From a bacterium (lineage in GTDB: Bacteria; Orphanbacterota; Orphanbacteria; Orphanbacterales; Orphanbacteraceae): DNA of 64,000 bases. The DNA is taken from contig JALGYY010000009.1 of the NCBI GenBank assembly GCA_025782575.1, positions 1-64,000 of the forward strand. Reading direction: 5' to 3'. The notes under the pieces were generated by a model. The model had not been told where the DNA came from. It saw nothing but the letters and a program-made list of their open reading frames with translations, and ran no database searches. This document shows, piece after piece, positions 1 through 64,000 of this stretch. How positions within the stretch are numbered: position 1 is the stretch's first letter; each line of letters opens with the position of its first letter. The position numbers and the translations under genes are program-made.

Positions 1-2
1 GA

Positions 3-665
3 AATTTACCTCCGCCGGCGGCGGTCGAGAATTGGCCACTTGGGCTCACGATTTTCCAGGGATTTCGCTTGGATTTTTGGACAGCCTCCGTTGGTAGCGA
101 TTCCGGGCAGGATCTGCAACAAGAGCCGGAACATCGCTGTGAGATCCGGTTCTCGGTGAGCGAAGAATTCTGCCGGGACCTGGAGCGGGCGAAGATGGTC
201 TGCTCCCGAAGCTGGACTCTGGAGGCGATCATGGCGAGAGCCATAAAGGACCTGCTGGAGAAGCGCGATCCCGAGCGAAAAGAGGCGCGGCGGAAAAAAA
301 GAGAAGCCAGGAAGGAGAGCGAGTCGCGAGGCGAGTTGCGGAGCCAATCGCCGGACAAACCGGCAAGTGTGAGCGGGGCAAAGGCAACAATTGGATTGAG
401 GTCCTCCGAAAAAGGGGGGCTGGTATCGCCCGCTCGATCGAGGCACATTCCGGCCCAACTGAAGGATGCGGTGTTCACCCGCGACAATGGGCAATGTACG
501 TTCACCAGTCCTATCGGCATCCAATGCGACTCGACCGCTCATCTGCAGATCGATCACATCACACCATTCTGCCGGGGTGGGGAGCACTCCCTCGATAATC
601 TGCGTCTCCTGTGCGGTAAACACAACCGATTGGCGGCGCGCGAGATGTCACTGACGAAACACTGA
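3..665 (+). CDS. HNH endonuclease domain protein, 5' end outside window
   Basis: The reading frame is open to the left edge, so this is probably the C-terminal part of a longer protein; the first usable start inside the window is a TTG at 69. From there: a helical segment (SVSEEFCRDLERAK), a highly charged Lys/Arg/Glu linker, and a C-terminal HNH nuclease domain of about 60 residues. The domain shows a CTF zinc-ribbon-like Cys, the metal/catalytic core LQIDHITPF, then RGGEHSLDNLRLLCGKHN. HNH nucleases cut DNA using a metal ion. Proteins of this layout (charged linker plus HNH) are common as stand-alone genes near mobile DNA, and copies are often fragments. It lies just outside the recombinase island next to tRNA-Glu. 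The family call is firm; whether the gene is intact is unknown. Confidence 0.75.
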   Translation, partial: NLPPPAAVENWPLGLTIFQGFRLDFWTASVGSDSGQDLQQEPEHRCEIRFSVSEEFCRDLERAKMVCSRSWTLEAIMARAIKDLLEKRDPERKEARRKKREARKESESRGELRSQSPDKPASVSGAKATIGLRSSEKGGLVSPARSRHIPAQLKDAVFTRDNGQCTFTSPIGIQCDSTAHLQIDHITPFCRGGEHSLDNLRLLCGKHNRLAAREMSLTKH

Positions 666-994
666 GAGACGGGGGAGTAGGACGGAAAACGAGAAGCGTA
701 TACGTCACCGGACAGCGCCCAGAATCTGGTCGGTTGGTATTGTGCGTAAAGAGATCGTACGGTTCGGTGGGAGATAATGTCGGTTCAGTTGTTCTGATCG
801 GCTTTGCCATGTCGCGAACCGGGATCGCCGCTCCAATTCCGTCCTAATGAGTCCGGCGAGAAGAAATAGGCTCTCTCCTCCGGGCTTGACCGGCAAACCG
901 CTCGGCCGAGCCCGCCAATCCTGCGCCAATTTGGGCTTGCGTGATTTAGCAGCCCTTTCTATACTTCCCGTTAACAATTTGACCCGATATCGGT
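666..994. other. gene-free stretch before tRNA-Glu
   Basis: No credible coding sequence is visible on either strand. Short open frames here lack a ribosome binding site and any family resemblance. The only signal seen is the tRNA promoter at 937-965. Confidence 0.6.
937..965 (+). promoter_or_regulatory. sigma70-type promoter for tRNA-Glu
   Basis: TTGCGT at 937-942 and TATACT at 960-965 are separated by 17 bases, and transcription would begin about 20 bases before the tRNA. Spacing and both hexamers fit a housekeeping promoter. Confidence 0.6.
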
Positions 995-1069
995 GCCGCT
1001 ATCGTCTAGGGGTTAGGACGCCTGGTTCTCAGCCAGGTAACCGGGGTTCGAATCCCCGTAGCGGTACCA
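995..1069 (+). tRNA. tRNA-Glu (anticodon CTC)
   Basis: The cloverleaf can be folded by eye. The acceptor strand GCCGCTA (995-1001) pairs with TAGCGGT (1059-1065). The anticodon stem CCTGG/CCAGG encloses loop TTCTCAG, giving anticodon CTC for GAG codons. The T arm is CGGGG-TTCGAAT-CCCCG, followed by discriminator A and an encoded CCA (1067-1069). Its 3' half overlaps the end of the serine recombinase gene on the other strand, marking it as the likely integration target of the neighbouring island. Confidence 0.95.
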
Positions 1070-2534
1070 CTCTTTCTTTCTTGCTGCGAGAATCCCGTAA
1101 CAGGTTAAAAACAATGGAGGTTTCGGCGGTTCCAAACTTAGTGCCTTTGAAGGTTACCCCATTGGGGAAAACCAGCTTTTGCAACTTCTGCCGCGCCTCC
1201 AAATTGCCCTCTTCCCAAAGCTGGTGTGGAACACTAGCCACTCGACATGCAAGCTCAATCTGTCTGTCTGATGGATTGGTCTCATCTCTTGAGTCAATCA
1301 GATCCAGGTCAATCTGAGCTTCAATCCTCTCACTCGCCACGCGCTCGAGCTGGCGTTTCATGGTTCGTTCGTCGAAGGTGCCGCTGAGGTGTGCATCAAC
1401 GAGGCGATCCTCGTGCTTCTGGAGTTTATCCAAACGTGAATGCAACCTACTTCGAATTTCGGTGATGCCCCGCTGTCTTTCGGAGTGGGCATCGCGCAGG
1501 ATTTCAGCGAATAGTTTTGTTAGCTGTTCGTCAAGTCGCACTCTTCGAAGGAGATTAATGAAGGAAAGATCCAAGTTTTCGGCTCGAATGCTGACCCCAC
1601 CGCATCCGCGCCTCCGGCATCGATAGTAGGGGTACTTCCTAGACCGGCCTGTTGAAAAGCTTCCCGTTATTGGATCACCGCATTGCTCACAGCGGACAAA
1701 TCGTCGGAGAGGGAATTCTTCTCTATCCAGCAGATGGGACACGCTCCCCCCACTGAACAACCTATGCCTCACTGCCGCAAACAGAGTGGGGCTTACAATG
1801 GCCTCAAAGTCTCCCTGACAGTTAATCGCCCACTTTGGAACCACTATCTTGCCGACATAGATTTCATTTCTGAGGATCTTGTTTAGCGTTGTGGGGGTTA
1901 CGTTAAGCCCCAGAGCCGACAGTCGCCCGACTATGTCCATTTGTGGAGTTCCATCAGATGCCATCTCAAAAGCCAATCGGATAAGGGGGCCCCGTTCAGG
2001 ATCTGGATGAAGGCTAGGGCCAGGCTTCTGCCCATTCGTATATCCTGTAGGTGGTGGAAATGTCCATCGACCCATCCTAAGAGCCGCCTTCATTCCAATC
2101 GTGGTGCGCTCTGCCCTCAGATCATTATCAAGCTGCGCCATTGCGGCGAATGTCGATTCCATGTATTGACCTCGAGGTGAATCGTCGATCATCTCCGAAA
2201 CGGATCTTAGCTTGATTTCACAACTAGATAGCATTGCTCGAATGGCGTGGTGGTCATGTGTCTGCCTCGCCAGGCGGTTTATAGCGTAGACTACGACAAA
2301 ATTGATCTTTCGCCGGTGCTTGCGGCAAAATCGAAGCATTGACTGGAGTTCGGGGCGATTTGTTGTCTTAGCGGACTCGCCCAAATCCTGAAAGATCCGC
2401 GCGACAGACCATCTTTGCTGTTCACAGTACCCGGTGCATTGACGAATCTGTGTGGGAATGCTTAGGTTCTTTGTCTGCTCCTTGCTGCTCACCCTCACAT
2501 AGATCACAGCGAATTCTTCTTGGAGAGCAGTCAT
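1029..2534 (-). CDS. large serine recombinase (site-specific integrase)
   Basis: A 501-residue DNA integrase. The N-terminal resolvase domain has YVRVSSKEQ with catalytic Ser16, and the Arg-containing NRLARQ segment near residue 87. A recombinase domain follows (about 155-260, ending in the LNKILRNEIYVGKI type motif), then a zinc ribbon (CEQC ... CRRRGC, about 280-315) and a coiled-coil segment rich in Arg/Glu (about 345-400). This order is that of phage and conjugative-element integrases. The last residues, PLRGFEPRLPG, are simply the antisense of tRNA-Glu, which supplies the stop codon; the native C-terminus may have been altered on integration. It overlaps the upstream small gene by 4 bases (ATGA), so the two are probably translationally coupled. 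Confidence 0.93.
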   Translation of the reverse strand: MTALQEEFAVIYVRVSSKEQTKNLSIPTQIRQCTGYCEQQRWSVARIFQDLGESAKTTNRPELQSMLRFCRKHRRKINFVVVYAINRLARQTHDHHAIRAMLSSCEIKLRSVSEMIDDSPRGQYMESTFAAMAQLDNDLRAERTTIGMKAALRMGRWTFPPPTGYTNGQKPGPSLHPDPERGPLIRLAFEMASDGTPQMDIVGRLSALGLNVTPTTLNKILRNEIYVGKIVVPKWAINCQGDFEAIVSPTLFAAVRHRLFSGGSVSHLLDREEFPLRRFVRCEQCGDPITGSFSTGRSRKYPYYRCRRRGCGGVSIRAENLDLSFINLLRRVRLDEQLTKLFAEILRDAHSERQRGITEIRSRLHSRLDKLQKHEDRLVDAHLSGTFDERTMKRQLERVASERIEAQIDLDLIDSRDETNPSDRQIELACRVASVPHQLWEEGNLEARQKLQKLVFPNGVTFKGTKFGTAETSIVFNLLRDSRSKKERVVPLRGFEPRLPG

Positions 2535-2782
2535 CGATTATCCCTCATGTCCTTCAGCTCTGAGGTTGACATATGCTCAAATATGCTGGCTATGTTGCCT
2601 AATCCTCTTCCCTGAGAGTCGGTGCTGTTGTGACCCTCGAGTTTGCTGTGCAAATATGCCCAGTCTAGGGAAATCTGAGCAAGCTCATAAAGAAGAACGG
2701 TCGCACGTAGGACTTCCTTAGATGACAAACCACATTCTGGGCCGAGAATCTTCTGACACTTCCTCACTGAAAGCATGGCCAT
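2531..2782 (-). CDS. small conserved-looking protein coupled to the recombinase
   Basis: This 83-residue protein ends inside the recombinase start (ATGA overlap at 2531-2534), a layout typical of a co-translated partner. Its N-terminal half, SVRKCQKILGPECGLSSKEV, resembles small proteins often encoded just upstream of serine recombinases in mobile elements (a Cys-x-x-hydrophobic-Leu-Gly start, then helices with a Leu/Tyr-Ala pattern). I know no established function. A role in control or directionality of recombination is possible but unproven. No membrane segment or metal site is evident. Confidence 0.6.
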   Translation of the reverse strand: MAMLSVRKCQKILGPECGLSSKEVLRATVLLYELAQISLDWAYLHSKLEGHNSTDSQGRGLGNIASIFEHMSTSELKDMRDNR

Positions 2783-2893
2783 ACCTCAACCGCTCAACGC
2801 GGTTAGCCAATACCCTCAGCTCAGGATCTCTCTGCAGCCTCGAGCCTTGATTTGTCTATTTGCCTGACGACGCTCGGGGGTTCTTCCGCCACG

Positions 2894-3799
2894 TCATAGG
2901 CCGTCGATGTTATCGCCTGGCTTGATGGCAACTGTGCGAGTTGTCTTCACAAATTCGCCATCATTCTTTTTTAGTATCATGGTCTGATATTTCCAAGACT
3001 TGGATAGGTTGTCTAACTCACTGAGAGTCATCCCGGAGTAATCTTGGTCGGCGAAGACTGTTCGAATCGCCCCATCGGTGAGTTGGACGTGAACCTCTCT
3101 AAAATTTCGCTTACGAATCGACTCAAGAACAGTTGCTTCCCCGACTTCGCGGATCCATAGCTGCCTATTTGGAATCGCCGACAGATGTGTTGCAGCTGGA
3201 CTCTCGAATAGTTGAAACGGGGGATCTTCGTAGAGGAGCATCCTATTGATGAGTCGATTGAGTTTTAGAAGTAGGAAGTGTTGACATGAGGATGTCTCAA
3301 AAAAACCAGTTATTGACATTCTGGCGAGGTCAGGGCTTGTGAGGATGGTAAACCTGTGTTTCAGATCCGTGAGCAAGAACACGGACGCTCCATCCATCTC
3401 GAATTTCGTCTTCGCAACATAGAATCCGTGCTGCCAATCGGTCAGGAGCTGGTCCTTAACCCAAATCATGGAATCTATCGGTATCCCGTACTGCTGCCGA
3501 AGCTGGGCGCAAATCAATATGGCAAAAGACTCCCGATCGTCGAATCGTCTCCATTTCCTTCCCCTGCGCGATGACGAAGGTAGGAGGCCGCGATTCTCCC
3601 AATCATTCAATTGGCGATAGGTGATACCCGTGAGATCGCGGATGTCCCTGGCTGTAAATCGCTTCACCTTCCAGTATGGCGTTTCGTTGGAGTGCGTGAT
3701 CTCATATTGGCGACGATGCTGAGGGTCGGCCCACGGTGGAGCCATTCGAGAGAAAGTCTTTCGATAGTCGGGTCTTTGTGGTCGCTTCTCTTGACTCAT
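2894..3799 (-). CDS. MerR-type helix-turn-helix regulator with unknown C-terminal domain
   Basis: The 301-residue protein carries a MerR-like DNA-binding domain at about residues 45-110: FTARDIRDLTGITYRQLNDW, then a basic wing ENRGLLPSSSRRGRKWRRF. The remaining two thirds match no family I recognise and are predicted soluble. Most MerR proteins have short effector domains; this one is long and lacks an obvious Cys metal site. It is divergent from the methylase-ParB-PRTase unit across a 150-base spacer that includes TATAAT at 3835-3840, so it may control that unit and itself. The start is ATG at 3799. Confidence 0.75.
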   Translation of the reverse strand: MSQEKRPQRPDYRKTFSRMAPPWADPQHRRQYEITHSNETPYWKVKRFTARDIRDLTGITYRQLNDWENRGLLPSSSRRGRKWRRFDDRESFAILICAQLRQQYGIPIDSMIWVKDQLLTDWQHGFYVAKTKFEMDGASVFLLTDLKHRFTILTSPDLARMSITGFFETSSCQHFLLLKLNRLINRMLLYEDPPFQLFESPAATHLSAIPNRQLWIREVGEATVLESIRKRNFREVHVQLTDGAIRTVFADQDYSGMTLSELDNLSKSWKYQTMILKKNDGEFVKTTRTVAIKPGDNIDGL

Positions 3800-3953
3800 T
3801 TGGGTCAGCCTAACACATAAAATGAACGGTAGAGTATAATAATTACCTAGAAGGACATGTTCCCCGCGAACCTCAAAGAAGGTACTATCCGACTATGGCC
3901 TTGGTAATTCGATAGGTTAACTCTTTATTTAGTAATGCCTAAGGACGAACGTG

Positions 3954-4838
3954 ATGGAAACCCGCGCCCATTCTGTCGATCAAATTGAGCTCTTGTCTCG
4001 AGCCAAGAGGCCAAATAGTTGTACTCCAAGGCCTTTTTTGAGATGGGCGGGATCAAAGCGACTTCTTTCGAAGCACATAGTTGACTTACTACCAGGGAGA
4101 TTTGGAACATATATCGAGCCGTTTTTCGGGTCAGGCGCTCTCTTCTTCTTGCTCCAACCCCGAAAGGCTGTCATTAGTGATTCGTGTAGTGAATTGGTAG
4201 AGACGCACAAGGCGGTACGCGACAACGTGTCGAGTGTCATTCGATACCTAAACCCACTTCGCCCAAGGAAGCCGCTATATTATCAGGTCCGTAACAATCG
4301 AAGCTCTGGTCGGTTTAAGCGAGCGGCAGAATTCATATTCCTGAACAAGTCATGTTGGAACGGCCTATATCGAGTCAATGCACAAGGTGAATTCAATGTC
4401 CCTTTCGGGATGCCAAAGACTGACTTCATCGCCGATCTGCAGAATCTTAAGGCCTGCTCAAGCTTGCTCTCTCAACGGCTTGTAAAACTAAAGTGCTGTG
4501 ATTTTGAGGCAACCCTGTCCAAGGCTAGGCCAGGCGATCTTGTGTACTTGGACCCTCCCTATGTAACGCGACACAATAACAACGGTTTCGCGGACTACAA
4601 TGAGAAAATATTCAGCTGGGAAGACCAGAGGCGTCTGGCGGCCATTGCCACAACAATGGCCGAATCAGGCGTGCACGTAGTTGTCTCCAATGCAGACCAT
4701 GCAGATGTAACAAGCCTATATCAAGGCTTCGGGAAGAGAAGGATTAATCGTCGGTCAACGCTTGCGTCCAACTCAAGATTTAGAGACCGCGTTACAGAGG
4801 TAGTGCTATACACAAAGGGGAGCGGTAACGGAAATTAA
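3954..4838 (+). CDS. DNA adenine-N6 methyltransferase, Dam/D12 class
   Basis: The enzyme transfers methyl from S-adenosylmethionine to adenine in DNA. The N-terminal FLRWAGSKRLLSKHI and the SAM-binding EPFFGSGA motif (about residue 55) precede the catalytic DPPY (about residue 200), the order of alpha-class D12 methylases such as Dam. FLNKSCWNGLYRVN is another family signature. At 294 residues it is full length. The ATG at 3954 is preferred because AAGGA (3941-3945) lies 8 bases upstream; a GTG at 3951 is in frame. It is first in the unit with the ParB-like and PRTase-CE-like genes, and no cognate restriction enzyme is present. It may be a protective modifier for the system or generate a mark read by the other two proteins. 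Target sequence unknown. Confidence 0.9.
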   Translation: METRAHSVDQIELLSRAKRPNSCTPRPFLRWAGSKRLLSKHIVDLLPGRFGTYIEPFFGSGALFFLLQPRKAVISDSCSELVETHKAVRDNVSSVIRYLNPLRPRKPLYYQVRNNRSSGRFKRAAEFIFLNKSCWNGLYRVNAQGEFNVPFGMPKTDFIADLQNLKACSSLLSQRLVKLKCCDFEATLSKARPGDLVYLDPPYVTRHNNNGFADYNEKIFSWEDQRRLAAIATTMAESGVHVVVSNADHADVTSLYQGFGKRRINRRSTLASNSRFRDRVTEVVLYTKGSGNGN

Positions 4839-4893
4839 GCTCCCTACCAATTCTGTTAGCAGTGCGACTCCTATCGTGGAGGTGCCCCTACTC

Positions 4894-5871
4894 ATGGCCA
4901 AGAAGAAAGTGAAGAAGAGACTATCTCCAGATGGGATAGGCGTAAAAGATATTCCAACCAAATCACTACGCCCCAACCCTCACAATCCTAGAGTTCTCTT
5001 TGACCGAAAACCCCTCAAAGTTCTGCGTGAGTCGATCGAAAAGGTAGGAATCCTAGTTCCTCTCACCGTGTTTAAATCAGGTCGAAGCGACAAATACACA
5101 ATACTCGACGGTCAGCGCCGCTGGATCTGTGCGCAAGAGCTTGGTCTCAAGTCTGTGCCAGTTAACCAAGTGGCTGAACCAACATTACTTCAGAACATTG
5201 TCACGATGTTTCAAATACACAAACTGAGGGAAGATTGGGAATTGATGCCGACAGCGCTGAAGGTGGAAGTCCTAATGAAAGAACTTGGCGAGCGTGGAGA
5301 TGCTAGGCTAGCCGAACTGACTGGACTTGATCGAGCTGTCGTGTCCAGGTGCAAGAAACTCCTCTCATATCCACGCAAATATCAAGACATGATGCTGGAC
5401 CTTGACCCCGACTATCGTGTAAAGGCCGATTTTTTCATAGAACTCTATGCAGTTCGAAATGACCGAAATGTAAGGGCCATGCCGTGGTTCAAACCCGACA
5501 CCTTCACTCGGAAGATGCTTGAGAGATATCAGAAAAAGGGTGTTGATCCAAAGGCAGTTACGGATTTCCGCGTAATAAAGCAGCACATTACAAACGCTGT
5601 AAAGGCCAAAAGGAAGCCTCAAATTTCCAGGAACTTGCGCCAGTATGTTGCAGATACATCCTTGTCAATCGACCACCTTGCTCTTCCCGAGGCTCGAATT
5701 GGAACTGCCACTAGAACGCTGGTTCGAAAAATTGATGGACTGACCCTAAGTATCCGTGACATCGATGTTGAGAATTTTTACGGAGAATTCGATCTTTGGG
5801 AGTCTATGGAGAAACTAGTAGCGGAAATCAGAAAGAAGCTAAAAAAGGCTGATCGGAGACCCAAAGGGTGA
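4894..5871 (+). CDS. ParB/Spo0J-like N-terminal domain protein
   Basis: This 325-residue protein has a ParB-type domain at about 20-110: LRPNPHNPR, then the signature DGQRRWICAQELG that in ParB proteins lines the nucleotide (CTP) pocket. An HTH segment follows, LAELTGLDRAVVSRCKKLL (about 145). The C-terminal half (about 170-325) has no family I recognise and no coiled-coil dimer domain typical of chromosome-partitioning ParB. No parA lies nearby, so partitioning is unlikely. ATG at 4894 is chosen over an upstream GTG (4876) because GGAGG (4878-4882) serves it. The stop overlaps the GTG start of the next gene (GTGA), showing coupling. Related domains occur in phage DNA-modification and defence genes. 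Confidence 0.8.
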   Translation: MAKKKVKKRLSPDGIGVKDIPTKSLRPNPHNPRVLFDRKPLKVLRESIEKVGILVPLTVFKSGRSDKYTILDGQRRWICAQELGLKSVPVNQVAEPTLLQNIVTMFQIHKLREDWELMPTALKVEVLMKELGERGDARLAELTGLDRAVVSRCKKLLSYPRKYQDMMLDLDPDYRVKADFFIELYAVRNDRNVRAMPWFKPDTFTRKMLERYQKKGVDPKAVTDFRVIKQHITNAVKAKRKPQISRNLRQYVADTSLSIDHLALPEARIGTATRTLVRKIDGLTLSIRDIDVENFYGEFDLWESMEKLVAEIRKKLKKADRRPKG

Positions 5872-6698
5872 GATCCCCTTCCCCTCGTGGGACCCCAATT
5901 GATGACAATAGGATTAGAGAGTGGGTTGATCGGTTCGTGGGATACCGGCGTAGCGTGACGGTGGAGCGTGTCCAAGCCTACTTGGATCAATTCAAAAATG
6001 TTGACTTAGATATCGCTGCCAGAGTACTTGATGTGGTTGAGTTTTTTAATCCAGAAAACGTGGAAGATAAATACAGGGCATGCGAACAGAAATTGCCCAA
6101 CTGGGATCCCCATAATAGAGCCGCGCCGGCTAGGTGGCGGTTTGCAGCTTATTCTCGGTCTGCTGGTGAAAGCGGCAGCTCGATGCTTCATTCTTTTCGT
6201 ACCGCTGTTAACCTTTCGGCAAGTAAGTTCAATTCCTATTTCATCGAAAAGCGAGACCTCACTAAGGCAAGACTTACTTCAAGTGATTCGGTGGTATTTG
6301 TTGATGATTTTGCTGGTTCTGGAGACCAGGTCGTGCGCGAGTGGCCGCTAATGCGAGAGCTCATGTCCGGTGATCCCAATGCTTACTTATTGCTGGTGGC
6401 GGCTACCCAGCGTGCCAAAAAGAGAATTCGAGAAGAGACAGACCTGCAAGTAATCGTTGGTCGAACATTTGGAGATTCTGATGACTTTTTTAGTCCTGCA
6501 TGTATTCGTTTTGAGCTTCGAGATAAGAACAGGCTAGAAAAATATTGTAAGATAGCAGACTCTAAAAATCCAAGAGGATACAAAGAATGTGGGCTGCTCT
6601 GCGTATTTTGCCACAAGGCCCCGAATAATTCGCTTCCGATACTGCATGCGAATAAAAATAGAAAGTGGAAGGGCCTATTTCCTCGAGTGGGGAGATAG
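5868..6698 (+). CDS. PRTase-CE-like phosphoribosyltransferase-fold protein
   Basis: A 276-residue protein with GTG start overlapping the ParB-like stop by 4 bases. The PRPP-loop-like motif VVFVDDFAGSGDQ (Asp146-Asp147 ... Gly150-Ser151-Gly152) and the C-terminal LLCVFCHKAPNNSLPILH resemble the PRTase-CE family. That family was proposed from comparative genomics as an effector of prokaryotic conflict systems. Canonical enzymes of this fold use 5-phosphoribosyl-pyrophosphate; whether this one does is unknown. Placement at the end of a methylase-ParB unit in an integrase-bearing island supports a defence or DNA-modification role. The target is not evident. Family assignment is from motif recall. 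Confidence 0.7.
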   Translation: MRSPSPRGTPIDDNRIREWVDRFVGYRRSVTVERVQAYLDQFKNVDLDIAARVLDVVEFFNPENVEDKYRACEQKLPNWDPHNRAAPARWRFAAYSRSAGESGSSMLHSFRTAVNLSASKFNSYFIEKRDLTKARLTSSDSVVFVDDFAGSGDQVVREWPLMRELMSGDPNAYLLLVAATQRAKKRIREETDLQVIVGRTFGDSDDFFSPACIRFELRDKNRLEKYCKIADSKNPRGYKECGLLCVFCHKAPNNSLPILHANKNRKWKGLFPRVGR

Positions 6699-6759
6699 AT
6701 AGGGTGTGCAATATGAACTCTGCATGTATGTTTGATGCCTATTCCCTGTTCCCGATGCC

Positions 6760-7170
6760 CTAAGGATCCCTGCCATTATCGGGAAGAACGATTTGAACCC
6801 GAGGCGGGTGATCAGATCGATTTCCTGAAGTGCGGCTATTTGCCGCTCGATCTGAATTGTGTGTTCCAATTCCCCTCAAAAGCGAGACGGCAACTCGGCG
6901 ATCGCCTTCGTCGAGTGCAGTCTCGATCACGTCGAGGGCTCGGGATGAAAGGGCCTGAATTCTTCTAAGGCTGTCTGAGTGGACTTGTTCTAGGCCACTA
7001 TCCAATGAGTATTCAAAATCGCTATGATGGTTGAGCCACTTTGAAACGGTCTGTCGGGAGACCCCGGCGGACTTGGCGGCATCTTGAACGGACTTGCCAG
7101 CCAAGAGCGAGAGAATCGCTTTCCGTTGTCGGGGTGTCAGCTTTCGTCGCCTATCGTCACTCTGGGACAT
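6760..7170 (-). CDS. helix-turn-helix protein, terminase-small-subunit-like
   Basis: The 136-residue protein has an N-terminal HTH at about 10-50 (RQRKAILSLLAGKSVQDAAK, then AGVSRQTVSKWLN), followed by a helical region ending VAVSLLRGIG and a disordered basic tail. The HTH matches proteins related to phage terminase small subunits and phBC6A51-type DNA-binding proteins. No large terminase is nearby, so it is more likely a regulator or prophage leftover. It could belong to the island or to the flank. Confidence 0.6.
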   Translation of the reverse strand: MSQSDDRRRKLTPRQRKAILSLLAGKSVQDAAKSAGVSRQTVSKWLNHHSDFEYSLDSGLEQVHSDSLRRIQALSSRALDVIETALDEGDRRVAVSLLRGIGTHNSDRAANSRTSGNRSDHPPRVQIVLPDNGRDP

Positions 7171-7816
7171 TTAGGATGCTTCCAATCGCTTAGGGGAGTC
7201 CGTCACCTGCTGACTGGATCGTGGGATCGGGCCTCGATGGCACAATTGTGGGGCCTACTCTCCGGCAGCACTCAGCAAATCTACCTCGCGCAACCACTCT
7301 TCCACCCGGTTCCAACTAACCGAGTCTAGGTGTACCACTTTCTCTAGTTGACTGTCAGAATCTCCGATCAGGCGACATAACTTGCCTCCGCCTGACGGTG
7401 TTGGCGGTACCGCGACGATTCCTGAAGCTGCGGCCGATCTCCAGATGTCATTTGCGTAAATTCAGTCCAGCCATCCGGCCGCGCACAACGTGGGCAGGCA
7501 ATTGTGCGAAGTTGTGCGGCTCATATTGATCGGGCGAGACGATCGAATGCGATCCGTGGATCTGAAGGGGATGTCGTTCAGCTCTCGGGAGAATCTGTCT
7601 TGGATCGGCTGAAGACACAAAAACTAGACGCTTCATAGAAGATGGGCCATGTTGAGATCGCATTGGAGCGTGTTTAGGTTCGCGATCAGCACCATCCGGC
7701 ATCTCACTCACCCGTCCCGGCTTACCGCCCCAGCGCCGGGGCCAGATCCTGCAGACCGTCAGATGGTGGGTGCATAAACGGTTCCCAGCAGGGGGCTATG
7801 AAGGAGTGGTTGGGGC
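7171..7816. other. long gap with possible gene remnants
   Basis: No intact gene can be supported. The minus strand holds an open frame at 7448-7711 ending LNLRK and a second, start-less frame at 7255-7461, offset by a frame, that looks more protein-like. Together they could be a decayed gene. The last 20 bases carry the ribosome binding site of the next gene. Confidence 0.4.
7255..7461 (-). pseudogene. possible start-less coding remnant
   Basis: A 69-codon open stretch has no ATG/GTG/TTG at its head but protein-like content: KLCRLIGDSDSQLEKVVHLD, then SWNRVEEWLREVDLL to a stop at 7255-7257. The frame above it (7448-7711) ends just where this begins, as expected for a frameshifted gene. The style is reminiscent of phage or plasmid primase-type proteins, but I cannot name a family. 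It is co-oriented with the HTH gene at 6760-7170. Confidence 0.25.
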
Positions 7817-8458
7817 ATGAGGAGACGAAATCCGGCTTTCCTCACTCTTGTGGCGTTGGCATGCTCCGCATCGATCAGCGGCCACGAGAATCCCGCCGCA
7901 ATGAATGAATCCTCCGGTGATCGGCCTGCTGCCAAGTGTGAATATTACACATTTGACGATCCGATCCCGATCGCTTCAGATTCCCCAGGCGGGGTGACGA
8001 TCGGACCACTGCCCATTCCGAAGGGGAAATCCACGATTCAAGGGGTCACTCTTGGTCTTGAAATCGAGTACGAATATGCTGGGGATTTGAGTCTCTTTCT
8101 ACACTACGACTGCAACAACGATGGAATCTATGAGGCAAGCTCTCCCGTAGAATTCCATTGGGCAGGGGCGGATCCGAGGGTTGGTGATGAGGGGTGGGAT
8201 TGCCCGATCAAGCTTGACGGCTTCTACTATTTCAACAGTGCGGGATGGGACGCCATTGAAATGCCGACCCCCTTGACCGGGCCGGAAGTCGGTGTCGGTC
8301 GCGGTCGGGAGATCCCGTCTCTCTCCGCCTTCGACGGCTGCCCTCGAGGGGGATCGTTTTACATCACCATTATAGATCACGCGCGACGCGGGGGCATGCT
8401 CGTCAACTGGACCATCTATCTCGACAAGCCGGTGGGTCTGACTGAGCGCTCGTCTTAG
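7817..8458 (+). CDS. secreted protein with proprotein-convertase P-domain-like fold
   Basis: A 213-residue exported protein. Residues 1-22 form a signal peptide (basic MRRRN, then hydrophobic LTLVALACSAS). The body resembles the P domain found on secreted proteases and surface proteins: DDPIPIASDSPGGVTIGPL, then STIQGVTLGLEIEYEYAGDL and LSLFL, ending FYITIIDHARRGGMLVNWTI. Such domains are beta-sandwiches that usually accompany a protease; here it stands alone, so its role is unknown (surface adhesion or binding). AAGGAG at 7801-7806 sets the ATG at 7817. The six Cys residues could form disulfides. Confidence 0.7.
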   Translation: MRRRNPAFLTLVALACSASISGHENPAAMNESSGDRPAAKCEYYTFDDPIPIASDSPGGVTIGPLPIPKGKSTIQGVTLGLEIEYEYAGDLSLFLHYDCNNDGIYEASSPVEFHWAGADPRVGDEGWDCPIKLDGFYYFNSAGWDAIEMPTPLTGPEVGVGRGREIPSLSAFDGCPRGGSFYITIIDHARRGGMLVNWTIYLDKPVGLTERSS

Positions 8459-8488
8459 AATCGTTCGGGGCAGACCGGGAACACACCG

Positions 8489-8689
8489 CTAGTCTTCTAC
8501 AAGCCTGTGCAGCCGCCAGGTGTTTGTGCTTGCCAGGAGAGCCGCAATCGCAGTCGTCCACATGGTCAACAGCAGCAGCCGGCTCCCCCCGGTTTCGAGA
8601 CCGATCCGGAGCGCTGCCATTTGAATCGAGAGTCCCAGGCCGAACGCGAGAATCAGGAATCGCCGAATGTCACGTGTGTCATCCATCAT
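8489..8689 (-). CDS. small membrane protein of the PadR/HAAS operon
   Basis: A 66-residue protein starting at ATGATG (8684-8689) that overlaps the end of the HAAS gene by 11 bases. Two hydrophobic helices are visible, RFLILAFGLGLSIQMAALRI and RLLLLTMWTTAIAALLAST, joined by a short polar loop. It is the third gene of the PadR-controlled operon. No family recognised; its position suggests a membrane partner of the HAAS protein. The in-frame extension upstream of 8689 lies inside the HAAS gene and is disregarded. Confidence 0.6.
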   Translation of the reverse strand: MMDDTRDIRRFLILAFGLGLSIQMAALRIGLETGGSRLLLLTMWTTAIAALLASTNTWRLHRLVED

Positions 8690-9260
8690 CTCGTGGTTTT
8701 CGGAGCGAAGCGACGAACTTTTCCAGAAGTCGGGAGGCCAGAATCCACAGGACAAAGCCCGAAACCAAAGCCACCGGAATGAACCACCAGCCCATGATCT
8801 CTTGAACTCCAGCGATACTGGTGGTATCAACAAACCCAAATATGAAGCCGCCCGATGTGGGCAGCCAGAGGCCGACCTGTTGCGGGAAGAAGGGCTTGAT
8901 CATGGCGACCGCCATCAGACCTCCGGAGATTGCGAACAGCGAGAGGAAGAAAAGGAATCCTGCCGCTGCCCAGATGCTGCGCCCCGCCAGTCGAAGACTC
9001 TGTGCGAAGAGTCTGGCGGTGCTCCCGGAAGCGAGCGCCACCGACAATTCATAGTCGTCGTGAAAGGCCCGGGCATAGGTCTCCGGTTCACCGAGTTCTG
9101 CCAGGCATGATTGCAGCGCGGTGTCACTTTCTCCGGCCCGCTCGTCCAGATGGCTCTCGAGTTCGCGGCAGATCTCCTGACGTTCCTCGACCGGTAGAGT
9201 ACCCAACGCCAGCCTCAAGCGGCGCAGGTAGGACTCGATTACTTTGCGTTTACCGTTCAT
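8679..9260 (-). CDS. HAAS (DUF1700-type) domain membrane protein
   Basis: The N-terminal about 75 residues are the HAAS signature domain: IESYLRRLRLALGTLPVEER, then ICRELESHLDE and CLAELGEPETYARAF. Two or more membrane helices follow (AAAGFLFFLSLFAISGGLMA and IPVALVSGFVLWILA). HAAS proteins are nearly always encoded with PadR regulators and are thought to sense or signal at the membrane. The start at 9260 is chosen because AGGGGA lies 6 bases upstream; this overlaps the padR-like gene by 11 bases, indicating coupled translation. Confidence 0.8.
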   Translation of the reverse strand: MNGKRKVIESYLRRLRLALGTLPVEERQEICRELESHLDERAGESDTALQSCLAELGEPETYARAFHDDYELSVALASGSTARLFAQSLRLAGRSIWAAAGFLFFLSLFAISGGLMAVAMIKPFFPQQVGLWLPTSGGFIFGFVDTTSIAGVQEIMGWWFIPVALVSGFVLWILASRLLEKFVASLRKPRDDG

Positions 9261-9597
9261 GATTTTCCCCTGCGATGAGAGCATTGAGGTTGGAAGAGAG
9301 GTCTCCCCAGACCGTCTTCATTGCTGCGAGCAACCAGCGCCCCTCGTCGGTCAGGAAGTAGTACTTGCGAGGGTGGCTGGCACCCTCGTCCTCGACCCAT
9401 CGGGAGTCGATCTTTCCCTCGCGACGCAGGCGGTTGAGGAGTGGGTAGATCGTGCCCTCCGAGATCGCCAGCCCCCTCTGATCGATCAGGACTCGGAGGA
9501 TCGCGAGGCCGTAGCTCTCCCTTGATTCGAGCAGAGCCAGCACTGCCAGCTCGGCGGCACCCTTTCTAAGCTGAGCTTTCCATACGTCCAGATTCAT
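9250..9597 (-). CDS. PadR-family transcriptional repressor
   Basis: A 115-residue winged-helix protein of the usual small PadR size. The family pattern is clear: LRKGAAELAVLALLESRESYG, then ISEGTIYPLLNRLRREGKID and the wing HPRKYYFLTDEGR. It heads a three-gene operon with a HAAS protein and a small membrane protein. A long palindrome (9616-9658) overlaps its likely promoter, so it probably represses its own operon. The inducer is unknown; PadR proteins often answer to phenolics, drugs or envelope stress. Confidence 0.92.
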   Translation of the reverse strand: MNLDVWKAQLRKGAAELAVLALLESRESYGLAILRVLIDQRGLAISEGTIYPLLNRLRREGKIDSRWVEDEGASHPRKYYFLTDEGRWLLAAMKTVWGDLSSNLNALIAGENHER

Positions 9598-9615
9598 CCT
9601 CAGTCCTATGTTTGG

Positions 9616-9658
9616 GTACTATGTAATTTCCGATATCTTGTATTACAAGATATAGTAC
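9616..9658 (-). promoter_or_regulatory. PadR operator overlapping operon promoter
   Basis: A perfect 9-base inverted repeat, ATATCTTGT (9633-9641) and ACAAGATAT (9645-9653), with a 3-base centre, is nested within an outer repeat GTACTAT (9616-9622) / ATAGTAC (9652-9658). On the minus strand a plausible -35 TTGTAA (9643-9648) and -10 TACATA (9620-9625) are 17 bases apart and sit inside the palindromes. A repressor bound here would block RNA polymerase. Confidence 0.6.
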
Positions 9659-9659
9659 A

Positions 9660-10168
9660 ACGCACTATGAATGGAGTCAACAATTAATTTGAGCTAAGCA
9701 GTGGGGGTGAGGCGGGCGACAGCCGTGGAGAGCCACCCATTTGTGCCGCGCGCACCATGAGCATCTTGTAAATCCGGACACTGTAAACCTGCCCCCGGAA
9801 TGGGAGTGGACTCAATTGCAAGGGTGGCACTTGACAGTCTGCTGACAATTGTCGCAAGGCGATTGAGACGCTTGTCGTTCTTCGTTCCTGTCTCGAGGCA
9901 GCCTTGCATGGACTCTATCTAAGTCGGCATCCAGAAAAGCGGGGGGTGTGCCTTCGAAGAGGAGAGGGGAGGATTCCCGAAGGGCCTGTCGCAGGGGATT
10001 CACGTATCACACGGCATCTGATTGCGTTCAGGGAGTTGACCCCTTGACCTGATCCAGGGTTCAGCAACTGTACGAGGCCTCACTCGATTTCGAAGGCCAT
10101 CCTATTGAGCTGACAATTACGAGCATGTTGGAATCTGAATCCAAGGATGGTTCGATCCACTTCAGCTC
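9660..10168. other. gene-free stretch
   Basis: Nothing convincing is visible on either strand. Short minus-strand frames at 9694-9909 and 9812-10003 overlap each other, lack ribosome binding sites and resemble nothing I know. Confidence 0.5.
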
Positions 10169-11320
10169 CTAGATAATCTGCTTATAAACATCGGCGTACT
10201 GACTTGCTATGTTGTCCCAGCAGTAGTCCCGCAAAATCTTCTCTCTGTTCTTTCGACCCATTTCCAGACGCAACTCGGGAGAGTTCTTCATCAGGATGAT
10301 AGCCTCTTGAATCTCCTCAACATTGGCCGGCTCCACCAGAAGACCGCCTTCCTGGTGAGTGATCAGGTCGACAATCCCACCCGTTCTTGTCCCGATAACC
10401 GGGAGGCCGCACGCCATGGCCTCTGCGAAAACCATGCCGAATGATTCGGCAAGGGAGGGCAGAATAAATAGGTCAGCGCCGTTATACAGTCTGGTCAATT
10501 CCAATCGCGGGCAGGATCCGTGAAACTCAACCCTGCCATTCAAACCTAGATCACTGCACAGCTTTTCCAACGCTTGCTTGTAGTTTCCGGTACCTACAAT
10601 GAGAAGGCGTATGTTGCCATCATCAATTCCACTCAGCGCTCTGAGAATGTGATCAATTCCCTTCCTATTGATCAGCCGGGAGACGGTAATTAGCTTAAAG
10701 GTGTCAGAAGATGCCGATGCTCCGCCGTCCGGTTTGAAGTGATCGGCTTCGATTGCATTCGATATCACTTCGATCTTTCGGTCGGGGGATGTTCTGAGGG
10801 CGGTTTGCCGAAGGCTGCTACTCAATGCAATCACGCGGCTCGCATTCGTCCAGATTCGCCTGTTGATCGATTGCAGAATCAGACCAAGGATATGTACGAC
10901 ACGATTATGCTTATCATAATGGGGAACATCCGATCCTCTGAGCGAAACAATGTAGGGCACCTTGAGAAATGACCAGGGAAGAAAGGAGAGCAATCCCGTA
11001 GGTATGCTGAAGAAATAATGCAACAGATCGTACCTCTCCTTGATTCGCAGGCTAAACAGTTTCATAGAGGCGAAAATCAGGTAGGTCAAAGCCCCCCTGA
11101 GGCCGCAGTCGTGAATTCCTTTCCTCCAGCTGATCACGCGGTAGATTCTTACTCCGTCCTTGATCTCATCTGCCTTATCACCGCGGCATCCTGACGTCAG
11201 GACAGAAACGTCATATCCCAACTTCACCAATTCTCTGGAAATATTGTGGGTAGCGTTGCCCGCACCCCCTCCAAGGGGTGGAAATTCATAATTGAGCATC
11301 AGGATCTTCTTCATCGGCAT
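10169..11320 (-). CDS. glycosyltransferase family 4
   Basis: A retaining sugar transferase of the GT-B fold, about 383 residues. The N-terminus KKILMLNYEFPPLGGGAGNA contains the acceptor-side Gly-rich loop; the C-terminal half has the nucleotide-sugar site with the EX7E-type motif FGMVFAEAMACGLPVIGTRT. It would add a sugar to a growing surface polysaccharide or glycolipid on the cytoplasmic face. ATG at 11320 (MPMKKIL) is preferred because residues start matching the family there; the frame stays open to an ATG at 11449. The gene is A+T-richer than its neighbours, suggesting separate acquisition. It is divergent from the ArnT-like gene. Confidence 0.88.
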   Translation of the reverse strand: MPMKKILMLNYEFPPLGGGAGNATHNISRELVKLGYDVSVLTSGCRGDKADEIKDGVRIYRVISWRKGIHDCGLRGALTYLIFASMKLFSLRIKERYDLLHYFFSIPTGLLSFLPWSFLKVPYIVSLRGSDVPHYDKHNRVVHILGLILQSINRRIWTNASRVIALSSSLRQTALRTSPDRKIEVISNAIEADHFKPDGGASASSDTFKLITVSRLINRKGIDHILRALSGIDDGNIRLLIVGTGNYKQALEKLCSDLGLNGRVEFHGSCPRLELTRLYNGADLFILPSLAESFGMVFAEAMACGLPVIGTRTGGIVDLITHQEGGLLVEPANVEEIQEAIILMKNSPELRLEMGRKNREKILRDYCWDNIASQYADVYKQII

Positions 11321-11463
11321 TCTCAATAATAAAGAGTCAATAAGAGTAGGGCGACCCGTATTGCCTTGGATCGATGGAACCTCGCGCCAACACCCATTAT
11401 TATAACAGTTTTTGAGCTCCTCATTCATCGGTTGTTCGCTGCTGCTCATTCCGGTAGTTTAGA

Positions 11464-13410
11464 ATGTCAATAAGTTCAAGCCCGGCAAAAGGTGGGCAGG
11501 CAATTCGTTCAAGGATTCGGCGAGTGGCTGTGAAGACTGACAACAGAGGCGACTATCGCATAACGCTGTTCCTTGTAATCATGCTCGCGTCCGCATCAGT
11601 TCTATATGCCTGGATCCTGCCTCAGCGTTGGATCACCCCGGACGAAGGGGCACACCTGATGGACGGTCGCCGCATCGTTACTGATGGATTGCCTCCGTTC
11701 AGTCTCGGCGCACGTCAGCCGGTTTACTGCTATATACTCGCTGCCTCCCAGCTAATGTTCGGAAATACACTTCTTGCCGGTCGTATCGTCGCGTTGGTCG
11801 CCACAATACTGACCGGAATCCTCCTGTTTTGCATCGGGAGGCGATTCGGCGACGGGGCGGGTCTCATAGCGACTGCCCTGTTCCTGTTCTCTCCATTGAC
11901 GCTGCATTACGCGACGGTCGTTCAAACGCAGCCATTGTCCATCCTGATCTCCTGCCTGATTGTCATGCTCGCGATCTCGAGCAGACGCGGGGCCTTTTTC
12001 GGCGCGGGGTTGCTCATCGGCTTCGGTTTCCTTGTGCGCGAGTCGGTCCTCGCCATCGCACCGGCGATCCTGATCTACATCTTCCTTGTCAGCAGCAGCA
12101 TGCGCTCGGCTCTTCGGTCTGCGTTCACGTTGTTCGCCGGATATGCCGTCGTTTGCGCTCTTGTGCTCACGTTCTATTCAAACTGGTGGGATTTTTCCGA
12201 AGTGTGGAACTCCCGGATCAACCCGCTTTATCTTCCCCAGCAAATAATAGAAAGCGTTCTGGAGCCGGACTCGGGGCGCATGGCGGCGCCGGCCAGAACT
12301 GACTCCGTACCCTCTGACACTCGTTACGGCGCCCGCTCTCTTGCAACAGGCTTCCGTTTCGCGGCGCTTTCGATTGTTCCGGGATTTTGCGCCCTCGCCT
12401 CTATCTTCGGAGGCTGGTGGAGCGGCCGGCGCCGAAAAATCATGGCGCTTCTTGCCGGCTGGATCGCATTTCTAGCAGTCATGTACGGTGGCTGGTCGGG
12501 CGATCACGGTTTTCAGCCGGGATATATGCGCGAGTTCGAACCCCCTTTGGCGATACTCGCGGCGGGTGCCATTGCTCATGCGCTGAGAACGCTATCCCGT
12601 CCATGGTGGTACAGTCCCCTGGCTGTAGCAGGGCTCCTGATAGCGGTTCTCACTCGGGCGAGCAGCTTCCCCGTCTGGCTGGAATCAGTCACTCTTGCGA
12701 TTTACGCCGGGGGGGGGATTCTTTTCGTCGACATTCTACACTCTCGGGATGGTGCCAATCGACTTGTGCTATCTGGCGGTCTCGGATTCGCGCTGCTATT
12801 AATTTTCTTTTCCAGGCGCCCGGGCGGAGTTCTGCATTCGGTGCAAGGTTCCGGTTTGTTGCTTCTCATTGGTGCAATTATTGTTTTCTTGTTGCTTCTC
12901 CTGCGCGTTGGCCGGATTCGAAACCCCGGTTCGCCCCTCTTCCTTGCGGTAACTTTCGCTTCTATTGTGTTCGCGACGATTTCCGCCATTGCGATCGGCG
13001 GATTCAATTTCCATGGGCAATGGCCGCCGGAATCAGGTGCCAGAGTGGCTCAGGTGCTGCGTAACAAGACGCCCGAGACCGGGGAAGTGATGTCAGGAGG
13101 GGTGATCTGGGAGTATCTTGCGGGCCGAAAATCATTCGGCAATCTGAACCACCCGCTCATTTTTCGTGCAATGAACAAAAGCAGATATTTAACCAAGAAG
13201 GTGCTGGAAGCATATGAAGGCAGGCCTCCCGATGCCGTTGTACTCGACGGTTATACTGACAAGACATTCCTTCAGAATCCGGATATAGCCGCAGCCGTTG
13301 CCCGCGAGTATGAACGCTACGATCCGGAGGGCACAAAACTGCCGGTTACTATCCTGCTTCGTCGGAATGAGTCACGAGCCGGGAGCGGACAATTCGATAC
13401 TTCCCGTTAG
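11464..13410 (+). CDS. ArnT/PMT-like membrane glycosyltransferase
   Basis: A 648-residue polytopic protein with about 12 hydrophobic helices. The first external loop carries ITPDEGAHL (Asp60-Glu61), the acidic pair that in GT39/GT83-type enzymes such as ArnT forms the active site. A C-terminal soluble segment follows the last helix (about 520-648), also family-like. Such enzymes transfer sugars from polyprenyl-phosphate donors outside the cytoplasmic membrane, to lipid A, proteins or glycans. Substrate unknown. Its 3' end overlaps the convergent PaaK-like gene by 62 bases. Confidence 0.82.
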   Translation: MSISSSPAKGGQAIRSRIRRVAVKTDNRGDYRITLFLVIMLASASVLYAWILPQRWITPDEGAHLMDGRRIVTDGLPPFSLGARQPVYCYILAASQLMFGNTLLAGRIVALVATILTGILLFCIGRRFGDGAGLIATALFLFSPLTLHYATVVQTQPLSILISCLIVMLAISSRRGAFFGAGLLIGFGFLVRESVLAIAPAILIYIFLVSSSMRSALRSAFTLFAGYAVVCALVLTFYSNWWDFSEVWNSRINPLYLPQQIIESVLEPDSGRMAAPARTDSVPSDTRYGARSLATGFRFAALSIVPGFCALASIFGGWWSGRRRKIMALLAGWIAFLAVMYGGWSGDHGFQPGYMREFEPPLAILAAGAIAHALRTLSRPWWYSPLAVAGLLIAVLTRASSFPVWLESVTLAIYAGGGILFVDILHSRDGANRLVLSGGLGFALLLIFFSRRPGGVLHSVQGSGLLLLIGAIIVFLLLLLRVGRIRNPGSPLFLAVTFASIVFATISAIAIGGFNFHGQWPPESGARVAQVLRNKTPETGEVMSGGVIWEYLAGRKSFGNLNHPLIFRAMNKSRYLTKKVLEAYEGRPPDAVVLDGYTDKTFLQNPDIAAAVAREYERYDPEGTKLPVTILLRRNESRAGSGQFDTSR

Positions 13411-14620
13411 ATTCGGGAGGGATTTTGTCGACAGGTACTACTGCAAGTCTCAATCCCGGCAGGAGAGGCGTGATTGTATTAAGAATCATCTCCTTCAATG
13501 AATCGTCATAACTGTCGACGGGAACAACACACACAACCACACAGGTGCGATCGTCTTGAATAAGTTGGAACTGGGCGATCCCCTGCAGCTCTTCCAGCGG
13601 ATTGATCAGGGTGTAGGGGGAGATGAGCGAGCCGTCCGGCAGAACGAAGTATTCCACGCTCCGTCCGAAACCGGGGGCCATGAGAGGGAGGGAACGCCCA
13701 CAGGAGCACGACTTCTCCAGCATGCGGCCCGTGTCTCCGATTTGATACCGGATCATCGGCATTCCGTAATTGTAAAGGGAGGTAACAAGGAGAACCCTGT
13801 CTGCATCGTCACCGCTGGTGAGCCGATCGCCCGTCTCCAGCAGAAGCCAGTCGCTGTTCAGATGGTAACCTTCCCCCCGAGGGCACTCCCAAGCGATTTC
13901 TTTCACCTCCGTGCTGCCGTAGACGTCGTACACCGGGGCGCGAAAAGCCTCCTGAATGATTCTCCTCGTCTCGCTGTTCAGCATTTCCCCGGATGTGATG
14001 ACCATGGTCGGCCTTAGAAAATCGCCTCCTTTTTCAGCCAGCATTCGAAAGTGCCCCGGGAACCCATATAGTACATGAGGCTTGTACGATCTCAGGCGAG
14101 GCAGGATCTTCTCGATCGGATCGAGCGCTGAAAAAGATATCTGCCGCTTGATCAGGCGCCTTACGGGACTGTTCCGGAAACCGGTGGCCTGGAAGAGAGC
14201 GATCCTGTGCCAGGGACGTACGCCACACGCGAAGCGCGCCCTCGCTTTCAAAAGCGTTTTCCCAATGATCCACGCTTCCGGATCAAAGAAGGTCTCGACA
14301 CTCTGGCCGGTTGATCCTGAAGAGAAAGACCGGTGCATCTTATCGGGATCCGCGCCATCGACGACAAGCTCCCGAGCATTTCGGAGATCTTCCCGCTTAG
14401 TAATGGGCAGGTGCCGCAGGTCTTCACGGCACCGGATATCATGCGGTGAAATTCCTGCGGCCGCAAATTTCTTCCGATAAAAGGGGGAATTTCGAGTGGC
14501 ATGATGGAGGAGCCGCTGGAAGCGTTGCCACTGCAGGCTGTCGAGCTCTTCCCTGGAACGCCGCTGATCACTGTTGATAGCGGGAAGGTATTTGAACAGG
14601 GTTCGGGCACTTCGAACCAT
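13349..14620 (-). CDS. PaaK/CapK-like AMP-forming ligase
   Basis: A 423-residue adenylating enzyme of the phenylacetate-CoA ligase group. Motifs: phosphate loop SFSSGSTGQSVETF (about residue 97-110), the VYDVYGSTEVKEIAWEC region, and MPMIRYQIGDTG with the hinge Asp, followed by a CSCGRSLPLM zinc-knuckle-like stretch and a small C-terminal lid ending SNGKYRIVRS. The family activates carboxylic acids as acyl-adenylates and often passes them to CoA; CapK members occur in capsule clusters. It starts 87 bases after the TonB receptor gene on the same strand and may be the last gene of that unit. Confidence 0.82.
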   Translation of the reverse strand: MVRSARTLFKYLPAINSDQRRSREELDSLQWQRFQRLLHHATRNSPFYRKKFAAAGISPHDIRCREDLRHLPITKREDLRNARELVVDGADPDKMHRSFSSGSTGQSVETFFDPEAWIIGKTLLKARARFACGVRPWHRIALFQATGFRNSPVRRLIKRQISFSALDPIEKILPRLRSYKPHVLYGFPGHFRMLAEKGGDFLRPTMVITSGEMLNSETRRIIQEAFRAPVYDVYGSTEVKEIAWECPRGEGYHLNSDWLLLETGDRLTSGDDADRVLLVTSLYNYGMPMIRYQIGDTGRMLEKSCSCGRSLPLMAPGFGRSVEYFVLPDGSLISPYTLINPLEELQGIAQFQLIQDDRTCVVVCVVPVDSYDDSLKEMILNTITPLLPGLRLAVVPVDKIPPESNGKYRIVRSRLVTHSDEAG

Positions 14621-14707
14621 TTGATCTGCTCCGCTCCCGGCGCATCACCGATCTCCTGCTGCCCGGGTCAATCACCGGGAGGGGAGGATTGCGAGCCCGC
14701 TTGTAGC

Positions 14708-16819
14708 TTACATCCTCACCCGTAGCCCGCCGTGGATCATCCTCGGCATGCCCAACTCAGTCAGACCGGTCGATGTCGGCCGAACCTCGAAGGCCTTATC
14801 CAGCAGGTTTTCGACGGAAAGAAAACTCTCTGCCCACGGCGATATCCTTCTGGATACTTGCAGGTCGACGACAAACAGGTCGTTGATTGGAAGGTCGTTG
14901 ACGTCGTTTTCGAAACGATCGCCTACAAATCGTGCCTGTACGTGAGCCGCGAAAAGGGAGGGCTTGTTGAATGAACCATTCAGCACAAAGTGATGTCGGG
15001 GTACGTGTCGAATTCGGTTCCCGACCAGGTTCGAGTCGGCCGACTCAATCAACTCGGCGTCGTCGTAAATATAGCTGCCGGTGAAACTCCAGAACGCGTG
15101 GGGAACCAGGCTGATCTCGACCTCCACTCCTCTTGTGCGAAGTCTGCCCACGTTGTTTTGCTGCCGGCAAGTGCCGTCTTCCGGCAGGAGTCCGCACGGT
15201 TCAATTACGGCGGCGGAGTCGCGGGCGACTCCCATAGTCTTCAGAGTGATCGTCCCATCCACTTCACTCCAGAATCCGGTCACTTTGGCATCAAAGAAAG
15301 AAGTGGGGCTATAGTTGAAACCGAACTCGCCGCCTACCAGGTCTTCGGGGCCGAGGTCAGCATTGCCTGCGTTAACCGTGCTGCTCCCGGTGGTCCTGTA
15401 GAGCTCACTTATGGTAGGAGCGCGAAATGCCTTGTATGTGCTCCCTCGAAGGGAGACTGAATTCGATGCGTGGTAGACGACGCCCAGGCTCGGGCTGAAG
15501 GCAGTATTGCTTACGTCGGGTGAGTTCGTCTCGCTGATCAGTTCACTGGTGCCCAGGACGCGAACGTTGGAAAAACCGCTCTTGTTTTTGATCTGATCCA
15601 GCCGGGCACCCAAGACGACATTCCAACGAATCGTCGGGGTCCAGATCTCTTGAGCGAAGACTCCACCCATGATCTGCTTACCGCCGAGCCTGCTGTCTTT
15701 AGTAAATATTTCAAATTCTCTATCCCAGCCGGTGAATTCATTGGAGCGTGAATCGCTCCACAGAAAATCAGCGCCGATCGCCAATCTGTGAATGGTCGTA
15801 AACTCTTTTGCCCACTGAAGATTCGCGCCCACTGAGACGGCACCCAGATCGTAGCGCTCAGATCGAGGAGTTTCAGATTCACGCGATCTCGCTATGGACG
15901 TGCTTACGCTGTTGCCGCTGCGAGAAGTGGAAAATAGATTAAAATTCCATTCACTACCGTCGGAAGTCCCTATATCTGCGCCGATATTATAATACCGATT
16001 GATCATTGACGACAGGGAGAGGGGTGTGCCGTTTGTCTTGTCTTCATCAGAGAAGCTCGCTCGGCCGTAGATTCGGCTGCCGGGGGCCAGTTCGAAGTCA
16101 ATGCTCCCGTTGTACGTCTCGTTGCTTAGGCTTACCCTTTCGTCTACTCGCCCCAGATCTTCCTCGCTGTATTTGAAATAGCCGTCCGTGCTGTATAGAT
16201 TCGAACCGAATGAATAAGAGACTCGTCCGTTTCGATCGGCGGCGAAGAGATCAAAATTTGAATTTCCCCTGGTTCCACCCTCTGCAAGGAAGCGAACCGT
16301 ACGCTCTGTCGGCCGTTCGGTGATAATCTGAATGACACCGCCCAGCGCTAAATTGCCCCAGATACCCGATCCTCCTCCGCGAACAACTTCTATTCGCTCG
16401 ATCGACTCAAAGGGTACGCGGCTCCAGATAATGAAGTTGCCGAACGGGTCGTTGAGGGGAATCCCGTCGAGCAGAACAAGAGTCCTGGATGTCGCCGACT
16501 GACCCACACCGCGGAGCGATACTCCCTGGATGGTCTGGCCGGATACGATGCTGCTCTGCTGTCTCAGCAGAGAAAAGCCCGGGATTTTCCGCAACAGGTG
16601 ATCCACGCGGACGGCGGCCGAGCTTTCGATGGTTTCTCGATCAACTATAGTGACATTCGCGGCGATATCCGCGGCATCCTGAGTGGAGCGAGTGGCTGTG
16701 ACGACAATCGGTCTTGCGGTCCTTGCGTCTTCATCCACCGCGCTCGCTTCATCTGCAGAGACCGTGCCAAAAATTACGCAAGAAACAATGCAAACGGATG
16801 CCATTGACAAGAATTTCAT
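14708..16819 (-). CDS. TonB-dependent outer-membrane receptor
   Basis: A 703-residue protein with a signal peptide (MKFLSMASVCIVSCVIFGTV). A plug domain spans about 35-165 (IVVTATRSTQDAADI, then VRVDHLLRKIPGFSLL, LVLLDGIPLNDPFG and IERIEVVRGGGSGIWG); a 22-strand-type barrel follows to the C-terminus. Such receptors take up scarce ligands (metal chelates, cobalamin, sugars, aromatics) using TonB energy. Ligand unknown. GGAGG lies 6 bases before the ATG, which is 16 bases after the ABC permease gene, so receptor and importer are likely co-transcribed and handle the same substrate. The last residues (GLRVRM) lack the usual terminal Phe. Confidence 0.92.
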   Translation of the reverse strand: MKFLSMASVCIVSCVIFGTVSADEASAVDEDARTARPIVVTATRSTQDAADIAANVTIVDRETIESSAAVRVDHLLRKIPGFSLLRQQSSIVSGQTIQGVSLRGVGQSATSRTLVLLDGIPLNDPFGNFIIWSRVPFESIERIEVVRGGGSGIWGNLALGGVIQIITERPTERTVRFLAEGGTRGNSNFDLFAADRNGRVSYSFGSNLYSTDGYFKYSEEDLGRVDERVSLSNETYNGSIDFELAPGSRIYGRASFSDEDKTNGTPLSLSSMINRYYNIGADIGTSDGSEWNFNLFSTSRSGNSVSTSIARSRESETPRSERYDLGAVSVGANLQWAKEFTTIHRLAIGADFLWSDSRSNEFTGWDREFEIFTKDSRLGGKQIMGGVFAQEIWTPTIRWNVVLGARLDQIKNKSGFSNVRVLGTSELISETNSPDVSNTAFSPSLGVVYHASNSVSLRGSTYKAFRAPTISELYRTTGSSTVNAGNADLGPEDLVGGEFGFNYSPTSFFDAKVTGFWSEVDGTITLKTMGVARDSAAVIEPCGLLPEDGTCRQQNNVGRLRTRGVEVEISLVPHAFWSFTGSYIYDDAELIESADSNLVGNRIRHVPRHHFVLNGSFNKPSLFAAHVQARFVGDRFENDVNDLPINDLFVVDLQVSRRISPWAESFLSVENLLDKAFEVRPTSTGLTELGMPRMIHGGLRVRM

Positions 16820-16835
16820 TAGCTACCTCCGGGGT

Positions 16836-17615
16836 TTATGTTCGGGTCTTGGAATCCCAAGGCACGAACCGGCTTAACAAAAATTGAACAAAAAGACGAA
16901 TACTGATTCCGACCGCAGCGGCCGTAACAATAGTGGCGTAAAGTTCTTCGATTCTCAGGGTCTGCCAGGCCATCCATATAAGGGTTCCGATTCCCTTGTC
17001 GGCCAGAAGAAGCTCCACTGCCAGACTGATTGACAGTGAGACGTTCAGACCAAGCCGCACGCCTGCGAGTATGAACGGAGTCGCTCCTGGCAGCACCACG
17101 CGGCGGAGTACCTGTAACCGGCTCGCCCCGCAATTCTGAGCGACGTCAAAGTAAATCGGATGGATCTGCCTGACCCCGGCCATGGTGTTGATCAACATCG
17201 GGAAAAAGGATGCGACCGCAACAACAATGGTCCTGGAGACAAATCCGATGCCGAATATAATCATGATTATCGGTAGCGACGAAATCTTGGGAACAGGATG
17301 AAGGGCCGCAATAAAGGGGTCAAAGATTCGGCGAACGGGTAGCGACCACCCCATCATCATACCGAGAATCATGCCCGGTATGCCTCCCAGCACAAATCCG
17401 GTGAGGAGGCGGGTGACGGTTGCGGCAAGATGCTCGAGCAGGGCCCCTTCGGTCGTCATCCTATAGAGCGTTGAGACCACCACCGTCGGCGGCGGAAAAA
17501 AGAGAGACGGGAGAATCTCCATCCGTGTAATGAACTCGAGGCAGCCGAGCGTTGCGATAAGAATGACGGGCGGGATGATCAGGAGCGTTTTCTCTCCCAT
17601 CTCATGCCGGCTCAT
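16836..17615 (-). CDS. ABC transporter permease, NitT/TauT (SsuC-like) family
   Basis: A 259-residue inner-membrane permease with about six helices. The cytoplasmic coupling-loop motif that docks the ATPase is seen around PIYFDVAQNCGASRLQVLRR. FFPPPTVVVSTL near the N-terminus is also typical of SsuC/TauC permeases. Its start overlaps the ATPase stop by 4 bases. Families of this type import sulfonates, nitrate, taurine, thiamine precursors or aromatic acids; the sequence does not decide which. Confidence 0.9.
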   Translation of the reverse strand: MSRHEMGEKTLLIIPPVILIATLGCLEFITRMEILPSLFFPPPTVVVSTLYRMTTEGALLEHLAATVTRLLTGFVLGGIPGMILGMMMGWSLPVRRIFDPFIAALHPVPKISSLPIIMIIFGIGFVSRTIVVAVASFFPMLINTMAGVRQIHPIYFDVAQNCGASRLQVLRRVVLPGATPFILAGVRLGLNVSLSISLAVELLLADKGIGTLIWMAWQTLRIEELYATIVTAAAVGISIRLFVQFLLSRFVPWDSKTRT

Positions 17616-18388
17616 TGCGACCCCTCGAGGCTGCTACGGACTTCCTCCTCGAGAATGGTCCAGATGTGTTCCTTGATCTCGATGATTTCGGCTTTGTCTC
17701 TGTCGCGAAGATCCCGCGGCCTCGGCAACGGAATACGAATATCCTCTCGAATTCGACCCGGCCGGCCTGTCATGACGAGCACGCGGTCTCCCAGCAGAAT
17801 CGCTTCTTCGATATCATGCGTTACATAGAGGACCTGTTTCTTTTCCGCACTCCAGATACGCAAAAGTTCTTCCATCATCACGAGCTTGGTCATGGCGTCG
17901 AGCGAACCGAAAGGCTCGTCCATCAGCAGAATTTCCGGGTCGTTGACGAATGCCCTCGCGATACTCACGCGCTGACGCATTCCGACGGATAGTTCGTGAG
18001 GGTAGCTCTGCTCAAAGTGAGCGAGCCCGACGCGTTCAATAAACTTGTGGGATATCTCGTTTCGTTCCTGTCGTCCGACCCCTCGCATCTCGAGTCCGAA
18101 TGCGACATTTTCCAGCACATTCATCCATGGAAAAACGCCGTGCTCCTGGAAGACCATGGCGTTCAGCGGTTTTCCGTTTGTACCTTGTGTCTGGAAGATT
18201 ACTTCGCCGGCGGTAGGATCAAGAAGACCGGCGACAATCTTGAGAATTGTGGATTTACCGCACCCGCTCGGGCCGAGCAGGCAGACAAACTCATTCTTGC
18301 TCACAGTAAACGAGACGTCAGTCAGCGCCTCGAGCCCGCCGCTCTGAGTCTTGTAAGTGACGGCCAGATTTCTGCATTCAAAGCTCAT
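17612..18388 (-). CDS. ABC transporter ATP-binding protein, NitT/TauT family
   Basis: A 258-residue ATPase with Walker A LLGPSGCGKSTILK (about residue 36), Q-loop VFQEHGVFPWM, signature region ELSVGMRQRVSIARA, Walker B ILLMDEPFGSLDA and switch His in YVTHDIEEA. The length and C-terminal tail fit SsuB/TauB. It powers the permease at 16836-17615. It lies 6 bases after the substrate-binding protein gene. Confidence 0.93.
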   Translation of the reverse strand: MSFECRNLAVTYKTQSGGLEALTDVSFTVSKNEFVCLLGPSGCGKSTILKIVAGLLDPTAGEVIFQTQGTNGKPLNAMVFQEHGVFPWMNVLENVAFGLEMRGVGRQERNEISHKFIERVGLAHFEQSYPHELSVGMRQRVSIARAFVNDPEILLMDEPFGSLDAMTKLVMMEELLRIWSAEKKQVLYVTHDIEEAILLGDRVLVMTGRPGRIREDIRIPLPRPRDLRDRDKAEIIEIKEHIWTILEEEVRSSLEGSQ

Positions 18389-18394
18389 CTCGCG

Positions 18395-19408
18395 TCAGTT
18401 GCCTTCTGACAGCACACGATTCGCGTGCTCAATGAAGGAGGGGTCCCAGAAGCCCTCTACGGGAACGACGCCGTCTATCAACCCCTCATCGGTCGCCCAG
18501 GCCTGATACTTGAGCAGACTCTCCGTATCGTATTCACCGGTCTCTCGGATGGGCGGCCAGCATGCATCTCGAACCAGATCCTGGTCAAGACCGGTCCCCC
18601 GGGATATGGCCAGGACGTTTCGATCCGTCTTCCCTTCGTTGTAGATACGGACCCCCCGAAGATAACCGACCATGAACCTCATCCCGGCGTCCCTGTCCTC
18701 TTCGAGCAGACTCGGTCCGAACATGATGAAGCTGTGCTGAAAATCCGGGACGACTTCGCGGGCTGGAAGCCAGACGACGCCTGCACCGGACTGAACAATA
18801 CGGGTGATCCACGGTTCAGATGCGTTCACGATGTCCACTGCTCCGGCGTCGAGAGCTGCTTGCTTGGCAGCCGTAGGCAGGTCAATCCAAACGACGTCGT
18901 CCGGAGTCAGATTGCCCTTCGCCAGCAGGCAGCTTGTGCTGTAGTAGCTCGTGGATGTTCTTTCTCCGGCGATACGGAGGCCGCGAAGATTTTCGAAGTT
19001 ATCCAGTCTCCCGGACTCGACGAGCTCTCTTTTCGCGAGGAACGCTCTGTAGGCGCAGCCTTCCCTTTCCATGTGACCTTTATCCGCCACAAATCGAATG
19101 TCAGCCCCCCGGTACATGAGATTGAGATAACCCGGGGTGATGAACCCGGGGACCACATCGAGTCTTCCCTGAGCAAGCGCGGGCAAGGATTCCCGCGTCC
19201 CCCTCATTACGACGAACTCGATATCGAGTCCCAGGTCTTCAAAACAACCGTTTTCCTTGGCGATGTGGATCACCGCCCAGGATATGTATGGGGACTCTAC
19301 CACTTTCAGCTTTGTTCGCTCCGGTGTTTCGCCAGCAATGGCAGGGACCCCCCATAGAAAGCTTGCGCCCAGAAGAATCAGAGTCAGGATTTGGCGGCGA
19401 TACGTCAT
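18395..19408 (-). CDS. ABC substrate-binding protein, NMT1/THI5-like
   Basis: A 337-residue periplasmic binding protein. A signal peptide (LTLILLGASFLWGVPAIAG) is followed by the type-II fold: LKVVESPYISWAVIHIAKEN, then CFEDLGLDIEFVVMRGTRES and LPALAQGRLDVVPGF. NMT1/THI5-like receptors bind sulfonates, nitrate, pyrimidine thiamine precursors or aromatic carboxylates. Gene order places it between a PaaK-like ligase and the ATPase; the ATG overlaps the ligase stop. The paired ligase hints at a carboxylic acid ligand, which is inference. Confidence 0.88.
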   Translation of the reverse strand: MTYRRQILTLILLGASFLWGVPAIAGETPERTKLKVVESPYISWAVIHIAKENGCFEDLGLDIEFVVMRGTRESLPALAQGRLDVVPGFITPGYLNLMYRGADIRFVADKGHMEREGCAYRAFLAKRELVESGRLDNFENLRGLRIAGERTSTSYYSTSCLLAKGNLTPDDVVWIDLPTAAKQAALDAGAVDIVNASEPWITRIVQSGAGVVWLPAREVVPDFQHSFIMFGPSLLEEDRDAGMRFMVGYLRGVRIYNEGKTDRNVLAISRGTGLDQDLVRDACWPPIRETGEYDTESLLKYQAWATDEGLIDGVVPVEGFWDPSFIEHANRVLSEGN

Positions 19409-21060
19409 CAGGATTCCTTTCCCAGAGAAGCATCGTCGCTCTTTGACCTATTGGGTTTCAGCTTTATGAGATGGAGGGGCAGGAGTTTGCCACGAGTCGT
19501 CCAGATCGGATCGCTTCTCTTGACCCGCAACGTCTTTGCCTGTTTCCACATTGCTCGCGCCCCATCGGCGCTTTCGCTCTCCTTCCCGAGCCCGTCAAGA
19601 ATCGTATTAATTACCGCGTCTTCACTTTCGATTTTCAGCCGGGGGCTGATATGGATGGAGAGTTTGGTGAAACCGAGTTCGTCTTCTTCTTCGACAAGCT
19701 GATAATCGAGTGCGGAGCCACCGTATCGTTCGGGCAATGTCTTGTAAAGAATTGTCTCCATCTCGCTCCCGACCAGACTCATCCCTTCACCTGTCAGCTT
19801 TCGAAAACTTCGGATATTTCGGATGTGTTCTGTGAAGCCGTATTCTTCCATAGGGCAGCCGCACGATCGCGTTTCTACCGTGCCGTAATCATCGATCTCG
19901 ACATTGAGAAGGATTTTTTTGGCCGTGGCAAGTAGCGTAGTGAAATTGAACGCCTGCACCTCGATGTCCGTTCCGGGAACCTGTCTCGGAAACTGGAGCA
20001 GTGCAAGGTGGTCTTTCATGAAGTGCTGGTCGTTGCAATCGATAGGGTTGACGCAGGCACGGCCTACCGCTCCCACTTCCGAAAAACTGTAGCCGGCTCT
20101 GTAGCGGGCGCCGGATTTCCTGATCGTGTTCGCCTTGGTCTCCGTCGGCGGCTCGCCCCCGCCGGCGAGAACCGCGCCGGTAAGGTCGATCCCTTCATCA
20201 ATGGCGGCGATGGCGATGCGGAGGCTCATACTTGCGAAAGCGCTCATGTGGCAGGATCCTCGTTCCTTCACGGTCTGCGCTACCCAGCGGGCGATGACTA
20301 CCGCCTCGTCCAGACGTACCGGTTCGGGGCTGGGGAACGGCTCCCCGTAGAATCTGCCGAGTCGAATGATCCAGTCATTCGCGAGTCGATATTTGAGAGA
20401 GGGCCGGCGGTCTTCTCTCAGGAGGGGCGTGAACCAGCGTAGCGGTACATTGCCCACTTTGGCTCCCCCAAGCAACCCCCCGACGCCGAGACTGTTCGGC
20501 AGGATGCCCCGCCATATTCCGCGTGGCATGCCGATCGTCCCGTGTGCTGCACCTGAGATCAGGTTTTGCGAAGCTTGTGCCGTCATTGATTCCAGATCGA
20601 ATGCGACGCGCGCTGCCGTGCCGGTGCTTCCACCTGTCGTGCCGTAGTAGGATTGACGGAGAAATGGATTGTCGAAATCACGGGAGGTCAAATAGTAAGT
20701 CTTGCCATCGCATTCAACTGGTTCGCGTCCCTTGAACTGCTCGAAAGTGAAGCAGACACCCGCTTCGCGTAGCTCTCGCAGCGAGAATTCGAGACCGCGC
20801 CTTTGGACGGAATCACGCAGGTCACCGAACTCGCACCCTGCCCGTTTCAGCAATGGTAGATAGGGGCTCTTGGAGTATCCGAAGATTCCTTTCTCAGCGA
20901 CCCGAAGAAAATTTGATTCTCTCTCCTGAAGGCGTTTTCGAATGTCTTCACGAGCCTCTTCGAGAGTAACCTTTTCTCGAAGGAAGCGTTTGAGGCCGAT
21001 TGAGAACCGACCATACTTCAACAAATCGTTTAAACGCTGCATCTGCTCCTCTGACGGCAC
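19408..21060 (-). CDS. PaaK/LuxE-like adenylate-forming ligase, first gene of importer unit
   Basis: A 550-residue protein with the adenylation P-loop YYGTTGGSTGTAARVAF (about 140), AGYSFSEVGAVG in place of the usual YG-x-TE motif, and a Cys pair ETRSCGCPMEE as in PaaK/coenzyme F390 synthetase relatives. It is longer than typical PaaK (about 430) owing to an N-terminal helical extension of about 130 residues. The substrate is unknown; activation of an acid imported by the downstream ABC/TonB system is a working idea. ATG at 21060 is used; a second ATG (21042) with GAGGAG close by is possible. Confidence 0.75.
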   Translation of the reverse strand: MPSEEQMQRLNDLLKYGRFSIGLKRFLREKVTLEEAREDIRKRLQERESNFLRVAEKGIFGYSKSPYLPLLKRAGCEFGDLRDSVQRRGLEFSLRELREAGVCFTFEQFKGREPVECDGKTYYLTSRDFDNPFLRQSYYGTTGGSTGTAARVAFDLESMTAQASQNLISGAAHGTIGMPRGIWRGILPNSLGVGGLLGGAKVGNVPLRWFTPLLREDRRPSLKYRLANDWIIRLGRFYGEPFPSPEPVRLDEAVVIARWVAQTVKERGSCHMSAFASMSLRIAIAAIDEGIDLTGAVLAGGGEPPTETKANTIRKSGARYRAGYSFSEVGAVGRACVNPIDCNDQHFMKDHLALLQFPRQVPGTDIEVQAFNFTTLLATAKKILLNVEIDDYGTVETRSCGCPMEEYGFTEHIRNIRSFRKLTGEGMSLVGSEMETILYKTLPERYGGSALDYQLVEEEDELGFTKLSIHISPRLKIESEDAVINTILDGLGKESESADGARAMWKQAKTLRVKRSDPIWTTRGKLLPLHLIKLKPNRSKSDDASLGKES

Positions 21061-21263
21061 CGATTAATTACGATGGGCTGTCCTGGCCGGTTGATCGACG
21101 AAGACTGGCTGGAGAAATTGCCTAATCGACCCTATAACAATAGCATACATGATGTAGGCTTGGGGAGACTATTTGACTTTTACCGACTCTCAGGGCGACT
21201 CGCGCAGCCCTCAGGGGGGCTAAAACGGGCATCGGAGTGTGATGTGAATCCTACCGACGAAAG

Positions 21264-22763
21264 CTATGTTTTCCGGAGATCCTTGAGTAAGACGATCACA
21301 TCGCTAACCGTTTTCCTGCCGGCTGGAAGGAGAATCAATGTGATCAGATAGAAAACGGAGAAAACGCCGGAATCGAACAGGAGGCGAACTGGGCTGACGG
21401 CGGCAAATGATGTTAGCGAATGAATGCCGTGAAGACATGCCGCTGCGATGAGCGTGCCCAGGATCGGGAGGACAAAAGCGCCGGCCAGGTCACCGGTTTG
21501 AAGGGGTGTCGACCGAAAGCAATACCGCGATCCGGGCAGGATCAGCAAGACGCTGGTAAAGGAGTACCCGAGGGCTACGCCATTAACTCCCCAACGGACT
21601 CCCAGGGTGATCCCGATGACGATGATGACGAGAGAGAAACATTCCCAGCGGAACTGTCGGCCCGCGTTTCCGAGGGAGACGAAAGCCCAGTGAAGGCCCA
21701 TCTGCCCAAGCGTGGCCAGTGCAGCCGGAGCCAGGCGACGAAACAGTGGGATAGTCGTTGACCACTGGTCGCCGAGCAGAAGGATGACAATCTGGTGTGC
21801 GTCGAGGAAGAGGAAACCGATCGCCGGTGTACCAAGAAGCGCGACGATTTGAATTCCCTGCCGAAAGTAAGCGCGCAGTCGCTCGGGCTCGTCGGTAAGT
21901 CGACTGAGTGTCGAGATGGCAACACCTGCGATGGGCATCATGAGGCGGTTCACCGGCCCCGGAAGCGAGTCGCTTGCACGGGCGTAGTAGCCCAACGCAC
22001 GGGCATCCCAGATGCGGCCTACTAGAAATCGATCGAAATTTCGGGAAACGTATCGAACGATTCTTGTTGAAGTGAGAAATCCCCCGAAAGCGACCATCGA
22101 ACGCACGGATGAAAAGTCAAAATAGAAAGAGGGCCGCCAACCGCAGACCAACCAGATGATGAGGATTCGGATCGAAGTTGCTGAAAGACGTAGGATGACC
22201 AGGGACCAGTAACCCGCCCCGAGGAGAGCGGCGGAGATACCTGCCAGGAGTCCTATGGCCTCCGAAGTAACCTGCGCGAACGCGATCGCCTTGAAGCGCA
22301 TCTGTCGTCTGAGCAGCGCTCTGTGCTGGATTGTCAAGGCGTCGATCGCAGCGATTCCGCCAACGGCCATGGCAACGGGCGTGAGGCGTTCGTCCTGGAA
22401 GAACCATGTCAGGAGGGGAGCGGTTATCACAGCCGCAGTAGCCAGCAGGATGCCGAATGAGGCGTTAATCCAGAAGAGGGTGCTCACAATTTCCTGGCTG
22501 AGTTCTTTTCTCTGGACGGTAGCTGTGGAGAGCCCAAGGTCACGGAGAACAGAAAAGAGGGCGATCGTCGTTGTGGCCATGGCGAAGAGTCCGAAATCAT
22601 CGGGCCTGAGAAGCCGGGCAAGCAGCATGGTGGACGTGATGCTGAGAGCGATTCGTGCGCCCTGGGATAGTAGAGTGACCATACCGGCCCGCACGGAGCG
22701 GCGGCGCATGCCTTCCCCGAGATGGGCTGTCCGGAAGTGATCGTCGGATGATCGACGTTTCAT
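21264..22763 (-). CDS. lipopolysaccharide/O-antigen flippase (Wzx/WzxC-like)
   Basis: A 499-residue membrane protein with 12-14 helices of the polysaccharide transporter family. Family-like N-terminus: MVTLLSQGARIALSITSTML, then LARLLRPDDFGLFAMATTTI and FSVLRDLGLSTATVQR. It would move lipid-linked oligosaccharide units across the inner membrane for surface glycan assembly. GGAG lies 6 bases before the ATG. It is divergent from the ATP-grasp gene. Confidence 0.9.
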   Translation of the reverse strand: MKRRSSDDHFRTAHLGEGMRRRSVRAGMVTLLSQGARIALSITSTMLLARLLRPDDFGLFAMATTTIALFSVLRDLGLSTATVQRKELSQEIVSTLFWINASFGILLATAAVITAPLLTWFFQDERLTPVAMAVGGIAAIDALTIQHRALLRRQMRFKAIAFAQVTSEAIGLLAGISAALLGAGYWSLVILRLSATSIRILIIWLVCGWRPSFYFDFSSVRSMVAFGGFLTSTRIVRYVSRNFDRFLVGRIWDARALGYYARASDSLPGPVNRLMMPIAGVAISTLSRLTDEPERLRAYFRQGIQIVALLGTPAIGFLFLDAHQIVILLLGDQWSTTIPLFRRLAPAALATLGQMGLHWAFVSLGNAGRQFRWECFSLVIIVIGITLGVRWGVNGVALGYSFTSVLLILPGSRYCFRSTPLQTGDLAGAFVLPILGTLIAAACLHGIHSLTSFAAVSPVRLLFDSGVFSVFYLITLILLPAGRKTVSDVIVLLKDLRKT

Positions 22764-22863
22764 TGGGAACTCCAGGTTCCGGGGAGTATACCTGTTGCCG
22801 TTTTCATCGATTGATTAATTGGATCGACTCCCCACTTCATTCTTACGGGACGGTTCAAGTTGT

Positions 22864-22891
22864 TGCTATTCTTTGAAGCCGTTCTATAATC
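22864..22891 (+). promoter_or_regulatory. sigma70-type promoter
   Basis: TTGCTA (22864-22869) and a perfect TATAAT (22886-22891) are 16 bases apart in the divergent spacer, about 75 bases before the ATP-grasp gene it would serve. Confidence 0.5.
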
Positions 22892-22964
22892 GCCAGATGG
22901 ACAACGAACTGAAAACAAAATCCGAACTCGATTCTCGCGGATATTGCGCTGCCGGCGGTCTCAG

Positions 22965-24155
22965 ATGACCGGAGGCAGACCGGTCGGAAAGGGACTGATC
23001 AGGCAGCTCGGGCTCCGGCGCTGGCTTCGGAGAGTCAACTCCGTTGCACGGGCTGCGATTCGAAGCGGCACGGTGATCAGTTATCGGCGTAAGATACGGG
23101 CGATGCTCCGTTCGAATCGGGATCTGCTCAGTCCTGTAGACGCCGCTGTCGAAGTGCGGCACGCGAACTATTGGCGGCCTCTCGAAAAACGAGTTGACCC
23201 CTCGTGGCTTCGTTTCTATAGCAATGTTTCGGGCATTGCCGACCCGCGTTACGTTCCCCAAGACATCTTCTTCAAGGCGATCGAGCGGCGGCTCAACAAT
23301 CTCGAATACGCCTGGGTCTATGCGGATAAAAACGCTTACGAACAGCTCTTCAACCCAAAACTCTTCGCAGCGACGAAACTACGAAATATCTCCGGTACGT
23401 ATCTGGATGAAAACTACAGGCCGATTCCCCGTGAATCATTTGTCGAGCTCTTCCACGATTTGCCGGAAGACTGCGTGATCAAGCCGAGCATCGGGTCGGG
23501 CGGCGGTCGACGGATCGAAAAACTCTCTCGTTGCGAAGATGGGTTTCGGGACATCGATGGCGCACCGTTTCGATTCGATGACCTGAACGATCGTTACCGG
23601 CGCAACTTCGTGATTCAGCCTGTAATCCGTCAGCATCGATCACTCGCCGAGTTCAACCCCGACTCGGTCAATACGCTCCGCGTGATGATGTACCGCTCGG
23701 TACAGGATGAGAAGGTAGTGCCCGTAAGGGCGGTGCTACGCACGGGGCGGAAATCAATGATCGTCGACAATCAGGGTAGGGGGGGGCTTGCCTGTCTGGT
23801 GCAACCGGATGGAACGCTTTTTCGATACGCAACGTCCAAGACCGGCGAGAAGCACACCGTGCATCCGGATTCAGGTGTTCCATTTGAAGGTTTCAGAATT
23901 CCCGGCTACTCGGCGGTTCTCGAAGCTGCCACAGAAGTCGCCTCCGCTGTCCCTCCATTGAGGCTTCTCAGTTTCGACATTGCTGTGGACGAGCTGAGTC
24001 GGCCCCGCATTGTCGAAATCAATACCTATAACGTGGAAATCAACTTCCTGCAGACGGCAGGGGGGCCGCTTTTCGGAGATCTCACCGATGAAATCCGTGA
24101 TTGGTGTGCGGAACACCCGGATCACGATGTATTCAGCGCCGTTCGTATCGGCTAG
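22965..24155 (+). CDS. sugar-transfer-associated ATP-grasp protein
   Basis: A 396-residue protein of the ATP-grasp group linked to sugar transfer (alpha-L-glutamate ligase-related). Nucleotide-binding parts: DCVIKPSIGSGGGRRIEKL, then FVIQPVIRQH and the C-terminal metal-binding LLSFDIAVDELSRPRIVEIN with Glu-x-Asn. Members occur in exopolysaccharide clusters and are thought to ligate an amino acid or similar group onto a sugar; the true reaction is unproven. ATG at 22965 is used; a TTG at 22944 is in frame. It is transcribed away from the flippase gene. Confidence 0.85.
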   Translation: MTGGRPVGKGLIRQLGLRRWLRRVNSVARAAIRSGTVISYRRKIRAMLRSNRDLLSPVDAAVEVRHANYWRPLEKRVDPSWLRFYSNVSGIADPRYVPQDIFFKAIERRLNNLEYAWVYADKNAYEQLFNPKLFAATKLRNISGTYLDENYRPIPRESFVELFHDLPEDCVIKPSIGSGGGRRIEKLSRCEDGFRDIDGAPFRFDDLNDRYRRNFVIQPVIRQHRSLAEFNPDSVNTLRVMMYRSVQDEKVVPVRAVLRTGRKSMIVDNQGRGGLACLVQPDGTLFRYATSKTGEKHTVHPDSGVPFEGFRIPGYSAVLEAATEVASAVPPLRLLSFDIAVDELSRPRIVEINTYNVEINFLQTAGGPLFGDLTDEIRDWCAEHPDHDVFSAVRIG

Positions 24156-24236
24156 AGTGCCCTCTCTGGATCAGGATCAATAGCGAATCGGGGCAGTCAA
24201 CCGGATCACAGTCAATCCCGTGTATGGGTACCAATT

Positions 24237-24680
24237 ATGAAAACTCTATTTACGATTCTCATCCTGGCGATCATGCTGTTATTCGTGGTTGCCGGTCTCA
24301 GCGGCATCAACCGGAGCACGGACCCGGACGAGATGGATACAGGCAGCTACCTGAGAACCGTCATCGAGATCAATATGCACGGCTCCCTGCCAGGACTTCT
24401 GGCGAGGTGCATATCCGGCGAGTACAGACAGGCGAACAGGCATCCGCTCTACATGCTTCTTCTATCAACCCGGGCACGGCGAAGCATTGACTTCTGCGTC
24501 GACGCAAAGATCATTGCTCTTCTTCTGGGCGGCCTCTACCTGATTTCGCTGTTTCTTGTCACGTACCGCCTGTTTAGTCTTCCGGTCGCGGCGGCGACTA
24601 CACTGCGGGACGCGAAAAACCGACTATTCTTGATCGAGCTCCAGAATTCGGCAGTGTACCTGCAGATGGTGGCTTGTTGA
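24237..24680 (+). pseudogene. truncated ArnT-like membrane glycosyltransferase
   Basis: Only 147 codons remain. The N-terminal helix (FTILILAIMLLFVVAGLSGI) and first-loop DPDEMDTGSYL acidic motif match ArnT/GT39-type enzymes, normally 500-650 residues. After the second helix (LLLGGLYLISLFLVTYRLF) the frame runs into the antisense of the lipoprotein gene (from 24624) and stops. Either a rearrangement removed the rest, or it is a small stand-alone relative. I favour a broken gene. Confidence 0.6.
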
Positions 24681-25238
24681 GCTGTATAAATAGGCTGGGC
24701 CGTCGCCGTAGGCAAACCGGACGATCTCGATGGCGCCGCTGAACTCCGCATTTTCGGGAGCAATCGAAACGATGGCGCTCAATCGGAAATCGGTGAGGTC
24801 TGATTCAGCGATTCCGATGAGGTGATTCTCACTGGTGTGGAATCGGAACGTAAGACGGGGCCGGTCGCCGGTGTGGGAGGTGAGCATGAGTTCGTTATCG
24901 CCGCCTGCAGCACGGATGAATTTTGTGGTGGAATCGCTCCGAACAATCGTCCCGGGCGAGTAGTAGTTGTCGATCTCCTCGAAAGCTTTCGCGAGAAGTT
25001 CCCGCACACATACAGCGCAAGATTCATCAACGCTCTCAGCGAAGTAATCGAGGGCTCCGACGGGGAGAAGCACGCGCCGATCGACAGTTAAGTCGATCTG
25101 TTCTGCGCTGAGTTTGGTATCAGGCAATGCTCTCGCCGGGTCCGCTACCGGCTTCGAATCGCCTGCCCCATGCGAACACGCCGCAAGCACCAGACCCGAT
25201 GCCAATATCCATAGTCCCGATTGGAGCAGGCGGCGCAT
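24624..25238 (-). CDS. predicted lipoprotein
   Basis: A 204-residue protein with a lipoprotein signal, ILASGLVLAAC, so Cys21 would be lipidated. The mature part is soluble with a paired CAVC motif and no family I recognise. It starts one base after the stop of the DUF4105 gene and belongs to that operon; probably an envelope accessory protein. Confidence 0.7.
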   Translation of the reverse strand: MRRLLQSGLWILASGLVLAACSHGAGDSKPVADPARALPDTKLSAEQIDLTVDRRVLLPVGALDYFAESVDESCAVCVRELLAKAFEEIDNYYSPGTIVRSDSTTKFIRAAGGDNELMLTSHTGDRPRLTFRFHTSENHLIGIAESDLTDFRLSAIVSIAPENAEFSGAIEIVRFAYGDGPAYLYSSTSHHLQVHCRILELDQE

Positions 25239-25239
25239 T

Positions 25240-27171
25240 CTAGAAAAACCTGTTCAACTGGATGACCGACTCGATCAAGTTATGATTCCGTTCTTCCCGG
25301 AAAACGACTTCCCCGCTGATACTGAGATCCGCCGCTATTCGGAAATTCTGGCCGAGCCCGGTCCGGAGCAGGTTATCCTCGTCGCCGAAACCATGGTAGA
25401 CATCCCTGGCGAACAGGTGCAGTTTCCACCAGCTCGTCAGGTTCTTCAATATGCCGGTGGAGCCGCCGCCCCCCAGAGAATACGAATGCTCCAGTGCGCC
25501 GCCCACATGAAAGTCGCTCTCGAACATCATGTACCAGAGGCCGAGCAGTCGGCTTTCATACGCGTATCCGAAACCGGGATTCAGACCGTAGATCATATAG
25601 TTTTCCCCGTTATCCATCTGTCTCCGAAAGAACCCCGTACTGATCTTCCAGGAGGTGTGTTTGAAAAAGGCGTTACGGGGTGCGATCGAAACGATATTGA
25701 TGAGATCGACGTTTTCGATTTCGAAATCTCGTTCCAACGAGTGGTACCGGAGGACAGCATCTACGAACACGATCTGTGAGCCTCTCTTGTAGCCGCTCTC
25801 GTTGTCGAGCAATACATGATACGCTGGCCGAAGTCGGATCTCCTGAAACGGCCTGTCGTCGTTTGCGCCGTAACCGACACTGAATCGATTCGAGTGATGA
25901 CCTTCATCGGGCCGGCCGGGCACTGGAATCGAATAGCGCTCCTCATCGGCATCGCCGAGTGAGCTACGGGCCTCCAGCGTTTTCAGAAAGCGGTCGAGAT
26001 ACTGATCCTTGGGGAGTTCCTTCTTGCTGTGTCTGTATTGCAGATACTCACTCGCCAGGTCGAGCACAGCGATCTTCTCGTCACGCCCGCGACCGCTGGT
26101 GAGTACGCTCTCGGCCGGCTGATCGCCCGCCGCGATTGAAAGCGCCTGCTCCTGGCCGGATTCCGGCAGTAGCGAAGCGATGTGCTTGATCTTGGTAGAC
26201 TTGGACGGCCTGAATATCACGTCGCTCATCAGGCCGGCCTTTTTAACCAATCGAATCGTATCGAGCGGAATCACCCACCAGGATGCACGATCCGTAAGAT
26301 CAAGCCCCGGTCTTGCCGCGTCCAACAGAAACAGCAGGTCGTAGGAGCAGTTCTCGCTGAAGAAGTAATAGTCAGATCCGATCTCCTGCAGTTCATAGAT
26401 GTGCATCATGAGCCGCCGTACTTCATCCCGATTCAGCTTGAGGGAATACTCCCAGATGTCCCGATCGTTTACGTCGCTGTATTCCTGGAGTTTGGCGTAG
26501 TACGGAAGGATCGAAAAGTAGCCGGGATAGAGCCCGAGCAGTCCCTTGACGATGTAGAACGGGCCGAATGTCTCGTTCGTAAAGGCTGAGTAGTTAATGG
26601 CGTATGCGAGAAGTTTGCTCTCGTATGCGGTTTCGATCGTAAGCAGAGTGTGACCGTACATCGATGCCGGACTGTTCATGTGAGAAGTGGGGAAGATCAG
26701 AGTGACCGATTCCGGCCGGATATGCTCCATCAGCTGTTCAAACGGCCGGCAGCCCGGAACGGGAAGCTGCGATTCCTTGAAACTCAGGCGCTCCTTCAGC
26801 CAGTCGTATCGAGCGATAAACCGGCAAACCGGGTGGCGCCCACCGTCTCTAATGGGATCGAAGAACGCGCGAATCGTCGCTCGGAGTTCAGCCTCCGGAT
26901 TTTTCTTTCCTTCAGGGGAAAGAAAAAACTTATCGTCGTCCACAAGGCTCCGCAGCCCGAAGAGTCCCTTCTTGTAGTGAAGAAGCGTGTGCCAGTAGGG
27001 ATCGTCGTGAAGCTCGAGGCGACGCGCATCATCGAGAAGCGCCAGCAACTGATCGCTGTCCCGCGGAGGTGTCGGAAATAGAGCGCCGGACCACGACGGC
27101 AGGAGCAGAAAGAGAAAAAGGAGCATGCGGACCGGAAGAACCGACCGCACACTCCCTCTCGAGTTCATCAA
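25240..27171 (-). CDS. DUF4105 (Lnb-type periplasmic) protein with C-terminal barrel-like domain
   Basis: A 643-residue exported protein. A signal segment (MLLFLFLLLPSWSGALF) precedes the DUF4105 domain (about 150-320): SVTLIFPTSHMNSPASMYGH, with the conserved His, then NYSAFTNETFGPFYIVKGL and YYFFSENCSYDLLFLLD, where the Asn-Cys pair recalls papain-like amidases. The last 250 residues alternate as beta strands and end in FF, as in outer-membrane barrels. It sits between a DUF3015 protein and a lipoprotein gene. Related Lnb domains act on lipoprotein N-acylation in Gram-positives; the role here is unknown. AGGAG 12 bases upstream supports the start. Confidence 0.85.
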   Translation of the reverse strand: MMNSRGSVRSVLPVRMLLFLFLLLPSWSGALFPTPPRDSDQLLALLDDARRLELHDDPYWHTLLHYKKGLFGLRSLVDDDKFFLSPEGKKNPEAELRATIRAFFDPIRDGGRHPVCRFIARYDWLKERLSFKESQLPVPGCRPFEQLMEHIRPESVTLIFPTSHMNSPASMYGHTLLTIETAYESKLLAYAINYSAFTNETFGPFYIVKGLLGLYPGYFSILPYYAKLQEYSDVNDRDIWEYSLKLNRDEVRRLMMHIYELQEIGSDYYFFSENCSYDLLFLLDAARPGLDLTDRASWWVIPLDTIRLVKKAGLMSDVIFRPSKSTKIKHIASLLPESGQEQALSIAAGDQPAESVLTSGRGRDEKIAVLDLASEYLQYRHSKKELPKDQYLDRFLKTLEARSSLGDADEERYSIPVPGRPDEGHHSNRFSVGYGANDDRPFQEIRLRPAYHVLLDNESGYKRGSQIVFVDAVLRYHSLERDFEIENVDLINIVSIAPRNAFFKHTSWKISTGFFRRQMDNGENYMIYGLNPGFGYAYESRLLGLWYMMFESDFHVGGALEHSYSLGGGGSTGILKNLTSWWKLHLFARDVYHGFGDEDNLLRTGLGQNFRIAADLSISGEVVFREERNHNLIESVIQLNRFF

Positions 27172-27183
27172 TCGAGGAAGCTC

Positions 27184-27651
27184 CTAGCTGGTAGACAGAA
27201 CCATCTCGATATTGCTCAGCACATCGATGTGCGTCACGCTTTCAGACGTGTAAATGCTCGAGAAATTCGCCTGCAACGTTTCGTAAAGCTGTGCTCGCTC
27301 ATCCATCGGAATGTCGAGAAGCACGGCGAGCGTAGTCAGGTACTCTCCACTCCCCTTGGAGATATCCATGGCGAGGTTGTCCATGTTGTCGCCGACAAAC
27401 GTATTCAGTTTCTCGGAGGCGATGAAAGAGGGTGCGGTCGTGCAGTTCAGAGTGCCGGAGGTAATACCAAAGGTCTGGTTGCCGAATGTCCCGTTGGTCG
27501 TCGCGGCGCAGACCTGTGAGAGGAGCCCGTCCTTCCCTTCCCAAATCATCGTGCCGAGTCCACAACCTGTGTTCGACTGGATGGCGTGAGCCGTTCCTCC
27601 AAGGGCCAGCGTGCAACAGATCGCGATCGCAAGAGCACCGAGTTTTCGCAT
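27184..27651 (-). CDS. DUF3015 secreted protein
   Basis: A 155-residue protein with a cleavable signal peptide (ALAIAICCTLALGGTAHA). Family features are NTGCGLGTMIWEGKDGLLSQ near the mature N-terminus and NMDNLAMDISKGSGEYLTTL in the C-terminal half. DUF3015 proteins are periplasmic or surface proteins of unknown function and often neighbour DUF4105 genes, as here (12-base gap). GAGGGGA precedes the ATG. Confidence 0.88.
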   Translation of the reverse strand: MRKLGALAIAICCTLALGGTAHAIQSNTGCGLGTMIWEGKDGLLSQVCAATTNGTFGNQTFGITSGTLNCTTAPSFIASEKLNTFVGDNMDNLAMDISKGSGEYLTTLAVLLDIPMDERAQLYETLQANFSSIYTSESVTHIDVLSNIEMVLSTS

Positions 27652-27964
27652 ACTTTCTTCCCCTCTCAGTTCAGGTTCCTGACACGGTACTGATCGTGCG
27701 TTGTTCCCGAATGATATGATGAATTAGATTTGAACCACATCACGCTGCAATATGGGCGATTCCCTAGTGATGTGCAAGAGAAAAGGGGGGCTAAGGCACG
27801 TGACGGTGGAGTTCTCGGGAGGCGACCCTCGTGCCCCGGCGCATTCTTGCGCGATATTTACCCAACGTTCCCCATCCCTGACTCGTCCTATATCATGATG
27901 AATGGTAAGCTCCTCTGGTTACCTCGTCCGGATAAGCGGCTCAAACTCGAGAAGGCGATCGGAA
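27652..27964. other. divergent intergenic stretch
   Basis: It must hold promoters for the DUF3015 operon (leftward) and RND operon (rightward), but I see no convincing consensus pair, riboswitch or gene. The adaptor frame can be extended back to an ATG at 27902. Confidence 0.4.
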
Positions 27965-29125
27965 TTGACCAATTCGAATCAAATTGCCGGTGGCGCCAGC
28001 CCCGGCAAGTGGCTGATCGCGGTCACCGCGGTGGCTTTCCTGCTCATCTCAGGCTGCGGCGGGGATGGCACCGAACCACCGGCCGGCGCACACGCGAAAG
28101 ATGGAGGAGAGCGGGGCCATGGCGGTAAGGGCGGAAGAAGCGCCCCCCCAGCAGTAGCTGTTGCCGCAAAAGTCCCCCATCGTGGAACGGTATCGACCTA
28201 CTACACGGCCAGCGCCTCACTCGATCCCAAAAAGGAAGCTGAGGTCGTGGCGCGTATTTCCGGCATGATTCTCGAACTGAAAGCGGAAGAAGGGGACTTC
28301 GTCCGGAAGGGGGATGTGCTCCTTCAGGTCGATGATCGGGAGTACCGGGCAAGACTCCGCCAGGCCCAGGCGGGAACGGCACGTCAAAAAGCACAGTTCG
28401 AGCGGCTTCAAAAAATGCTGGCGGGAGATCTCATTTCCGAAGAGGAATTCGAGGGGACGGGGAGCGACCTGAAAGCGGCCGAAGCGGATGAAGACCTGGC
28501 GTCACTTCAGGTTTCGTACACTCGGGTCGAGGCGCCGTTCACGGGGCGCGTTGTTCGGCGTTTCGTCGATCAGGGGCGCATGGTAGTCGACGGGACACCT
28601 CTATACGTAGTCTCCGATCTCTCCGAACTGCTCGCCCGCGTCCATGTCCCGTCAAAGGAATTCCGGAACATTCGAACCGATCAGATCGTCGAACTCCGAG
28701 TCGATTCGAGCGACGACCCCCTTCTCGGCGAGATCATACTGATAAGCCCGATCATCGATCCCGCTACCGGTACGATCAAAGTGACGGTGCGCATAACCGA
28801 GTACCCTAAATCGATCCGGCCTGGCGACTTTGCAGAGGTGAGAATCGTAACGGATCGACATGAAAACGTCCTCCTGGTTCGCAAGACCTCCATTATCTCT
28901 GAAAAAGGAGAAAACGTGGTCTATCTCGCAGTCGACGGGATTGCGGAGCGTCGCGTCGTGGAGATCGGATTCCAGGACGACAAATACACGGAAATCGTGG
29001 CGGGCCTCAGCGGCGATGAGGCCGTCGTCTTTCAGGGACAGCGATCGCTCCGCGATGAACAGCCGGTCAAGCTTCTCGATGAAGTGACGTTCGAAACGAC
29101 GGAGCCCGGTCGGGAAGAGTCCTAG
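27965..29125 (+). CDS. RND efflux periplasmic adaptor lipoprotein (HlyD/AcrA-like)
   Basis: A membrane-fusion protein linking an inner-membrane RND pump to an outer-membrane channel. Signal and lipobox: VAFLLISGC; lipoyl-like half motifs EVVARISGMILELKAEEGDF and GDVLLQVDDREYRARL flank a coiled-coil hairpin (about 130-190), then SYTRVEAPFTGRVVRRFVDQ and beta-barrel and membrane-proximal domains. The TTG at 27965 is preferred because the lipobox Cys would otherwise lie over 50 residues in; ATG 27902 is the alternative. The stop overlaps the next start (TAGTG). Confidence 0.88.
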   Translation: MTNSNQIAGGASPGKWLIAVTAVAFLLISGCGGDGTEPPAGAHAKDGGERGHGGKGGRSAPPAVAVAAKVPHRGTVSTYYTASASLDPKKEAEVVARISGMILELKAEEGDFVRKGDVLLQVDDREYRARLRQAQAGTARQKAQFERLQKMLAGDLISEEEFEGTGSDLKAAEADEDLASLQVSYTRVEAPFTGRVVRRFVDQGRMVVDGTPLYVVSDLSELLARVHVPSKEFRNIRTDQIVELRVDSSDDPLLGEIILISPIIDPATGTIKVTVRITEYPKSIRPGDFAEVRIVTDRHENVLLVRKTSIISEKGENVVYLAVDGIAERRVVEIGFQDDKYTEIVAGLSGDEAVVFQGQRSLRDEQPVKLLDEVTFETTEPGREES

Positions 29126-32100
29126 TGCGGTCGTTGGTGGAACTTGCCGTACGCCGCCGGGTAGCGGTGTTCATGTGCGCGCTCGCTCTAGCCGCGTTCG
29201 GTGTCGTTGCGTATGAGCGGCTCTCGCTCAATCTCTTCCCCGATATCAGCTATCCGTCACTGACGGTTCAGACCGACTTCCCCGACACTGCTCCTTCTGA
29301 AGTGGAGAACCTGATCACCCGGCCGATCGAAGAGACGGTAGGTGTTCTTCGCGGTCTCCGCTCGATCCACTCCGTCTCCAGACCAGGCGCCTCCGAAGTG
29401 ACACTCGAATTCGAGTGGGATTCCGACATGGATTTTCTCTCCATGGATGTCAGAGAAAAACTCGACGGTCTCGTTCTCCCTGATGGAGCGGATGATCCGA
29501 TCGTTTTGCGCTACGATCCCTCGCTCGACCCGATCATGAGACTCGCTCTCGGTGGTAGCGGCGACCTCACCGAAACGCGGCGCATCGCCGACCGGAAGCT
29601 GAAGCAGGCATTCGAAACCATCAAGGGGATCGCTGCGGCGCGCATCAAGGGGGGGCTCGAAGAAGAGATCCAGATCAATCTGGACCAGGAGAAGCTCGCC
29701 GTTCTAGGCGTCTCCTTCGACCAGGTCAGCCAGGTTGTGGGGGGGTCCAATATCAACCTGCCCGGGGGATCGCTTCAGGATAAAGAGAGCCAGTATCTGA
29801 TTCGCACAGTTAATGAGTATGAGGATCTGGACGAGATCGGCTCGCTGATCATCAGCCGACGGAATGCCGCGGTAATCCGTCTCGCCGACGTAGCCGAGGT
29901 GAAGTGGGGGGCGAAGGACAGAGAAGAGATCACCCGAGTAAACGGCGTGGAATCCGTAGAGATCGATATCTTCAAGGAGGGGGACGCCAATATTGTCATG
30001 GCGAGCCGGCGGCTCAGCGAGCGGCTCCTGGAGATCAGAGAGGATCTCCCCGAGGGCTGGGAACTGACCGTGCTGTTCGATCAGTCCCGGTTTATCGAGC
30101 GTGCTGTAAACGAAGTGCGGACGGCGGCTGTGGTGGGCGGGCTGCTCGCCGTTGCGGTACTTTTCATGTTCCTGCGCCACATGCGAAGCACCCTGATTAT
30201 CGCGACTTCAATTCCTTTGTCCGTACTGGCGACTTTTGTTGCCATGTACCGTCTTGACGTCTCAATGAACATCATGTCCCTCGGCGGGCTGACACTCGGC
30301 ATCGGCATGCTGGTGGACAATTCAATTGTCGTATTGGAATCGATCTTTCGGCGTCACCAACGGGGGCTTTCACCCCGGCGGGCCGCGATAGAAGGTACAG
30401 GCGAAGTAGGCGGGGCTGTTGCGGCATCCACGTTCACGACTGTAGCTGTCTTTCTTCCTATTGTGTTCGTTGAGGGAATCGCGGGGCAACTCTTCGGTGA
30501 TATGGCAATTACCGTGACGCTCAGTCTGCTCGCGTCTCTACTCGTGGCGATCACGCTTATTCCGATGCTGAGTGCGATGGGCGGTACGAAGGGTGGAGCC
30601 GTTGCCGATTCGAGTAGCGGCCTGTTCGGTCGGTTTACGGAGAGCTACACACGCCTGCTGCGAGGGGCGCTTCGGCGCCGGGGTTTGACACTGGCAGCCG
30701 CGCTCTTCGTATTTCTCGCCGCACTGGCGGCATTGCCCCGGATCGACACGGAGCTCATTCCCGCCATCAGCGAAGGGGAGTTCTACTTCGAGGCGAACTT
30801 GTCCGAAGGAACTCCCATCGAAGCGACCGACCGCATGGTTCGACGCATGGAAGCTCTGGTTGATGAAGAAGGGGGCGTGGAACGGCACTATTCCACCGTG
30901 GGGAGCAGACTCGTTTCCGGCGGGGTATCATTCAACACGCAGGCGGAACATTTCGGGCAATTGAATATTGTCATGAAGGACCGAACGGATGAACGGGCCG
31001 AAGCGTCGTTTGCCGATCGACTGCGGCAGCGCTTCGAGGCGATTCCGGATCTGACCACCAAACATGGCAAGCCTTCTTACTTCAGTTTGAAGACACCGGT
31101 CGAGATCATACTTTTCGGTGAAAGTCTTGATCTCCTGAAAAACCATGCCCTTGACCTGGAGCGGGAGTTCGCGCAGATTCCAGGGCTCGTCGATCTTCGA
31201 TCTTCCCTCGAAGAGGGGAGCCCCGAGTTACAGGTCCGCTTCGACAGGCCTCGCCTCGCTTCACTCGGCCTTAATATGCGAACCCTTTCGGAAACTCTTC
31301 ACAACCGGATTCAGGGCGTCGTCCCCACAAGGTTCAAAGAAGAAGATCGACAGGTGGATATCCGCATTCGAAATCGGGAACTCGATCGCGCCACGGTAGA
31401 AGACGTCAAGAATCTCGTAGTCTCGGACACAGAAGAGGGAGCGATCCGTCTCGTAACGATCGCAACAATCGATGTCGATCGCGGCCCTGCGGAGATTCAT
31501 CGTATTCAGCAGCAGAGGGCGGCGGTGATCAGCGGCAATCTGCAGGACAGGAGCCTGGGAGCGGTGGTCAAGGAGATCCGCGAGGTGCTCCGCAGGAATC
31601 CGCCACCTGAGGGGGTTTCCGTGGAACTGGGTGGACAGAACGAAGAGATGCAGGTGTCGTTTGCGAGCCTTCGATTCGCTCTCGCCCTCGCCGTATTTCT
31701 GGTTTATCTCGTCATGGCCGGTACTTTCGAATCATTGATCCATCCGCTGATCGTACTCTTCTCCATTCCTCTCGCACTGGTTGGTGTTATTCTGGGTCTT
31801 CTGGTGACGGGGACTGAAATCTCGGTGATCGTCTTCATAGGAACGGTGATGCTCGTCGGTATTGTGGTCAATAATGCGATCGTTCTGATCGTGAAGGTCA
31901 ACCAGCTTCGAAGCGACGGCCTTGCCAAAGAAGACGCCGTTATCAGAGCTTGCCGAGTTCGCCTGCGCCCGATCGTCATGACCACGCTCACAACAGTACT
32001 CGGTCTTCTCCCGATGGCGCTCGCAGTCGGGGAGGGGGCGGAGCTTCGTTCCCCGCTGGCGATTACCGTCTCGTTCGGCCTCGTTTTCAGCACATTTCTG

Positions 32101-32223
32101 ACGCTGATAGTGATCCCGGCGGTTTATCTCGCCGTGCCGTCCCGTGTGAGATCGGCTTCGGATGAGGACCTGGAGTTTCTGAGTAGCCCGCCGGAGCCGG
32201 GACCGGAAGGGGTGGCCTCATGA
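29125..32223 (+). CDS. RND efflux permease (AcrB/HAE-like), first copy
   Basis: A 1032-residue proton-driven pump with 12 helices and two periplasmic porter loops. Typical signatures are NLFPDISYPSLTVQTDFPD, then GIGMLVDNSIVVLESIF (helix 4) and RPIVMTTLTTVLGLLPMALA. The helix-4 pair is Asp398-Asn399 rather than the Asp-Asp of AcrB, a known natural variation. GTG start overlaps the adaptor stop. Cargo unknown; hydrophobic drugs, bile-like compounds or lipids are typical for HAE pumps. Confidence 0.93.
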   Translation: MRSLVELAVRRRVAVFMCALALAAFGVVAYERLSLNLFPDISYPSLTVQTDFPDTAPSEVENLITRPIEETVGVLRGLRSIHSVSRPGASEVTLEFEWDSDMDFLSMDVREKLDGLVLPDGADDPIVLRYDPSLDPIMRLALGGSGDLTETRRIADRKLKQAFETIKGIAAARIKGGLEEEIQINLDQEKLAVLGVSFDQVSQVVGGSNINLPGGSLQDKESQYLIRTVNEYEDLDEIGSLIISRRNAAVIRLADVAEVKWGAKDREEITRVNGVESVEIDIFKEGDANIVMASRRLSERLLEIREDLPEGWELTVLFDQSRFIERAVNEVRTAAVVGGLLAVAVLFMFLRHMRSTLIIATSIPLSVLATFVAMYRLDVSMNIMSLGGLTLGIGMLVDNSIVVLESIFRRHQRGLSPRRAAIEGTGEVGGAVAASTFTTVAVFLPIVFVEGIAGQLFGDMAITVTLSLLASLLVAITLIPMLSAMGGTKGGAVADSSSGLFGRFTESYTRLLRGALRRRGLTLAAALFVFLAALAALPRIDTELIPAISEGEFYFEANLSEGTPIEATDRMVRRMEALVDEEGGVERHYSTVGSRLVSGGVSFNTQAEHFGQLNIVMKDRTDERAEASFADRLRQRFEAIPDLTTKHGKPSYFSLKTPVEIILFGESLDLLKNHALDLEREFAQIPGLVDLRSSLEEGSPELQVRFDRPRLASLGLNMRTLSETLHNRIQGVVPTRFKEEDRQVDIRIRNRELDRATVEDVKNLVVSDTEEGAIRLVTIATIDVDRGPAEIHRIQQQRAAVISGNLQDRSLGAVVKEIREVLRRNPPPEGVSVELGGQNEEMQVSFASLRFALALAVFLVYLVMAGTFESLIHPLIVLFSIPLALVGVILGLLVTGTEISVIVFIGTVMLVGIVVNNAIVLIVKVNQLRSDGLAKEDAVIRACRVRLRPIVMTTLTTVLGLLPMALAVGEGAELRSPLAITVSFGLVFSTFLTLIVIPAVYLAVPSRVRSASDEDLEFLSSPPEPGPEGVAS

Positions 32224-35200
32224 CACTCCCTGAACTTGCACTCCGGCGGCCGATCACGACGCTCATGCTCCTCGTCAGTATCGCCGTGCTCGGCCTCGTG
32301 GCATTGACCAAGCTCCCTCTCGGTTTTCTGCCTGATGCCGAGGAGCCCGAAGTGTTCGTCGTCGTTCCTTACGCCAATTCGACGCCTGAGCAGGTTGAAC
32401 GGCTGATTGTGCGTCCTCTGGAAGAGACTCTCGGCTCCGTCAAGGGTCTGCAGAACATGTGGGCGAGTTGCAATAACGATGGAGGACGGGTCCGGCTCAG
32501 TTTCGACTGGGGACACGATATGAATCTCGCCCGAGTGGAGATCCACGAAAAAATCGATCGTGTGCGGCGCGAACTCCCCGAGGATGTGCAGGACATTTTT
32601 GTGACGGGTAGCTGGGATGCGCGGGATGCGGATGATCCCATTCTGGAGGGGCGGCTTTCATCGAAACGAGATTTGAGCGAAAGTTACGATCTGCTCGACC
32701 GCAAGATCGTCAAGCCCCTGGAGAGAATTGCCGGCGTTGCCCAGGTCCGGCTTGACGGGATCAATCCGAGAGAAGTGCGCATAAATTTGAGACTGGCGAG
32801 CCTCGAGGCCCATCGGATTGACGTGCGGAGCGTGATCGGTGTTTTACGTGACAATAACTTCGATCAGAGTCTCGGCGAGGTAAAAGAGCCGGGCATGCGG
32901 TTTACCGTTCGCACCGTCGGCTCGTTCCGGACACTGGACGAGATCCGGAATCTGATCCTTCGTGAGGACGGCCTGAAGCTCTCCGATGTGGCGGATGTGG
33001 TGTTCGAAGAGCCCCCGCTCGAATACGGCAGGCACCTTGACGGGGATTTCGCAATCGGCGTTACGGTGACCAAGGAAGCCGGGTCCAATGCGGTGACGAT
33101 CTGTGATGCCGTGTATGAGCGCGTTCTCAGCATGAATGATGACCCTGATCTCGAAGGAGTCAACTTTCTCATCTGGTTCAACCAGGGCGCGGAGATCAAG
33201 AACACACTGAAGGACCTTGCTTTTACAGGCCTGTTCGGAGCTCTTCTCGCGAGTGTTGTTCTCTTTGTTTTCTTGCGACGCATGAGCATGACTCTGGTGG
33301 CCGTTCTCTGTATTCCGTTCTCCCTGATTGTGGCGTGCGGCGTGATCTGGGCCCAGGGGAAGACCCTGAATACACTCACACTGCTCGGTTTGATAGTCGG
33401 CATCGGCATGCTCGTCGACAATGCTGTTGTCGTGATGGAAAACATTTTCAGGCATCAACAGGAAGGACTGAGCCGGCGACGGGCTACTTTCCTGGGAGCA
33501 CGGGAAGTTTCCAATGCAGTGATCGCAGCTACGCTCACATCAGTCATCGTTTTCCTGCCGATCATATTCAATAAGCCGAGCGAGATGAACATCTACCTGC
33601 GTGAGCTCGGAGTGACGGTCTGCCTGACTCTCCTCGCCTCGCTTCTCATCAGCCAGACGCTGATCCCTCTCGCCACCGCCCATCTCATTCGCGCCAGGAA
33701 ACGGCCGAAAGGGAAATTCACATTAGGGATGGAGAGCCGTTATGTGCGTCTTCTCGAGTTCAATCTGCGCCACAGATGGCTGGCTCCGCTAATCGGGATT
33801 CTGGTGATCGGCTCGGCGATCTATCCGTACCAGAAGATCGATAAGAATTTCGATACGAGCCGTTCCGAGTCGTTCATTCAGGTGCGCCACGCGTTCAGCG
33901 AGGAACTGAGCCTCGACAGAAAAGAGCATTATATCAGTCTCGTGGAGGAGATTCTTGTTCCTCACCGGGAAGAGCTTCACGCTCGTTCGATCTATAGCTT
34001 CTGGAGCGATCGCTATACGCTCACACGCTTCTATATGGAAGACGGATATGCGAACGAGAAAGCAATGGCCAACACACGGAAGCTGCTTCGGGAACTTATG
34101 CCTGACATCCCGGGAGTGAAGCTCGAGGTTCAGGAGAGCGGCCCCATGTGGCGCCACGGCGGTGGGAAACGGGTCGGTTTCCAGATCGTCGGAGAAGACA
34201 CGGGTGTTCTTGCGGTCCTTGCGCGGGAAGCGAAGGAACGTATTACGGGGATCCCCGGTCTCGTCGACGTCTGGAGCGGAAGTGAATCAGGAGGGATGGT
34301 GCTCTCCGTCGATCTCGATCGAAACCTGGCGTCTCGATATGGCGTGCCGCTCGCTCAACCGGCCGAAGTTGTCTCCCTTACTTTTCGGGGGCGGCGCCTG
34401 CCACGATTCCGAACCCCTGACGGGGAGCGGGAGATGCGAATCACGTTGGATGAAAAGGAAGTTGAAAGCGTCTCACAACTTCAGAATCTCCCCTTATGGA
34501 CCAGTGAGGGGGAGAGAATTCCGCTCGCTTCGGTTGCCGAGTTCAACATGGCGCCCGGACCGGAACGAATCAACCGGGACAATCGTATCACCAGTGTATG
34601 GGTAGGCGGACGATACAGTGAAGGGACGGCGGGGGACTATATTCCGCTTGTGAAAGCAGCGCTCGATCGCATGGAATTCCCTTACGGCTACTCCTATACA
34701 TTCAAGGACTGGGAAGAGCGCCGGCGAGAGCAGTCGAGAGAGTTTCTCGTCAACCTGGCTCTCGCTCTCGTACTGATCTTCGCTGTTATGGCGGCTGTGT
34801 TCGAATCGGCTGAGCAGGCGATCGCACTAATGGTTTCGCTGCCGTTCGCCCTCGTGGGAGCTCTCTGGATTCTCTATCTGACGAAGACTGATTTCGATCA
34901 GCCGGCGGCGGTCGGGCTGCTACTCCTGATCGGTGTGGTCGTGAACAACGGCATTGTCATGCTCGAGCACATCAACCAGTATCGCCGCCGCGGGATGCCT
35001 CGTCATGAAGCGATGATTCGCGGAGGCCGGGAGAGACTGCGCCCCATCATCATGACGGCTATCACCACGCTGGTCGGCCTGGTTCCGATCGTGATCCAGA
35101 AACCCGCACTCGCCGGCATCTACTATTACTCGATGGCGCTCGTCATTATGGGTGGGCTTCTGGTTTCGACCTTCCTGACGTCTGTTCTTCTCCCAACCAC

Positions 35201-35318
35201 CGCCTCGCTCTCGGAAGATCTGTTCAGCAAGCTGGGCGATTGGAGCGGAAGGGGCTGGAAATTCGTTCGACGGCAACAGGGTGAGCCCGGCAAGACCGAC
35301 AAGTTACGGCTCAACTGA
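32220..35318 (+). CDS. RND efflux permease, second copy
   Basis: Also 1032 residues; the ATG overlaps the first pump's TGA (ATGA). Signatures: KLPLGFLPDAEEPEVFVVVP, then GIGMLVDNAVVVMENIFRHQ (Asp400-Asn401) and RPIIMTAITTLVGLVPIV. The two pumps differ clearly in the porter loops, so they are diverged paralogues and not a recent duplication. As in MdtBC/MuxBC-type systems, the single adaptor may serve a mixed heterotrimer. This is inference from gene order. Confidence 0.93.
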   Translation: MTLPELALRRPITTLMLLVSIAVLGLVALTKLPLGFLPDAEEPEVFVVVPYANSTPEQVERLIVRPLEETLGSVKGLQNMWASCNNDGGRVRLSFDWGHDMNLARVEIHEKIDRVRRELPEDVQDIFVTGSWDARDADDPILEGRLSSKRDLSESYDLLDRKIVKPLERIAGVAQVRLDGINPREVRINLRLASLEAHRIDVRSVIGVLRDNNFDQSLGEVKEPGMRFTVRTVGSFRTLDEIRNLILREDGLKLSDVADVVFEEPPLEYGRHLDGDFAIGVTVTKEAGSNAVTICDAVYERVLSMNDDPDLEGVNFLIWFNQGAEIKNTLKDLAFTGLFGALLASVVLFVFLRRMSMTLVAVLCIPFSLIVACGVIWAQGKTLNTLTLLGLIVGIGMLVDNAVVVMENIFRHQQEGLSRRRATFLGAREVSNAVIAATLTSVIVFLPIIFNKPSEMNIYLRELGVTVCLTLLASLLISQTLIPLATAHLIRARKRPKGKFTLGMESRYVRLLEFNLRHRWLAPLIGILVIGSAIYPYQKIDKNFDTSRSESFIQVRHAFSEELSLDRKEHYISLVEEILVPHREELHARSIYSFWSDRYTLTRFYMEDGYANEKAMANTRKLLRELMPDIPGVKLEVQESGPMWRHGGGKRVGFQIVGEDTGVLAVLAREAKERITGIPGLVDVWSGSESGGMVLSVDLDRNLASRYGVPLAQPAEVVSLTFRGRRLPRFRTPDGEREMRITLDEKEVESVSQLQNLPLWTSEGERIPLASVAEFNMAPGPERINRDNRITSVWVGGRYSEGTAGDYIPLVKAALDRMEFPYGYSYTFKDWEERRREQSREFLVNLALALVLIFAVMAAVFESAEQAIALMVSLPFALVGALWILYLTKTDFDQPAAVGLLLLIGVVVNNGIVMLEHINQYRRRGMPRHEAMIRGGRERLRPIIMTAITTLVGLVPIVIQKPALAGIYYYSMALVIMGGLLVSTFLTSVLLPTTASLSEDLFSKLGDWSGRGWKFVRRQQGEPGKTDKLRLN

Positions 35319-35331
35319 TATACTCGGGAGC

Positions 35332-36735
35332 ATGGCCGGCAAGGGACTCCCAAAAGTTACATCAGGGCGCCGCGATCCCATCCCGGGTCTCCTTTTGGTT
35401 CTTGGTCTGATCCCCCTGTTTCTAACCTGTTCGCCTCGCAGTTCCCCGACGAACATCGTGATCATCACGATCGATACACTTCGAGCTGATCATTTGGGCA
35501 TGTATGGCTATTTTCGGGAGACGTCGCCGTTTCTTGATGCTTTCGCGGAAGAGTGCGTCTGGTTCCAGAATTGTTTTGCGCCGATGGCGACGACTCTCCC
35601 CTCCCATCTTTCATTGCTGACAGGAGTTTATCCTCTCGAGCATGGCGTCATGGGAAACGTCCAGGATGGTGGTCGTCCCTACATCCCCTCGCCGCTGCTC
35701 CGGTCCCTTCCGGAGGCGGCGCAACTCTCCGGGTTCGAGACAGCTGCATTCATAAGCGCCGTCCCGCTCAAGAGCCATTCCGGAATCCAGTCCGGATTCG
35801 ACCTGTTCGACGAGCCGGACGGAGCTGAGCGGCGTGCCGGTATGACCAATCTTGCCGTGTTCCAGTGGCTTGAAGCCCGGGGCGCGGGCCCATACCTGTT
35901 ATGGGTTCACTATTTTGACCCCCATTCCCCCTATGATGCACCTCCTGCCTATCGAAGCCTTTTCCCGAGCGATGACCGGAGCAGCGAGTATATGGATGAG
36001 CGGAGGTTTACCGAAAAAGCAGTTACGGGAAACGGACGCGTATCATCTGCAGTTGAAACCATGAACGACTACGACAGGGAAGTTCGCTATGTTGACGATT
36101 CCTTCGGCGCGCTGATGGAGCGGCTTCGGGCGGAGCCGGATTGGGGATCGACTATCGTGATCGTGGCAGGTGATCATGGCGAAGGGTTGGGACAACATCG
36201 CGAGTGGCATCATGGCCTCTGCTGGGAAGAGCATCTCCGCGTGCCCCTCCTTATCAGAATCCCGGGCCGGCCGGCCGGCCGATCGAAGAAGCTGGTGTCG
36301 CTCGTCGATGTCCTTCCGACGGTACTCGGGAGTACGGTCGGCATCCAGTCCGGGCGGCTCATGGAGCAGGCGAGCGGCTTCGACATGTTTGCTGAACCGA
36401 TCGATCGATTCATCGTAGGGCAATCCAGCAAGCGGCGGGTATCAGGAGAGAATCCATACGGCGTTCTCTCGATCCGGACGGAGGACTGGAAGCTGATCTA
36501 CAGGTCCTCGGGAAAGAACGGACTCTTCCATATTCCGAGCGATCCGTACGAACTCCGCAATGTGGTTTTTGATCGACCGGAGGTGGTGAAGCGACTCTCT
36601 TCCATGCTGCTCGGGCACATCGAGAATCAGACCCGAAAGGCGGGGGAGTTCCGAGTGGGGGGCGATGTTACAGAACCGGACACGCTTGATGCCGATGCAC
36701 GCCGGGATCTGCGAGGGCTGGGCTATGCGAACTGA
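35332..36735 (+). CDS. sulfatase-like alkaline-phosphatase-fold lipoprotein
   Basis: A 467-residue exported enzyme. Lipobox-like LIPLFLTC suggests membrane anchoring. Metal-binding motifs: NIVIITIDTLRADHLGMYGY, then VAGDHGEGLGQH. The active-site block reads TLPSHLSLLTG (Thr88-Leu-Pro-Ser-His92), so the Cys/Ser that is converted to formylglycine in true sulfatases is Thr. Thr is the nucleophile in related phosphoethanolamine and phosphoglycerol transferases, so a transferase or phosphodiesterase role on envelope lipids or glycans is as likely as sulfate removal. It follows the RND operon closely. ATG 35332 is chosen; GTG 35281 inside the pump gene is an alternative. Confidence 0.82.
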   Translation: MAGKGLPKVTSGRRDPIPGLLLVLGLIPLFLTCSPRSSPTNIVIITIDTLRADHLGMYGYFRETSPFLDAFAEECVWFQNCFAPMATTLPSHLSLLTGVYPLEHGVMGNVQDGGRPYIPSPLLRSLPEAAQLSGFETAAFISAVPLKSHSGIQSGFDLFDEPDGAERRAGMTNLAVFQWLEARGAGPYLLWVHYFDPHSPYDAPPAYRSLFPSDDRSSEYMDERRFTEKAVTGNGRVSSAVETMNDYDREVRYVDDSFGALMERLRAEPDWGSTIVIVAGDHGEGLGQHREWHHGLCWEEHLRVPLLIRIPGRPAGRSKKLVSLVDVLPTVLGSTVGIQSGRLMEQASGFDMFAEPIDRFIVGQSSKRRVSGENPYGVLSIRTEDWKLIYRSSGKNGLFHIPSDPYELRNVVFDRPEVVKRLSSMLLGHIENQTRKAGEFRVGGDVTEPDTLDADARRDLRGLGYAN

Positions 36736-36801
36736 CGGGACAGAGAACACGGTAGGCTGGCGTCATGAATGGTCGCTGCAGGTCATGAACGGTGTGGCGA
36801 A

Positions 36802-39800
36802 TCAGTCAGCTCGGGCCAGGGCCGTGGTTGCCGTGGTGCCCCCCCTTGCAATCAGATAGCGCCCACCCGCCGGAAACGGGCCTTCGATCAGACTCTTCTC
36901 GCCGGTCGACCAGGTGACTTCCAGCCGGTCGATCTCTTCAAACTGACCCAGACCGAAATAGGCGATCGGCGCATCATAAGAAATGAATCCGCCGCTCGCC
37001 TGCAGTTCTCGAAGCTGAGCTTTTTCGCCCCCCGGTCCGTAATGAATCGTGATTTTACTCCCGATGCCGAAGAAATTGCCTTTCCGGTCGGCCAGTTGAA
37101 ATGCGATCGAGTTCCCTCTGGTCGCCCGATTCTCATAGACCATCACAGGCCCGACCGACGGCATGGCGATAATATCGAGGTCGCCGTCGTTGTCGTAATC
37201 GATATAGGAATAGGAACTGGTCGCAAAATAGGAAGCGAGTCCGACTTCATCGCCCATCTCCGTGAACCCCTGACCGTCTTCGTTCCGGAAGAAGAAGTTG
37301 GCTCCCCGCTTATCATTCATGAACTGGCCGTTCACGATGAAGAGATCCTGGAATTCGTCGTTGTTCACATCGGCGAATTTAGCGTTCCATGTCCATCCGC
37401 TCGATTCCACCCCCATCTCCTTCGCCTTGTCGACGAACGGACCCCCATCTCCTGATTGCACGAGCAGCACATTGTTGTTCGGATCCTGGGGGATCGTCCG
37501 TCTCATTTCCTCTTCCGAAGCACGGTCTTGAACGACATTGACGTTTCGACAGACTTCCTGAAAAAGATCCCAGCTCTCGGGATAGAGATCGCACAGATCC
37601 TTTCTCAGTTCCGCCGACATGAGGAGCCGGAGGGCGACGCAATCACGGCGGAACTCCTCCGCTTCCATGGAGAGACATTCCGCAGGGTCGATTCGCGATT
37701 TCTGAACCTGTTTGTGTACGGTCATGATTTCGCGGCAGATGCGCCTGTCTTCCGGATCGTTCAGCTCTTCACAGAGATCGGTCCCGACGCGGCTGACCGG
37801 CACGTCGAGACTGCCCGACAAACCGCTGATCTGTGCGATATAGATCTCCGGCACCAGATCGTTATCGATGTCAGCCGTGGTGGCGCTCATGGTGGTTCTG
37901 GTGGTGTGTGGGATAAGCCCGTCTCCTCGAACTACCGTTTCAAACTTCCCCTCTCCGTCACCGAGATAAAACAGATCGGGCGGATCGAAGTCGTTTCCGA
38001 CGATGAGATCGAGATCACCGTCATTATCGAAATCCGAAAAGAGCGTGGTCAACGTTTCGCCGTCTATCCCGTCGAGCGGGAGGGATGCGTAGATGCCGTC
38101 GTCATTTCGTAAATAGACGTTCCGTGAAGAGAGCGGCGCGGACTTCGCTCCCGTAAGCGGGCCGAGCGACCAGTTTCCGAAAACAATATCGAGATCGCCG
38201 TCTCTATCCGGATCGCCGAAGGCGGCCGCCCCCGTCATGACGGTCTTCTCCCCGTTCGGCAACTCATGCATCGCCTCGGAGGAGAACCGGCCATGGTCAT
38301 TGAAGATCGTGTAGTTCTCCTCCCGATAACAGGAGCAGTAGATATCGAGCCATCCGTCGTCGTTCAGATCGACGAGGGCGGCATTCGCGACGTATTGATC
38401 ATTCAGACCGAGAAGGTCCATTTTCTGCCGGATGAATCCCTTTCCCCCGTCATTCGCGTAGAGGGAGACACCATGGTCCGAGGTAACGAGTATGTCCACC
38501 CATCCGTCGTTATGAACGTCACCGGTCGCGATTCCACGAAACTGATTGAACGGTTCGATGAACTTCAGGATCGAGAAGAAGTAGGGCTCATCGATGCCGA
38601 TTTCACTTCCTGTCATCCGATGAAAGAGGGGACCTTCTTCGATATTACGATCGCCGAACGGAATGCGGGAAATCGACAGTTCATCGGGTAGATCGATGGC
38701 GAGAGGGGCGGGCTTAAGGGCGCTCTCTTCGAGGCGCGCGAGCAGTGTCTCACTCGGCATCGCTTCGCTCACCCAGTCAGTTCGCACTTCGGTCGGCCCC
38801 TCTGCCCAGAGATCCTGGTTTCGCCCGAAGCTCTCGAAAAAAATATTCTTCCGGCGTTCGAGATCCCACTGCCCGAGCCGGTTCCCGATGATTCCCGCCC
38901 CGATGCCGAGAAAGACGAGAGCAACCGGTATGGCGATGGCGATCTTCTTCCCGATGGAACCCCAGACGATGCTGAACGAGTAGACGCTGAAGATGCCGAG
39001 CGTAAACAGCAGAATTACGACGTACTTAACGGGCATGCCGGCGGCGAGAAGAATCGCTGAAACGAGAACATCGAACGCGATCGGCACGGGCAGAAAGATT
39101 CCTATTATGGCGACGACTCCCATGCTCCCGAGCCGCATGATCCGATTCCCTTCGGGAATGATCTCCGCCAGTGAGTCCCAGGGTAGAATCGTAATGAGAA
39201 GGGAGCCTAAGAAACCGGCCAGAATCATGAGCGGCACTGTGGTCCGAACGATGAACCAGAGGTTCTTGAAGCAGGCGCGTATCAACCAGAGGAGTGCCGG
39301 TCCCCATCGCACTCCCGATTGGTCATCAACATCGCCGATCTCGGGAAGGGCACATGCCTCGCCGTCTTGCGTCACTTCTGTGTTTCGCGCAAACAGGTGG
39401 GACAGGACAGGGATCGCGATCAGAATGAAGGCGAGCGTGAGGCCGATCTTGATCGCCACGATGTAGAGGGGGAAGAGAGCGAAGAGCATTGTGAGAACGA
39501 TAAAGTTCAGCGTGGGTGAGCTGATCATGGCGGCAAGCGTGGTTTCCACACGGGCGCCCCCCTTGTAGAGGCCTTGTGCAATCGGTGCGGCGCAGTTCAC
39601 GCATACACCTAATGGCGCGCCGATCGTGACGCCGAGAATCGTGTTCATGAATCGATTATTGAAGCTCCGCTTCTTAAGCAGGGAAAAGAGGGACATCAAT
39701 ACGGCGGCGAAAAGAATGCCGAATGTCATTCCCTTTTTGTTCGTCGAGATCCAGTTGATGGTGGTGAAGATCGTCCTCTTGAACCAGGGATCATCCGGTT

Positions 39801-39960
39801 GAACAGAAATAACGGTTTCGAAGCCGAGAGAGTTCAGCTGGGAATCGCCTCCCATGAGCGCCTTTTCGTTCAGCGCCGGGACGCGTGACCCCATCCAGAA
39901 ACTCCCTGCCAGCCAGGCAATAAGTATCCCTACCAGTATGACGCGCTTGTCCTTAAAGAT
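36802..39960 (-). CDS. ArsP-like permease fused to FG-GAP/ASPIC-UnbV repeats
   Basis: About 1052 residues. N-terminal third: eight or more membrane helices with a PF03773-type permease signature, LGVCVNCAAPIAQGLYKGGA, holding a CxxC pair, then AMISSPTLNFIVLTMLFALF; this family includes metal(loid) exporters such as ArsP. From about 430 on: FG-GAP/VCBS repeats with Ca-binding-loop motifs (DVHNDGWVDI, DPDRDGDLDIVFG, DFDNDGDLDLIVG, DYDNDGDLDIIAM). A Cys-rich helical insert (CEELNDPEDRRIC, CLSMEAEEFRRDC) interrupts them, and an ASPIC/UnbV end has FISYDAPIAYFGLGQFEEID. The repeat half is expected to be periplasmic. The first ATG is at 39894, but coding sequence including a hydrophobic helix continues upstream to an ATC at 39958-39960. 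Confidence 0.85.
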   Translation of the reverse strand: MFKDKRVILVGILIAWLAGSFWMGSRVPALNEKALMGGDSQLNSLGFETVISVQPDDPWFKRTIFTTINWISTNKKGMTFGILFAAVLMSLFSLLKKRSFNNRFMNTILGVTIGAPLGVCVNCAAPIAQGLYKGGARVETTLAAMISSPTLNFIVLTMLFALFPLYIVAIKIGLTLAFILIAIPVLSHLFARNTEVTQDGEACALPEIGDVDDQSGVRWGPALLWLIRACFKNLWFIVRTTVPLMILAGFLGSLLITILPWDSLAEIIPEGNRIMRLGSMGVVAIIGIFLPVPIAFDVLVSAILLAAGMPVKYVVILLFTLGIFSVYSFSIVWGSIGKKIAIAIPVALVFLGIGAGIIGNRLGQWDLERRKNIFFESFGRNQDLWAEGPTEVRTDWVSEAMPSETLLARLEESALKPAPLAIDLPDELSISRIPFGDRNIEEGPLFHRMTGSEIGIDEPYFFSILKFIEPFNQFRGIATGDVHNDGWVDILVTSDHGVSLYANDGGKGFIRQKMDLLGLNDQYVANAALVDLNDDGWLDIYCSCYREENYTIFNDHGRFSSEAMHELPNGEKTVMTGAAAFGDPDRDGDLDIVFGNWSLGPLTGAKSAPLSSRNVYLRNDDGIYASLPLDGIDGETLTTLFSDFDNDGDLDLIVGNDFDPPDLFYLGDGEGKFETVVRGDGLIPHTTRTTMSATTADIDNDLVPEIYIAQISGLSGSLDVPVSRVGTDLCEELNDPEDRRICREIMTVHKQVQKSRIDPAECLSMEAEEFRRDCVALRLLMSAELRKDLCDLYPESWDLFQEVCRNVNVVQDRASEEEMRRTIPQDPNNNVLLVQSGDGGPFVDKAKEMGVESSGWTWNAKFADVNNDEFQDLFIVNGQFMNDKRGANFFFRNEDGQGFTEMGDEVGLASYFATSSYSYIDYDNDGDLDIIAMPSVGPVMVYENRATRGNSIAFQLADRKGNFFGIGSKITIHYGPGGEKAQLRELQASGGFISYDAPIAYFGLGQFEEIDRLEVTWSTGEKSLIEGPFPAGGRYLIARGGTTATTALARAD

Positions 39961-39972
39961 TTCCGGGCTCCT
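39958..39972 (-). promoter_or_regulatory. ribosome binding site and probable ATC start of permease fusion
   Basis: On the minus strand AGGAG (39968-39972) lies 7 bases before ATC (39958-39960). The frame from ATC reads IFKDKRVILVGILIAWLAGS, a good first membrane helix, into the ATG at 39894. No ATG, GTG or TTG occurs between the upstream TGA and 39894. Confidence 0.45.
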
Positions 39973-40096
39973 GTGGAATCAGGGTTCTGTTGAAGTGTGG
40001 CTCAGACCCTTTATTTTAGCACGCCTCGGGATATTTTGGGGAAGCTCCCGACCGGCCAGGGACATTCTCGCCGAATGGAGAGGATTGTTGTTTATC

Positions 40097-41323
40097 CTAA
40101 AAGAATCGAGCCAGTTCCAGCTGAAGATAGTCATCGGAGTCGAGTGAGGCGAGAGGATCGCCGTTATCGGAAGACTGAAATCCACGGTACTCCAGATAGA
40201 GCCTCCACCGTTCGCCGAATCGCCGGCTCGCTTCGATATTGACGAGGGCTGATGATGTGTCGAGATCCTGGATCACGCCGGCGAGAATCTCGGTCCCCTG
40301 GACATCGTTCAGGACGAACCGAAGACCGGCGAACAAGTCATTCTGTAGCAGGGAGGGAGACGCATCCCGTTCATCACGCAAGTATTCAACAAGCACGCCG
40401 AGGTCGGTGTCGGCGTCGAAGAGACCGACTATCGTGTACTCGAATCCGCTGACAAGGGCCCCATAAGGACTCCCGTAACCGGCATGCCGGATCGCTTCGA
40501 ACTTCCAGAGCCATCCCCCTACAGTCGCCTGCACGTCGATTCCGGTTTGCTCGACAAGATCGTAGTGGGGATTGAGTCGGCGGGGAGGAGGTCCGCCGCT
40601 GACATCGGGGAGGAGCCGTGGTTCTCGCCCAGTCCCGGAAAAGTGGGAAAGGCCGACATCCCAGACTCCGAAAGTCCGGGCCCAGCGGACGGCCCATTCG
40701 AACCGCCACTCTTCCGCTTCCGATTCATACACCGGATCACCGACCCCGATCGGCAAACGGAGCCGCCCTTCGAGTCCGGGGTATGTCCGTTCGCGGAAAC
40801 CGGACATCAGATAGAGATCAACCACTCCCCAATCCTGGAATGTGCTGATCGTGATCATCGGCTGGCCCAGTTTGTCCTCGCCGTCCGGGTTTTCGATGAG
40901 ATCGGTCTGGTTGATGATGTCCACAAGATGGCGCGATTCGGCGACTCCCCAGAAGACTCGCCGCATGCCGATGCTCGCTTCCCAGTTCCCCCTCGCTTCG
41001 AGCAGGTAGGCTTCCCGAAGATCCCAGTGGGTGCGGTCTTCGTCCCCCCAATCGAATCGGGCGAACGGTGATATGGTAATGATCCGGGATCCTCTGTTCC
41101 AATCCTGATAGATTTCGGGAGATGCGGCAATGGAGATGTTCTGTTCGTGCTGCCCGGGAAAAGCGGCGTCATGCGGGAACGCCCGCACCTCGACCGACAC
41201 ATTACCGATCATTCCGGCGGCGGCTCCGACCCCGGGCACGAGGAGGAGAAGCATGGCGCCGAACCGGGCAGGTGGCACCACCGAATTCGCGCGTATTCTC
41301 CATTCATGTATCCTGCTGAACAT
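40097..41323 (-). CDS. outer-membrane beta-barrel (porin-like) protein
   Basis: A 408-residue exported protein. A hydrophobic signal (MLLLLVPGVGAAAG) comes after a basic lead. The body alternates polar and hydrophobic residues in strands of about 10, and the end LQLELARFF is the Phe-terminated signal used by the BAM machinery. No porin subfamily recognised; WDLREAYLLEARGNWEASIG and the overall style recall uncharacterised surface barrels. It sits between the permease fusion and an SLC13 transporter, so outer-membrane entry of the same solutes is possible. Confidence 0.75.
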   Translation of the reverse strand: MFSRIHEWRIRANSVVPPARFGAMLLLLVPGVGAAAGMIGNVSVEVRAFPHDAAFPGQHEQNISIAASPEIYQDWNRGSRIITISPFARFDWGDEDRTHWDLREAYLLEARGNWEASIGMRRVFWGVAESRHLVDIINQTDLIENPDGEDKLGQPMITISTFQDWGVVDLYLMSGFRERTYPGLEGRLRLPIGVGDPVYESEAEEWRFEWAVRWARTFGVWDVGLSHFSGTGREPRLLPDVSGGPPPRRLNPHYDLVEQTGIDVQATVGGWLWKFEAIRHAGYGSPYGALVSGFEYTIVGLFDADTDLGVLVEYLRDERDASPSLLQNDLFAGLRFVLNDVQGTEILAGVIQDLDTSSALVNIEASRRFGERWRLYLEYRGFQSSDNGDPLASLDSDDYLQLELARFF

Positions 41324-41456
41324 CTCTCACCATTATCAAATTCATCAGACGAGAAGAGGGAAAAGTTGAGTTCCGACCTCATGTCAGCCAAGATGATGCC
41401 TGACTTCTCGCCATCATGTGGCTGCGAATTCGAATACCGTGCCGGGAGCATTCTGA

Positions 41457-43001
41457 ATGACCGAATCGAGGCCCGAGCGAACGACCACCCAGAAGGTCGG
41501 CCTCATTCTGGGACCGGTGGTCTTCATCCTGATGTTACGGGCGGAACTCGATCCGGGTGATCCGGTGGTTACCAGGATGGCGGGTGTGGCGGCGCTCATG
41601 GCGATCTGGTGGATCACCGAAGCGATCCCCCTTTTTGCTACCGCACTCCTACCGCTCGTTCTTTACCCCCTGCTCGGCATTCTCTCCGGCAAAGCGACCG
41701 CACCGATCTATGTGAACAGCACGATCTTTCTCTTTCTCGGTGGCTTCCTGATCGCCCTCACCATGGAAAAGTGGAACCTGCACAAGCGAATCGCCCTGCG
41801 TATTATCCGGACAATCGGAGGGGGACCGTCCCGCATCATTCTAGGATTCATGGCGGCGGCGGCGTTTCTCTCCATGTGGATCTCCAACACCGCAACCGCC
41901 GTCATGATGATTCCGATCGGCCTCGCGATTATCCATCAGATGGAAGATGACTTCGGCAAAAAGAAGACCCACAGTTTCTCGGTGGCGTTGATGCTCTCTC
42001 TGGCGTACGCCTGCTCCGTCGGGGGGATCGCCACGCTCGTCGGCACGCCACCCAATCTCTCCCTGGTACGTATATTCGAGATCACTTTTCCGGACGCGCC
42101 GCCGATCGAATTCGGCCAGTGGATTCTGATGGGAATCCCCGTCTCGATCACCATGCTGGTAGTTATCTGGCTTCTACTCACCCGTGTTTTCTACTGTGTA
42201 TCCGCCGATATCCGGGTGGACCGTTCGATTGTGGAGCGGGAACACAGTCGTCTGGGGCGTATGGCATTCGAAGAGCGGGTGATCCTGATCGTCTTTTTTA
42301 CAACGGCGCTCCTCTGGGTATTCCGGACCGATCTCGATCTGGGACTTTTCCGTGTCCCCGGCTGGTCCCGGCTTCTTCCCTATCCCGGGCTGATCGACGA
42401 TGGAACTGTCGCGCTCTTCATGGCGATGACCCTCTTTTTCGTTCCTACCAGAAGCGCTCATGCCCGGACGGCGACGATCATGGGGCCTCGCGTAGCGATG
42501 CGGCTCCCCTGGAATATCGTGCTGCTGTTCGGCGGCGGTTTTGCGCTCGCTCAAGGGTTCCAGGTGACAGGACTCTCGACGCTGATCGGAAACCAGTTCG
42601 CCGGCCTTGCGAGCGTGCCGCCCCTTCTCATGGTGATTTTGATCTGTCTTATTCTCACATTCCTGACTGAACTCACATCGAACACGGCGACTACGGAGAT
42701 GATTCTCCCCATTCTTGCATCGGTTGCAGTCGCCATGGAGACGAACCCGCTGTTTCTCATGATTCCCGCCACGCTTTCAGCATCGTGTGCCTTCATGATG
42801 CCGGTGGCGACGCCCCCGAACGCGATTATCTTCGGGAGCGGGAAGGTTCGCGTGGCGGAGATGGCGCGAGTGGGCATCCTACTGAATCTGATTGGTGTAT
42901 TAGTGATCGCAGTGGTCTTCTACTTCATAGGAACGGCCGTATTCGATGTGGATCCGGGAACTCTCCCCGACTGGGCGGTCGTTCAACCGAAGAACAGATA
43001 G
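41457..43001 (+). CDS. SLC13/DASS-family sodium:anion symporter
   Basis: A 514-residue inner-membrane transporter with about 11 helices and two hairpin loops. Both DASS signature motifs are present: WISNTATAVMMIPIG and ELTSNTATTEMILPI, the paired Ser-Asn-Thr motifs that bind sodium and substrate, plus GTPPNLSLV and VATPPNAIIFGSG. The family imports di- and tricarboxylates (succinate, malate, citrate) or sulfate with Na+. A dicarboxylate substrate would fit the organic-acid metabolism implied downstream. GGGAG 8 bases upstream supports the ATG. Confidence 0.92.
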   Translation: MTESRPERTTTQKVGLILGPVVFILMLRAELDPGDPVVTRMAGVAALMAIWWITEAIPLFATALLPLVLYPLLGILSGKATAPIYVNSTIFLFLGGFLIALTMEKWNLHKRIALRIIRTIGGGPSRIILGFMAAAAFLSMWISNTATAVMMIPIGLAIIHQMEDDFGKKKTHSFSVALMLSLAYACSVGGIATLVGTPPNLSLVRIFEITFPDAPPIEFGQWILMGIPVSITMLVVIWLLLTRVFYCVSADIRVDRSIVEREHSRLGRMAFEERVILIVFFTTALLWVFRTDLDLGLFRVPGWSRLLPYPGLIDDGTVALFMAMTLFFVPTRSAHARTATIMGPRVAMRLPWNIVLLFGGGFALAQGFQVTGLSTLIGNQFAGLASVPPLLMVILICLILTFLTELTSNTATTEMILPILASVAVAMETNPLFLMIPATLSASCAFMMPVATPPNAIIFGSGKVRVAEMARVGILLNLIGVLVIAVVFYFIGTAVFDVDPGTLPDWAVVQPKNR

Positions 43002-44212
43002 CTTAGGAGAATGGCGGCGACAATACCGGCGAGATCGGCGGTCAGTCCGCACGCGACGGCATGGCGTGTGCGGCGAATACCGACGGAACCGAAGTAGACC
43101 GCCAGAACATAAAACGTCGTCTCCGTGCTCCCCTGCACGACACTTGCAAGCCGGCCAGCAAAAGAATCAGCTCCTTCCGCTCTCATGGTTTCGATCAGCA
43201 TCCCCCTGGCGCCGCTTCCGGAGAGCGGTTTCATGAGCGCTGTCGGGAGTCCTTCCACCCATCGGGAATCGAAGCCGAGAAGGTCGACTACCGATCGAAC
43301 GCCGCCGAGCGCCAGGTCGAGCGCCCCGCTCGCCCGAAAGACGCCGATCGCGACGAGCATGGCCACCAGATAGGGTATGATACTCACCGCTACCCGGAAG
43401 CCGTCCTTCGCTCCTTCCACGAATACTTCGTAGACAGCCACTCGGCGCATGAGCGCCGCTACCAGAAACCCCACGATAACGGAGAAGATGAGTATGTTGG
43501 CAAAGAGGGCGGACTGCGTTTCCATTGCCTGCTGTTCCAATCGGCCGAAATAGATCACAAGGCCGGCGATCACCAATGTCATCCCTCCCAGATAACCGAG
43601 GATCACGCGATCGAGCAGGTTCCGCCCCTGCACCAGCGCTGTCACCAGAAGTCCGGCGAGAGTGCTGCAGAAAGTAGCGATCAGAATGGGCAGAAATACG
43701 TCAGTCGGATCGGCCGCGCCCATCTGCGCTCTGTAAGTGAATATCGTTACGGGGAGCAGCGTGACAGACGAGGTGTTGATCACCAGAAAGAGGATCTGAT
43801 CGTCGCTTGCCCGGTCTTTGTCCGGGTTCAGCTCCTGCATCTCGCTCATCGCCTTAAGACCGATCGGCGTTGCGGAGTTATCGAGCCCGAGAACATTGGC
43901 CGCCATGTTCATGACGATCGAGCCTTCGGCCGGATGGCCGGGCGGGATACTCGGGAAGAGTTTACGAAAGAGCGGGCGAAAGAGCCGGGTGATTACTTCG
44001 ACGGCGCCGCCGGCTTCGCCCAGGCGGAGAATGCCGAGCCAGAAACACATGATTCCGGTCAGGCCGAGGGCGATCTCGAATCCGGTCTTCGACATGTCGA
44101 AAGTGGAAGCGACGATCTTCTGGAAGACATCTGTCTGCCCGAAAAAGATCGCTTGAACGCAGGCCGCCAGAAAGCCGATCAGAAAGAACCCCGCCCAGAT
44201 CTTATTAAGCAT
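42983..44212 (-). CDS. SpmA-SpmB fusion membrane protein (nucleoside-recognition/GATE domains)
   Basis: About 409 residues. The N-terminal half matches SpmA (ALGLTGIMCFWLGILRLGEA, then NMAANVLGLDNSATPIGLKA); the C-terminal half matches SpmB (LPTALMKPLSGSGARGMLIE, then VVQGSTETTFYVLAVYFGSV). These are separate spore-maturation proteins in Bacillus but are often fused in non-sporulating Gram-negatives, where they are thought to be transporters. ATG at 44212 is preferred because GGAGG lies just upstream; 44242 is also in frame. The 3' end overlaps the SLC13 gene by 19 bases, convergently. Confidence 0.9.
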   Translation of the reverse strand: MLNKIWAGFFLIGFLAACVQAIFFGQTDVFQKIVASTFDMSKTGFEIALGLTGIMCFWLGILRLGEAGGAVEVITRLFRPLFRKLFPSIPPGHPAEGSIVMNMAANVLGLDNSATPIGLKAMSEMQELNPDKDRASDDQILFLVINTSSVTLLPVTIFTYRAQMGAADPTDVFLPILIATFCSTLAGLLVTALVQGRNLLDRVILGYLGGMTLVIAGLVIYFGRLEQQAMETQSALFANILIFSVIVGFLVAALMRRVAVYEVFVEGAKDGFRVAVSIIPYLVAMLVAIGVFRASGALDLALGGVRSVVDLLGFDSRWVEGLPTALMKPLSGSGARGMLIETMRAEGADSFAGRLASVVQGSTETTFYVLAVYFGSVGIRRTRHAVACGLTADLAGIVAAILLSYLFFG

Positions 44213-44349
44213 TTTACCTCCAGCCGGAGCATAGTCGATCACGAGGCACGAAGCAAAGACTGGGTAGCCGAGGGCCGTTCGTTTGTTTTATTGTCTACGG
44301 GACAAATCGAGATTGGATGAGAGATCAAGATTGAGAAAGGGATTTCGCG

Positions 44350-44760
44350 ATGAGTGAAGAAGAGAGACAGGATCAGGAGTCGGAGAAACTACCGAAGAGT
44401 CCGCCGGAGAAACCAAAGGAACAGCCGGAAGGTGTCACGCGTATCAAGTACGATCACTTCGCAAAAATGGAATTGCGGACCGCCGAGATTCTCGAGGCCG
44501 AACGGGTAGAGGGGACGGATAAGTTGCTCCGGATTCAGCTGGCGGTGGGCGAAGAGAAGCGCCAGATCGTGGCAGGAATTGCCGAGCACTACGAGGCGAA
44601 CGCTCTAGTAGGAAAGATGATCGTCATTGTGGCGAATCTGAAGCCGGCCAAGATACGGGGTGTCAAATCGAACGGGATGCTGCTCGCGGCGTCCGCCGGG
44701 GAGACTCTTCGCCTCGTGACTGTGGACGGGGGGATCCCGAGCGGAGCGAAAATCAGCTAG
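44350..44760 (+). CDS. tRNA-binding domain protein (MetRS C-terminal / CsaA-like)
   Basis: A 136-residue protein. A charged, Pro-rich N-terminal tail (about 30 residues) precedes an OB-fold tRNA-binding domain: FAKMELRTAEILEAERVEGT, KLLRIQLAVGEEKRQIVAGI, and LKPAKIRGVKSNGMLLAA. This domain forms the C-terminus of methionyl-tRNA synthetase in many bacteria and also exists as a stand-alone subunit. Here it may act in trans with a tail-less MetRS elsewhere or as a CsaA-like chaperone. AAAGGG precedes the ATG. Confidence 0.9.
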   Translation: MSEEERQDQESEKLPKSPPEKPKEQPEGVTRIKYDHFAKMELRTAEILEAERVEGTDKLLRIQLAVGEEKRQIVAGIAEHYEANALVGKMIVIVANLKPAKIRGVKSNGMLLAASAGETLRLVTVDGGIPSGAKIS

Positions 44761-44859
44761 CCCGCCGGCATGGCCGGTTCTCCGTGGCGGAATCGATCGC
44801 CAGGCGATAGAATGGGTGCTTGCAATCGGATCATTCGACTGAAAAGGAGTCAGGACAAT

Positions 44860-45432
44860 ATGCTACGACAGTCAATCCTCATCGTTGCCGTCATCGCCCT
44901 TATGGGTCTCGTGCTCTACGGATGTGGCGGCGAGAAGGCGGATGATTCCGCCACTGAAAAGGCGGAAACGCCCGCTACCAATGCGCCGCCGCCTGCTACC
45001 GGCGGGGATGAAGCAGCCGACCTCGATCCGGCCGCGCAGCTGAAGGCGATGGCGGAACGCCTGAAGGTGGATCTCGCCGATGTGGTCAAGCACGAGAGCG
45101 GCCTCGAGTACATCGTTCGTGAGGAAGGGACAGGGCCGGTGCCGACAGAGGGCCAGGTCATCAAGGCTCACTACACGGGCTATCTGCTGGATGGCCAGAA
45201 GTTCGACTCCAGCGTGGATCGGGGTAAGCCGTTCCAGACGCCGGTCGGTGTCGGCCGCGTGATCAAGGGGTGGGATATCGCCTTTACCGATATGAAAGTC
45301 GGGGAGAAGCGGCTCCTGATCATTCCGTCTGAACTCGGCTATGGCACCCGCGGCGCTGCCGGCGGACGCATTCCCCCGAACGCGACGCTGCTGTTCGATG
45401 TGGAACTGCTCGAAATCGTCGAACTCGACTAG
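44860..45432 (+). CDS. FKBP-type peptidyl-prolyl isomerase lipoprotein
   Basis: About 190 residues. Lipobox ALMGLVLYGC, then an Ala/Pro/Thr/Glu-rich linker and an FKBP domain (about 90-190): VIKAHYTGYLLDGQKFDSSV, VIKGWDIAFTDMKVGEKRLL, and GYGTRGAAGGRIPPNATLLF. It speeds proline isomerisation during folding of envelope proteins. AAGGAG a few bases upstream sets ATG 44860; earlier in-frame starts are ignored. Confidence 0.92.
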   Translation: MLRQSILIVAVIALMGLVLYGCGGEKADDSATEKAETPATNAPPPATGGDEAADLDPAAQLKAMAERLKVDLADVVKHESGLEYIVREEGTGPVPTEGQVIKAHYTGYLLDGQKFDSSVDRGKPFQTPVGVGRVIKGWDIAFTDMKVGEKRLLIIPSELGYGTRGAAGGRIPPNATLLFDVELLEIVELD

Positions 45433-45464
45433 CCGGCCAATTCGGCTGACATGCCTGCTTTACA

Positions 45465-45498
45465 GACCGGCCGGCGCGCTCCACTCGGCCGGCCGGTC
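45465..45498 (+). terminator. strong GC hairpin after FKBP gene
   Basis: GACCGGCCGG (45465-45474) is the exact reverse complement of CCGGCCGGTC (45489-45498), giving a perfect 10-base stem (11 with the next pair). No run of T follows, so termination is plausible but not certain. Confidence 0.4.
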
Positions 45499-45513
45499 AC
45501 TCTCCCGATTAAC

Positions 45514-45544
45514 TTGACAGGGGTACATATGTTTAGTGTATGAT
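45514..45544 (+). promoter_or_regulatory. sigma70-type promoter for the DnaQ/GIY-YIG gene
   Basis: A consensus TTGACA (45514-45519) and TATGAT (45539-45544) with a TG two bases before the -10. The 19-base spacer is long; TGTATG two bases earlier would give 17. It lies 33 bases before the gene. Confidence 0.5.
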
Positions 45545-45576
45545 CGGCCTGTTCGATTCATCAGGAGAGTCTGCAT

Positions 45577-47313
45577 TTGGGCCGATCGCTACAGAATCTG
45601 GAAATCCTCGCTGTCGATTGTCAGACCACGGGCGCCAATCCGGACAAAGGACATCTCCTCGAGGTCGGCTGGGGGGTGGGGTGCTCGTACGGCCCTTCTG
45701 GGAGAGTGGAGAGTCATCTCGTCCGATTACCGGAGGGGGGAGAACTCCCCCGAGCGATTTCGCGGCTCACCGGGATTGAGCGGGCCGATCTCAAGCAGGC
45801 GATTCCCCGCTTGGAAGTATGGGGACGCCTGCTGGAAGCGGGCAGGCAGGTCGAACTGATCAATGGGCGCATTCCCCTTGTCGCCCATTTCGCCCGGTTC
45901 GAGAAGAGTTTTCTCGATCATCTCCGCCTGGAATGTGAACCCGATCTTGCTCCCCCGTTTCGATTCATCTGTACCCACGAAATTGCACGAAGGCTCCTGC
46001 CAGATATTCCCCGTCGAGGCATTCGACCACTCTCGGGCTATTTCGGCCACTCTCTTCCGGAGTGCAAGAGGGCGCGGTCTCATGTGAACGCGACTGTTCT
46101 CGTCTGGCGATTTTTAGTCGACCTTCTCGCCCGTAACAGAGGAATCGAGACCGTCGACGATCTTCTCGGGTTTCTGAGGGAACGCCCACCCGCCAGGGGA
46201 AGCCGATGGGACTACCCTCTTTCCCGCGAAAAGAGGCTCGCCATTTCCGAGAAGCCGGGAGTCTATCGATTCAAAGGTGGGGACGGCCGCGTTCTCTATG
46301 TGGGGAAAGCTTCCTGTCTGAACAAACGGGTGAACAGTTACTATCGTAAGAGGCGCGCGGCTGACAAGATTCTCGAACTGGTATCCCAGGTTCGAGATGT
46401 GGAGGTGACTCCAACGCCGACAGCGCTCGAAGCGGCGGTCATGGAAGCGGAAGAGATTCGCTTGCTCGATCCCCCCTACAATCACGCCCTCCGCGATCGA
46501 GGTCAGAGTGTCTGGTTTTTCTCGACTGATCTCTCTCGCTCGGGGGGAGAAGCCGATCGGGGCCATTCGATCGGTCCCGTGCTTCACCGCGAGGGGCTCG
46601 CCGGAGTGCGACTGCTTCACACCCTTCTCTCTTTCCCTTTACGTCCCATTGCAGATGAATCAGTGCTCGCGCGGGATCTGGGACTTGATCGAGATCGTCT
46701 GGAGCCGGGCAAGATCGCCGAGGGGCTGGCTGTGCTGGCGGAGGGGCATCAGGAAGCGAGGCCGCCTGCGATGCCGGCGTCACTCCTCGCCCTCGGGAGT
46801 CGGATCCGGCGGGAGCGACTCGCCGAAGAACAGGTGTCGCCGAAAGAGCCGACTGAACCGACCGAGCCGGATGAACCGGACCAGTCACTTCAGCCGCTCG
46901 AGGCTGAAGATGTGGCTCGATCTCTTGAAAGTTTTCTCTCCGGTGCTGCTCGATCCAGCCGGCTCGCACGGTGGCTCATTCTGTTGTCTGATGCTGTGCT
47001 CGTCTGGGAGGTGAATGGAAACGGGGGGGCGACAGGCAGAAGATACCTTACAATCGAACAGGGGGTTACGGTCGGCTCAGGTGACGCGGGCATAAGAGGG
47101 GAGAGAGATGCCGCCCCCGGCCCCCGTTCTTCTGACGCCACGTCTCTGACTCGCCGCCGCCGTCTCGACAGGCCCGCCTACGATCGCCTGCGAGTTCTTA
47201 ATACGGAGATTCGCCGGCTTGTCACGAATGGCCGCTCCGTTTCGATCACACTCGGGCTCTCCGGCCGCCGTCTCGAGAAGGGCGATCTCGCCGCCCTCAT
47301 GCGCATGGTCTGA
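45577..47313 (+). CDS. DnaQ-like exonuclease fold fused to UvrC-type GIY-YIG nuclease
   Basis: A 578-residue DNA-metabolism protein with TTG start; CAGGAGA at 45563-45569 supports it. Residues about 8-200 follow the DEDD exonuclease fold, but its catalytic residues are changed: AVDCQTTGA has Asp14 yet Gln16 for Glu; LVAHFARFEKSFL has Glu for the motif-II Asp; and SHVNATV lacks the motif-III Asp. A UvrC-like GIY-YIG domain follows (226-305): PGVYRFKGGDGRVLYVGKAS, intact. The rest (about 310-578) is unknown with an acidic PTEPTEPDEP linker. DnaQ-UvrC fusions are known; the nuclease activity here probably resides in the GIY-YIG part. Confidence 0.85.
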   Translation: MGRSLQNLEILAVDCQTTGANPDKGHLLEVGWGVGCSYGPSGRVESHLVRLPEGGELPRAISRLTGIERADLKQAIPRLEVWGRLLEAGRQVELINGRIPLVAHFARFEKSFLDHLRLECEPDLAPPFRFICTHEIARRLLPDIPRRGIRPLSGYFGHSLPECKRARSHVNATVLVWRFLVDLLARNRGIETVDDLLGFLRERPPARGSRWDYPLSREKRLAISEKPGVYRFKGGDGRVLYVGKASCLNKRVNSYYRKRRAADKILELVSQVRDVEVTPTPTALEAAVMEAEEIRLLDPPYNHALRDRGQSVWFFSTDLSRSGGEADRGHSIGPVLHREGLAGVRLLHTLLSFPLRPIADESVLARDLGLDRDRLEPGKIAEGLAVLAEGHQEARPPAMPASLLALGSRIRRERLAEEQVSPKEPTEPTEPDEPDQSLQPLEAEDVARSLESFLSGAARSSRLARWLILLSDAVLVWEVNGNGGATGRRYLTIEQGVTVGSGDAGIRGERDAAPGPRSSDATSLTRRRRLDRPAYDRLRVLNTEIRRLVTNGRSVSITLGLSGRRLEKGDLAALMRMV

Positions 47314-47316
47314 CTG

Positions 47317-48378
47317 ATGGCAATTGAAGGAGCCGACCGAACCGTGCGGATTCTGTTTCTGGCCGACACCCATCTCGGCCTCGATATGCCGGAACGTCCT
47401 CGCGTTCGAAAGCGGCGAAGGGGGCCCGATTTCTTCAGCAATTTCGATCGAGCGCTCATTCCCGCTCTTCGGGGTGAGGTCGATCTGGTCGTGCATGGTG
47501 GTGATGTTTTCTATCGATCGAGAGTGCGTCAGGAGATTGTGCTCGCCGCCCTCGCGCGATTGCGGGCGGTCACCGATGCCGGCGTTCCCGTCGTCGTAGT
47601 TCCAGGCAATCATGAGCGATCCCAGATTCCCTGCCCGCTCCTCTGGGACAATCCCATGGTTCATGTTTTTGATACCGCCCGCTCCTATCGTTTTCGATTC
47701 GATGGCGGAACGATTTGCATGTCAGGTTTTCCCTATGTCAGGCGGGGACTCCGTTCCGATTTCAGACGGATAGTAGAGAAGACGGGATGGCGGGATGAAC
47801 CGGCAGACATGCGGATCCTCTGCATCCACCATATCGTCGAGGGAGCGCGGGTCGGGCCGGCGGATTACCAGTTCCTCGGCGGGAAGGATGTGATTGCAGC
47901 CAGAGATCTGCCTGCCGATTTCGCCGGTATCTTTTCGGGCCATATTCATCGCTATCAGATCCTGTCGACCGACCGAACCGGGAGACGGCTGAACGCTCCG
48001 GTCTTCTACCCGGGATCGACGGAGCGAACATCATTTGCCGAAGAGCAGGAGACCAAAGGGTATCTGCTGTTGTCGATCCGGCCTACTGCGGACGGTGTCG
48101 GTACGATCGAGAATTGTGAGTTCGCCGAGCTGCCCGCGCGGCCGATGGTCACGATCCGTCTGGAGAATGGGAATCCCGGAAGGGGCGCGTTGCTCGAGTC
48201 GCTCCGCCGTAGAATCGCGGAGATCCCGGCCGATAGTGTGGTGCGGGTCTGTTCCGATCTTGACGACACACGTTTCGCGAGGCAGCCTCTTACTACAGGC
48301 CTGATCCGATCGATCGCGCCCGACACGATGACAGTGGAGTATCGCCCCGCAGAAGTCGAACCTACTTCTGTCGGTTAG
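47317..48378 (+). CDS. SbcD/Mre11-like metallophosphoesterase
   Basis: A 353-residue calcineurin-like phosphoesterase starting 3 bases after the preceding nuclease gene. Metal-ligand motifs are in order: FLADTHLG (Asp17, His19), VVHGGDVFY, VVPGNHERS, CIHHIVEG and FSGHIHRY. The family contains DNA double-strand-break nucleases SbcD/Mre11. No sbcC/rad50 partner is seen here. Operon linkage to a DnaQ/GIY-YIG protein suggests a DNA repair pair. The C-terminal 90 residues form the capping domain. Confidence 0.88.
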   Translation: MAIEGADRTVRILFLADTHLGLDMPERPRVRKRRRGPDFFSNFDRALIPALRGEVDLVVHGGDVFYRSRVRQEIVLAALARLRAVTDAGVPVVVVPGNHERSQIPCPLLWDNPMVHVFDTARSYRFRFDGGTICMSGFPYVRRGLRSDFRRIVEKTGWRDEPADMRILCIHHIVEGARVGPADYQFLGGKDVIAARDLPADFAGIFSGHIHRYQILSTDRTGRRLNAPVFYPGSTERTSFAEEQETKGYLLLSIRPTADGVGTIENCEFAELPARPMVTIRLENGNPGRGALLESLRRRIAEIPADSVVRVCSDLDDTRFARQPLTTGLIRSIAPDTMTVEYRPAEVEPTSVG

Positions 48379-48414
48379 GTCGAAGAAGCGAGTGGCGGCC
48401 GGTCCGTTGCAGCG

Positions 48415-48589
48415 CCACGGGGAGTTTATCCCAATCCCGCCAAGGGAACTACGGAGATCCGCTATGATCTACCAATTGGCATGGGATGGTCGCGACAACA
48501 GGGGAAAGCGGGTCTCGTCCGGTATCTACTTCGTTCGACTGGAGCACTCCCATGGAACGGATACCGAGCGCATGGTTCTTTTGCGATAG
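48415..48589 (+). pseudogene. remnant of a FlgD-like C-terminal sorting domain
   Basis: Two pieces of one domain lie in different frames. 48415-48480 reads PRGVYPNPAKGTTEIRYDLP, the classic start of such domains. From about 48470 a second frame reads WDGRDNRGKRVSSGIYFVRL and ends ERMVLLR at 48589, the classic end. The central strand of about 30 residues is missing, so a small deletion joined the halves out of frame. The parent secreted protein is gone. Confidence 0.6.
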
Positions 48590-48598
48590 GAGATTACA

Positions 48599-49141
48599 GT
48601 GGCACGCTGCTATGTGATCCTGATAATGATGCTCCTGATCTCGCCGGCGGTCTCCCACGGCGTCAATCTGATAGAGGTCGACCTGGACGGATCGTTTGGA
48701 AATGGGGCAGACACACTGGCAGTCCCCGAAGGTACACCGGTGACAATTACTATCTGGTTCGATGGGGAGGTAACGATCACTGCTTTCATCCTAGAAACGT
48801 GCGGCCTGGACAGCATGAACATCACCCAGATCAATTATCTTGTTCCGGGTAACTGGTCCACCTCACCCCCGATCATCCAGGGAGACTGTGTCAAATTCGA
48901 GGCCGTCACGTTCAATTTGTTCACTCTCTTTTTGCCCTCGGCCGTTGCAGAGATTAAGTATACGGCGAACCTCGCCCCCGGTCTCTATCCGATCGTCGTG
49001 GATCCGAATCAATCTCCCTGGTTTGACATCTCCGGAAGCGAGGTCATCGTCGACACTACGATCACAGGTTACCTTCTTGTAACCGAACCGACGAGCGTCT
49101 CCGAGGGTAACTGGGGCGATCTAAAGCGCCTGTTCCGCTAA
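48599..49141 (+). CDS. small secreted protein with C-terminal WGxxKRLFR motif
   Basis: A 180-residue exported protein, GTG start. Signal peptide: MARCYVILIMMLLISPAVSH. The body is beta-rich and resembles a cohesin- or cadherin-like single domain (GVNLIEVDLDGSFGNGADTL, then VPEGTPVTITIWFDG). It ends SVSEGNWGDLKRLFR; a short Trp-Gly-x-hydrophobic-Lys-x-hydrophobic-Phe-Arg end recalls endings of other secreted proteins in related uncultured phyla and may be a sorting or anchoring tag. No family recognised. Confidence 0.6.
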   Translation: MARCYVILIMMLLISPAVSHGVNLIEVDLDGSFGNGADTLAVPEGTPVTITIWFDGEVTITAFILETCGLDSMNITQINYLVPGNWSTSPPIIQGDCVKFEAVTFNLFTLFLPSAVAEIKYTANLAPGLYPIVVDPNQSPWFDISGSEVIVDTTITGYLLVTEPTSVSEGNWGDLKRLFR

Positions 49142-49266
49142 GCGCGCGCGCCTCAGTCGCCGAGCTCGTTCCTGTTGCTGAACAATCTGGCGCGTTAACA
49201 GCGCGTTCTGATCCAGACCCAGTATGTTTTCCACGTGATTCGCTTCGCAACAGCTCATCGGGGACT

Positions 49267-49283
49267 CTCGGGCAAAGCCCGAG
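49267..49283 (+). terminator. hairpin after secreted-protein gene
   Basis: CTCGGGC (49267-49273), AAA, GCCCGAG (49277-49283): a perfect 7-base stem with a 3-base loop, 125 bases after the stop codon, without a T run. The rest of the 49142-49435 gap shows nothing else. Confidence 0.3.
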
Positions 49284-49435
49284 TCACCGCGGATCACGAT
49301 TGATGGCGGCCCACTTAACGTTGCATATCAGGCCTGCGGGTATTATTATTGAGTTTGTGCACCATTAGCCTTCCGGGTCTCCGTGCGGCATAGTGTCGCG
49401 CCTTCCCCCCGGCCCAGGAGCAACGGAGGGATGTC

Positions 49436-50527
49436 ATGACACACCTGCGCCGCCGTCCGTGGCAGATTACCGCTTTTTTTCTACTCTTTCTCGGTGCTCC
49501 GGGGATGTTCAATCCGGCCCATGGTGCGGATCGCATTGTGGTCGTCGAGCATTGGAGCAACGTACTCTGAAGCGTCTGCGGCTCGGTGGATCCGAGCCTC
49601 AAGAATTGGGTCTTCTCCAAGACTGATGTTGTCTGCGTGGAATACCATATTCCGGCGCCCTACCCTGCGGACCTGTTTTATATCCTGAATGCACCGGCCC
49701 AAGACTATCGTGCCGACTACTATAATGTCCTGTCCGCTCCCAAGATAAAGTTTGACGGGCCCGGAAATCCCGGATTCGATTCCATCGCATGGGAAGCCAG
49801 GTACGCGGCCCATAAGGCGGAAGGGTCGGACGCACAGATCGAGATCGAAGCGGACTATGTCCCGTCGAAAACGGGAGCGGGGTCCGGCGTTGTGAGCACG
49901 ATGATCATTGCCGAAGCCTCGATTCCGGGCGACTGGCGCTTTCGACTCGTAGTAACAGAGAGTGATGTGGACACGCTCATTCCGGGTGGAAATGGGATCA
50001 ATCCCCATCATCACATCTTTCGCGAGTTTCTACCCGATACGCTGGGAACCGTGGTCAGTTTTCCCGGGCCCTACCCCGACACGGTAATCGTCAATCTCCC
50101 CTTCACGGTCGAGCCGGACTGGGTTGATTCCAACGTGGCGTTCGTCGGGTTTCTTCAGAATGAAACGACGAAAGTGATCGAGCAAGGTGGGGAGAGAAGG
50201 CTGAGAGATGTCTTCGTCGGGATCGAGGAAGGGGTGCCGTCGCTACAGACCGATCGCCTCGATCCGGTCCGTCCCAACCCGTTCAATCCGGTGGCGGCGA
50301 TTTCGTTCAATCTCGCGAAAGTAAGAAACGCCCGCGTAGTCGTCTTTGATGCGGCGGGGAGACGTGTGGCTGTTCTGCTCGACGAGCGTCTCCCGGCAGG
50401 AAACCACGAAGTCATATGGTTCGGCGAGACTTCCGGCGGCAACCAGGCACCTTCAGGAACCTATTTCGTGAGGCTGGAGAACCGGGAAGGTCCACCACTT
50501 GTCCGAAAAGCCGTTCTGATTCGATAG
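49436..50527 (+). CDS. candidate selenoprotein: secreted Omp28/thioredoxin-like protein with FlgD-like sorting domain
   Basis: Read through one in-frame TGA (49568-49570) this is a 363-residue protein. GGAGG (49425-49429) sits 6 bases before ATG 49436. Residues 1-30 are a signal peptide (ITAFFLLFLGAPGMFNPAHG, cleavage near AHG-AD). RIVVVEHWSNVL-U45-SVC48 follows: the TGA takes the place of the first Cys in the CxxC of Omp28-type thioredoxin-like proteins (family style: VLxEEFTNTxCxxC). Downstream, DVVCVEYHIPAPYPADLFYI and YYNVLSAPKIKFDGPG continue the fold in the same frame. The C-terminus (about 275-363) is a FlgD-like sorting domain (RPNPFNPVAAISFNLA to FVRLENR). A SECIS-like hairpin follows the TGA. 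If TGA were stop, a 44-residue peptide and a signal-less protein from GTG 49586 would result. Alternative: a nonsense mutation. Confidence 0.8.
49580..49598 (+). promoter_or_regulatory. SECIS-like hairpin for UGA decoding as selenocysteine
   Basis: GGCTCGG (49580-49586) pairs perfectly with CCGAGCC (49592-49598) around the loop TGGAT. The loop begins 17 bases after the TGA, within the roughly 16-37 base window of bacterial SECIS elements, and has G among its first two bases, as the consensus requires. Confidence 0.7.
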
Positions 50528-50570
50528 GCGTTCGGGAGTTTCGGGGACACAATACGGAATTCAAAGTCAG

Positions 50571-50597
50571 CCCTGGCGGGACCGCTTACCGCCGGGG
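50571..50597. terminator. hairpin between convergent operons
   Basis: CCCTGGCGG (50571-50579) and CCGCCGGGG (50589-50597) form a 9-base stem with one G-T pair, followed rightward by CTTCTTCTT. It may end the selenoprotein transcript. It overlaps the last codons of the small Cys-rich gene on the other strand. Confidence 0.35.
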
Positions 50598-50795
50598 CTT
50601 CTTCTTGCAGGATGCGGACGTGCTCAGTCGATCTTTCAAGAATGCGTCATCAGATGCGAGAGGGTTTCCGCCGCAACCACAATGACCTTCCACGCCCGGC
50701 GGCCCGGGATCCTTGCCGGCGATCCACTTCTGGAAGAGCACCCAGGCGCCGCAGAGAAACGCCACGCCGCCCACCGCGATCAGATGCCTGATCAT
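50586..50795 (-). CDS. small Cys-rich membrane protein at end of rnf operon
   Basis: A 69-residue protein whose ATG overlaps the rnfA stop (ATGA). One membrane helix (LIAVGGVAFLCGAWVLF) is followed by HCGCGG and a later Cys near a basic tail. Position and layout (one helix plus a Cys cluster at the end of an Rnf/Nqr-type operon) parallel NqrM, the small protein needed for iron-site assembly in Na+-NQR, although the sequence is not clearly homologous. A maturation or electron-transfer role in the Rnf complex is a reasonable guess. Confidence 0.6.
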   Translation of the reverse strand: MIRHLIAVGGVAFLCGAWVLFQKWIAGKDPGPPGVEGHCGCGGNPLASDDAFLKDRLSTSASCKKKPRR

Positions 50796-51370
50796 GTGCT
50801 GCTGAACAGGCCGGCAAAACCCATGAAGGCCATGGAGAGTATGCCGGCGATTATGAGGTTCATGGCCGTCCCTTTTACGGCGGCGGGGATGTCGGAGAGC
50901 TCAGCTTCTACTCTTAGTCCCGCCATCAGGACGAGTGCGAGAGTGAGTCCTGCACCGGCGCCGACCGCGAAAAAAATCCCCTCGACGAATGAGTAGGCCC
51001 GGTTGGTCTGGAAAAGGGCGAGGCCTAGAATGGCGCAGTTCGTCGTAATCAGAGGCAGGAAAATGCCGAGTGCCCTGAAGAGCGCCGGACTCAGTTTTTT
51101 GATTACCATCTCGACAAACTGCACCGTGCTCGCAATCACGACGATAAAGCTGATGAGCTGCAGATAAGGTGCATGGGGCAACACGAATGTGTTCAGTACC
51201 CAGGCGCATGTCGATGTGATGAGAAGCACGAACAGATTAGCGAGGCCAAGCCGAAATGCCGTATCAATCCGGCCCGAAACACCGAAGAAAGGACAGAGTC
51301 CCAGAAAATAGTAAAGGGTGAAATTGTTGATCACCATGGCGCTGATAAAAATCCAGACGAGTTGATTCAT
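50792..51370 (-). CDS. rnfA: Rnf complex subunit RnfA
   Basis: A 192-residue, six-helix inner-membrane subunit homologous to NqrE and RnfE. Typical N-terminus: FISAMVINNFTLYYFLGLCP. The conserved Cys here and in a later helix (TTNCAILGLALF) help bind the intramembrane iron-sulfur centre shared by RnfA and RnfE. Overlaps rnfE by one base. Part of the ferredoxin:NAD-type ion-pumping complex. Confidence 0.95.
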   Translation of the reverse strand: MNQLVWIFISAMVINNFTLYYFLGLCPFFGVSGRIDTAFRLGLANLFVLLITSTCAWVLNTFVLPHAPYLQLISFIVVIASTVQFVEMVIKKLSPALFRALGIFLPLITTNCAILGLALFQTNRAYSFVEGIFFAVGAGAGLTLALVLMAGLRVEAELSDIPAAVKGTAMNLIIAGILSMAFMGFAGLFSST

Positions 51371-52011
51371 CAGGCGGCCTTTCTGGCAGTCTCACTCGGG
51401 CGTTTGGCCCGGGCCTGTTTGATGGCGCCGAAGAGGAGCAGGATGAGACCGAGCATGATGAAGCCGCCGGGGGGAAGTACCATGATCACCCACGGTTCAT
51501 AGTTCGGGCCGAAGAGCGGGAAGCCGAAGAACGATCCATTGCCGACGATCTCCCTGGCGCTCCCAAGGCAGAATAGTGCGAACAAGAATCCGGCAGACAT
51601 TCCCATTGCATCTGCCAGCGCCATTCCGACCGTGTTTCTGGATGCAAAAGCTTCCTGGCGGCCGAGGATCAGGCAGTTGACGACGATCAGAGAAATAAAC
51701 GCGCCGAGTTCTTTGTGGAGCGCCGGCGCGAACGCTTTCAGTGTGAAGTCCGCCAGCGTTACGAACGTGGCGATCACGATAATATAAGTGGAAATCCGGA
51801 CCTGTTTGGGGATCACGTTCCGGAGGAGGGAGATCAGCAGACTGGAGCCGAGCAGGACGAACATCGTCGCCCCACCCATGGCGAGGGCGTTGATGGCGCT
51901 GTTCGTGACCGCCAGCATGGGGCACATTCCGAGCACCTGGACAAAAACAGGATTCTCTTTCCAGAGGCCCTTGGCAAATTCGGCGTAGGCTTGTGAACTA
52001 TCCTTCGCCAA
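51370..52011 (-). CDS. rnfE: Rnf complex subunit RnfE
   Basis: A 213-residue, six-helix subunit related to NqrD. The family start NPVFVQVLGMCPMLAVTNSA and the later LIVVNCLILGRQEAFAS carry the two Cys of the membrane iron-sulfur site. TTG start, placed just after the rnfG stop (TGAGTTG), with GGGAGG upstream. Confidence 0.94.
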   Translation of the reverse strand: MAKDSSQAYAEFAKGLWKENPVFVQVLGMCPMLAVTNSAINALAMGGATMFVLLGSSLLISLLRNVIPKQVRISTYIIVIATFVTLADFTLKAFAPALHKELGAFISLIVVNCLILGRQEAFASRNTVGMALADAMGMSAGFLFALFCLGSAREIVGNGSFFGFPLFGPNYEPWVIMVLPPGGFIMLGLILLLFGAIKQARAKRPSETARKAA

Positions 52012-52012
52012 C

Positions 52013-52636
52013 TCAACCTCCCTCGATCAGCGGGAGCCATTCCCGGCTCGCTTCATTGATGATCTTGACTACGGCGCGGGATGAAATCGTCGCTCCCGTG
52101 ATGGCGTCTACTTCGTTCGGCGCGGCACCGGTTCCATTCGGTACGAGCACGACCTCCGGTTTCGCGGCGAGTTCACGAAATTCGGCTACGAAATCGGCGT
52201 CTTTGAAAATCTTGTCACCCAGTCCCGGCGTCTCCCGGCTCTCCAGAATCTGCATGCCCGTCAGATTGCCTGACTTGGGATCGTAGCCGAACAGCAGATC
52301 GATGAAATCCTGAAACCCGATCCCTCTTCCCGGAATCGCATAGCCGATAATCTCACCCGACTCGTTTGTTGCGGCATAGATGCCCGCTTCTTCGCTCTCT
52401 TCGGGCGCTTCGGTAAGCCGGTCGTTTGAAACGACCATTCTTTTCATGTCCGCCGCCCCTGGAACGACTTCGAAGACCGCCCGGCGAAGTGCCCGGCGCT
52501 GATTCTCTTTGATTCGGGGGAGGGTCGCTTCATAGACGGCTGCCAATGCGAGCCCGGAAAGCAGGCCGGCGAGCGTGAGGGTAAGCACCATCTTAACGAG
52601 GCTCACATCCGCCTGCTTCGGAACCGGCCGGCTCAT
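52013..52636 (-). CDS. rnfG: Rnf complex subunit RnfG (covalent FMN)
   Basis: A 207-residue protein with an N-terminal anchor helix (MVLTLTLAGLLSGLALAAVY) and a periplasm-facing FMN-binding domain. The flavinylation motif VDAITGATISS (about residue 180) supplies the Thr that takes FMN covalently through ApbE. ETPGLGDKI is also typical. ATG overlaps the rnfD stop by 4 bases. Confidence 0.94.
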   Translation of the reverse strand: MSRPVPKQADVSLVKMVLTLTLAGLLSGLALAAVYEATLPRIKENQRRALRRAVFEVVPGAADMKRMVVSNDRLTEAPEESEEAGIYAATNESGEIIGYAIPGRGIGFQDFIDLLFGYDPKSGNLTGMQILESRETPGLGDKIFKDADFVAEFRELAAKPEVVLVPNGTGAAPNEVDAITGATISSRAVVKIINEASREWLPLIEGG

Positions 52637-53655
52637 GATTTCTCCCTGCGTGGTCTGCCGAAGACGCGGGGTTGCACCGCTTTATCAATGAGAGGCGTGG
52701 CGGCATTCATGAGAAGAATCGAATACATCACCCCTTCCGGGAAGCCGCCGAAAACGCGGATCAGTACGACCAGAAAACCGATACCGGCACCGAAGATCCA
52801 CGCTCCCCGCGGACTTAGTGGAGAGGTGACCGGATCGGTCGCCATGAAGACCGCCCCGAGCAGGAGGCCGCCCGACAGAATCATGAAGTGGGGCGGGGGG
52901 TAGGCGCTCGGGCTGACGAGATAAAGAATTCCGGCGAAAGCGGCTGTCGAAGCGAGGATCGCTACGGGAATTCTCCAGTCATATGTTCGCCTGAGGCCGA
53001 GCCAGAGACCGGCGAAGATCAGAATCAGTGCACTCGTTTCGCCGAGAGACCCGCCTGTGCTCCCGAACAGCAGATTCTGGAACGGCGTCGATTCTCCTGA
53101 GAATTTCATGAGCGCCAGCGGCGTTGCCGATGAGACGGCGTCCACGTCCATGTGCATGAACGGGGCGGCGAGAGTAGCCCCCCGTACCTGAAAGAACTGG
53201 CCGATTCCACCATAGGGAGCCCAGGTGGTGAGAGCGGTCGGGAAAGCCGCCTGAAGAAACGCCCGTCCGACGAGCGCGGGATTAAACAGGTTGTGGCCGA
53301 GTCCGCCCCAGACGAGTTTCCCGAGGCCCATTCCGACCAGACCGCCGACGACCGCCATCCAGAGAGGGAGACCGGGCGGGAGTGTGAGGCCGAGAAGCAC
53401 ACCCGTGAGCGCGGCGCTGCCATCCTTCAGTGAATGGCCCCGCTTGCCGTAGGGGGGAAAGAGCCACTCGGTACCCATGGCACCCGCCGTAGCCGCGGCG
53501 ATCACCAGAATGGCGCTCACGCCGAAGTACCAGACTGCTGCGAGTACGACGGGCGCCAGACCGAGAAGCACATCCCGCATCAATTTAGATGTAGTCAGTT
53601 CCCGGCGCAGAAAAGGCGCCGCCTCGAGAATAAGACCCGGTTCCCGTCCGATCAT
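52633..53655 (-). CDS. rnfD: Rnf complex subunit RnfD (covalent FMN)
   Basis: A 340-residue membrane subunit related to NqrB. VDAVSSATPLALMKFSGE near residue 175 holds the Thr for a second covalent FMN. GLGHNLFNPALVGRAFLQAA and FMATDPVTSPLSPRGAWIFG are family signatures. Overlaps rnfC by 4 bases. Together with RnfG it carries electrons coupled to ion pumping. Confidence 0.94.
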   Translation of the reverse strand: MIGREPGLILEAAPFLRRELTTSKLMRDVLLGLAPVVLAAVWYFGVSAILVIAAATAGAMGTEWLFPPYGKRGHSLKDGSAALTGVLLGLTLPPGLPLWMAVVGGLVGMGLGKLVWGGLGHNLFNPALVGRAFLQAAFPTALTTWAPYGGIGQFFQVRGATLAAPFMHMDVDAVSSATPLALMKFSGESTPFQNLLFGSTGGSLGETSALILIFAGLWLGLRRTYDWRIPVAILASTAAFAGILYLVSPSAYPPPHFMILSGGLLLGAVFMATDPVTSPLSPRGAWIFGAGIGFLVVLIRVFGGFPEGVMYSILLMNAATPLIDKAVQPRVFGRPRREKS

Positions 53656-54986
53656 TTCTTTCTGTTCTTCTTTCTAATAGCGGATTTGGCTACGCGGATG
53701 AGCTGCACGATCGGGATGTTTGACGGGCATGTGTACGTGCAGGATCCGCATTCAATACAATCCATTACAAAGTACTCTTCGATTTCGTCCCATCGCTCGG
53801 CGTGCGCCAGTCTTCCGAAACGGGACGGATTCAAGAACGCCGGGCACGCCTCGAGGCACCGGCTGCATTTCACGCATGTGAATTCGGGGAGCCTGGATTG
53901 CTCCGCTTTCGTGAATACCAGAAGGCCGCTCGTCCCTTTAAGAACCGGTACGTCGATACTCATGAGGGGGAGGCCCATCATCGGGCCGCCGGCGATCACT
54001 TCACGCATGTGTTCCGTTATTGCTTCGCAGTGACTGAGCAAGGCCCGGATCGGCGTACCGATCGGGACGAGCAGATTGGCCGGCTGGCCGGTACCGGGGC
54101 CCGAGACCGTAACGATCCGCTCGATAAGCGGAATGCCGTGATCGAAGTAGTCGGCGATCGCCGCCATCGTCGCGACGTTGTTTACGATTACCCCGACATC
54201 GAGGGGGAGTTTGCCAGAGGGGACTTCGAGATCGAAGAGCGCCTTGATGAGCATTTTTTCAGCACCTTGCGGATACTTGACGCGAAGAGGGGCGACCTCG
54301 ATGTCTGTCCGGTCGCCGATCACTTTCTGGAGCGCCTTCACACCATCGGGCTTGTTCTTCTCCACCCCGATCACGGTCTTCGTCGCCCCGATCTTGGCTG
54401 CGAGAATTTCGGAGCCTCTCACAACACGCGCCGCCTCTTCGACCATCAGGCGGTGATCGGCTGTCAGGAAGGGTTCACACTCACATCCGTTAACGACGAG
54501 AGTCTCGATCTTCTTTCCGTCCGGCAATTTATATTTGACATGTGATGGGAAAGCCGCACCGCCCATCCCGACGAGCCCCGCCTCCTGCACGTGGGTGACG
54601 AACTCATCGATCGTGAGCGATTCCCAGTCGATCGGTGGCTGGTCGGGGAGGAGCTGGGGATCGTACGGATCGGCATCGATCACGATCGACTCGAGCATCC
54701 TGCCGTCCGGATGACGGCGTGGTTCGATCGCACGTACTGTTCCCGTCACCGGACTGTGAAGCGCGGTCGAAACATATCCTCCCGGCCGGGCGATCTTCTG
54801 ACCCCGGCGGACCGCCTCTCCCTTTCGCACGATCGATTGGGAAGGCGCCCCCAGATTCTGGCTGAGCGGGAGTACATAAGTCGCCACGAACGGTACGCGC
54901 TCGATTCGGAGCTCCGCAGTCTGTTCTTTATGATCGTCGGGATGGATCCCGTGTCGAAAACTGTTCGATCGAATCGTCAGACTCAA
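53652..54986 (-). CDS. rnfC: Rnf complex subunit RnfC
   Basis: A 444-residue membrane-associated subunit related to NqrF/Nuo51. Biotinyl-like N-terminal region (ALHSPVTGTVRAIE), Nuo51-like FMN/NADH-binding fold with GLVGMGGAAFPSHVKYKL and NGCECEPFLTADHRLM, SLBB segment, and two 4Fe-4S motifs: CVKCSRCLEACP (about 368) and CIECGSCTYTCP (about 407). It is the NAD(H) site of the complex. Overlaps the PFOR-like stop by 4 bases. Confidence 0.95.
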   Translation of the reverse strand: MSLTIRSNSFRHGIHPDDHKEQTAELRIERVPFVATYVLPLSQNLGAPSQSIVRKGEAVRRGQKIARPGGYVSTALHSPVTGTVRAIEPRRHPDGRMLESIVIDADPYDPQLLPDQPPIDWESLTIDEFVTHVQEAGLVGMGGAAFPSHVKYKLPDGKKIETLVVNGCECEPFLTADHRLMVEEAARVVRGSEILAAKIGATKTVIGVEKNKPDGVKALQKVIGDRTDIEVAPLRVKYPQGAEKMLIKALFDLEVPSGKLPLDVGVIVNNVATMAAIADYFDHGIPLIERIVTVSGPGTGQPANLLVPIGTPIRALLSHCEAITEHMREVIAGGPMMGLPLMSIDVPVLKGTSGLLVFTKAEQSRLPEFTCVKCSRCLEACPAFLNPSRFGRLAHAERWDEIEEYFVMDCIECGSCTYTCPSNIPIVQLIRVAKSAIRKKNRKK

Positions 54987-57900
54987 CTGGTTGCTCCGTT
55001 GTCGTTTGCGGCCGGTGTTTGACCGGCCAGCTGGACCAGCCTGTTCCGCAGCCTGTCAAGCATTTCGGACCGGGCCTTCTCATCGGCGGCTTGAATCTTC
55101 GCTTCGTATTCCCGTTTGAGCGAGGCGATTTCTCCCTTGTGCCTCGCGGCGATATCGCTCTCCGCTTCTTCGCGAACCCTCTCGGTGAACGGTGTCACCA
55201 CGCCCGCGATCTCCTGGAGAGTGCGCCAGATCTGGAGACGGTTATCGGCAAGATCGACCACCGTGGCCGGAACATGCCATGTGTCCGTCGGAAGATCAGA
55301 TCGATCATGCAGACGGAGCACAGGTACTTTTCCGGCGCGGTCACTATTGGATAGCATGATGAACTCACCGAGATCGATCGCTTCCCCGTCAGACTGTTCG
55401 AATGGCCTGAAGCCTCCGGCGAAACGGGCTTCGGTAAAGGCCCAGTGCGCCGGCGTCATGAGATCACCCGATTCTTCGCGAACCCAGCTCTCCTGCTCTG
55501 CCGGATTTCCGGTTAGATCGACCCGCACGCCGAACACGCCGCCGTCCGATGGATCGTAGCGGAAAAGAGGGAACGACCGTGTGCGAACGGCGATTTCCGC
55601 CTGCTTGACGGCGCCGTCGGTTGCGAAGCCGTGGCGCTCGGGATCAGGCGCGTGCACATGAATGAGCGCCGGGCCGTCGAACTGGACGGCGTCGGCCATG
55701 CCGGTCGCGAAGTGATCCCGATGGGCGATCGAAGTCTTCAGTACGAACGCCCTCCGCGCGGCAAGCGCGAGAAGTGCGAGATCCGATGCAGCCGGAATCG
55801 CCCGATCCACATCGATCGCCGGCGCGCCGAGCACGACGACTTTGACCGGGAGATCGGTTCCGAGGAGAGCGAGCAGAGAATCGAATCCGTCGTTCCGCAG
55901 GTCCTCTTCATCCAGCAGTACGAGAAGCGGCGCTACTTCGGGAAGGGGGGGGGGCTTGGGCGCTGCTGGTCTTATGCCGCGCGATCGTCCTCGCCTGGCC
56001 GCCCTCACCGGGTCTTTCACAATCTCCGCCGCTTCATCTACAAAGCGCCACTCTTCCGCGGCAATTCGCCTGTTGCTTTCGGCAAGCCCGCGCGCGACAC
56101 TCCCCGCTCGTTCAGCGCTTACTACCGACACGGGGATTGAGAACGGATTGTCCGGGAATCTTCCTGCCCAGGCGGCCACACGATGGCCGGCGAGGAGAAG
56201 TCCGAACGGCGCTCTCGGAATCCCTTCGATTCCCTTCTCCAGTCGCCAGCGTGTCTCGGCAAGTCCCCGCGCCGTATCGACGAGCTTCTGCAGTGCCAGA
56301 CCGTCCACGGTGCCGGCATCCGACGCACTCTCGATCCGGGCAGCCAGACTGGACAGATCGAAGTTGCTCTGGCCGATCGCTTCGATCCCTTCGGCCATCA
56401 CATCGAGCTGATCTGTCGGGAGGGCTTTGTACAGTGTCTCTCTGATTTTTTCGGAAAATCGGGCCTGCAGATCGGCGATCCGATCGATCTTCTCGGTGCG
56501 GGCGGCCCCCAGAACGGCAGCCGCCGATGCGAGGGCATGTCGAAGCGCGATCGCGCCGCCGCTTCCGGGCGTCGAGTGATCGCCGCTGATCATCGTATGA
56601 CGATATCGCCTGGAAAGCATGGTCGCCGCTACAAATCCCGGTTCATCCGCTTTACGAATCTCTGCAATCACGGCAGTCGGAGTTTCGGGAACGCGCGCCA
56701 CCTGGTCATGTTTCCGGCGTGCCTCGATTATCCGTTCGGCTGAGTCAGGTTGCAGCCGAAGTGCTCCCGGATCACAGACGGATGTGCAAACTCCGCAGCC
56801 CTTGCAGGCGGAGGGATCGATTCCGAGGAACAGCAGGTTGCCGGTCCCTTTGGAAGAGGCTTCAGGTGCAGTCCAGAGATGCTCGGTAACCGCCGCCGGA
56901 AGAATGTTCACGGTTTCGGCTACAGCCGAGGCTGCCTCCTCGAGAGATTGCCGGCGATCTTCCTGAAACTTCGTTTTTGCAATGATCTTATTGAACGCTT
57001 CCTGAATCGCCGCCCCCACCGTGGGCGCGGCCTCCTCGCCTGCGAGCTCCTTCATCATGCCGGGAGCGAGTTTGGCGGCGATCATGCGGAGCGAGTCAAC
57101 AGCGCGGCCCGCGGCTTTCGCTTCGCTCATCGCATGGTCCAGCACGGCGGACGGTTTCTGTGCGGCCACCGTGATCGCGCCATGGGGGCAGAAGGTCCAG
57201 CAGTTTCCGCAGCCCGTGCAGAGCGCGGTGTCGAAAGCCGGCATCGTCTCACGGGATGCCGACGTGTCATGAAATACAGCTGACATGGATGGAACGACGC
57301 CGAGCGTATGGGCCGGGTCGGGCGAAATCTCGTCTTCACCGGCATACGACGGACGGAACATGGTTTCATCGATGAACCGTGGAAGGCTCCGGAATGAATT
57401 GTCTTCACGCCCGAGTCCCCGAACCCATGGTGGGGCCGGAGCCGGCCCGGGAGCAGGCGACCGTTCCACTACGATCTTCTCGACCGTTTGTGCCGAGCCG
57501 AGGCCTCGGGTAAACGCCTCTGCCATCTCCGTCTGAAGCGAGTCTCCGAGCCCGCGGTTCAGATCCGCCAGTGCTCCGGTCAGTCGATTCGTATCGATAC
57601 TTCGGGAAATCATTTGAAGAGTGCTGAAGAGGGCACCGAGTAGGAACGGTTCGCGACTCTCTCTGGATTCGCCGGACGTGTCGGCCCGAAAAAATCGCAC
57701 TTCTCTGTCCAGGCTGATTTTGGCGGTGATGCGATCGAGTGGGAGGATGTCGTCAACGAGCGCGCCGCCGATGGGGAGAAGAACCGCCCCTCCCCGGATG
57801 ACGTTGCCGACCGCCCCCGCAGCCGCCCCTTTCGGACTCGCGACAAGCAGGAGGTCGGCGGCTCTGTCGTCACCGGGATCGCGAAGCGTTTCATCACCGA

Positions 57901-59434
57901 AAGCGATCGTGTGCAGACTGTAGGGCGCCCACTCATATCGGCCTGACCCCGCGCGGTATCGAACGCTGCCGCCCCGGGCACGATGGATGAGCTCGGCCGC
58001 GCGGGTGGCGAGCCTGTCTCCACTCCCGTCCAGAGATAGAATCGAGATGACCGTCGATCCATCGGGTCGGGACGTTACGCTCTTGTCTAACGCGGTGATT
58101 CCCGTTTTCTCCACGCCGGGAAACGCCTTCCTGACCTGGTCGACTCTCCCCTGTCGTTTGGGGTACTTCCCTGTATCGGCGGCGAAATCAATGCCCAGAT
58201 AGAACGGGCCGGAGCCACGCTTTTCAATCGACCGTATCAACTCGATCAGATCGGCCTGGCGTAGCGGCAGGCCACCGAGGCCGTAGATAGCGGAGTGAAT
58301 CCGCGGCATATCCCTGGCGCGCCAGCCGCGACGGTCACCCTTCGAGCCGTCGCCATGACGCTCGAGTTCAAGCGCTCGCTGTGCTGCTCCTCGAATCGCC
58401 TGCGTCAGGGAGGGTTCCTGCGACAGCGGTGAATCCGAAGGTTCGAGCACGACCACATGCTGCTTTCCTCGAAGGAGATCAGCAAGCTGAGCACCTGGGA
58501 ACGGCCGGACCGCATGAATGCCGGCGACTCCTGTTTTCTGTTTGATGGAACGAAGATGGGTAGCGGCGGCTTCCGCCACTTCCAGAGCGGCACCCCGGGC
58601 TACGATCACGAGCTGCGCATCTTTCAACTTTTCGATGGAGATCGCCTGAACGGGACGATCGAAAAACCGGCTCACTTCCTCGAAGGCGCCGGCAAGAACG
58701 GACTCGAATGGATCGAAAACGAAAGGACGTCTGCCGGATTCCCCATGACCGCCGAGGTCCGTCGCCTGGGAAGCGGCGATCAGCACGGGCACATCGGGGT
58801 CGAACCACCGGGGGACGCGGCGCCGGTTCGGGCCGAAGAGGAGTTTCTGCTCCGCAGTTGGTGATACGATCTTGTCTTCTGCGGTGCCGAGCAGTGTATC
58901 CACTTCAGCCGCCGCCGGAAGCTTCACATCCTGGAGAGCCGTTCCGGTGGCGTCTCCATCGATCAGAACGACGACGGGGAGGAGAGCATTCTCGGCTGCC
59001 AATCGGGCGACGAGATTCAAGTCGAACACATCCTGCACATTTCCCGCATGCAGCACGACGGCACCGGCATCGGCTGAGAGCGCACTGTCGAAACGGTCGC
59101 CCGATGGAGCGTTTCCACGGGTGGAAGTGATCGCATTGATGACGATCGGGAGCCGGCGATGAGCAGCCTGGCGCCACACATGAAGGACCTCGGCCGATCG
59201 GGCGTTCTCCAGCAGGACCGTTACACGCGTACCACCGAGTGCGGCTCCGATCGCACGGTCGCCGTCGATGTACAGCCCCTGATCGGTATCGGGGCCGTTG
59301 TTCCCTGCCGCGAGAGCGTGAGCCAATCGGAGCGCTTCCTGACCGCTCGACAGAACGGCATGGCTCGAAGCCCCCCCGCCGGGACGTCTTCTCATTTCAT
59401 GGAGCTCTGCAAGTAACTCATTGACCGTGTGCAT
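54983..59434 (-). CDS. giant PFOR-like iron-sulfur protein (1483 residues) within rnf operon
   Basis: Domain order follows pyruvate:ferredoxin oxidoreductase (usually about 1200 residues) but is divergent. N-terminal pyrimidine-binding-like domain (about 1-250), domain II (about 270-370), gamma-like domain (about 410-570), two 4Fe-4S motifs CTGCGNCWTFCP (about 738) and CKGCGVCTSVCDPG (about 875) separated by a long helical insert, then a region like the PFOR TPP domain ending PALIHVHAPDPERHGF and SFPLFRYDP (about 1289), and a coiled-coil tail. The GDG...N TPP motif and Cys ligands of true PFOR are not seen, so it is probably not a complete 2-oxoacid oxidase. AAAGGA before ATG 59434 sets the start, 7 bases after rnfB. 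Likely an electron-transfer or scaffolding protein between KorAB and Rnf (inference). Confidence 0.72.
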   Translation of the reverse strand: MHTVNELLAELHEMRRRPGGGASSHAVLSSGQEALRLAHALAAGNNGPDTDQGLYIDGDRAIGAALGGTRVTVLLENARSAEVLHVWRQAAHRRLPIVINAITSTRGNAPSGDRFDSALSADAGAVVLHAGNVQDVFDLNLVARLAAENALLPVVVLIDGDATGTALQDVKLPAAAEVDTLLGTAEDKIVSPTAEQKLLFGPNRRRVPRWFDPDVPVLIAASQATDLGGHGESGRRPFVFDPFESVLAGAFEEVSRFFDRPVQAISIEKLKDAQLVIVARGAALEVAEAAATHLRSIKQKTGVAGIHAVRPFPGAQLADLLRGKQHVVVLEPSDSPLSQEPSLTQAIRGAAQRALELERHGDGSKGDRRGWRARDMPRIHSAIYGLGGLPLRQADLIELIRSIEKRGSGPFYLGIDFAADTGKYPKRQGRVDQVRKAFPGVEKTGITALDKSVTSRPDGSTVISILSLDGSGDRLATRAAELIHRARGGSVRYRAGSGRYEWAPYSLHTIAFGDETLRDPGDDRAADLLLVASPKGAAAGAVGNVIRGGAVLLPIGGALVDDILPLDRITAKISLDREVRFFRADTSGESRESREPFLLGALFSTLQMISRSIDTNRLTGALADLNRGLGDSLQTEMAEAFTRGLGSAQTVEKIVVERSPAPGPAPAPPWVRGLGREDNSFRSLPRFIDETMFRPSYAGEDEISPDPAHTLGVVPSMSAVFHDTSASRETMPAFDTALCTGCGNCWTFCPHGAITVAAQKPSAVLDHAMSEAKAAGRAVDSLRMIAAKLAPGMMKELAGEEAAPTVGAAIQEAFNKIIAKTKFQEDRRQSLEEAASAVAETVNILPAAVTEHLWTAPEASSKGTGNLLFLGIDPSACKGCGVCTSVCDPGALRLQPDSAERIIEARRKHDQVARVPETPTAVIAEIRKADEPGFVAATMLSRRYRHTMISGDHSTPGSGGAIALRHALASAAAVLGAARTEKIDRIADLQARFSEKIRETLYKALPTDQLDVMAEGIEAIGQSNFDLSSLAARIESASDAGTVDGLALQKLVDTARGLAETRWRLEKGIEGIPRAPFGLLLAGHRVAAWAGRFPDNPFSIPVSVVSAERAGSVARGLAESNRRIAAEEWRFVDEAAEIVKDPVRAARRGRSRGIRPAAPKPPPLPEVAPLLVLLDEEDLRNDGFDSLLALLGTDLPVKVVVLGAPAIDVDRAIPAASDLALLALAARRAFVLKTSIAHRDHFATGMADAVQFDGPALIHVHAPDPERHGFATDGAVKQAEIAVRTRSFPLFRYDPSDGGVFGVRVDLTGNPAEQESWVREESGDLMTPAHWAFTEARFAGGFRPFEQSDGEAIDLGEFIMLSNSDRAGKVPVLRLHDRSDLPTDTWHVPATVVDLADNRLQIWRTLQEIAGVVTPFTERVREEAESDIAARHKGEIASLKREYEAKIQAADEKARSEMLDRLRNRLVQLAGQTPAANDNGATS

Positions 59435-59441
59435 CGATCCT

Positions 59442-60269
59442 TTACCCTTCGACGGTCCCTTCGAACTGTCCGTCAGGTACCCATTGGATGGCTCCCGTGG
59501 GACAGCGGAACGTGGCATTCGGCGCCGCGAGATCGGTCCGGGCATACTCGATCACCGGCAGGTTATTGTCCATAACGATCAGCCCGTCATCCGCGTCCAT
59601 GGCGCAACGCCCGCAGGCATCGCAAGCTACCGTGCAGAGGTTTGTGGCGTCCTCGCCTGCCAGGGGGGAGGCGCACTGAACGAGCAGCGGCATGGTCATC
59701 GGGACAAGCTCGAAAATATCCCTCGGGCATGCTTCCACGCAGTCGCCGCAGGCCGTACAAAGATCGGGGTCCACCACCGGGAGCCCGTTGCTGTTCATTC
59801 GAATCGCGTCGAAATCGCAGGCCACATCACAGTCGGCGAGGCCGAGGCAGCCCCAGGGACATCCTTTGCCTCCGCTCCCGACAACTGCAGCGGCGCGGCA
59901 GCTCGTAAATCCTTCGTATTCGGCGATCTGCTTCGCCTGGGCGCGACCGCCGGCGCAGTGAAGCCGGGCGACGATCTTGACTCTGGCTCCGGCTTCGACG
60001 CCGAGAAACCCGGCCACTCGATCTACATTCTCGGGACTCGAGACGGTGCAGCCGCTTGGCGCCGATTCTCCGCCGATCAATGATTCGGCAAAGGCGCGGC
60101 ATCCTGGCGATCCGCACGCGCCGCAGTTCGTCCCCGGCAACATATCGACAAGGGGCTCGAGCCGTGGATCTTCGTAGACACGGAGAAACTTGTATGCCAC
60201 TGCCAGAATTACGCCGAAAAGAGTGGCCAACCCTCCCATGATTGCGGCGGAGAGAAGCACGTCGTTCAC
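59442..60269 (-). CDS. rnfB: Rnf complex subunit RnfB
   Basis: A 275-residue electron-entry subunit. N-terminal anchor (AAIMGGLATLFGVILAVAYK), then the 4Fe-4S domain LPGTNCGACGSPGCRAFAES (about 44), and ferredoxin modules: KGCPWGCLGLADCDVACDF, LCTACGDCVEACPRDIF (about 169), CTVACDACGRCAM and CPTGAIQW. It takes electrons from ferredoxin. GTG 60269 is chosen because GAGGAG lies just upstream. Its position between two PFOR-like genes, away from rnfA, is unusual; in clostridia rnfB is the last gene. Confidence 0.95.
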   Translation of the reverse strand: MNDVLLSAAIMGGLATLFGVILAVAYKFLRVYEDPRLEPLVDMLPGTNCGACGSPGCRAFAESLIGGESAPSGCTVSSPENVDRVAGFLGVEAGARVKIVARLHCAGGRAQAKQIAEYEGFTSCRAAAVVGSGGKGCPWGCLGLADCDVACDFDAIRMNSNGLPVVDPDLCTACGDCVEACPRDIFELVPMTMPLLVQCASPLAGEDATNLCTVACDACGRCAMDADDGLIVMDNNLPVIEYARTDLAAPNATFRCPTGAIQWVPDGQFEGTVEG

Positions 60270-60283
60270 CGGGATCGACTCCT

Positions 60284-62521
60284 CTACTGGTACCGCTCGG
60301 CGCGCGTGACCCACTCATCCAGATTCGGTTCCTTCGGGTCGAATGGTTGACCCGGATGGATGCAGTCGGCCGGACAGCCTTCGGCGGCCAGCACGATCTC
60401 GCGGTAGAGGCCACCACGGGGGTCGCCGATGATGACCTGGTTGTTGTCGTCGTAAACGAAGATCTTCGCGTTAATATTGACGCAGTCGTTGCAGCTCGTA
60501 CAGAGGGCCGTTTCCACCCAGGGCTCCTCGGAGAATTCTTCGTCCTCTTCCTCGGCGGCAGCTGGGGCGGGGGCGGCTGCTTCGGCCGTTGCTTCGGCTG
60601 CCGGGGGAGGAACTGCTGCCGGTGAGGGAGCGGCTGGGGCGGGAGCAGTGGACGTCGCGGCTCCTCCGGCCAATTCTGTCGCCAGATCAAGACCGAGCAG
60701 TGACTGCGCCAGTCCTGCCATCGCCTTTTCCGTCGTCTCTTCCCTTACTTTTGTGATCTCGTCTTCGTGGCGGAGCTGAGTACGATCCCTTTCTGCGGCC
60801 GCTTCATTGTGCGCTTCCTGAACTGCTTTTTCGACCGCTTCCCGTACATACTCGCTCTTGATTCCGGCGAGCTCCTGAAGTGTTCGCCAGTAATCGAGCC
60901 GATCCCGGCAGGCCATCGCCAATGTGCGGGTCACTGCGAGAAGGACCGGACCGTTCTCCCCTACAGCCCGAATGTAAGGAATCTTGTGGATCGAAGATTC
61001 TTTATCGAGGTCCAGATATTCGGCGAGTGGGGCGAGGTACTTCTTCGATACGCCATCCTGAAGAGGGAGAAAATCGGCCTTTCGAATCTTCCGGAGAAGG
61101 GCGAAGTCGGCCAGTGTGAAGACTTCTTTCTCTCCGGTCTTCTGATCTCCGTCATCCGGATCGGCCAGGTCGAAAAGCGGCCAGTCCTGTTCCGGCTGAG
61201 GATTATCAGTGAAGTCCATCCGCCTTGCCCATGACGTACCGGCTGCCGGATCGTACCGGAAGAAAGGATGGGACCGTGAAGCGAGTCCGCCGTCGGCGTA
61301 GAGCACCAGGTCGTTCTCTGCATCGCCGACCATTCGTTCGGTCATGTGCAGAGCGGGGAGAATCCCGTCCAGCGCCTGCAGAAAACCTTTCAGCAAGTGC
61401 TTGGGATAGGTAGGTGAGGACTGCTGCACGAATGCGTTCCGGTGAGAAAGACCGAAATAGCCGAGCTCGATTGAACTCTTGCCCGGATCACGCTCCGAAA
61501 GATAGCCTGCCGGGTCGACCGAAGCGATCACATGAATCGGTTTGGATGACGCAAGGAGACAGGAGAGTGTGTGGATTCCGTCCCCCTGAAGACGGTCCGC
61601 GTTTTCTATGGCTACCACTACCGGCAGAAGGGCGAGTTCCCCGGCCGTAAAGACCGAAGGGCCGAACTGCCGAAACCAGATCTCATGACGATCCGCTCGA
61701 TAGCGCCCTTCCGCTTCGAGCCGTGCCATACGAACAGCCAGGAAGAGGGGAGTATGATCGTTCGCCATCCGGTCGAACTCGGCGACTGCCTGTGTGCAGG
61801 GATCGTCGTTCTGTACGAATCGGCTCCCCGGATCATTCTCCCCCTTGGCAGGAGAGAACGAATGATCATGCACGACGACCAGCTCAGATTGCGTGTCGAG
61901 GGCGAGATGAGCTTCCATGGTGGCCAGCGCCGATTCAAGCCGCTCCCGACGTTCGGTCGCCATCGCAACGGAGCCCCGCCGCTCGCCGAAAAGCTCGGAG
62001 AGTGCGGTCGGGTCCATGAACTGCGATCCTGTGGCGCCTACCGTCTGGCTGAGGTGCTCCGGTGCACGAGCTTCCGGCCTTTTCAGACGATCCACCTCGA
62101 GCATGCCCCGAAGGGCGGTGCAGAGCTCTCCCAGTTCCACGCGGAACGGGGTGCGCCTCGCCGCGAGCCGGCTCTTGACCGCCGCACGAAAAATATGAAG
62201 AGCGCTCTGATCGTTCAGATCGATTACAAAAGCATGATCCGATGCCGCGAGACCCTTGTCCGGATCGACGCTCTGGATGATGGAATCGCTCTCCCCGGGA
62301 ACAAGTAGCAGCGGATAGGGGCTGCGCTTTTCCTGGCCAGACAGGCCGGGAAGTGCGGCGGGCAGATACGCGCCCCCGTCACCGCTATTCAGAGCGGCGT
62401 CGGATGAGCCTTCGAAGTGGAAACGTCGCAGGAGATGAATGTACTCCCGCTGATCGACTTTCGGTGCGGGTTCAGGGTTCGGTCCGGGCGCTTCGCCTTT
62501 GGTCATCGTTCCGTTCTCCAT
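60284..62521 (-). CDS. PFOR-like protein with C-terminal ferredoxin domain (745 residues)
   Basis: The central part (about 230-520) resembles the PFOR TPP-domain region: AFVQQSSPTYPKHLLKGFLQ, then ALDGILPALHMTE and SHPFFRYDPAAGTS (about 418). The segment DRLDYWRTLQELAGIKSEYV parallels the tail of the 1483-residue protein (QIWRTLQEIAGV), so the two are paralogous here. An Ala/Pro/Glu-rich linker (about 625-662) leads to a ferredoxin-like end: CTSCNDCVNINAKIFVYDD (about 673) and AAEGCPADCIHPG, one 4Fe-4S site. No complete TPP motif seen. It lies between korB and rnfB and is a good candidate for a dedicated electron carrier. An ATG at 62506 is an alternative start. Confidence 0.72.
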   Translation of the reverse strand: MENGTMTKGEAPGPNPEPAPKVDQREYIHLLRRFHFEGSSDAALNSGDGGAYLPAALPGLSGQEKRSPYPLLLVPGESDSIIQSVDPDKGLAASDHAFVIDLNDQSALHIFRAAVKSRLAARRTPFRVELGELCTALRGMLEVDRLKRPEARAPEHLSQTVGATGSQFMDPTALSELFGERRGSVAMATERRERLESALATMEAHLALDTQSELVVVHDHSFSPAKGENDPGSRFVQNDDPCTQAVAEFDRMANDHTPLFLAVRMARLEAEGRYRADRHEIWFRQFGPSVFTAGELALLPVVVAIENADRLQGDGIHTLSCLLASSKPIHVIASVDPAGYLSERDPGKSSIELGYFGLSHRNAFVQQSSPTYPKHLLKGFLQALDGILPALHMTERMVGDAENDLVLYADGGLASRSHPFFRYDPAAGTSWARRMDFTDNPQPEQDWPLFDLADPDDGDQKTGEKEVFTLADFALLRKIRKADFLPLQDGVSKKYLAPLAEYLDLDKESSIHKIPYIRAVGENGPVLLAVTRTLAMACRDRLDYWRTLQELAGIKSEYVREAVEKAVQEAHNEAAAERDRTQLRHEDEITKVREETTEKAMAGLAQSLLGLDLATELAGGAATSTAPAPAAPSPAAVPPPAAEATAEAAAPAPAAAEEEDEEFSEEPWVETALCTSCNDCVNINAKIFVYDDNNQVIIGDPRGGLYREIVLAAEGCPADCIHPGQPFDPKEPNLDEWVTRAERYQ

Positions 62522-62525
62522 CCGA

Positions 62526-63479
62526 TCAGATCGCGAATCGGGCGATCTCTTCGCGGACCGCCTTCAGTTTGTCACCGGCATCCATGTCGAGACCATGGTT
62601 CGTGAATTCATCGTATATAACCGTATTCGGATCATGGAACAGGAGGCCGATCGCCAGCTTCCCTTCGAGGGTCGAAAGATCACGAGCTCCGGTCATATCC
62701 GAGGGATCGTGCACTACTTTGTTCTTGAACTTCTTCTCTACTGCCGGCTCCACCTCGATCCCGTTCTCGTGGGTAAGCAGGATGAGCCTGGTCGGATCGT
62801 TAATAATAGGGTCAAAAAGATTCGGCGTAAATGTGGGGCATCGCTGCATGATTCGCACGAAGCTGAGCCCTTTGTGTTGGTAGGCCGCGTTCAACGTGGC
62901 GTAGAGATGGGGCGGGTTCCAGTCAACCGTCTGAGCTACGAACGATACATTTGTGAACCCGAGCGTCGCCAGTGTCGGGTTCAAAGGGGGTAACCATGTT
63001 CCGGATGGGTGCGTACTCGTTACCAATCCCTGGGGGCTCGTAGGTGAGGACTGATTCTTGGTAAGGCCGTAGACGTTATTGTCGAAGAGCATGACCGTGA
63101 TGTTCATGTTATATCGAATCGCGTGAATCCAGTGGCCGGCGCCGATCGAACAGCAATCGCCGTCACCGGTGGCGACCCAGATGTCCAGGTCAGGTCTTCG
63201 GGCCTTGATGCCGCATGCCACGGGAAGAGCTCTCCCATGGAGCCCGTGGAATCCATATGTGTTCATATAATGAGGGAAACGACTCGAACAGCCGATTCCA
63301 GAGACGGCGACCATCTTCTCCGGCGGAATCTGATTGTCCCGGCAGATTCGCTTCACAGCGGATAGAACAGCGAAGTCACCACATCCGGGGCACCATCGCG
63401 CTTCGCCGCCGTCATAATCCTCGATCGTGTACTGATTGGGAGGAAGCTCCTGAATCCAATCGGCTTCTTTCTTGATCAT
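62526..63479 (-). CDS. korB: 2-oxoacid:ferredoxin oxidoreductase beta subunit
   Basis: A 317-residue TPP- and iron-sulfur-binding subunit. RWCPGCGDFAVLSAVKR and SGIGCSSRFPHYMNTYGFHG carry cluster Cys; WVATGDGDCCSIGAGHWIHA starts the GDG...N TPP motif (ending LFDNNVYGLTKNQSSPTS). It matches the two-subunit KorAB/OFOR enzymes that cleave 2-oxoglutarate or pyruvate with CoA and reduce ferredoxin. Substrate not fixed by sequence alone. ATG overlaps the korA stop (ATGA). Confidence 0.94.
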   Translation of the reverse strand: MIKKEADWIQELPPNQYTIEDYDGGEARWCPGCGDFAVLSAVKRICRDNQIPPEKMVAVSGIGCSSRFPHYMNTYGFHGLHGRALPVACGIKARRPDLDIWVATGDGDCCSIGAGHWIHAIRYNMNITVMLFDNNVYGLTKNQSSPTSPQGLVTSTHPSGTWLPPLNPTLATLGFTNVSFVAQTVDWNPPHLYATLNAAYQHKGLSFVRIMQRCPTFTPNLFDPIINDPTRLILLTHENGIEVEPAVEKKFKNKVVHDPSDMTGARDLSTLEGKLAIGLLFHDPNTVIYDEFTNHGLDMDAGDKLKAVREEIARFAI

Positions 63480-64000
63480 TTTACTTCCCCTCCGTTGGTA
63501 CTATCGAGCCTGCCGATGATCTCGTCGTAGATATCTCTCGGATGGAGTGGTTGTCCGTGCACGTTCGACCAGCAGTCCACATCGCAAAGGGTTCGAGATC
63601 GAATTAAACGGGCGAGCTGGGCTCGTCTGCGATTCTCGACCGTTACAAGGGGATCATCCGCCGGATCGCTGTAGTTGATCTCGACTGTCATGACATGGTT
63701 GAAGCGGGCGAATATCTCGCTGAGCCCCGGCTCGAGAGGGGACAGGAATCGAAGGTGAAGGGAAGAAACTTTGCGGCCGTCCGCCTGCAGATTCGCCACA
63801 GCCTCATCAATGGCGCCGAGAGTTGATCCCCAACCGATGACCAGAAGATCCCCTTCGGGCTCCCCGTTTATTACAGGGGTTCGAAGGGTCGACTGGAACG
63901 ACGCGAGCTTCCGGCTTCTCATCGTGCAGCCGAACTGATTCGCCTCGGGTTCATAGGCGACCTTGCTCTCTTCGGTATGTGCGAGGCCGGTAAGTACGTA
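63476..64000 (-). CDS. korA: 2-oxoacid:ferredoxin oxidoreductase alpha subunit, 5' end outside window
   Basis: Only the last 174 codons are in the window; the frame is open to the right edge (YVLTGLAHTEESKVAYEP). This is the C-terminal domain II of fused gamma-alpha subunits of KorA type: LLVIGWGSTLGAIDEAV, LHLRFLSPLEPGLSEIF and VMTVEINYSDPADDPL, then a C-terminal region interacting with beta. It is the first visible gene of the kor-rnf operon. Confidence 0.93.
   Translation of the reverse strand, partial: YVLTGLAHTEESKVAYEPEANQFGCTMRSRKLASFQSTLRTPVINGEPEGDLLVIGWGSTLGAIDEAVANLQADGRKVSSLHLRFLSPLEPGLSEIFARFNHVMTVEINYSDPADDPLVTVENRRRAQLARLIRSRTLCDVDCWSNVHGQPLHPRDIYDEIIGRLDSTNGGEVK

Follow-up and report, generated by a model that had tools for sequence, protein, structure and literature searches.

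TonB receptors and binding proteins of the NMT1 type occur in very large numbers, and for most of them the substrate is not known. The cofactor PQQ carries carboxylates. PqqU, the TonB-dependent PQQ importer of E. coli, is a receptor for a scarce cofactor; it and PqqT, a periplasmic PQQ-binding protein, are described from different bacteria, and the passages concerned name no ligase alongside them (PMC12124388). Another TonB receptor, DdvT from Sphingobium sp. SYK-6, handles an aromatic (biphenyl) compound that derives from lignin, and the abstract describing it names no ligase cassette (PMC6874591). The three ABC genes resemble those of SsuABC/TauABC/NrtABC-type importers, and LigB resembles PaaK-type enzymes (PaaK1/PaaK2, BT_0428, NatL2, ClxA and 2-hydroxyisobutyryl-CoA ligase). 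A ligase-receptor cassette of the kind presented below was not described in the titles, abstract openings and open-licence PMC text searched.

Gene order at the locus and the place of LigA

The window, i.e., the whole stretch of 64,000 nucleotides that was analysed, contains six minus-strand ORFs in the leftward order proposed by the first-pass annotation (ligase, binding protein, ATPase, permease, TonB receptor, ligase). The first encodes LigB (21060-19408, 550 aa), a predicted, diverged adenylate-forming ligase of the PaaK fold. It is followed by the genes for an NMT1/SsuA-type periplasmic binding protein (19408-18395, 337 aa; PF13379, 48.8 bits versus a cut-off of 24.7), a TauB/SsuB-type ABC ATPase (18388-17612, 258 aa; PF00005, 113 bits), a TauC/SsuC-type ABC permease (17615-16836, 259 aa; PF00528 above the cut-off), a TonB receptor (16819-14708, 703 aa; PF00593, 161 bits, and PF07715, 77 bits) and a second PaaK-like ligase, LigA (14620-13349, 423 aa; PaaK-type structure 4r1l, E 2e-22). 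The proposed overlaps and short gaps were likewise found. LigB overlaps the binding protein gene (TGATG) and the ATPase gene overlaps that of the permease (ATGA), while the gaps measured 6 nt between binding protein and ATPase, 16 nt between permease and receptor (containing GGAGG) and 87 nt between receptor and LigA. The ATG at 21042, located behind AGGAG, is a more likely start for LigB than the GTG at 21060. Promoter- and terminator-like matches in a scan of the locus were no better than those in shuffled sequence, and the scan did not support a single six-gene transcript.

The flanking genes agreed in part with the glycan cluster that had been described around the row. Four glycan-type genes, encoding a GT4 glycosyltransferase (10169..11449, minus strand), a PMT-type transferase, a Wzx/MOP-type flippase directly upstream of LigB (21264..22763, minus strand; PF13440, 262 bits) and a sugar-transfer ATP-grasp protein, lie between 10169 and 24155, but the setting is small.

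A conserved unit bracketed by both ligases was rejected. LigA matches were absent from the 35 kb fetched around the first LigB copy of a same-family genome (G002 copy 1), where a BBE flavoprotein comes after the receptor, and the eight loci of a later set (set 3) yielded a single 33-bit match (L093). The nearest LigA relatives (43-44% identity) adjoin a GT4 gene, and in G002 and a further genome of the family, G005, the adjoining GT4 genes are 35-36% relatives of that in the window. At G002 copy 2 and in G005 this LigA-GT4 pair adjoins LigB on the opposite strand. A PaaK-like second ligase was found near LigB in three of 35 set-1 loci (L019, L039 and L044, the last with three LigA relatives of 25-33%, one of them within the operon), and a LigA-like match in three of 30 set-2 loci (L067, L079, L081); the far flanks of LigB loci contained none. 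The pairing of LigA and LigB is occasional, not absent, and LigA was judged to be adjacent to the cassette but not a steady part of it. An exclusive link of the ligases to glycan genes, which would have spoken against the first-pass annotation, fits LigA with its GT4 neighbour but not LigB, which is linked to uptake genes. LigA itself scored slightly below the AMP-binding Pfam cut-off (28.5 versus 29.9 bits) and far below that of the PaaK equivalog TIGR02155 (82 versus 646 bits). The actual unit is the cassette of LigB, NMT1-type binding protein, ATPase, permease and TonB receptor; in this lineage, the sixth gene conserved with it encodes the Wzx flippase that precedes LigB.

Fold and sequence features of the cassette proteins

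LigB matched no Pfam or NCBIfam family. The earlier description of LigB as PaaK-like was confirmed solely through its predicted structure and by comparing profiles of LigB and of LigA relatives (98.2%, E 3.4e-14). The AF2 model (pLDDT 85.9) aligned with PaaK-family structures over most of the chain at Z 19.5-23.4, with the next entry at 14.2; these alignments covered 296-409 residues at only 11-15% identity. Unlike the known enzymes, LigB carries approximately 30 additional N-terminal residues, modelled as a helix, and is tied to uptake genes. A 36-row alignment revealed the motifs TGG[ST]TG (P-loop-like), GGEPPT, YxFSE, DDYG and a C-terminal GK lysine, K525, which we take, in name and role, to be those of ANL-type enzymes (P-loop, Y-x-x-[ST]-E, C-terminal lysine) and which are shared with the PaaK-type ligases. 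Residues G144, G147, E328, D391 and K525 were invariant or nearly so, and the P-loop region (138-152) was poorly modelled. Both fold and motifs place LigB among the PaaK-type ANL enzymes, and it probably activates the imported acid.

The binding protein has an N-terminal signal peptide (by eye), and its AF2 model (pLDDT 91.1) matched CmpA/NrtA, SsuA, TauA and PqqT (Z 25 for PqqT). The Pfam scores of binding protein, permease and ATPase, all over the cut-offs, identify an NMT1/SsuA-type ABC importer. The SsuABC/TauABC/NrtABC-type systems share these Pfam families and supplied the best NCBIfam models, but no equivalog cut-off was reached among the matches listed: the ATPase scored 225 bits against TauB (cut-off 357; best 25 of 186 families), the permease 137 against TauC (342) and the binding protein 67.5 against SsuA_fam (163.5), and the nitrate importer models ntrB (99 versus 209) and ntrCD (201.5 versus 291.8) were not reached either. 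In contrast to those systems, the gene row of the window also includes a TonB receptor and a ligase. The receptor has both the plug and the beta-barrel domain of TonB-dependent receptors, and its signal peptide is followed by PIVVTATR (by eye), which resembles a TonB box. Among the best 25 of 29 matching NCBIfam families, it remained below the cut-offs for TonB-B12 (150 versus 600 bits), hemin (145 versus 317) and siderophore receptors (131 versus 223.5), and it scored 56 bits against the PqqU model NF041535 (cut-off 1200).

Recurrence of uptake genes beside LigB

The joining of outer- and inner-membrane uptake to an acid-activating type of ligase, as initially proposed, is far from confined to the window and reappears in several distantly related groups of bacteria. 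The order Wzx-LigB-binding protein-ATPase-permease-receptor was kept at G002 copy 1 and in G005, where the contig cuts both end genes; the Wzx relatives upstream of LigB were 65% (G002) and 59% (G005, cut by the contig end) identical. G002 copy 2 had the binding protein and receptor, and no ABC ATPase or permease was found in its flanks. Around the 35 set-1 LigB loci, 50 uptake-gene matches were located within 3.5 kb of LigB, versus none in 158 kb of flank beyond 5 kb; they were distributed over 27 loci, and 49 shared the LigB strand. The partner categories were picked after viewing the set-1 neighbours, and set 2 was drawn from the same genomes; in set 3, an uptake match was near LigB in seven of eight loci. 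The link weakens in less similar LigB relatives, with a match at 28 of 33 loci with LigB profile scores of at least 700 bits versus 9 of 29 under 600 bits. Two of the five high-scoring loci without a match were well flanked (L018, L093), while L063 had flanks of 2.1 and 4.5 kb, L034 had 0.6 kb on one side and L024 was cut at LigB.

Wzx-type matches were near LigB in eight set-1 loci and in no far flank (by Pfam in L013, L038 and L045, by match to the window Wzx in L011, L012 and L019, and by clustering with L013 in L025 and L044), and glycosyltransferases numbered 10 near versus 4 far. The p-values refer to an earlier tally, which included one out-of-frame query and one hand-added L032 row and omitted a 42-bit L032 LigB piece: uptake genes, 47 near and 0 far (p 5e-13); TBDT, 8 and 0 (p 0.008); Wzx, 7 and 0 (p 0.015); glycosyltransferases, 10 and 5 (p 0.26); and 26/30 versus 4/15 (p 1e-4).

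In a Gemmatimonadota sample, three of five loci (L094, L096, L097) carried LigB-binding protein-TonB receptor-ATPase-permease, an order unlike that of the window; L095 consisted of LigB, binding protein and receptor, and L098 of LigB, binding protein, ATPase and permease. The binding proteins of L094-L097 were 34-37% identical to that of the window, and the full-length receptors 30% (L094, L096) and 35% (L095) over 670-710 positions; the L097 receptor was assigned by Pfam. At L096, binding protein and receptor share a single open frame. A fusion was rejected, since the receptor begins with a signal-like stretch of its own and the usual C-terminus of the binding protein is missing, making a frameshift or overlapping genes likelier. 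A flippase-LigB fusion at L091 was also rejected, as its N-terminal part is arginine-rich without a Pfam match and was read as a shadow frame; the L091 Wzx match was discounted, the Wzx profile being capable of a false match. No LigB match was found in plasmid records.

Cargo of the cassette and competing explanations

The inner-membrane carrier beside LigB was mostly an NMT1 ABC importer and often a tripartite tricarboxylate transporter (TctC/TctA), with TRAP (DctM) and DASS/CitMHS carriers at one locus each; alternative outer-membrane partners were Oar-like receptors and a SusC/SusD pair. Such replacement of the ABC importer by tripartite tricarboxylate, TRAP or DASS transporters points to a carboxylate, which is a reasonable guess for the cargo. 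It is not forced, because proteins that share the fold of the binding protein also serve nitrate, bicarbonate, sulfonates and thiamine precursors. The first-pass annotation had suggested a scarce aromatic or other carboxylic acid. The aromatic part is unproven, since PaaK-fold entries include a 2-hydroxyisobutyrate ligase (6he0) and PaaA/PaaC were over the cut-off in none of seven family genomes (one weak match below it in three), and phenylacetate catabolism was rejected as the purpose of the cassette on the latter ground. As a whole, that interpretation was partly supported.

We consider it probable that the locus serves specifically to import and activate a scarce carboxylic acid. What was observed is the set of genes, the fact that it recurs, and a PaaK fold in which ANL-type motifs are conserved; from this we infer the direction of transport, the catalysis and the carboxylate substrate. 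The TonB receptor would take the acid, or a carrier-bound form, through the outer membrane, the NMT1-type protein would bind it in the periplasm, and the ATPase and permease would move it into the cytoplasm. There, LigB would use ATP to form an acyl-adenylate, followed by transfer to a thiol or other acceptor, and the acyl product would stay trapped in the cell. The adjacent Wzx flippase leans slightly toward a built, exported, glycan-linked product. It is possible, and we propose it tentatively, that LigB stands at the head of a new branch within the PaaK-fold ligases with uptake as its defining partner, in a portable import-and-activate module that has recruited inner-membrane carriers of four unrelated superfamilies (ABC, tripartite tricarboxylate, TRAP and DASS) and three kinds of receptor (classical TonB, Oar-like and SusC/SusD), and that phyla distant from one another thereby trap the same scarce acid in the form of an activated thioester. 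Because LigB remains constant while the transporter family changes, the acid that it adenylates could reveal what several unrelated uptake systems carry.

An unlikely variant is that phenylacetate- or benzoate-like acids are fed to degradation after CoA activation. Several PaaK-fold enzymes use aryl acids according to their PDB titles, DdvT offers a precedent in its lignin-derived substrate (PMC6874591, abstract), and single loci place an Amidohydro_2 protein and a molybdopterin oxidoreductase (the TRAP locus) or an ethylbenzene-dehydrogenase-type haem protein (L095) beside LigB. However, besides the PaaA/PaaC result, no ring-degrading gene was present among the window ORFs scanned, and Wzx adjoins LigB at several loci. 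The Wzx-type matches near LigB also favour recapture of a self-made product. In this reading, the cell would synthesise a secreted metabolite or metallophore with LigB activating an acid on the way, a MOP flippase would export the product, and the receptor, binding protein and ABC importer would retrieve it. TonB receptors commonly serve siderophores, and LigB of a Syntrophaceae locus (L013) has radical SAM, methyltransferase, PALP-type and HMGL-like genes nearby. We nevertheless rank recapture below the catabolic route, as improbable: to our knowledge, NMT1, TctC, TRAP and DASS partners are not usual metallophore importers, the receptor stayed below the siderophore, haem and B12 cut-offs among the best 25 of 29 NCBIfam families, and synthesis genes for such a compound were absent among the window ORFs scanned.

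Lower still stands the view that LigB uses an endogenous acid to modify a glycan, the importer being merely co-clustered. The glycan genes flanking the cassette and the Wzx counts are compatible with it, but uptake genes (50 near, 0 far) are tied to LigB more tightly than glycosyltransferases (10 and 4), none of the latter was found within 10 kb of G002 copy 1 by the profiles used among the ORFs scanned, and unrelated uptake families substitute for one another beside LigB. Although ABC and TonB genes abound in many bacterial genomes and 27 of all 73 LigB loci had no nearby uptake match, a chance neighbourhood can practically be dismissed given the empty far flank and the distribution of PF13379 in the seven family genomes, where the four genomes without a LigB match had none and all four matches were binding proteins beside LigB.

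Gene row and predicted fold of LigB

The first-pass annotation had described a leftward row of six genes in which two PaaK-like ligases surround an ABC importer and a TonB receptor, and all six open frames were found on the minus strand where it had placed them, from LigA (13349-14620) to LigB (19408-21060, 550 aa). Gene calls throughout are open frames. The junctions from LigB to the receptor were tight (TGATG overlap, 6-nt gap, ATGA overlap and 16-nt gap), and 87 nt separated the receptor from LigA. The receptor, permease, ATPase and NMT1-type binding protein exceeded their Pfam cut-offs, LigA scored slightly below that for AMP-binding, and LigB had no match in the Pfam search. Among the matches listed, which covered 25 of 186 families for the ATPase and 25 of 29 for the receptor, none of the cassette proteins reached an NCBIfam cut-off. 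Beside the glycan genes, positions 1029-6698 consecutively encode a serine recombinase, a MerR-like regulator, a D12 DNA methyltransferase, a ParB_N protein and a PRTase-CE protein, an arrangement resembling a mobile or defence island; an Lnb_N/DUF7840 protein and a DUF3015 protein (25240-27651) also adjoin the glycan genes.

Comparison of LigB with PDB sequences gave a single, unconvincing match (E 0.78). The LigB model (pLDDT 85.9, pTM 0.86), based on an alignment of 36 rows including the window protein, was poor in the P-loop region (138-152). LigB is predicted to be a far-diverged PaaK-fold enzyme, because PaaK-family structures ranked first by Foldseek and VIA-align (Z from 23.4 for 2y4o to 19.5; next 14.2) at 11-15% identity in the aligned rows, and because profile comparison related it to LigA and its relatives with 98.2% probability. 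The model of the binding protein (pLDDT 91.1) matched CmpA, NrtA, SsuA, TauA, thiamine-precursor proteins and PqqT, so its predicted fold does not name the ligand. As PqqU and PqqT show, a scarce cofactor can be served by a TonB receptor and, separately, by a protein of this fold (PMC12124388).

Uptake genes in the vicinity of LigB relatives

LigB was present in three of seven family genomes (G000, G002 and G005), and all four PF13379 matches in the seven were binding proteins of LigB loci. The first G002 copy has the order MOP-type flippase (Wzx; 21264-22763, minus strand, in the window), LigB, binding protein, ATPase, permease and receptor (65-86% identity), followed by a BBE-type flavoprotein; G005 has an identical order, its two outermost genes being truncated by the ends of a 6.5-kb contig. 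BBE-type FAD oxidases lie near LigB in two different genomes (L010:2883-4637 and L093:13143-14561). The second G002 copy comprises LigB, binding protein and receptor, and no ABC ATPase or permease was found there; Wzx lies past the receptor on the opposite strand, and the pair of LigA and the GT4 glycosyltransferase (10169-11449, minus strand, in the window) is divergent.

A single peptide-pattern scan of 84,980 species genomes matched 91 stretches, 36 of which encoded a relative, and yielded set 1 (35 loci, including own-family L011, L012, L019 and L039). For set 2, additional LigB matches in 21 set-1 genomes gave 30 regions, fragments and weak matches being excluded. Set 3, fetched once the pattern had already been seen, comprised eight loci (E <= 1e-190) from the phylum samples of L022 (titled Acidobacteria; three) and L030 (titled Gemmatimonadota; five). 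Partner categories were picked from set-1 neighbours, and profiles of the partner families, constructed from sets 1 and 2, were run against stop-to-stop frames of at least 90 codons.

An uptake match lay within 3.5 kb of LigB in 27 of 35 set-1 loci, with 50 matches near (190 kb) versus 0 in far flanks of the same loci only (158 kb); 49 of the 50 shared LigB's strand. Among the eight loci without a match, the contig ends at or within LigB in L024, L039, L040 and L045, L034 and L041 have less than 1 kb on one side, and L018 and L043 are well flanked. Matches occurred in 12 of 30 set-2 regions (that of L071 weak and on the opposite strand) and seven of eight set-3 loci. Their share was lower at lower LigB profile scores across the 73 loci (28/33 at 700 bits or more, 9/11 at 600-700, 5/14 at 500-600 and 4/15 below 500); the uptake link is therefore mainly a property of the nearer LigB subfamily. 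Wzx was likewise enriched in set 1 (8 near, 0 far), and one match to its profile outside set 1 (L091) proved to be a shadow frame; LigA-like matches numbered 5 near, spread over three loci, and 0 far, and the enrichment of glycosyltransferases was not clear (10 versus 4).

By record title, the loci belong to metagenome-assembled genomes of Syntrophaceae and other 'Deltaproteobacteria', Acidobacteria, Gemmatimonadetes, Chloroflexota, Brocadiaceae, Armatimonadetes, a Gammaproteobacterium and Candidatus Eisenbacteria. LigB is rare: 4/297, 3/395, 1/400 and 6/395 genomes carried it at E <= 1e-190 in four phylum samples, seeds counted. A TAG stop interrupts one copy (L017, G101:C164:35541-37112).

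Carriers, cargo and fate

NMT1 ABC parts were the commonest uptake partner, found in most loci. Tripartite tricarboxylate transporter (TTT) genes occurred as TctC with TctA in L015, L022 (Pfam run), L026, L030 and L037, and as TctC in L028 and L029. TRAP DctM (L023) and a DASS/CitMHS carrier (L038), at one locus each, may be accidental partners. Receptors resembled that of the window in L011, L012, L019, L094, L095 and L096; L097 has a TonB receptor by Pfam, L031 SusC/SusD, and L022 an Oar-like receptor with carboxypeptidase-regulatory domains (Pfam), with which those of L026, L033, L035 and L038 clustered. In the LigB tree, where 13 of the 33 inner branch points stay open, ABC, TTT and TRAP partners were intermixed; the exchanges are therefore not countable.

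The constant member is LigB with an uptake system, and the carrier family varies. Carboxylates are common cargo of the TTT, TRAP and DASS families, and of some NMT1-type importers too. This shared cargo, together with the change of carrier around LigB, favours a carboxylate that would be imported and then adenylated by LigB. Wzx, polysaccharide deacetylase, methyltransferase and phosphodiesterase genes near LigB in some loci suggest a built product; Amidohydro_2 and molybdopterin enzymes in one TRAP locus suggest degradation. Nitroreductase, PALP-type and HMGL-like genes (clusters C16-C18) lie near the LigB-ABC genes in L013 (7017-14380), L017 and L025, a neighbourhood that looks like a biosynthetic cluster; L013 and L025 additionally carry a flippase, and L013 has radical SAM genes.

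Follow-up and report, generated by a model that had tools for sequence, protein, structure and literature searches.

The gene at positions 49,436 to 50,527 of the window (the whole 64,000-nucleotide stretch of DNA analysed here) belongs to an uncultivated relative of Candidatus Eisenbacteria and has a UGA at codon 45 that, from sequence comparison, is very probably read as selenocysteine (Sec) at the active site of a thioredoxin-like, exported protein with a sorting tail. The whole explanation, in which we place high confidence, is that of an exported selenoprotein with a SECIS-directed Sec45, which would be delivered by a T9SS-type route and would carry out thiol-disulfide exchange. The open frame, the exchange of TGA with Cys codons, the SECIS-like element, the Sec machinery, the fold and the SprA gene were all computed directly, and from these we infer the insertion of Sec in the cell, the secretion route, the redox chemistry and the substrate. 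Most likely, the product is an exported Sec-dependent thiol-disulfide oxidoreductase that would be delivered to the surface or released.

A reading frame with a single internal TGA

When TGA was translated as Sec, the frame ran from ATG to TAG, with the TGA at codon 45 as its sole internal stop (Table 1). An earlier reading of the sequence alone (the sequence-only reading) had proposed that this TGA occupies the place of the first Cys of a CxxC motif, and both the translation and the aligned column of homologues bore this out. Where it had described a ribosome binding site, ATG and signal peptide upstream, there are an RBS-like GGAGGG, the ATG and a signal-peptide-like start, MTHLRRRPWQITAFFLLFLGAPGMFNPAHG-AD as read by eye.

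Table 1. Features of the selenoprotein gene and its surroundings, in window coordinates.
Feature	Position	Strand	Basis
Shine-Dalgarno-like GGAGGG region	49424..49430	+	Sequence; GGAGGG 5 nt before the ATG
Probable selenoprotein gene, 363 aa, Sec at 45 (UxxC)	49436..50527	+	Translation, homologues
Signal-peptide-like N-terminus (RRR, hydrophobic core, AHG-A)	49436..49525	+	Read by eye from the translation
Thioredoxin-fold domain, U45-S-V-C48 and conserved Pro	49526..49780	+	AF2 model, alignment A1, Foldseek to HBP35
UGA codon probably read as selenocysteine (U45)	49568..49570	+	TGA or TGC/TGT in 75/75 homologues
Putative bacterial SECIS apical stem-loop GGCUCGG-UGGAU-CCGAGCC	49580..49598	+	Folding, synonymous shuffles, rules of PMC13188914
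Omp28-like region (PF11551 / NF045500 match), beta-sandwich in C-terminal half	49640..50221	+	Profile matches, AF2 model
C-terminal FlgD_ig / T9SS type A sorting-like domain (PNPFNP...)	50273..50524	+	PF13860, TIGR04183 scores

Codon 45 is TGA or a cysteine codon in every homologue

We searched 386 genomes, most of them from other families, and read the codon at the aligned position of every domain match; the phylum of the window organism was represented by only seven genomes. The U45 column of the 75 non-redundant homologues, which come from many lineages, contained TGA in 26 and TGC or TGT in 49, with no other codon; the search profile had Cys at this column and may slightly favour Cys or Sec rows, with about 240 other columns also contributing to the score. 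None of the 75 had a second TGA within the domain. The second Cys of the motif (C48) was invariant in alignment A1, and the conserved Pro of the thioredoxin-fold domain corresponds to the invariant P74 of the same alignment. When stops were read through, the full-length matches from the same family (L022-L026, L041 and L042) had exactly one TGA each, in the identical place. Thus only TGA or Cys was found at a position where the sequence-only reading had expected unrelated sense codons in close relatives if the TGA were a nonsense mutation. We take this comparison of aligned codons, with TGA or Cys in every homologue, to be decisive.

In the 75-member tree, the window protein fell into a three-member clade with an SH-aLRT support of 99, and parsimony required at least 13 Sec/Cys changes, counted on a quick tree with many unresolved forks. 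Named relatives include proteins of Candidatus Eisenbacteria OFTM309 (L068) and of metagenome-assembled genomes labelled Gemmatimonadetes (L069, L079). Cys paralogues (L044, L057) are present in the window's genome as well, which shows that the fold can do without Sec. A second Sec-Omp28 clade from the same phylum (L024, L025, L026, L041 and L042) groups with Cys paralogues and may represent an independent gain of Sec; its hairpin differs from that of the window gene, being longer and having its loop near +26/27. One further genome (G110) encodes four separate Omp28-type proteins with an active-site TGA (L084, L110 and L111, the last comprising two genes), in addition to two stop-free matches.

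A SECIS-like hairpin follows the TGA

The hairpin consists of GGCTCGG (49580-49586), the loop TGGAT (49587-49591) and CCGAGCC (49592-49598), giving a perfect 7-bp stem and a 5-nt loop exactly as had been claimed from the sequence alone. The UGA-to-loop spacing is 16 nt, G occupies loop position 2, and the predicted energy is -15.1 kcal/mol, all of which fall within the published rules for bacterial SECIS elements (loop 3-9 nt, stem 4-16 bp, G in the first two loop positions, spacing 16-37 nt, MFE <= -7.5; PMC13188914), so that by these rules the predicted element is present. In a search limited to SECIS-like hairpins, its stability exceeded that of about 98% of the versions of its own gene shuffled with synonymous codons (p ~0.02). 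The stability of an unconstrained 56-nt fold was not unusual (z = -0.88), and the window hairpin taken alone is therefore weak evidence. An Rfam scan of 49300-49900 returned no SECIS family, the only match being a chance one to a lncRNA.

Comparison between TGA and Cys members was more informative, although the rows are related and the p values consequently somewhat optimistic: the median energy of the best SECIS-like hairpin was -11.9 kcal/mol in TGA members vs -4.2 kcal/mol in Cys members (Mann-Whitney p = 3e-6), a stable hairpin with its loop starting at +16 to +20 was present in 16/26 TGA vs 3/49 Cys members (p = 3.5e-7), and synonymous shuffles gave a median p of 0.045 vs 0.73. Again among related rows, the hairpin exceeded its synonymous shuffles at p <= 0.05 in 14 of the 26 TGA members and 3 of the 49 Cys members. 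The same search among the 26 TGA members found no convincing hairpin in L026, L027, L032 and L101. At the third stem pair, the members of the window's own clade differ, with C-G in the window gene, U-A in L022 and A-U in L023; silent wobble changes in a Gly codon accompany the changes of a Ser/Asn/Val codon. This covariation is no more than suggestive, drawing as it does on three sequences, with 62 of 500 shuffles reaching the same score.

The genome encodes a complete Sec machinery

Absence of Sec machinery would have been the main refutation of the sequence-only reading, but all four components were found in the window's genome (4.88 Mb in 49 contigs, 95% complete): selA (524.6 bits), selB (378.6 bits), a tRNA-Sec (selC) with anticodon TCA (72.7 bits), and selD (379.1 bits). 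The selD gene (L018, G000:C46:271946-272869) is itself a selenoprotein gene, with an in-frame TGA in its GUxxK motif (...FATKAG-U-AAK...), the usual Sec motif of SelD. Across genomes, selA or tRNA-Sec was found in 18/19 that bear a TGA homologue vs 13/23 that have Cys homologues only (Fisher p = 0.005). Neither gene was found in G005, one of the three genomes of the window's clade, whose assembly is 82% complete and in 830 contigs.

The TGA/Cys-only column, the enrichment of hairpins after TGA and the occurrence of Sec machinery in 18 of 19 genomes argue for selenocysteine rather than a nonsense mutation, and the selenoprotein interpretation put forward from the sequence alone is upheld by the machinery, the column and the hairpin of the window gene together. 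In this model, SelB and tRNA-Sec(UCA) would decode the UGA at codon 45 as Sec, guided by the stem-loop 10-28 nt downstream.

Relationship to the known family GOS_C

The sequence-only reading had supposed that this was not a described family, which proved incorrect, as an Omp28-related UxxC family is on record. NF045500, named Omp28-related selenoprotein (Omp28_seleno) by NCBI, corresponds to the 'hypothetical protein GOS_C' with UxxC reported in 2008 (Zhang and Gladyshev, PMC2398784), and it is included among the 119 prokaryotic selenoprotein families and subfamilies of an AEM 2026 catalogue (PMC13188914, Table 1), where GOS_C, the single described relative, has no known function. The window protein shares with this family an Omp28-related thioredoxin fold with UxxC, and the profile aligns over its residues 28-262. 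However, its score was 32.3 bits, where the curated cut-off is 200, and the match ended at model position 274 of 377, leaving positions 275-377 unmatched; the model region 272-312 (a tandem repeat in G246) is replaced by the FlgD/T9SS-like tail. We regard the window protein as a divergent branch of the Omp28-related selenoproteins, and Sec in an Omp28-type thioredoxin protein was already known. No true NF045500 member was found above the cut-off in the 386 genomes and three phylum sets, which is why the 75-member tree contains none.

Matches to Omp28 itself were partial. PF11551 scored 25.4-26.7 bits (E 6e-6 to 1.5e-5; gathering 34.9), with better scores in other homologues (best E 8e-10), and the window protein fell under the curated cut-offs of both PF11551 and NF033782 (lipoprot_Omp28), from which it also differs in having Sec in place of Cys. 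Unlike lipoprot_Omp28, it had no lipobox Cys that we could see in its signal sequence. Sec-containing thioredoxins and DsbA/DsbG-like selenoproteins (PMC13188914, Table 1) share the thioredoxin fold and UxxC, but are separate families lacking an Omp28 or sorting domain. Among open-access papers, none was found that contained both 'selenoprotein' and 'Omp28', and full-text searching for 'selenoprotein' with 'type IX secretion' yielded only an unrelated feeding study, with no paper having both as its subject.

Fold, sorting-like tail and predicted activity

The AF2 model of the mature domain (pLDDT 90) begins with a thioredoxin fold and continues into a beta-domain. The top solved match in Foldseek was HBP35 of Porphyromonas gingivalis (PDB 5y1a; E 3.6e-12, TMq 0.75, 266 columns), and the next was Omp28. 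HBP35 has the same succession of thioredoxin domain, Omp28-like domain and C-terminal sorting domain, but has Cys where the window protein has Sec, and the two are 12% identical.

The FlgD-like domain that had been predicted downstream of the TGA was confirmed by PF13860 (FlgD_ig; 31.7 bits, gathering 27), whereas the same tail scored 21.3 bits against TIGR04183 (T9SS type A; cut-off 23) and did not pass PF18962. These scores, together with the abundance of FlgD-like tails in the window's genome, speak for a protein that belongs to this Sec family but is periplasmic or anchored in the outer membrane, its tail serving as a structural Ig domain and not marking T9SS cargo. We consider this arrangement possible but somewhat doubtful, as the tail starts with PNPFNP, a motif commonly seen in T9SS type A tails, and a SprA homologue is present in the genome (a single open frame scoring 525.4 bits in sum; cut-off 200). 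Also weighing against a periplasmic or anchored protein is HBP35, the nearest fold, which leaves the cell through the Por/type IX system and is proven T9SS cargo (PMC3120885).

In vitro, HBP35 acts as a thioredoxin, an activity that requires the two Cys of its active site, and it also binds hemin (PMC2907840). By analogy with what has been proposed for HBP35, the main role of the window protein might be to bind a ligand (haem or metal) or substrate, with Sec as a secondary sensor or peroxide-reactive site; we regard this as unlikely, in view of the retention of the UxxC/CxxC pair in all homologues despite very divergent sequence.

In the oxidoreductase model that we prefer, the signal peptide would direct export, and the FlgD/T9SS-like tail and the SprA gene suggest subsequent delivery to the outer surface or release. 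U45-x-x-C48 of the thioredoxin fold would then act as a selenenylsulfide/thiol pair that carries out thiol-disulfide exchange with substrates exported by the cell, and the Omp28 beta-domain, judging from the homologous fold of HBP35, may provide a platform for substrate or ligand. A broader proposal, which we advance tentatively and hold to be slightly short of an even prospect, is that thioredoxin/Omp28 proteins that are secreted by a T9SS-type route or displayed on the surface have acquired and fixed Sec, perhaps in several independent events, across the sampled deep-branching lineages, so that bacteria place Sec chemistry extracellularly, and that the window protein stands for a Sec family of its own, apart from GOS_C, acting as an extracellular selenenyl oxidoreductase. 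The swapping of Sec and Cys in one exported fold, with at least 13 changes, allows Sec and Cys forms to be compared in nature for what Sec contributes outside the cell. Standard gene callers halt at TGA and would miscall such genes, with the result that exported active sites are missing from annotation.

The SprA-type T9SS translocon gene (G000:C21:304609-310431; L141, L142) lies outside the Bacteroidetes, in an Eisenbacteria-related genome with many FlgD_ig/T9SS-like tails.

Other explanations of the TGA codon

General reassignment of TGA or plain leaky readthrough, in place of SECIS-directed Sec insertion, has in its favour that UGA is the leakiest stop codon. We rejected this explanation as very improbable: TGA acts as a regular stop codon in the genome, terminating 8 of the 13 window ORFs checked and occurring in frame inside none of the other 12, the genome has a complete Sec system, and TGA is exchanged only with Cys codons. 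A pseudogene or sequencing error, in which a gene that is dying or has been misread acquired a chance TGA in place of a Cys codon, is scarcely credible, for although TGA is one base from TGC/TGT and the assembly is fragmented (49 contigs), the TGA is common to 26 homologues, including L022, L023, L024, L025, L026, L041 and L042 of the same family as well as unrelated lineages, is accompanied by a SECIS-like hairpin, and is followed by sequence that remains under purifying selection (dN 0.12, dS 0.68 between L022 and L023).

Gene neighbourhood

Apart from shared sorting tails, neighbouring genes were not conserved in G002, G005 or the other loci compared, and gene context therefore gives no clue to function. 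Just downstream of the selenoprotein gene, and convergent with it, is a set of Rnf electron-transport genes (50792-54986, minus strand) encoding two Rnf-Nqr membrane subunits, an FMN-binding protein, RnfD and RnfC, and these are followed by a Cys-containing ORF of 69 aa (50586-50795, minus strand).

Follow-up and report, generated by a model that had tools for sequence, protein, structure and literature searches.

A PFOR-derived protein pair without a catalytic site, encoded together with KorAB and Rnf, and its probable role in coupling them

P1483 and P745, two large proteins encoded on either side of rnfB in a bacterium of the phylum Orphanbacterota, descend from pyruvate:ferredoxin oxidoreductase (PFOR), have lost its catalytic site and retain ligands for 4Fe-4S clusters. 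Their genes share one operon with those of the 2-oxoacid oxidoreductase KorAB and of the Rnf complex, and the reading that we favour as a probable one is that this dead pair couples KorAB to Rnf, as electron bridge and docking scaffold at once. A physical complex and an electron path between the two systems are suggested by synteny, co-occurrence and the helical tails of both proteins. The window, meaning the whole stretch of DNA analysed, comprises 64,000 nucleotides of contig JALGYY010000009.1. A KorAB-Rnf bridge, if true, would explain in part how low-potential electrons travel to or from 2-oxoacid:ferredoxin oxidoreductases in respiring bacteria, for example in those tubeworm and clam symbionts that carry genes of the reductive TCA cycle, and would offer a concrete complex to purify. 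In open-licence papers, no description of a PFOR/Rnf pseudoenzyme or of korA-rnfB clusters was found.

The operon and its genes

The operon has ten genes in the order korA-korB-P745-rnfB-P1483-rnfCDGEA, tightly packed, neighbouring genes lying -31 to +7 bases apart. A sequence-only reading of this DNA had already placed both large reading frames on the minus strand with rnfB between them, and these positions stand. The features are as follows.

63476..64000, minus strand: korA, 644 aa, running out of the window at its 5' end (complete at C11:63476-65410)
62526..63479, minus strand: korB, 317 aa, catalytic TPP subunit (PF02775, E 1.9e-26; TIGR02177, E 2.9e-66)
60284..62521, minus strand: P745, 745 aa, TPP-less PFOR domain VI, tail and C-terminal single-cluster ferredoxin domain
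60698..60859, minus strand: long helical tail of P745, residues 555-608, confined to P745 of the P1483/Rnf type
60374..60502, minus strand: ferredoxin cluster cysteines of P745, C674, C677, C680 and C716
59442..60314, minus strand: rnfB, 290 aa as listed (PRK07118-3, E 5e-59; TIGR01944, 67.1 bits, cut-off 68.7)
54983..59434, minus strand: P1483, 1483 aa from the ATG at 59434, TPP-less PFOR with domains I-VI and tail
57188..57220, minus strand: P1483 cluster motif A, CTGCGNCWTFC (C739-C749)
56774..56806, minus strand: P1483 cluster motif B, CKGCGVCTSVC (C877-C887)
55904..55912, minus strand: degenerate TPP motif of P1483, DEE (1175-1177) in place of GDG, by profile alignment
55028..55186, minus strand: C-terminal long helix of P1483, residues 1417-1469 (728-780 of the model)
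53652..54986, minus strand: rnfC (TIGR01945, 522 bits, above cut-off)
52633..53655, minus strand: rnfD (TIGR01946, 317 bits, above cut-off)
52013..52636, minus strand: rnfG (TIGR01947, 102.5 bits, above cut-off)
51370..52011, minus strand: rnfE (TIGR01948, 230.5 bits, above cut-off)
50792..51370, minus strand: rnfA (TIGR01943, 224 bits, slightly below the cut-off of 229)

All six Rnf subunits (A, B, C, D, E and G) are encoded in this single operon; C, D, G and E exceed their profile cut-offs, and A and B lie no more than 5 bits from theirs. For rnfB, a GTG with a ribosome-binding site directly past the P745 stop seems the likelier start. P1483 has an alternative 1520-aa reading from 59545, which would overlap rnfB.

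KorA is a gamma-alpha fused alpha subunit of a 2-oxoacid:acceptor oxidoreductase (TIGR03710, 502 bits, above the cut-off of 482.75) with POR_N and POR domains, and its gene overlaps korB by 4 bases. KorB has the GDG...N motif and four cluster cysteines intact (CPGC, GIGC, RCP), and scores 224 bits against TIGR02177, below the cut-off of 262. By profile and motif, both appear to be ordinary members of the known KorAB type (Magnetococcus 6n2n). Known KorAB works with free ferredoxin, whereas here a ferredoxin domain belongs to a large dead-PFOR protein encoded alongside. The substrate is probably 2-oxoglutarate. Malate dehydrogenase and sucA are encoded about 4 kb and about 12 kb upstream, and related clusters are named 2-oxoglutarate enzymes in papers. 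Neither KorAB as an upstream partner nor the ferredoxin domain of P745 had figured in the sequence-only reading.

Ancestry and loss of the catalytic site

The C-terminal region common to the two proteins, including the FRYDP and WRTLQE block noticed earlier, is recovered by BLASTP (residues 1169-1449 of P1483 against 300-602 of P745, 30% identity, E 6e-24) and by profile-profile comparison (E 5e-57 across 504 columns). Chance similarity is rejected by this profile E value and by synteny across several phyla, and on sequence evidence the two are true paralogues of PFOR origin. Aligned by profile to the catalytic PFOR L121, P1483 matches residues 13-1504 (E 4e-216) and P745 residues 1002-1650 (E 9e-103). 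The earlier claim of a PFOR-derived pair holds for both proteins, although P745 is not a whole PFOR, being composed of domain VI, tail and ferredoxin domain.

Single-chain PFOR (NifJ; TIGR02176; Desulfovibrio africanus 1b0p, Moorella thermoacetica 6cin) resembles P1483 in fold, in domain order and in the cluster pair of its ferredoxin-like domain, and resembles P745 in the fold of domain VI. POR_N, PFOR_II and Fer4 domains are detected in P1483, which scores 72.8 bits against the curated TIGR02176, below the cut-off of 911.35; P745 gives no match to that profile. The AF2 model of P1483 covers residues 690-1483 (pLDDT 81.2), the N-terminal half being assigned from profiles, and matches 6cin with Z 32.2 over 430 residues at 3.8 Å. 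For P745 (pLDDT 83.7), Z is 22.5 to PFOR 7plm over 294 residues at 4.8 Å. Both models thus show the PFOR domain V/VI fold. Unlike single-chain PFOR, both proteins lack the TPP site and the proximal cluster and carry an extra tail, and P745 consists of domain VI only, with a fused ferredoxin.

In a mixture-model tree, P745 and P1483 each form one clade, and the two clades are mutual sisters (100/98) adjoining catalytic PFORs; this sisterhood is less sure than the unity of each clade because both evolve fast, which makes long-branch attraction between them a consideration. Their sister is P1640, the catalytic PFOR of rnf operons with a fused ferredoxin (L117, L121, L122, L124-L126, L131, L132, L135, L138 and L148), a relative that the sequence-only reading did not mention. 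A quick tree instead placed the pair inside P1640. P1640 occupies the same place as P1483 between rnfB and rnfC and has the same tail, whereas the counterpart of its C-terminal ferredoxin sits in P745; together, P1483 and P745 span its full length. It retains all catalytic and cluster motifs and has no KorAB alongside (rnfC at 12 of 13 loci, KorAB at none of 13). Compared with P1640, catalysis in the present operon has moved to KorAB and the chain is split over two proteins. The sequences identify an rnf-operon-type PFOR, not the ordinary PFOR of the genome, as the origin of the pair. The ordinary PFOR, encoded on C42, was rejected as the source; it has all motifs and falls outside. L123, a candidate P745, was likewise set aside: it has both GDG and CGCGE, and represents a truncated P1640.

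The absence of the GDG...N motif and of the catalytic-domain cysteines, read earlier from the two sequences, extends to all homologues in the sets collected here (33 of P1483 and 58 of P745): the ligand sets of TPP and of the proximal cluster are lost in every one, and a complete TPP site was found in none. Among the P1483 homologues, the TPP-site Thr (YPITP), the domain I Glu, and the loop Asn and Thr each occur in 0 of 33. Asp stands at the GDG position in 14 of 33, with Gly next to it in at most 3, and by profile alignment P1483 has no VYSNTGG loop downstream of its degenerate TPP motif. In P745, Asp is found in 4 of 58 homologues and the final Thr in 0 of 58. Cysteine at the four proximal-cluster positions of domain VI occurs in 0, 1, 0 and 0 of 33 P1483 homologues and in 0, 18, 0 and 0 of 58 P745 homologues. 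In catalytic relatives, the TPP-site residues are present in 12-13 of 13.

It is very improbable that the pair is still an enzyme, using another substrate and cofactor or forming a joint active site with KorAB subunits; the retained domain VI fold and the Asp in 14 of 33 P1483 would fit this, but neither the Thr and Glu of domain I nor the Asn and Thr of the loop nor the proximal-cluster positions survive, and KorAB has a complete site of its own. That the proteins are bystanders or decaying PFOR copies, in the operon by chance, we hardly credit at all: the pair is kept in Pseudomonadota, Planctomycetota, Bacteroidota, SAR324 and the phylum of the window, with conserved clusters and synteny, against which stand its fast evolution and long branches and a stop codon within the P1483 gene of one genome (G001). 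The tree, the folds and the loss of the site support the earlier proposal of a duplicated PFOR that may have been redeployed as electron conduits or scaffolds.

Clusters, neighbourhoods and helical tails

As first counted from the sequence, P1483 has two four-cysteine 4Fe-4S motifs and P745 has one. The two-cluster ferredoxin-like domain of PFOR is present in P1483 and not in P745; each of its eight cysteines is found in 31-33 of 33 P1483 homologues. The C-terminal domain of P745 matches Fer4_13 (E 2e-7), and its four cysteines are conserved in 57 of 58 homologues. It is nearest to ferredoxin I of D. africanus, with which it has its fold in common (1fxr/1dax; TMt 0.84 to 1fxr), with the difference that it is fused to a dead PFOR domain. 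D. africanus ferredoxin I is a ferredoxin partner of PFOR.

An unlikely alternative, though the least improbable of those considered, is that P1483 merely positions KorAB-P745 on RnfB, its clusters being structural and the P745 ferredoxin giving electrons directly to RnfB. The conserved P745 ferredoxin agrees with this, as do two Planctomycetota (L082 and L104) whose P1483 has lost two of four cysteines in both motifs while the whole operon is kept. All eight cysteines are nevertheless present in 31 of 33 P1483 from several phyla, which implies strong selection for the clusters outside the two Planctomycetota. Judging by those two, conduction through P1483 is not obligatory, and in them scaffolding alone may be enough; such separable scaffold and conduit roles went beyond the sequence-only reading.

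Since loci were found through P745 sequence patterns, the following frequencies are conditional on those patterns: with enough flank, KorB adjoins P745 at 49 of 56 loci, KorB and P745 accompany P1483 at 31 of 31, and P1483 accompanies Rnf-type P745 at 35 of 35. In a second arrangement, P745 lies beside NfnAB-KorAB without P1483; P745 therefore tracks KorAB, and P1483 tracks Rnf. NfnAB and Rnf are the two ferredoxin:NAD(P)H systems found beside P745, and to our knowledge neither has been described with a PFOR-derived adaptor. The presence of sucA (2-oxoglutarate dehydrogenase) does not separate the two arrangements and is uninformative because most genomes, that of the window included, carry it.

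A regulatory pseudoenzyme, sensing 2-oxoacid, CoA or redox state and gating KorAB or Rnf from outside the electron path, is improbable. PFOR domains I-III are still detectable by profiles in P1483 despite the loss of the TPP site, as such a sensor might have it; the kept cluster ligands and the P745 ferredoxin domain, retained also in the Nfn-associated form, indicate electron transfer instead.

The helical tails follow the arrangements. Residues 557-608 of the P745 model form one helix, which is found in 37 of 37 P745 of the P1483/Rnf type and in 0 of 16 of the NfnAB type, and the C-terminus of P1483 is a matching helix that the catalytic rnf-operon relatives lack. Either both tails are present or neither is. 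The P745 helix also predicted whether P1483 is encoded at some other place in a genome: it was there in 5 of 5 genomes with the helix and in 0 of 17 without it. In tubeworm symbionts, rnfB-P1483 occurs without adjoining rnfCDGEA, which counts against the coupling set out below.

A putative bridge between KorAB and Rnf

In the coupling that we favour, P745 would be a dedicated ferredoxin subunit of KorAB, with its dead domain VI as docking body and its C-terminal cluster exchanging electrons with the cluster of KorB. P1483 would fill the place of the catalytic PFOR of other rnf operons, binding RnfB and docking P745 there, probably through the matching C-terminal helices, and its two clusters would normally pass electrons between P745 and RnfB. 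The direction is likely reductive in sulfur-oxidising gammaproteobacteria and could be either in the organism of the window.

More tentatively, and with somewhat less than even confidence, KorAB, the dead PFOR pair and Rnf may be joined in a single membrane-bound supercomplex, in which low-potential electrons would be channelled with no free ferredoxin involved and which would have arisen from a duplicated, catalytically dead rnf-operon PFOR. If true, it would be an ion-gradient-driven 2-oxoacid synthase for CO2 fixation, which could suit sulfur-oxidising symbionts, or an ion-pumping 2-oxoacid dehydrogenase, with a dead PFOR retained as the coupling device. As a bridge, the dead pair would plainly exemplify the conversion of an enzyme into such a device, its catalytic relative still occupying the same operon position elsewhere. 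The homologues probably carry PFOR or ferredoxin annotation though they are unable to catalyse, so that metabolic reconstructions would be misled. In line with the coupling, if the second gene is P745 or P1483, korAB and a gene named only 'PFOR-like' drop together in Endoriftia under sulfide limitation (PMC11636981).

The operon and the origin of its PFOR-derived proteins

A ten-gene minus-strand run with intergenic gaps of -31 to +7 bases consists of korA, korB, P745, rnfB, P1483, rnfC, rnfD, rnfG, rnfE, and rnfA, where P745 and P1483 are the 745- and 1483-residue proteins related to pyruvate:ferredoxin oxidoreductase (PFOR). KorA scores above the TIGR03710 cut-off, KorB has a complete TPP motif and its cluster cysteines, and each subunit of Rnf, an ion-pumping membrane complex, is matched by its own model.

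Genes of contig JALGYY010000009.1 (C11 of genome G000)
63476-65410, minus strand: korA, partly outside the window
60284-62521, minus strand: P745
54983-59434, minus strand: P1483

P745 and P1483 are 30% identical over 310 columns (BLASTP, E 6e-24) and align over 504 columns profile against profile (E 5e-57). The common C-terminal FRYDP/WRTLQE region described in the sequence-only reading is present, but its extent is wider than noted there, a degenerate PFOR domain VI also being shared. In the AlphaFold model of P745 (pLDDT 83.7), residues 68-554 resemble PFOR domain VI (Z 22.5, 294 residues, 4.8 Å), and the solved structure most similar to the C-terminal ferredoxin domain is that of D. africanus ferredoxin I. 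The modelled part of P1483 (AlphaFold, residues 690-1483, pLDDT 81.2) matches PFOR over 430 residues (Z 32).

A P745-family scan of 84,980 species genomes gave 75 loci, retrieved via P745 patterns and mostly from metagenome assemblies. Some are rnf operons without korAB in which a catalytic PFOR of 1590-1700 residues, termed P1640, is placed between rnfB and rnfC; it carries the motifs YPITP, GCGE, and GGDGxxYDIG, both ferredoxin-domain clusters, and an additional C-terminal ferredoxin. By profiles, P1483 aligns with P1640 residues 13-1504 (E 4e-216) and P745 with residues 1002-1650 (E 9e-103); the two therefore jointly cover the entire chain, and both include domain VI and the tail. A mixture-model tree built on domain VI and the tail recovers P745 (100/99) and P1483 (100/100) as single clades that are sisters (100/98) and together join the ferredoxin-bearing P1640 (100/99), with ferredoxin-less catalytic forms, a split form, and ordinary PFOR outside. 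Both subtrees set SAR324, Bacteroidota, and one small phylum apart from a group of Gammaproteobacteria, Planctomycetota, and the window's protein, the matching splits that a jointly inherited cassette should show.

A two-gene catalytic PFOR (about 650 + 520-580 residues) akin to the group occurs at seven loci (L042, L043, L073-L077), at L042 near genes reading like BcrA/BcrD-type ATPases and HgdB-type subunits. The cassette is found in two of the seven genomes compared from the window's small phylum, where G001 belongs to the same family as the window's organism; in a third, G005, a short contig carries a P1640-like gene whose domain I start is intact.

Catalytic residues and iron-sulfur clusters

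Scored against P1640, none of the 33 P1483 homologues retains the domain I Thr, the domain I Glu, or the loop Asn and Thr, and the proximal-cluster cysteines are kept in 0, 1, 0, and 0 of 33. The remaining two clusters have eight cysteines, each of them present in 31-33 of 33. In the two exceptions, both from Planctomycetota, each motif lacks its second and third Cys, with CDGDGRLWT[ST]C standing where others have CTGCGxCWTxC, and both clusters have probably been lost.

Planctomycetota P1483 genes
L082, 12857-16945
L104, 12835-17475

P745 homologues lack both the TPP set and the proximal-cluster set, and all four ferredoxin cysteines are present in 57/58.

In the nearest relative (L038, G001:C80, ~9698-14143), P1483 is divided by one in-frame TAA into ORFs of 931 and 506 residues, through assembly error or gene decay. 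At L108 (Thiodiazotropha ex Ustalcina), the ferredoxin motif of P745 is absent and each of korA, korB, and P1483 occupies two ORFs, a pattern suggestive of frameshifts or decay.

Neighbourhoods, helix tails, and a putative KorAB-Rnf link

Two neighbourhoods are distinguished. The Rnf type is korAB-P745-rnfB-P1483, in most cases with rnfCDGEA; the Nfn type, from Pseudomonadota and one other lineage, is nfnA-nfnB-korA-korB-P745, without rnf or P1483 (Nfn names assigned by reading of sequences). KorAB (2-oxoacid:ferredoxin oxidoreductase) accompanies P745 in 49/56 loci, both are present at all 31 P1483 loci with sufficient flank, and KorAB stands beside P1640 in 0/13. In tubeworm symbionts (L091, L092, L094), rnfCDGEA does not adjoin korAB-P745-rnfB-P1483. 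In Rhodovulum sp. PH10 (L151, 6749-10993), nfnA-nfnB is followed by a P745-like protein, with no korAB between and the ferredoxin cysteines absent.

A helix of ~50 residues separates the WxxLQE block from the ferredoxin in 37/37 Rnf-type and 0/16 Nfn-type P745 proteins and is absent from P1640. A similar helix lies at the C-terminal end of P1483. If these helices serve P745-P1483 pairing, a tail-bearing P745 without a nearby P1483 predicts one elsewhere in the genome. All five such genomes searched (those of L079, L080, L081, L085, and L099) encode a TPP-less P1483 elsewhere (739-1086 bits), and a genome-wide search found none in 17 Nfn-type genomes. The top match in the latter (562 bits) is a catalytic P1640, and in the two members checked from the next group (~250 bits) the GDG motif is intact.

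The analysis establishes the ancestry of the two proteins, the loss of the catalytic site, the retention of clusters, and the co-occurrence pattern; we infer a KorAB-P745-P1483-RnfB complex, its electron path, and the direction of flow. P745 would most likely be the ferredoxin subunit of KorAB, and P1483 would link it to RnfB, occupying the place of the catalytic PFOR in other operons and normally passing electrons via its two clusters.

Electron direction and the reductive TCA context

Several gammaproteobacteria encode a fumarate-reductase-like flavoprotein and a NuoF-like protein upstream of korA, an arrangement that, with names taken from reading the sequences, fits a reductive TCA branch. 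For symbionts of this kind, 'Kor and Frd (reductive TCA)' is the entry in a published table (PMC6593406), and dimeric korAB is reported to be co-located with citrate synthase in the Escarpia symbiont (PMC6315080). Electron direction may be host-dependent: 2-oxoglutarate dehydrogenase E1 is also encoded in the majority of genomes, that of the window among them. On the window's contig malate dehydrogenase (~4 kb) and sucA lie upstream of korA.

Gene outside the window
G000:C11, 77398-79725: sucA, 2-oxoglutarate dehydrogenase E1, ~12 kb upstream of korA

With E1 and korAB, two different 2-oxoglutarate-type enzymes may thus be close neighbours on this contig.
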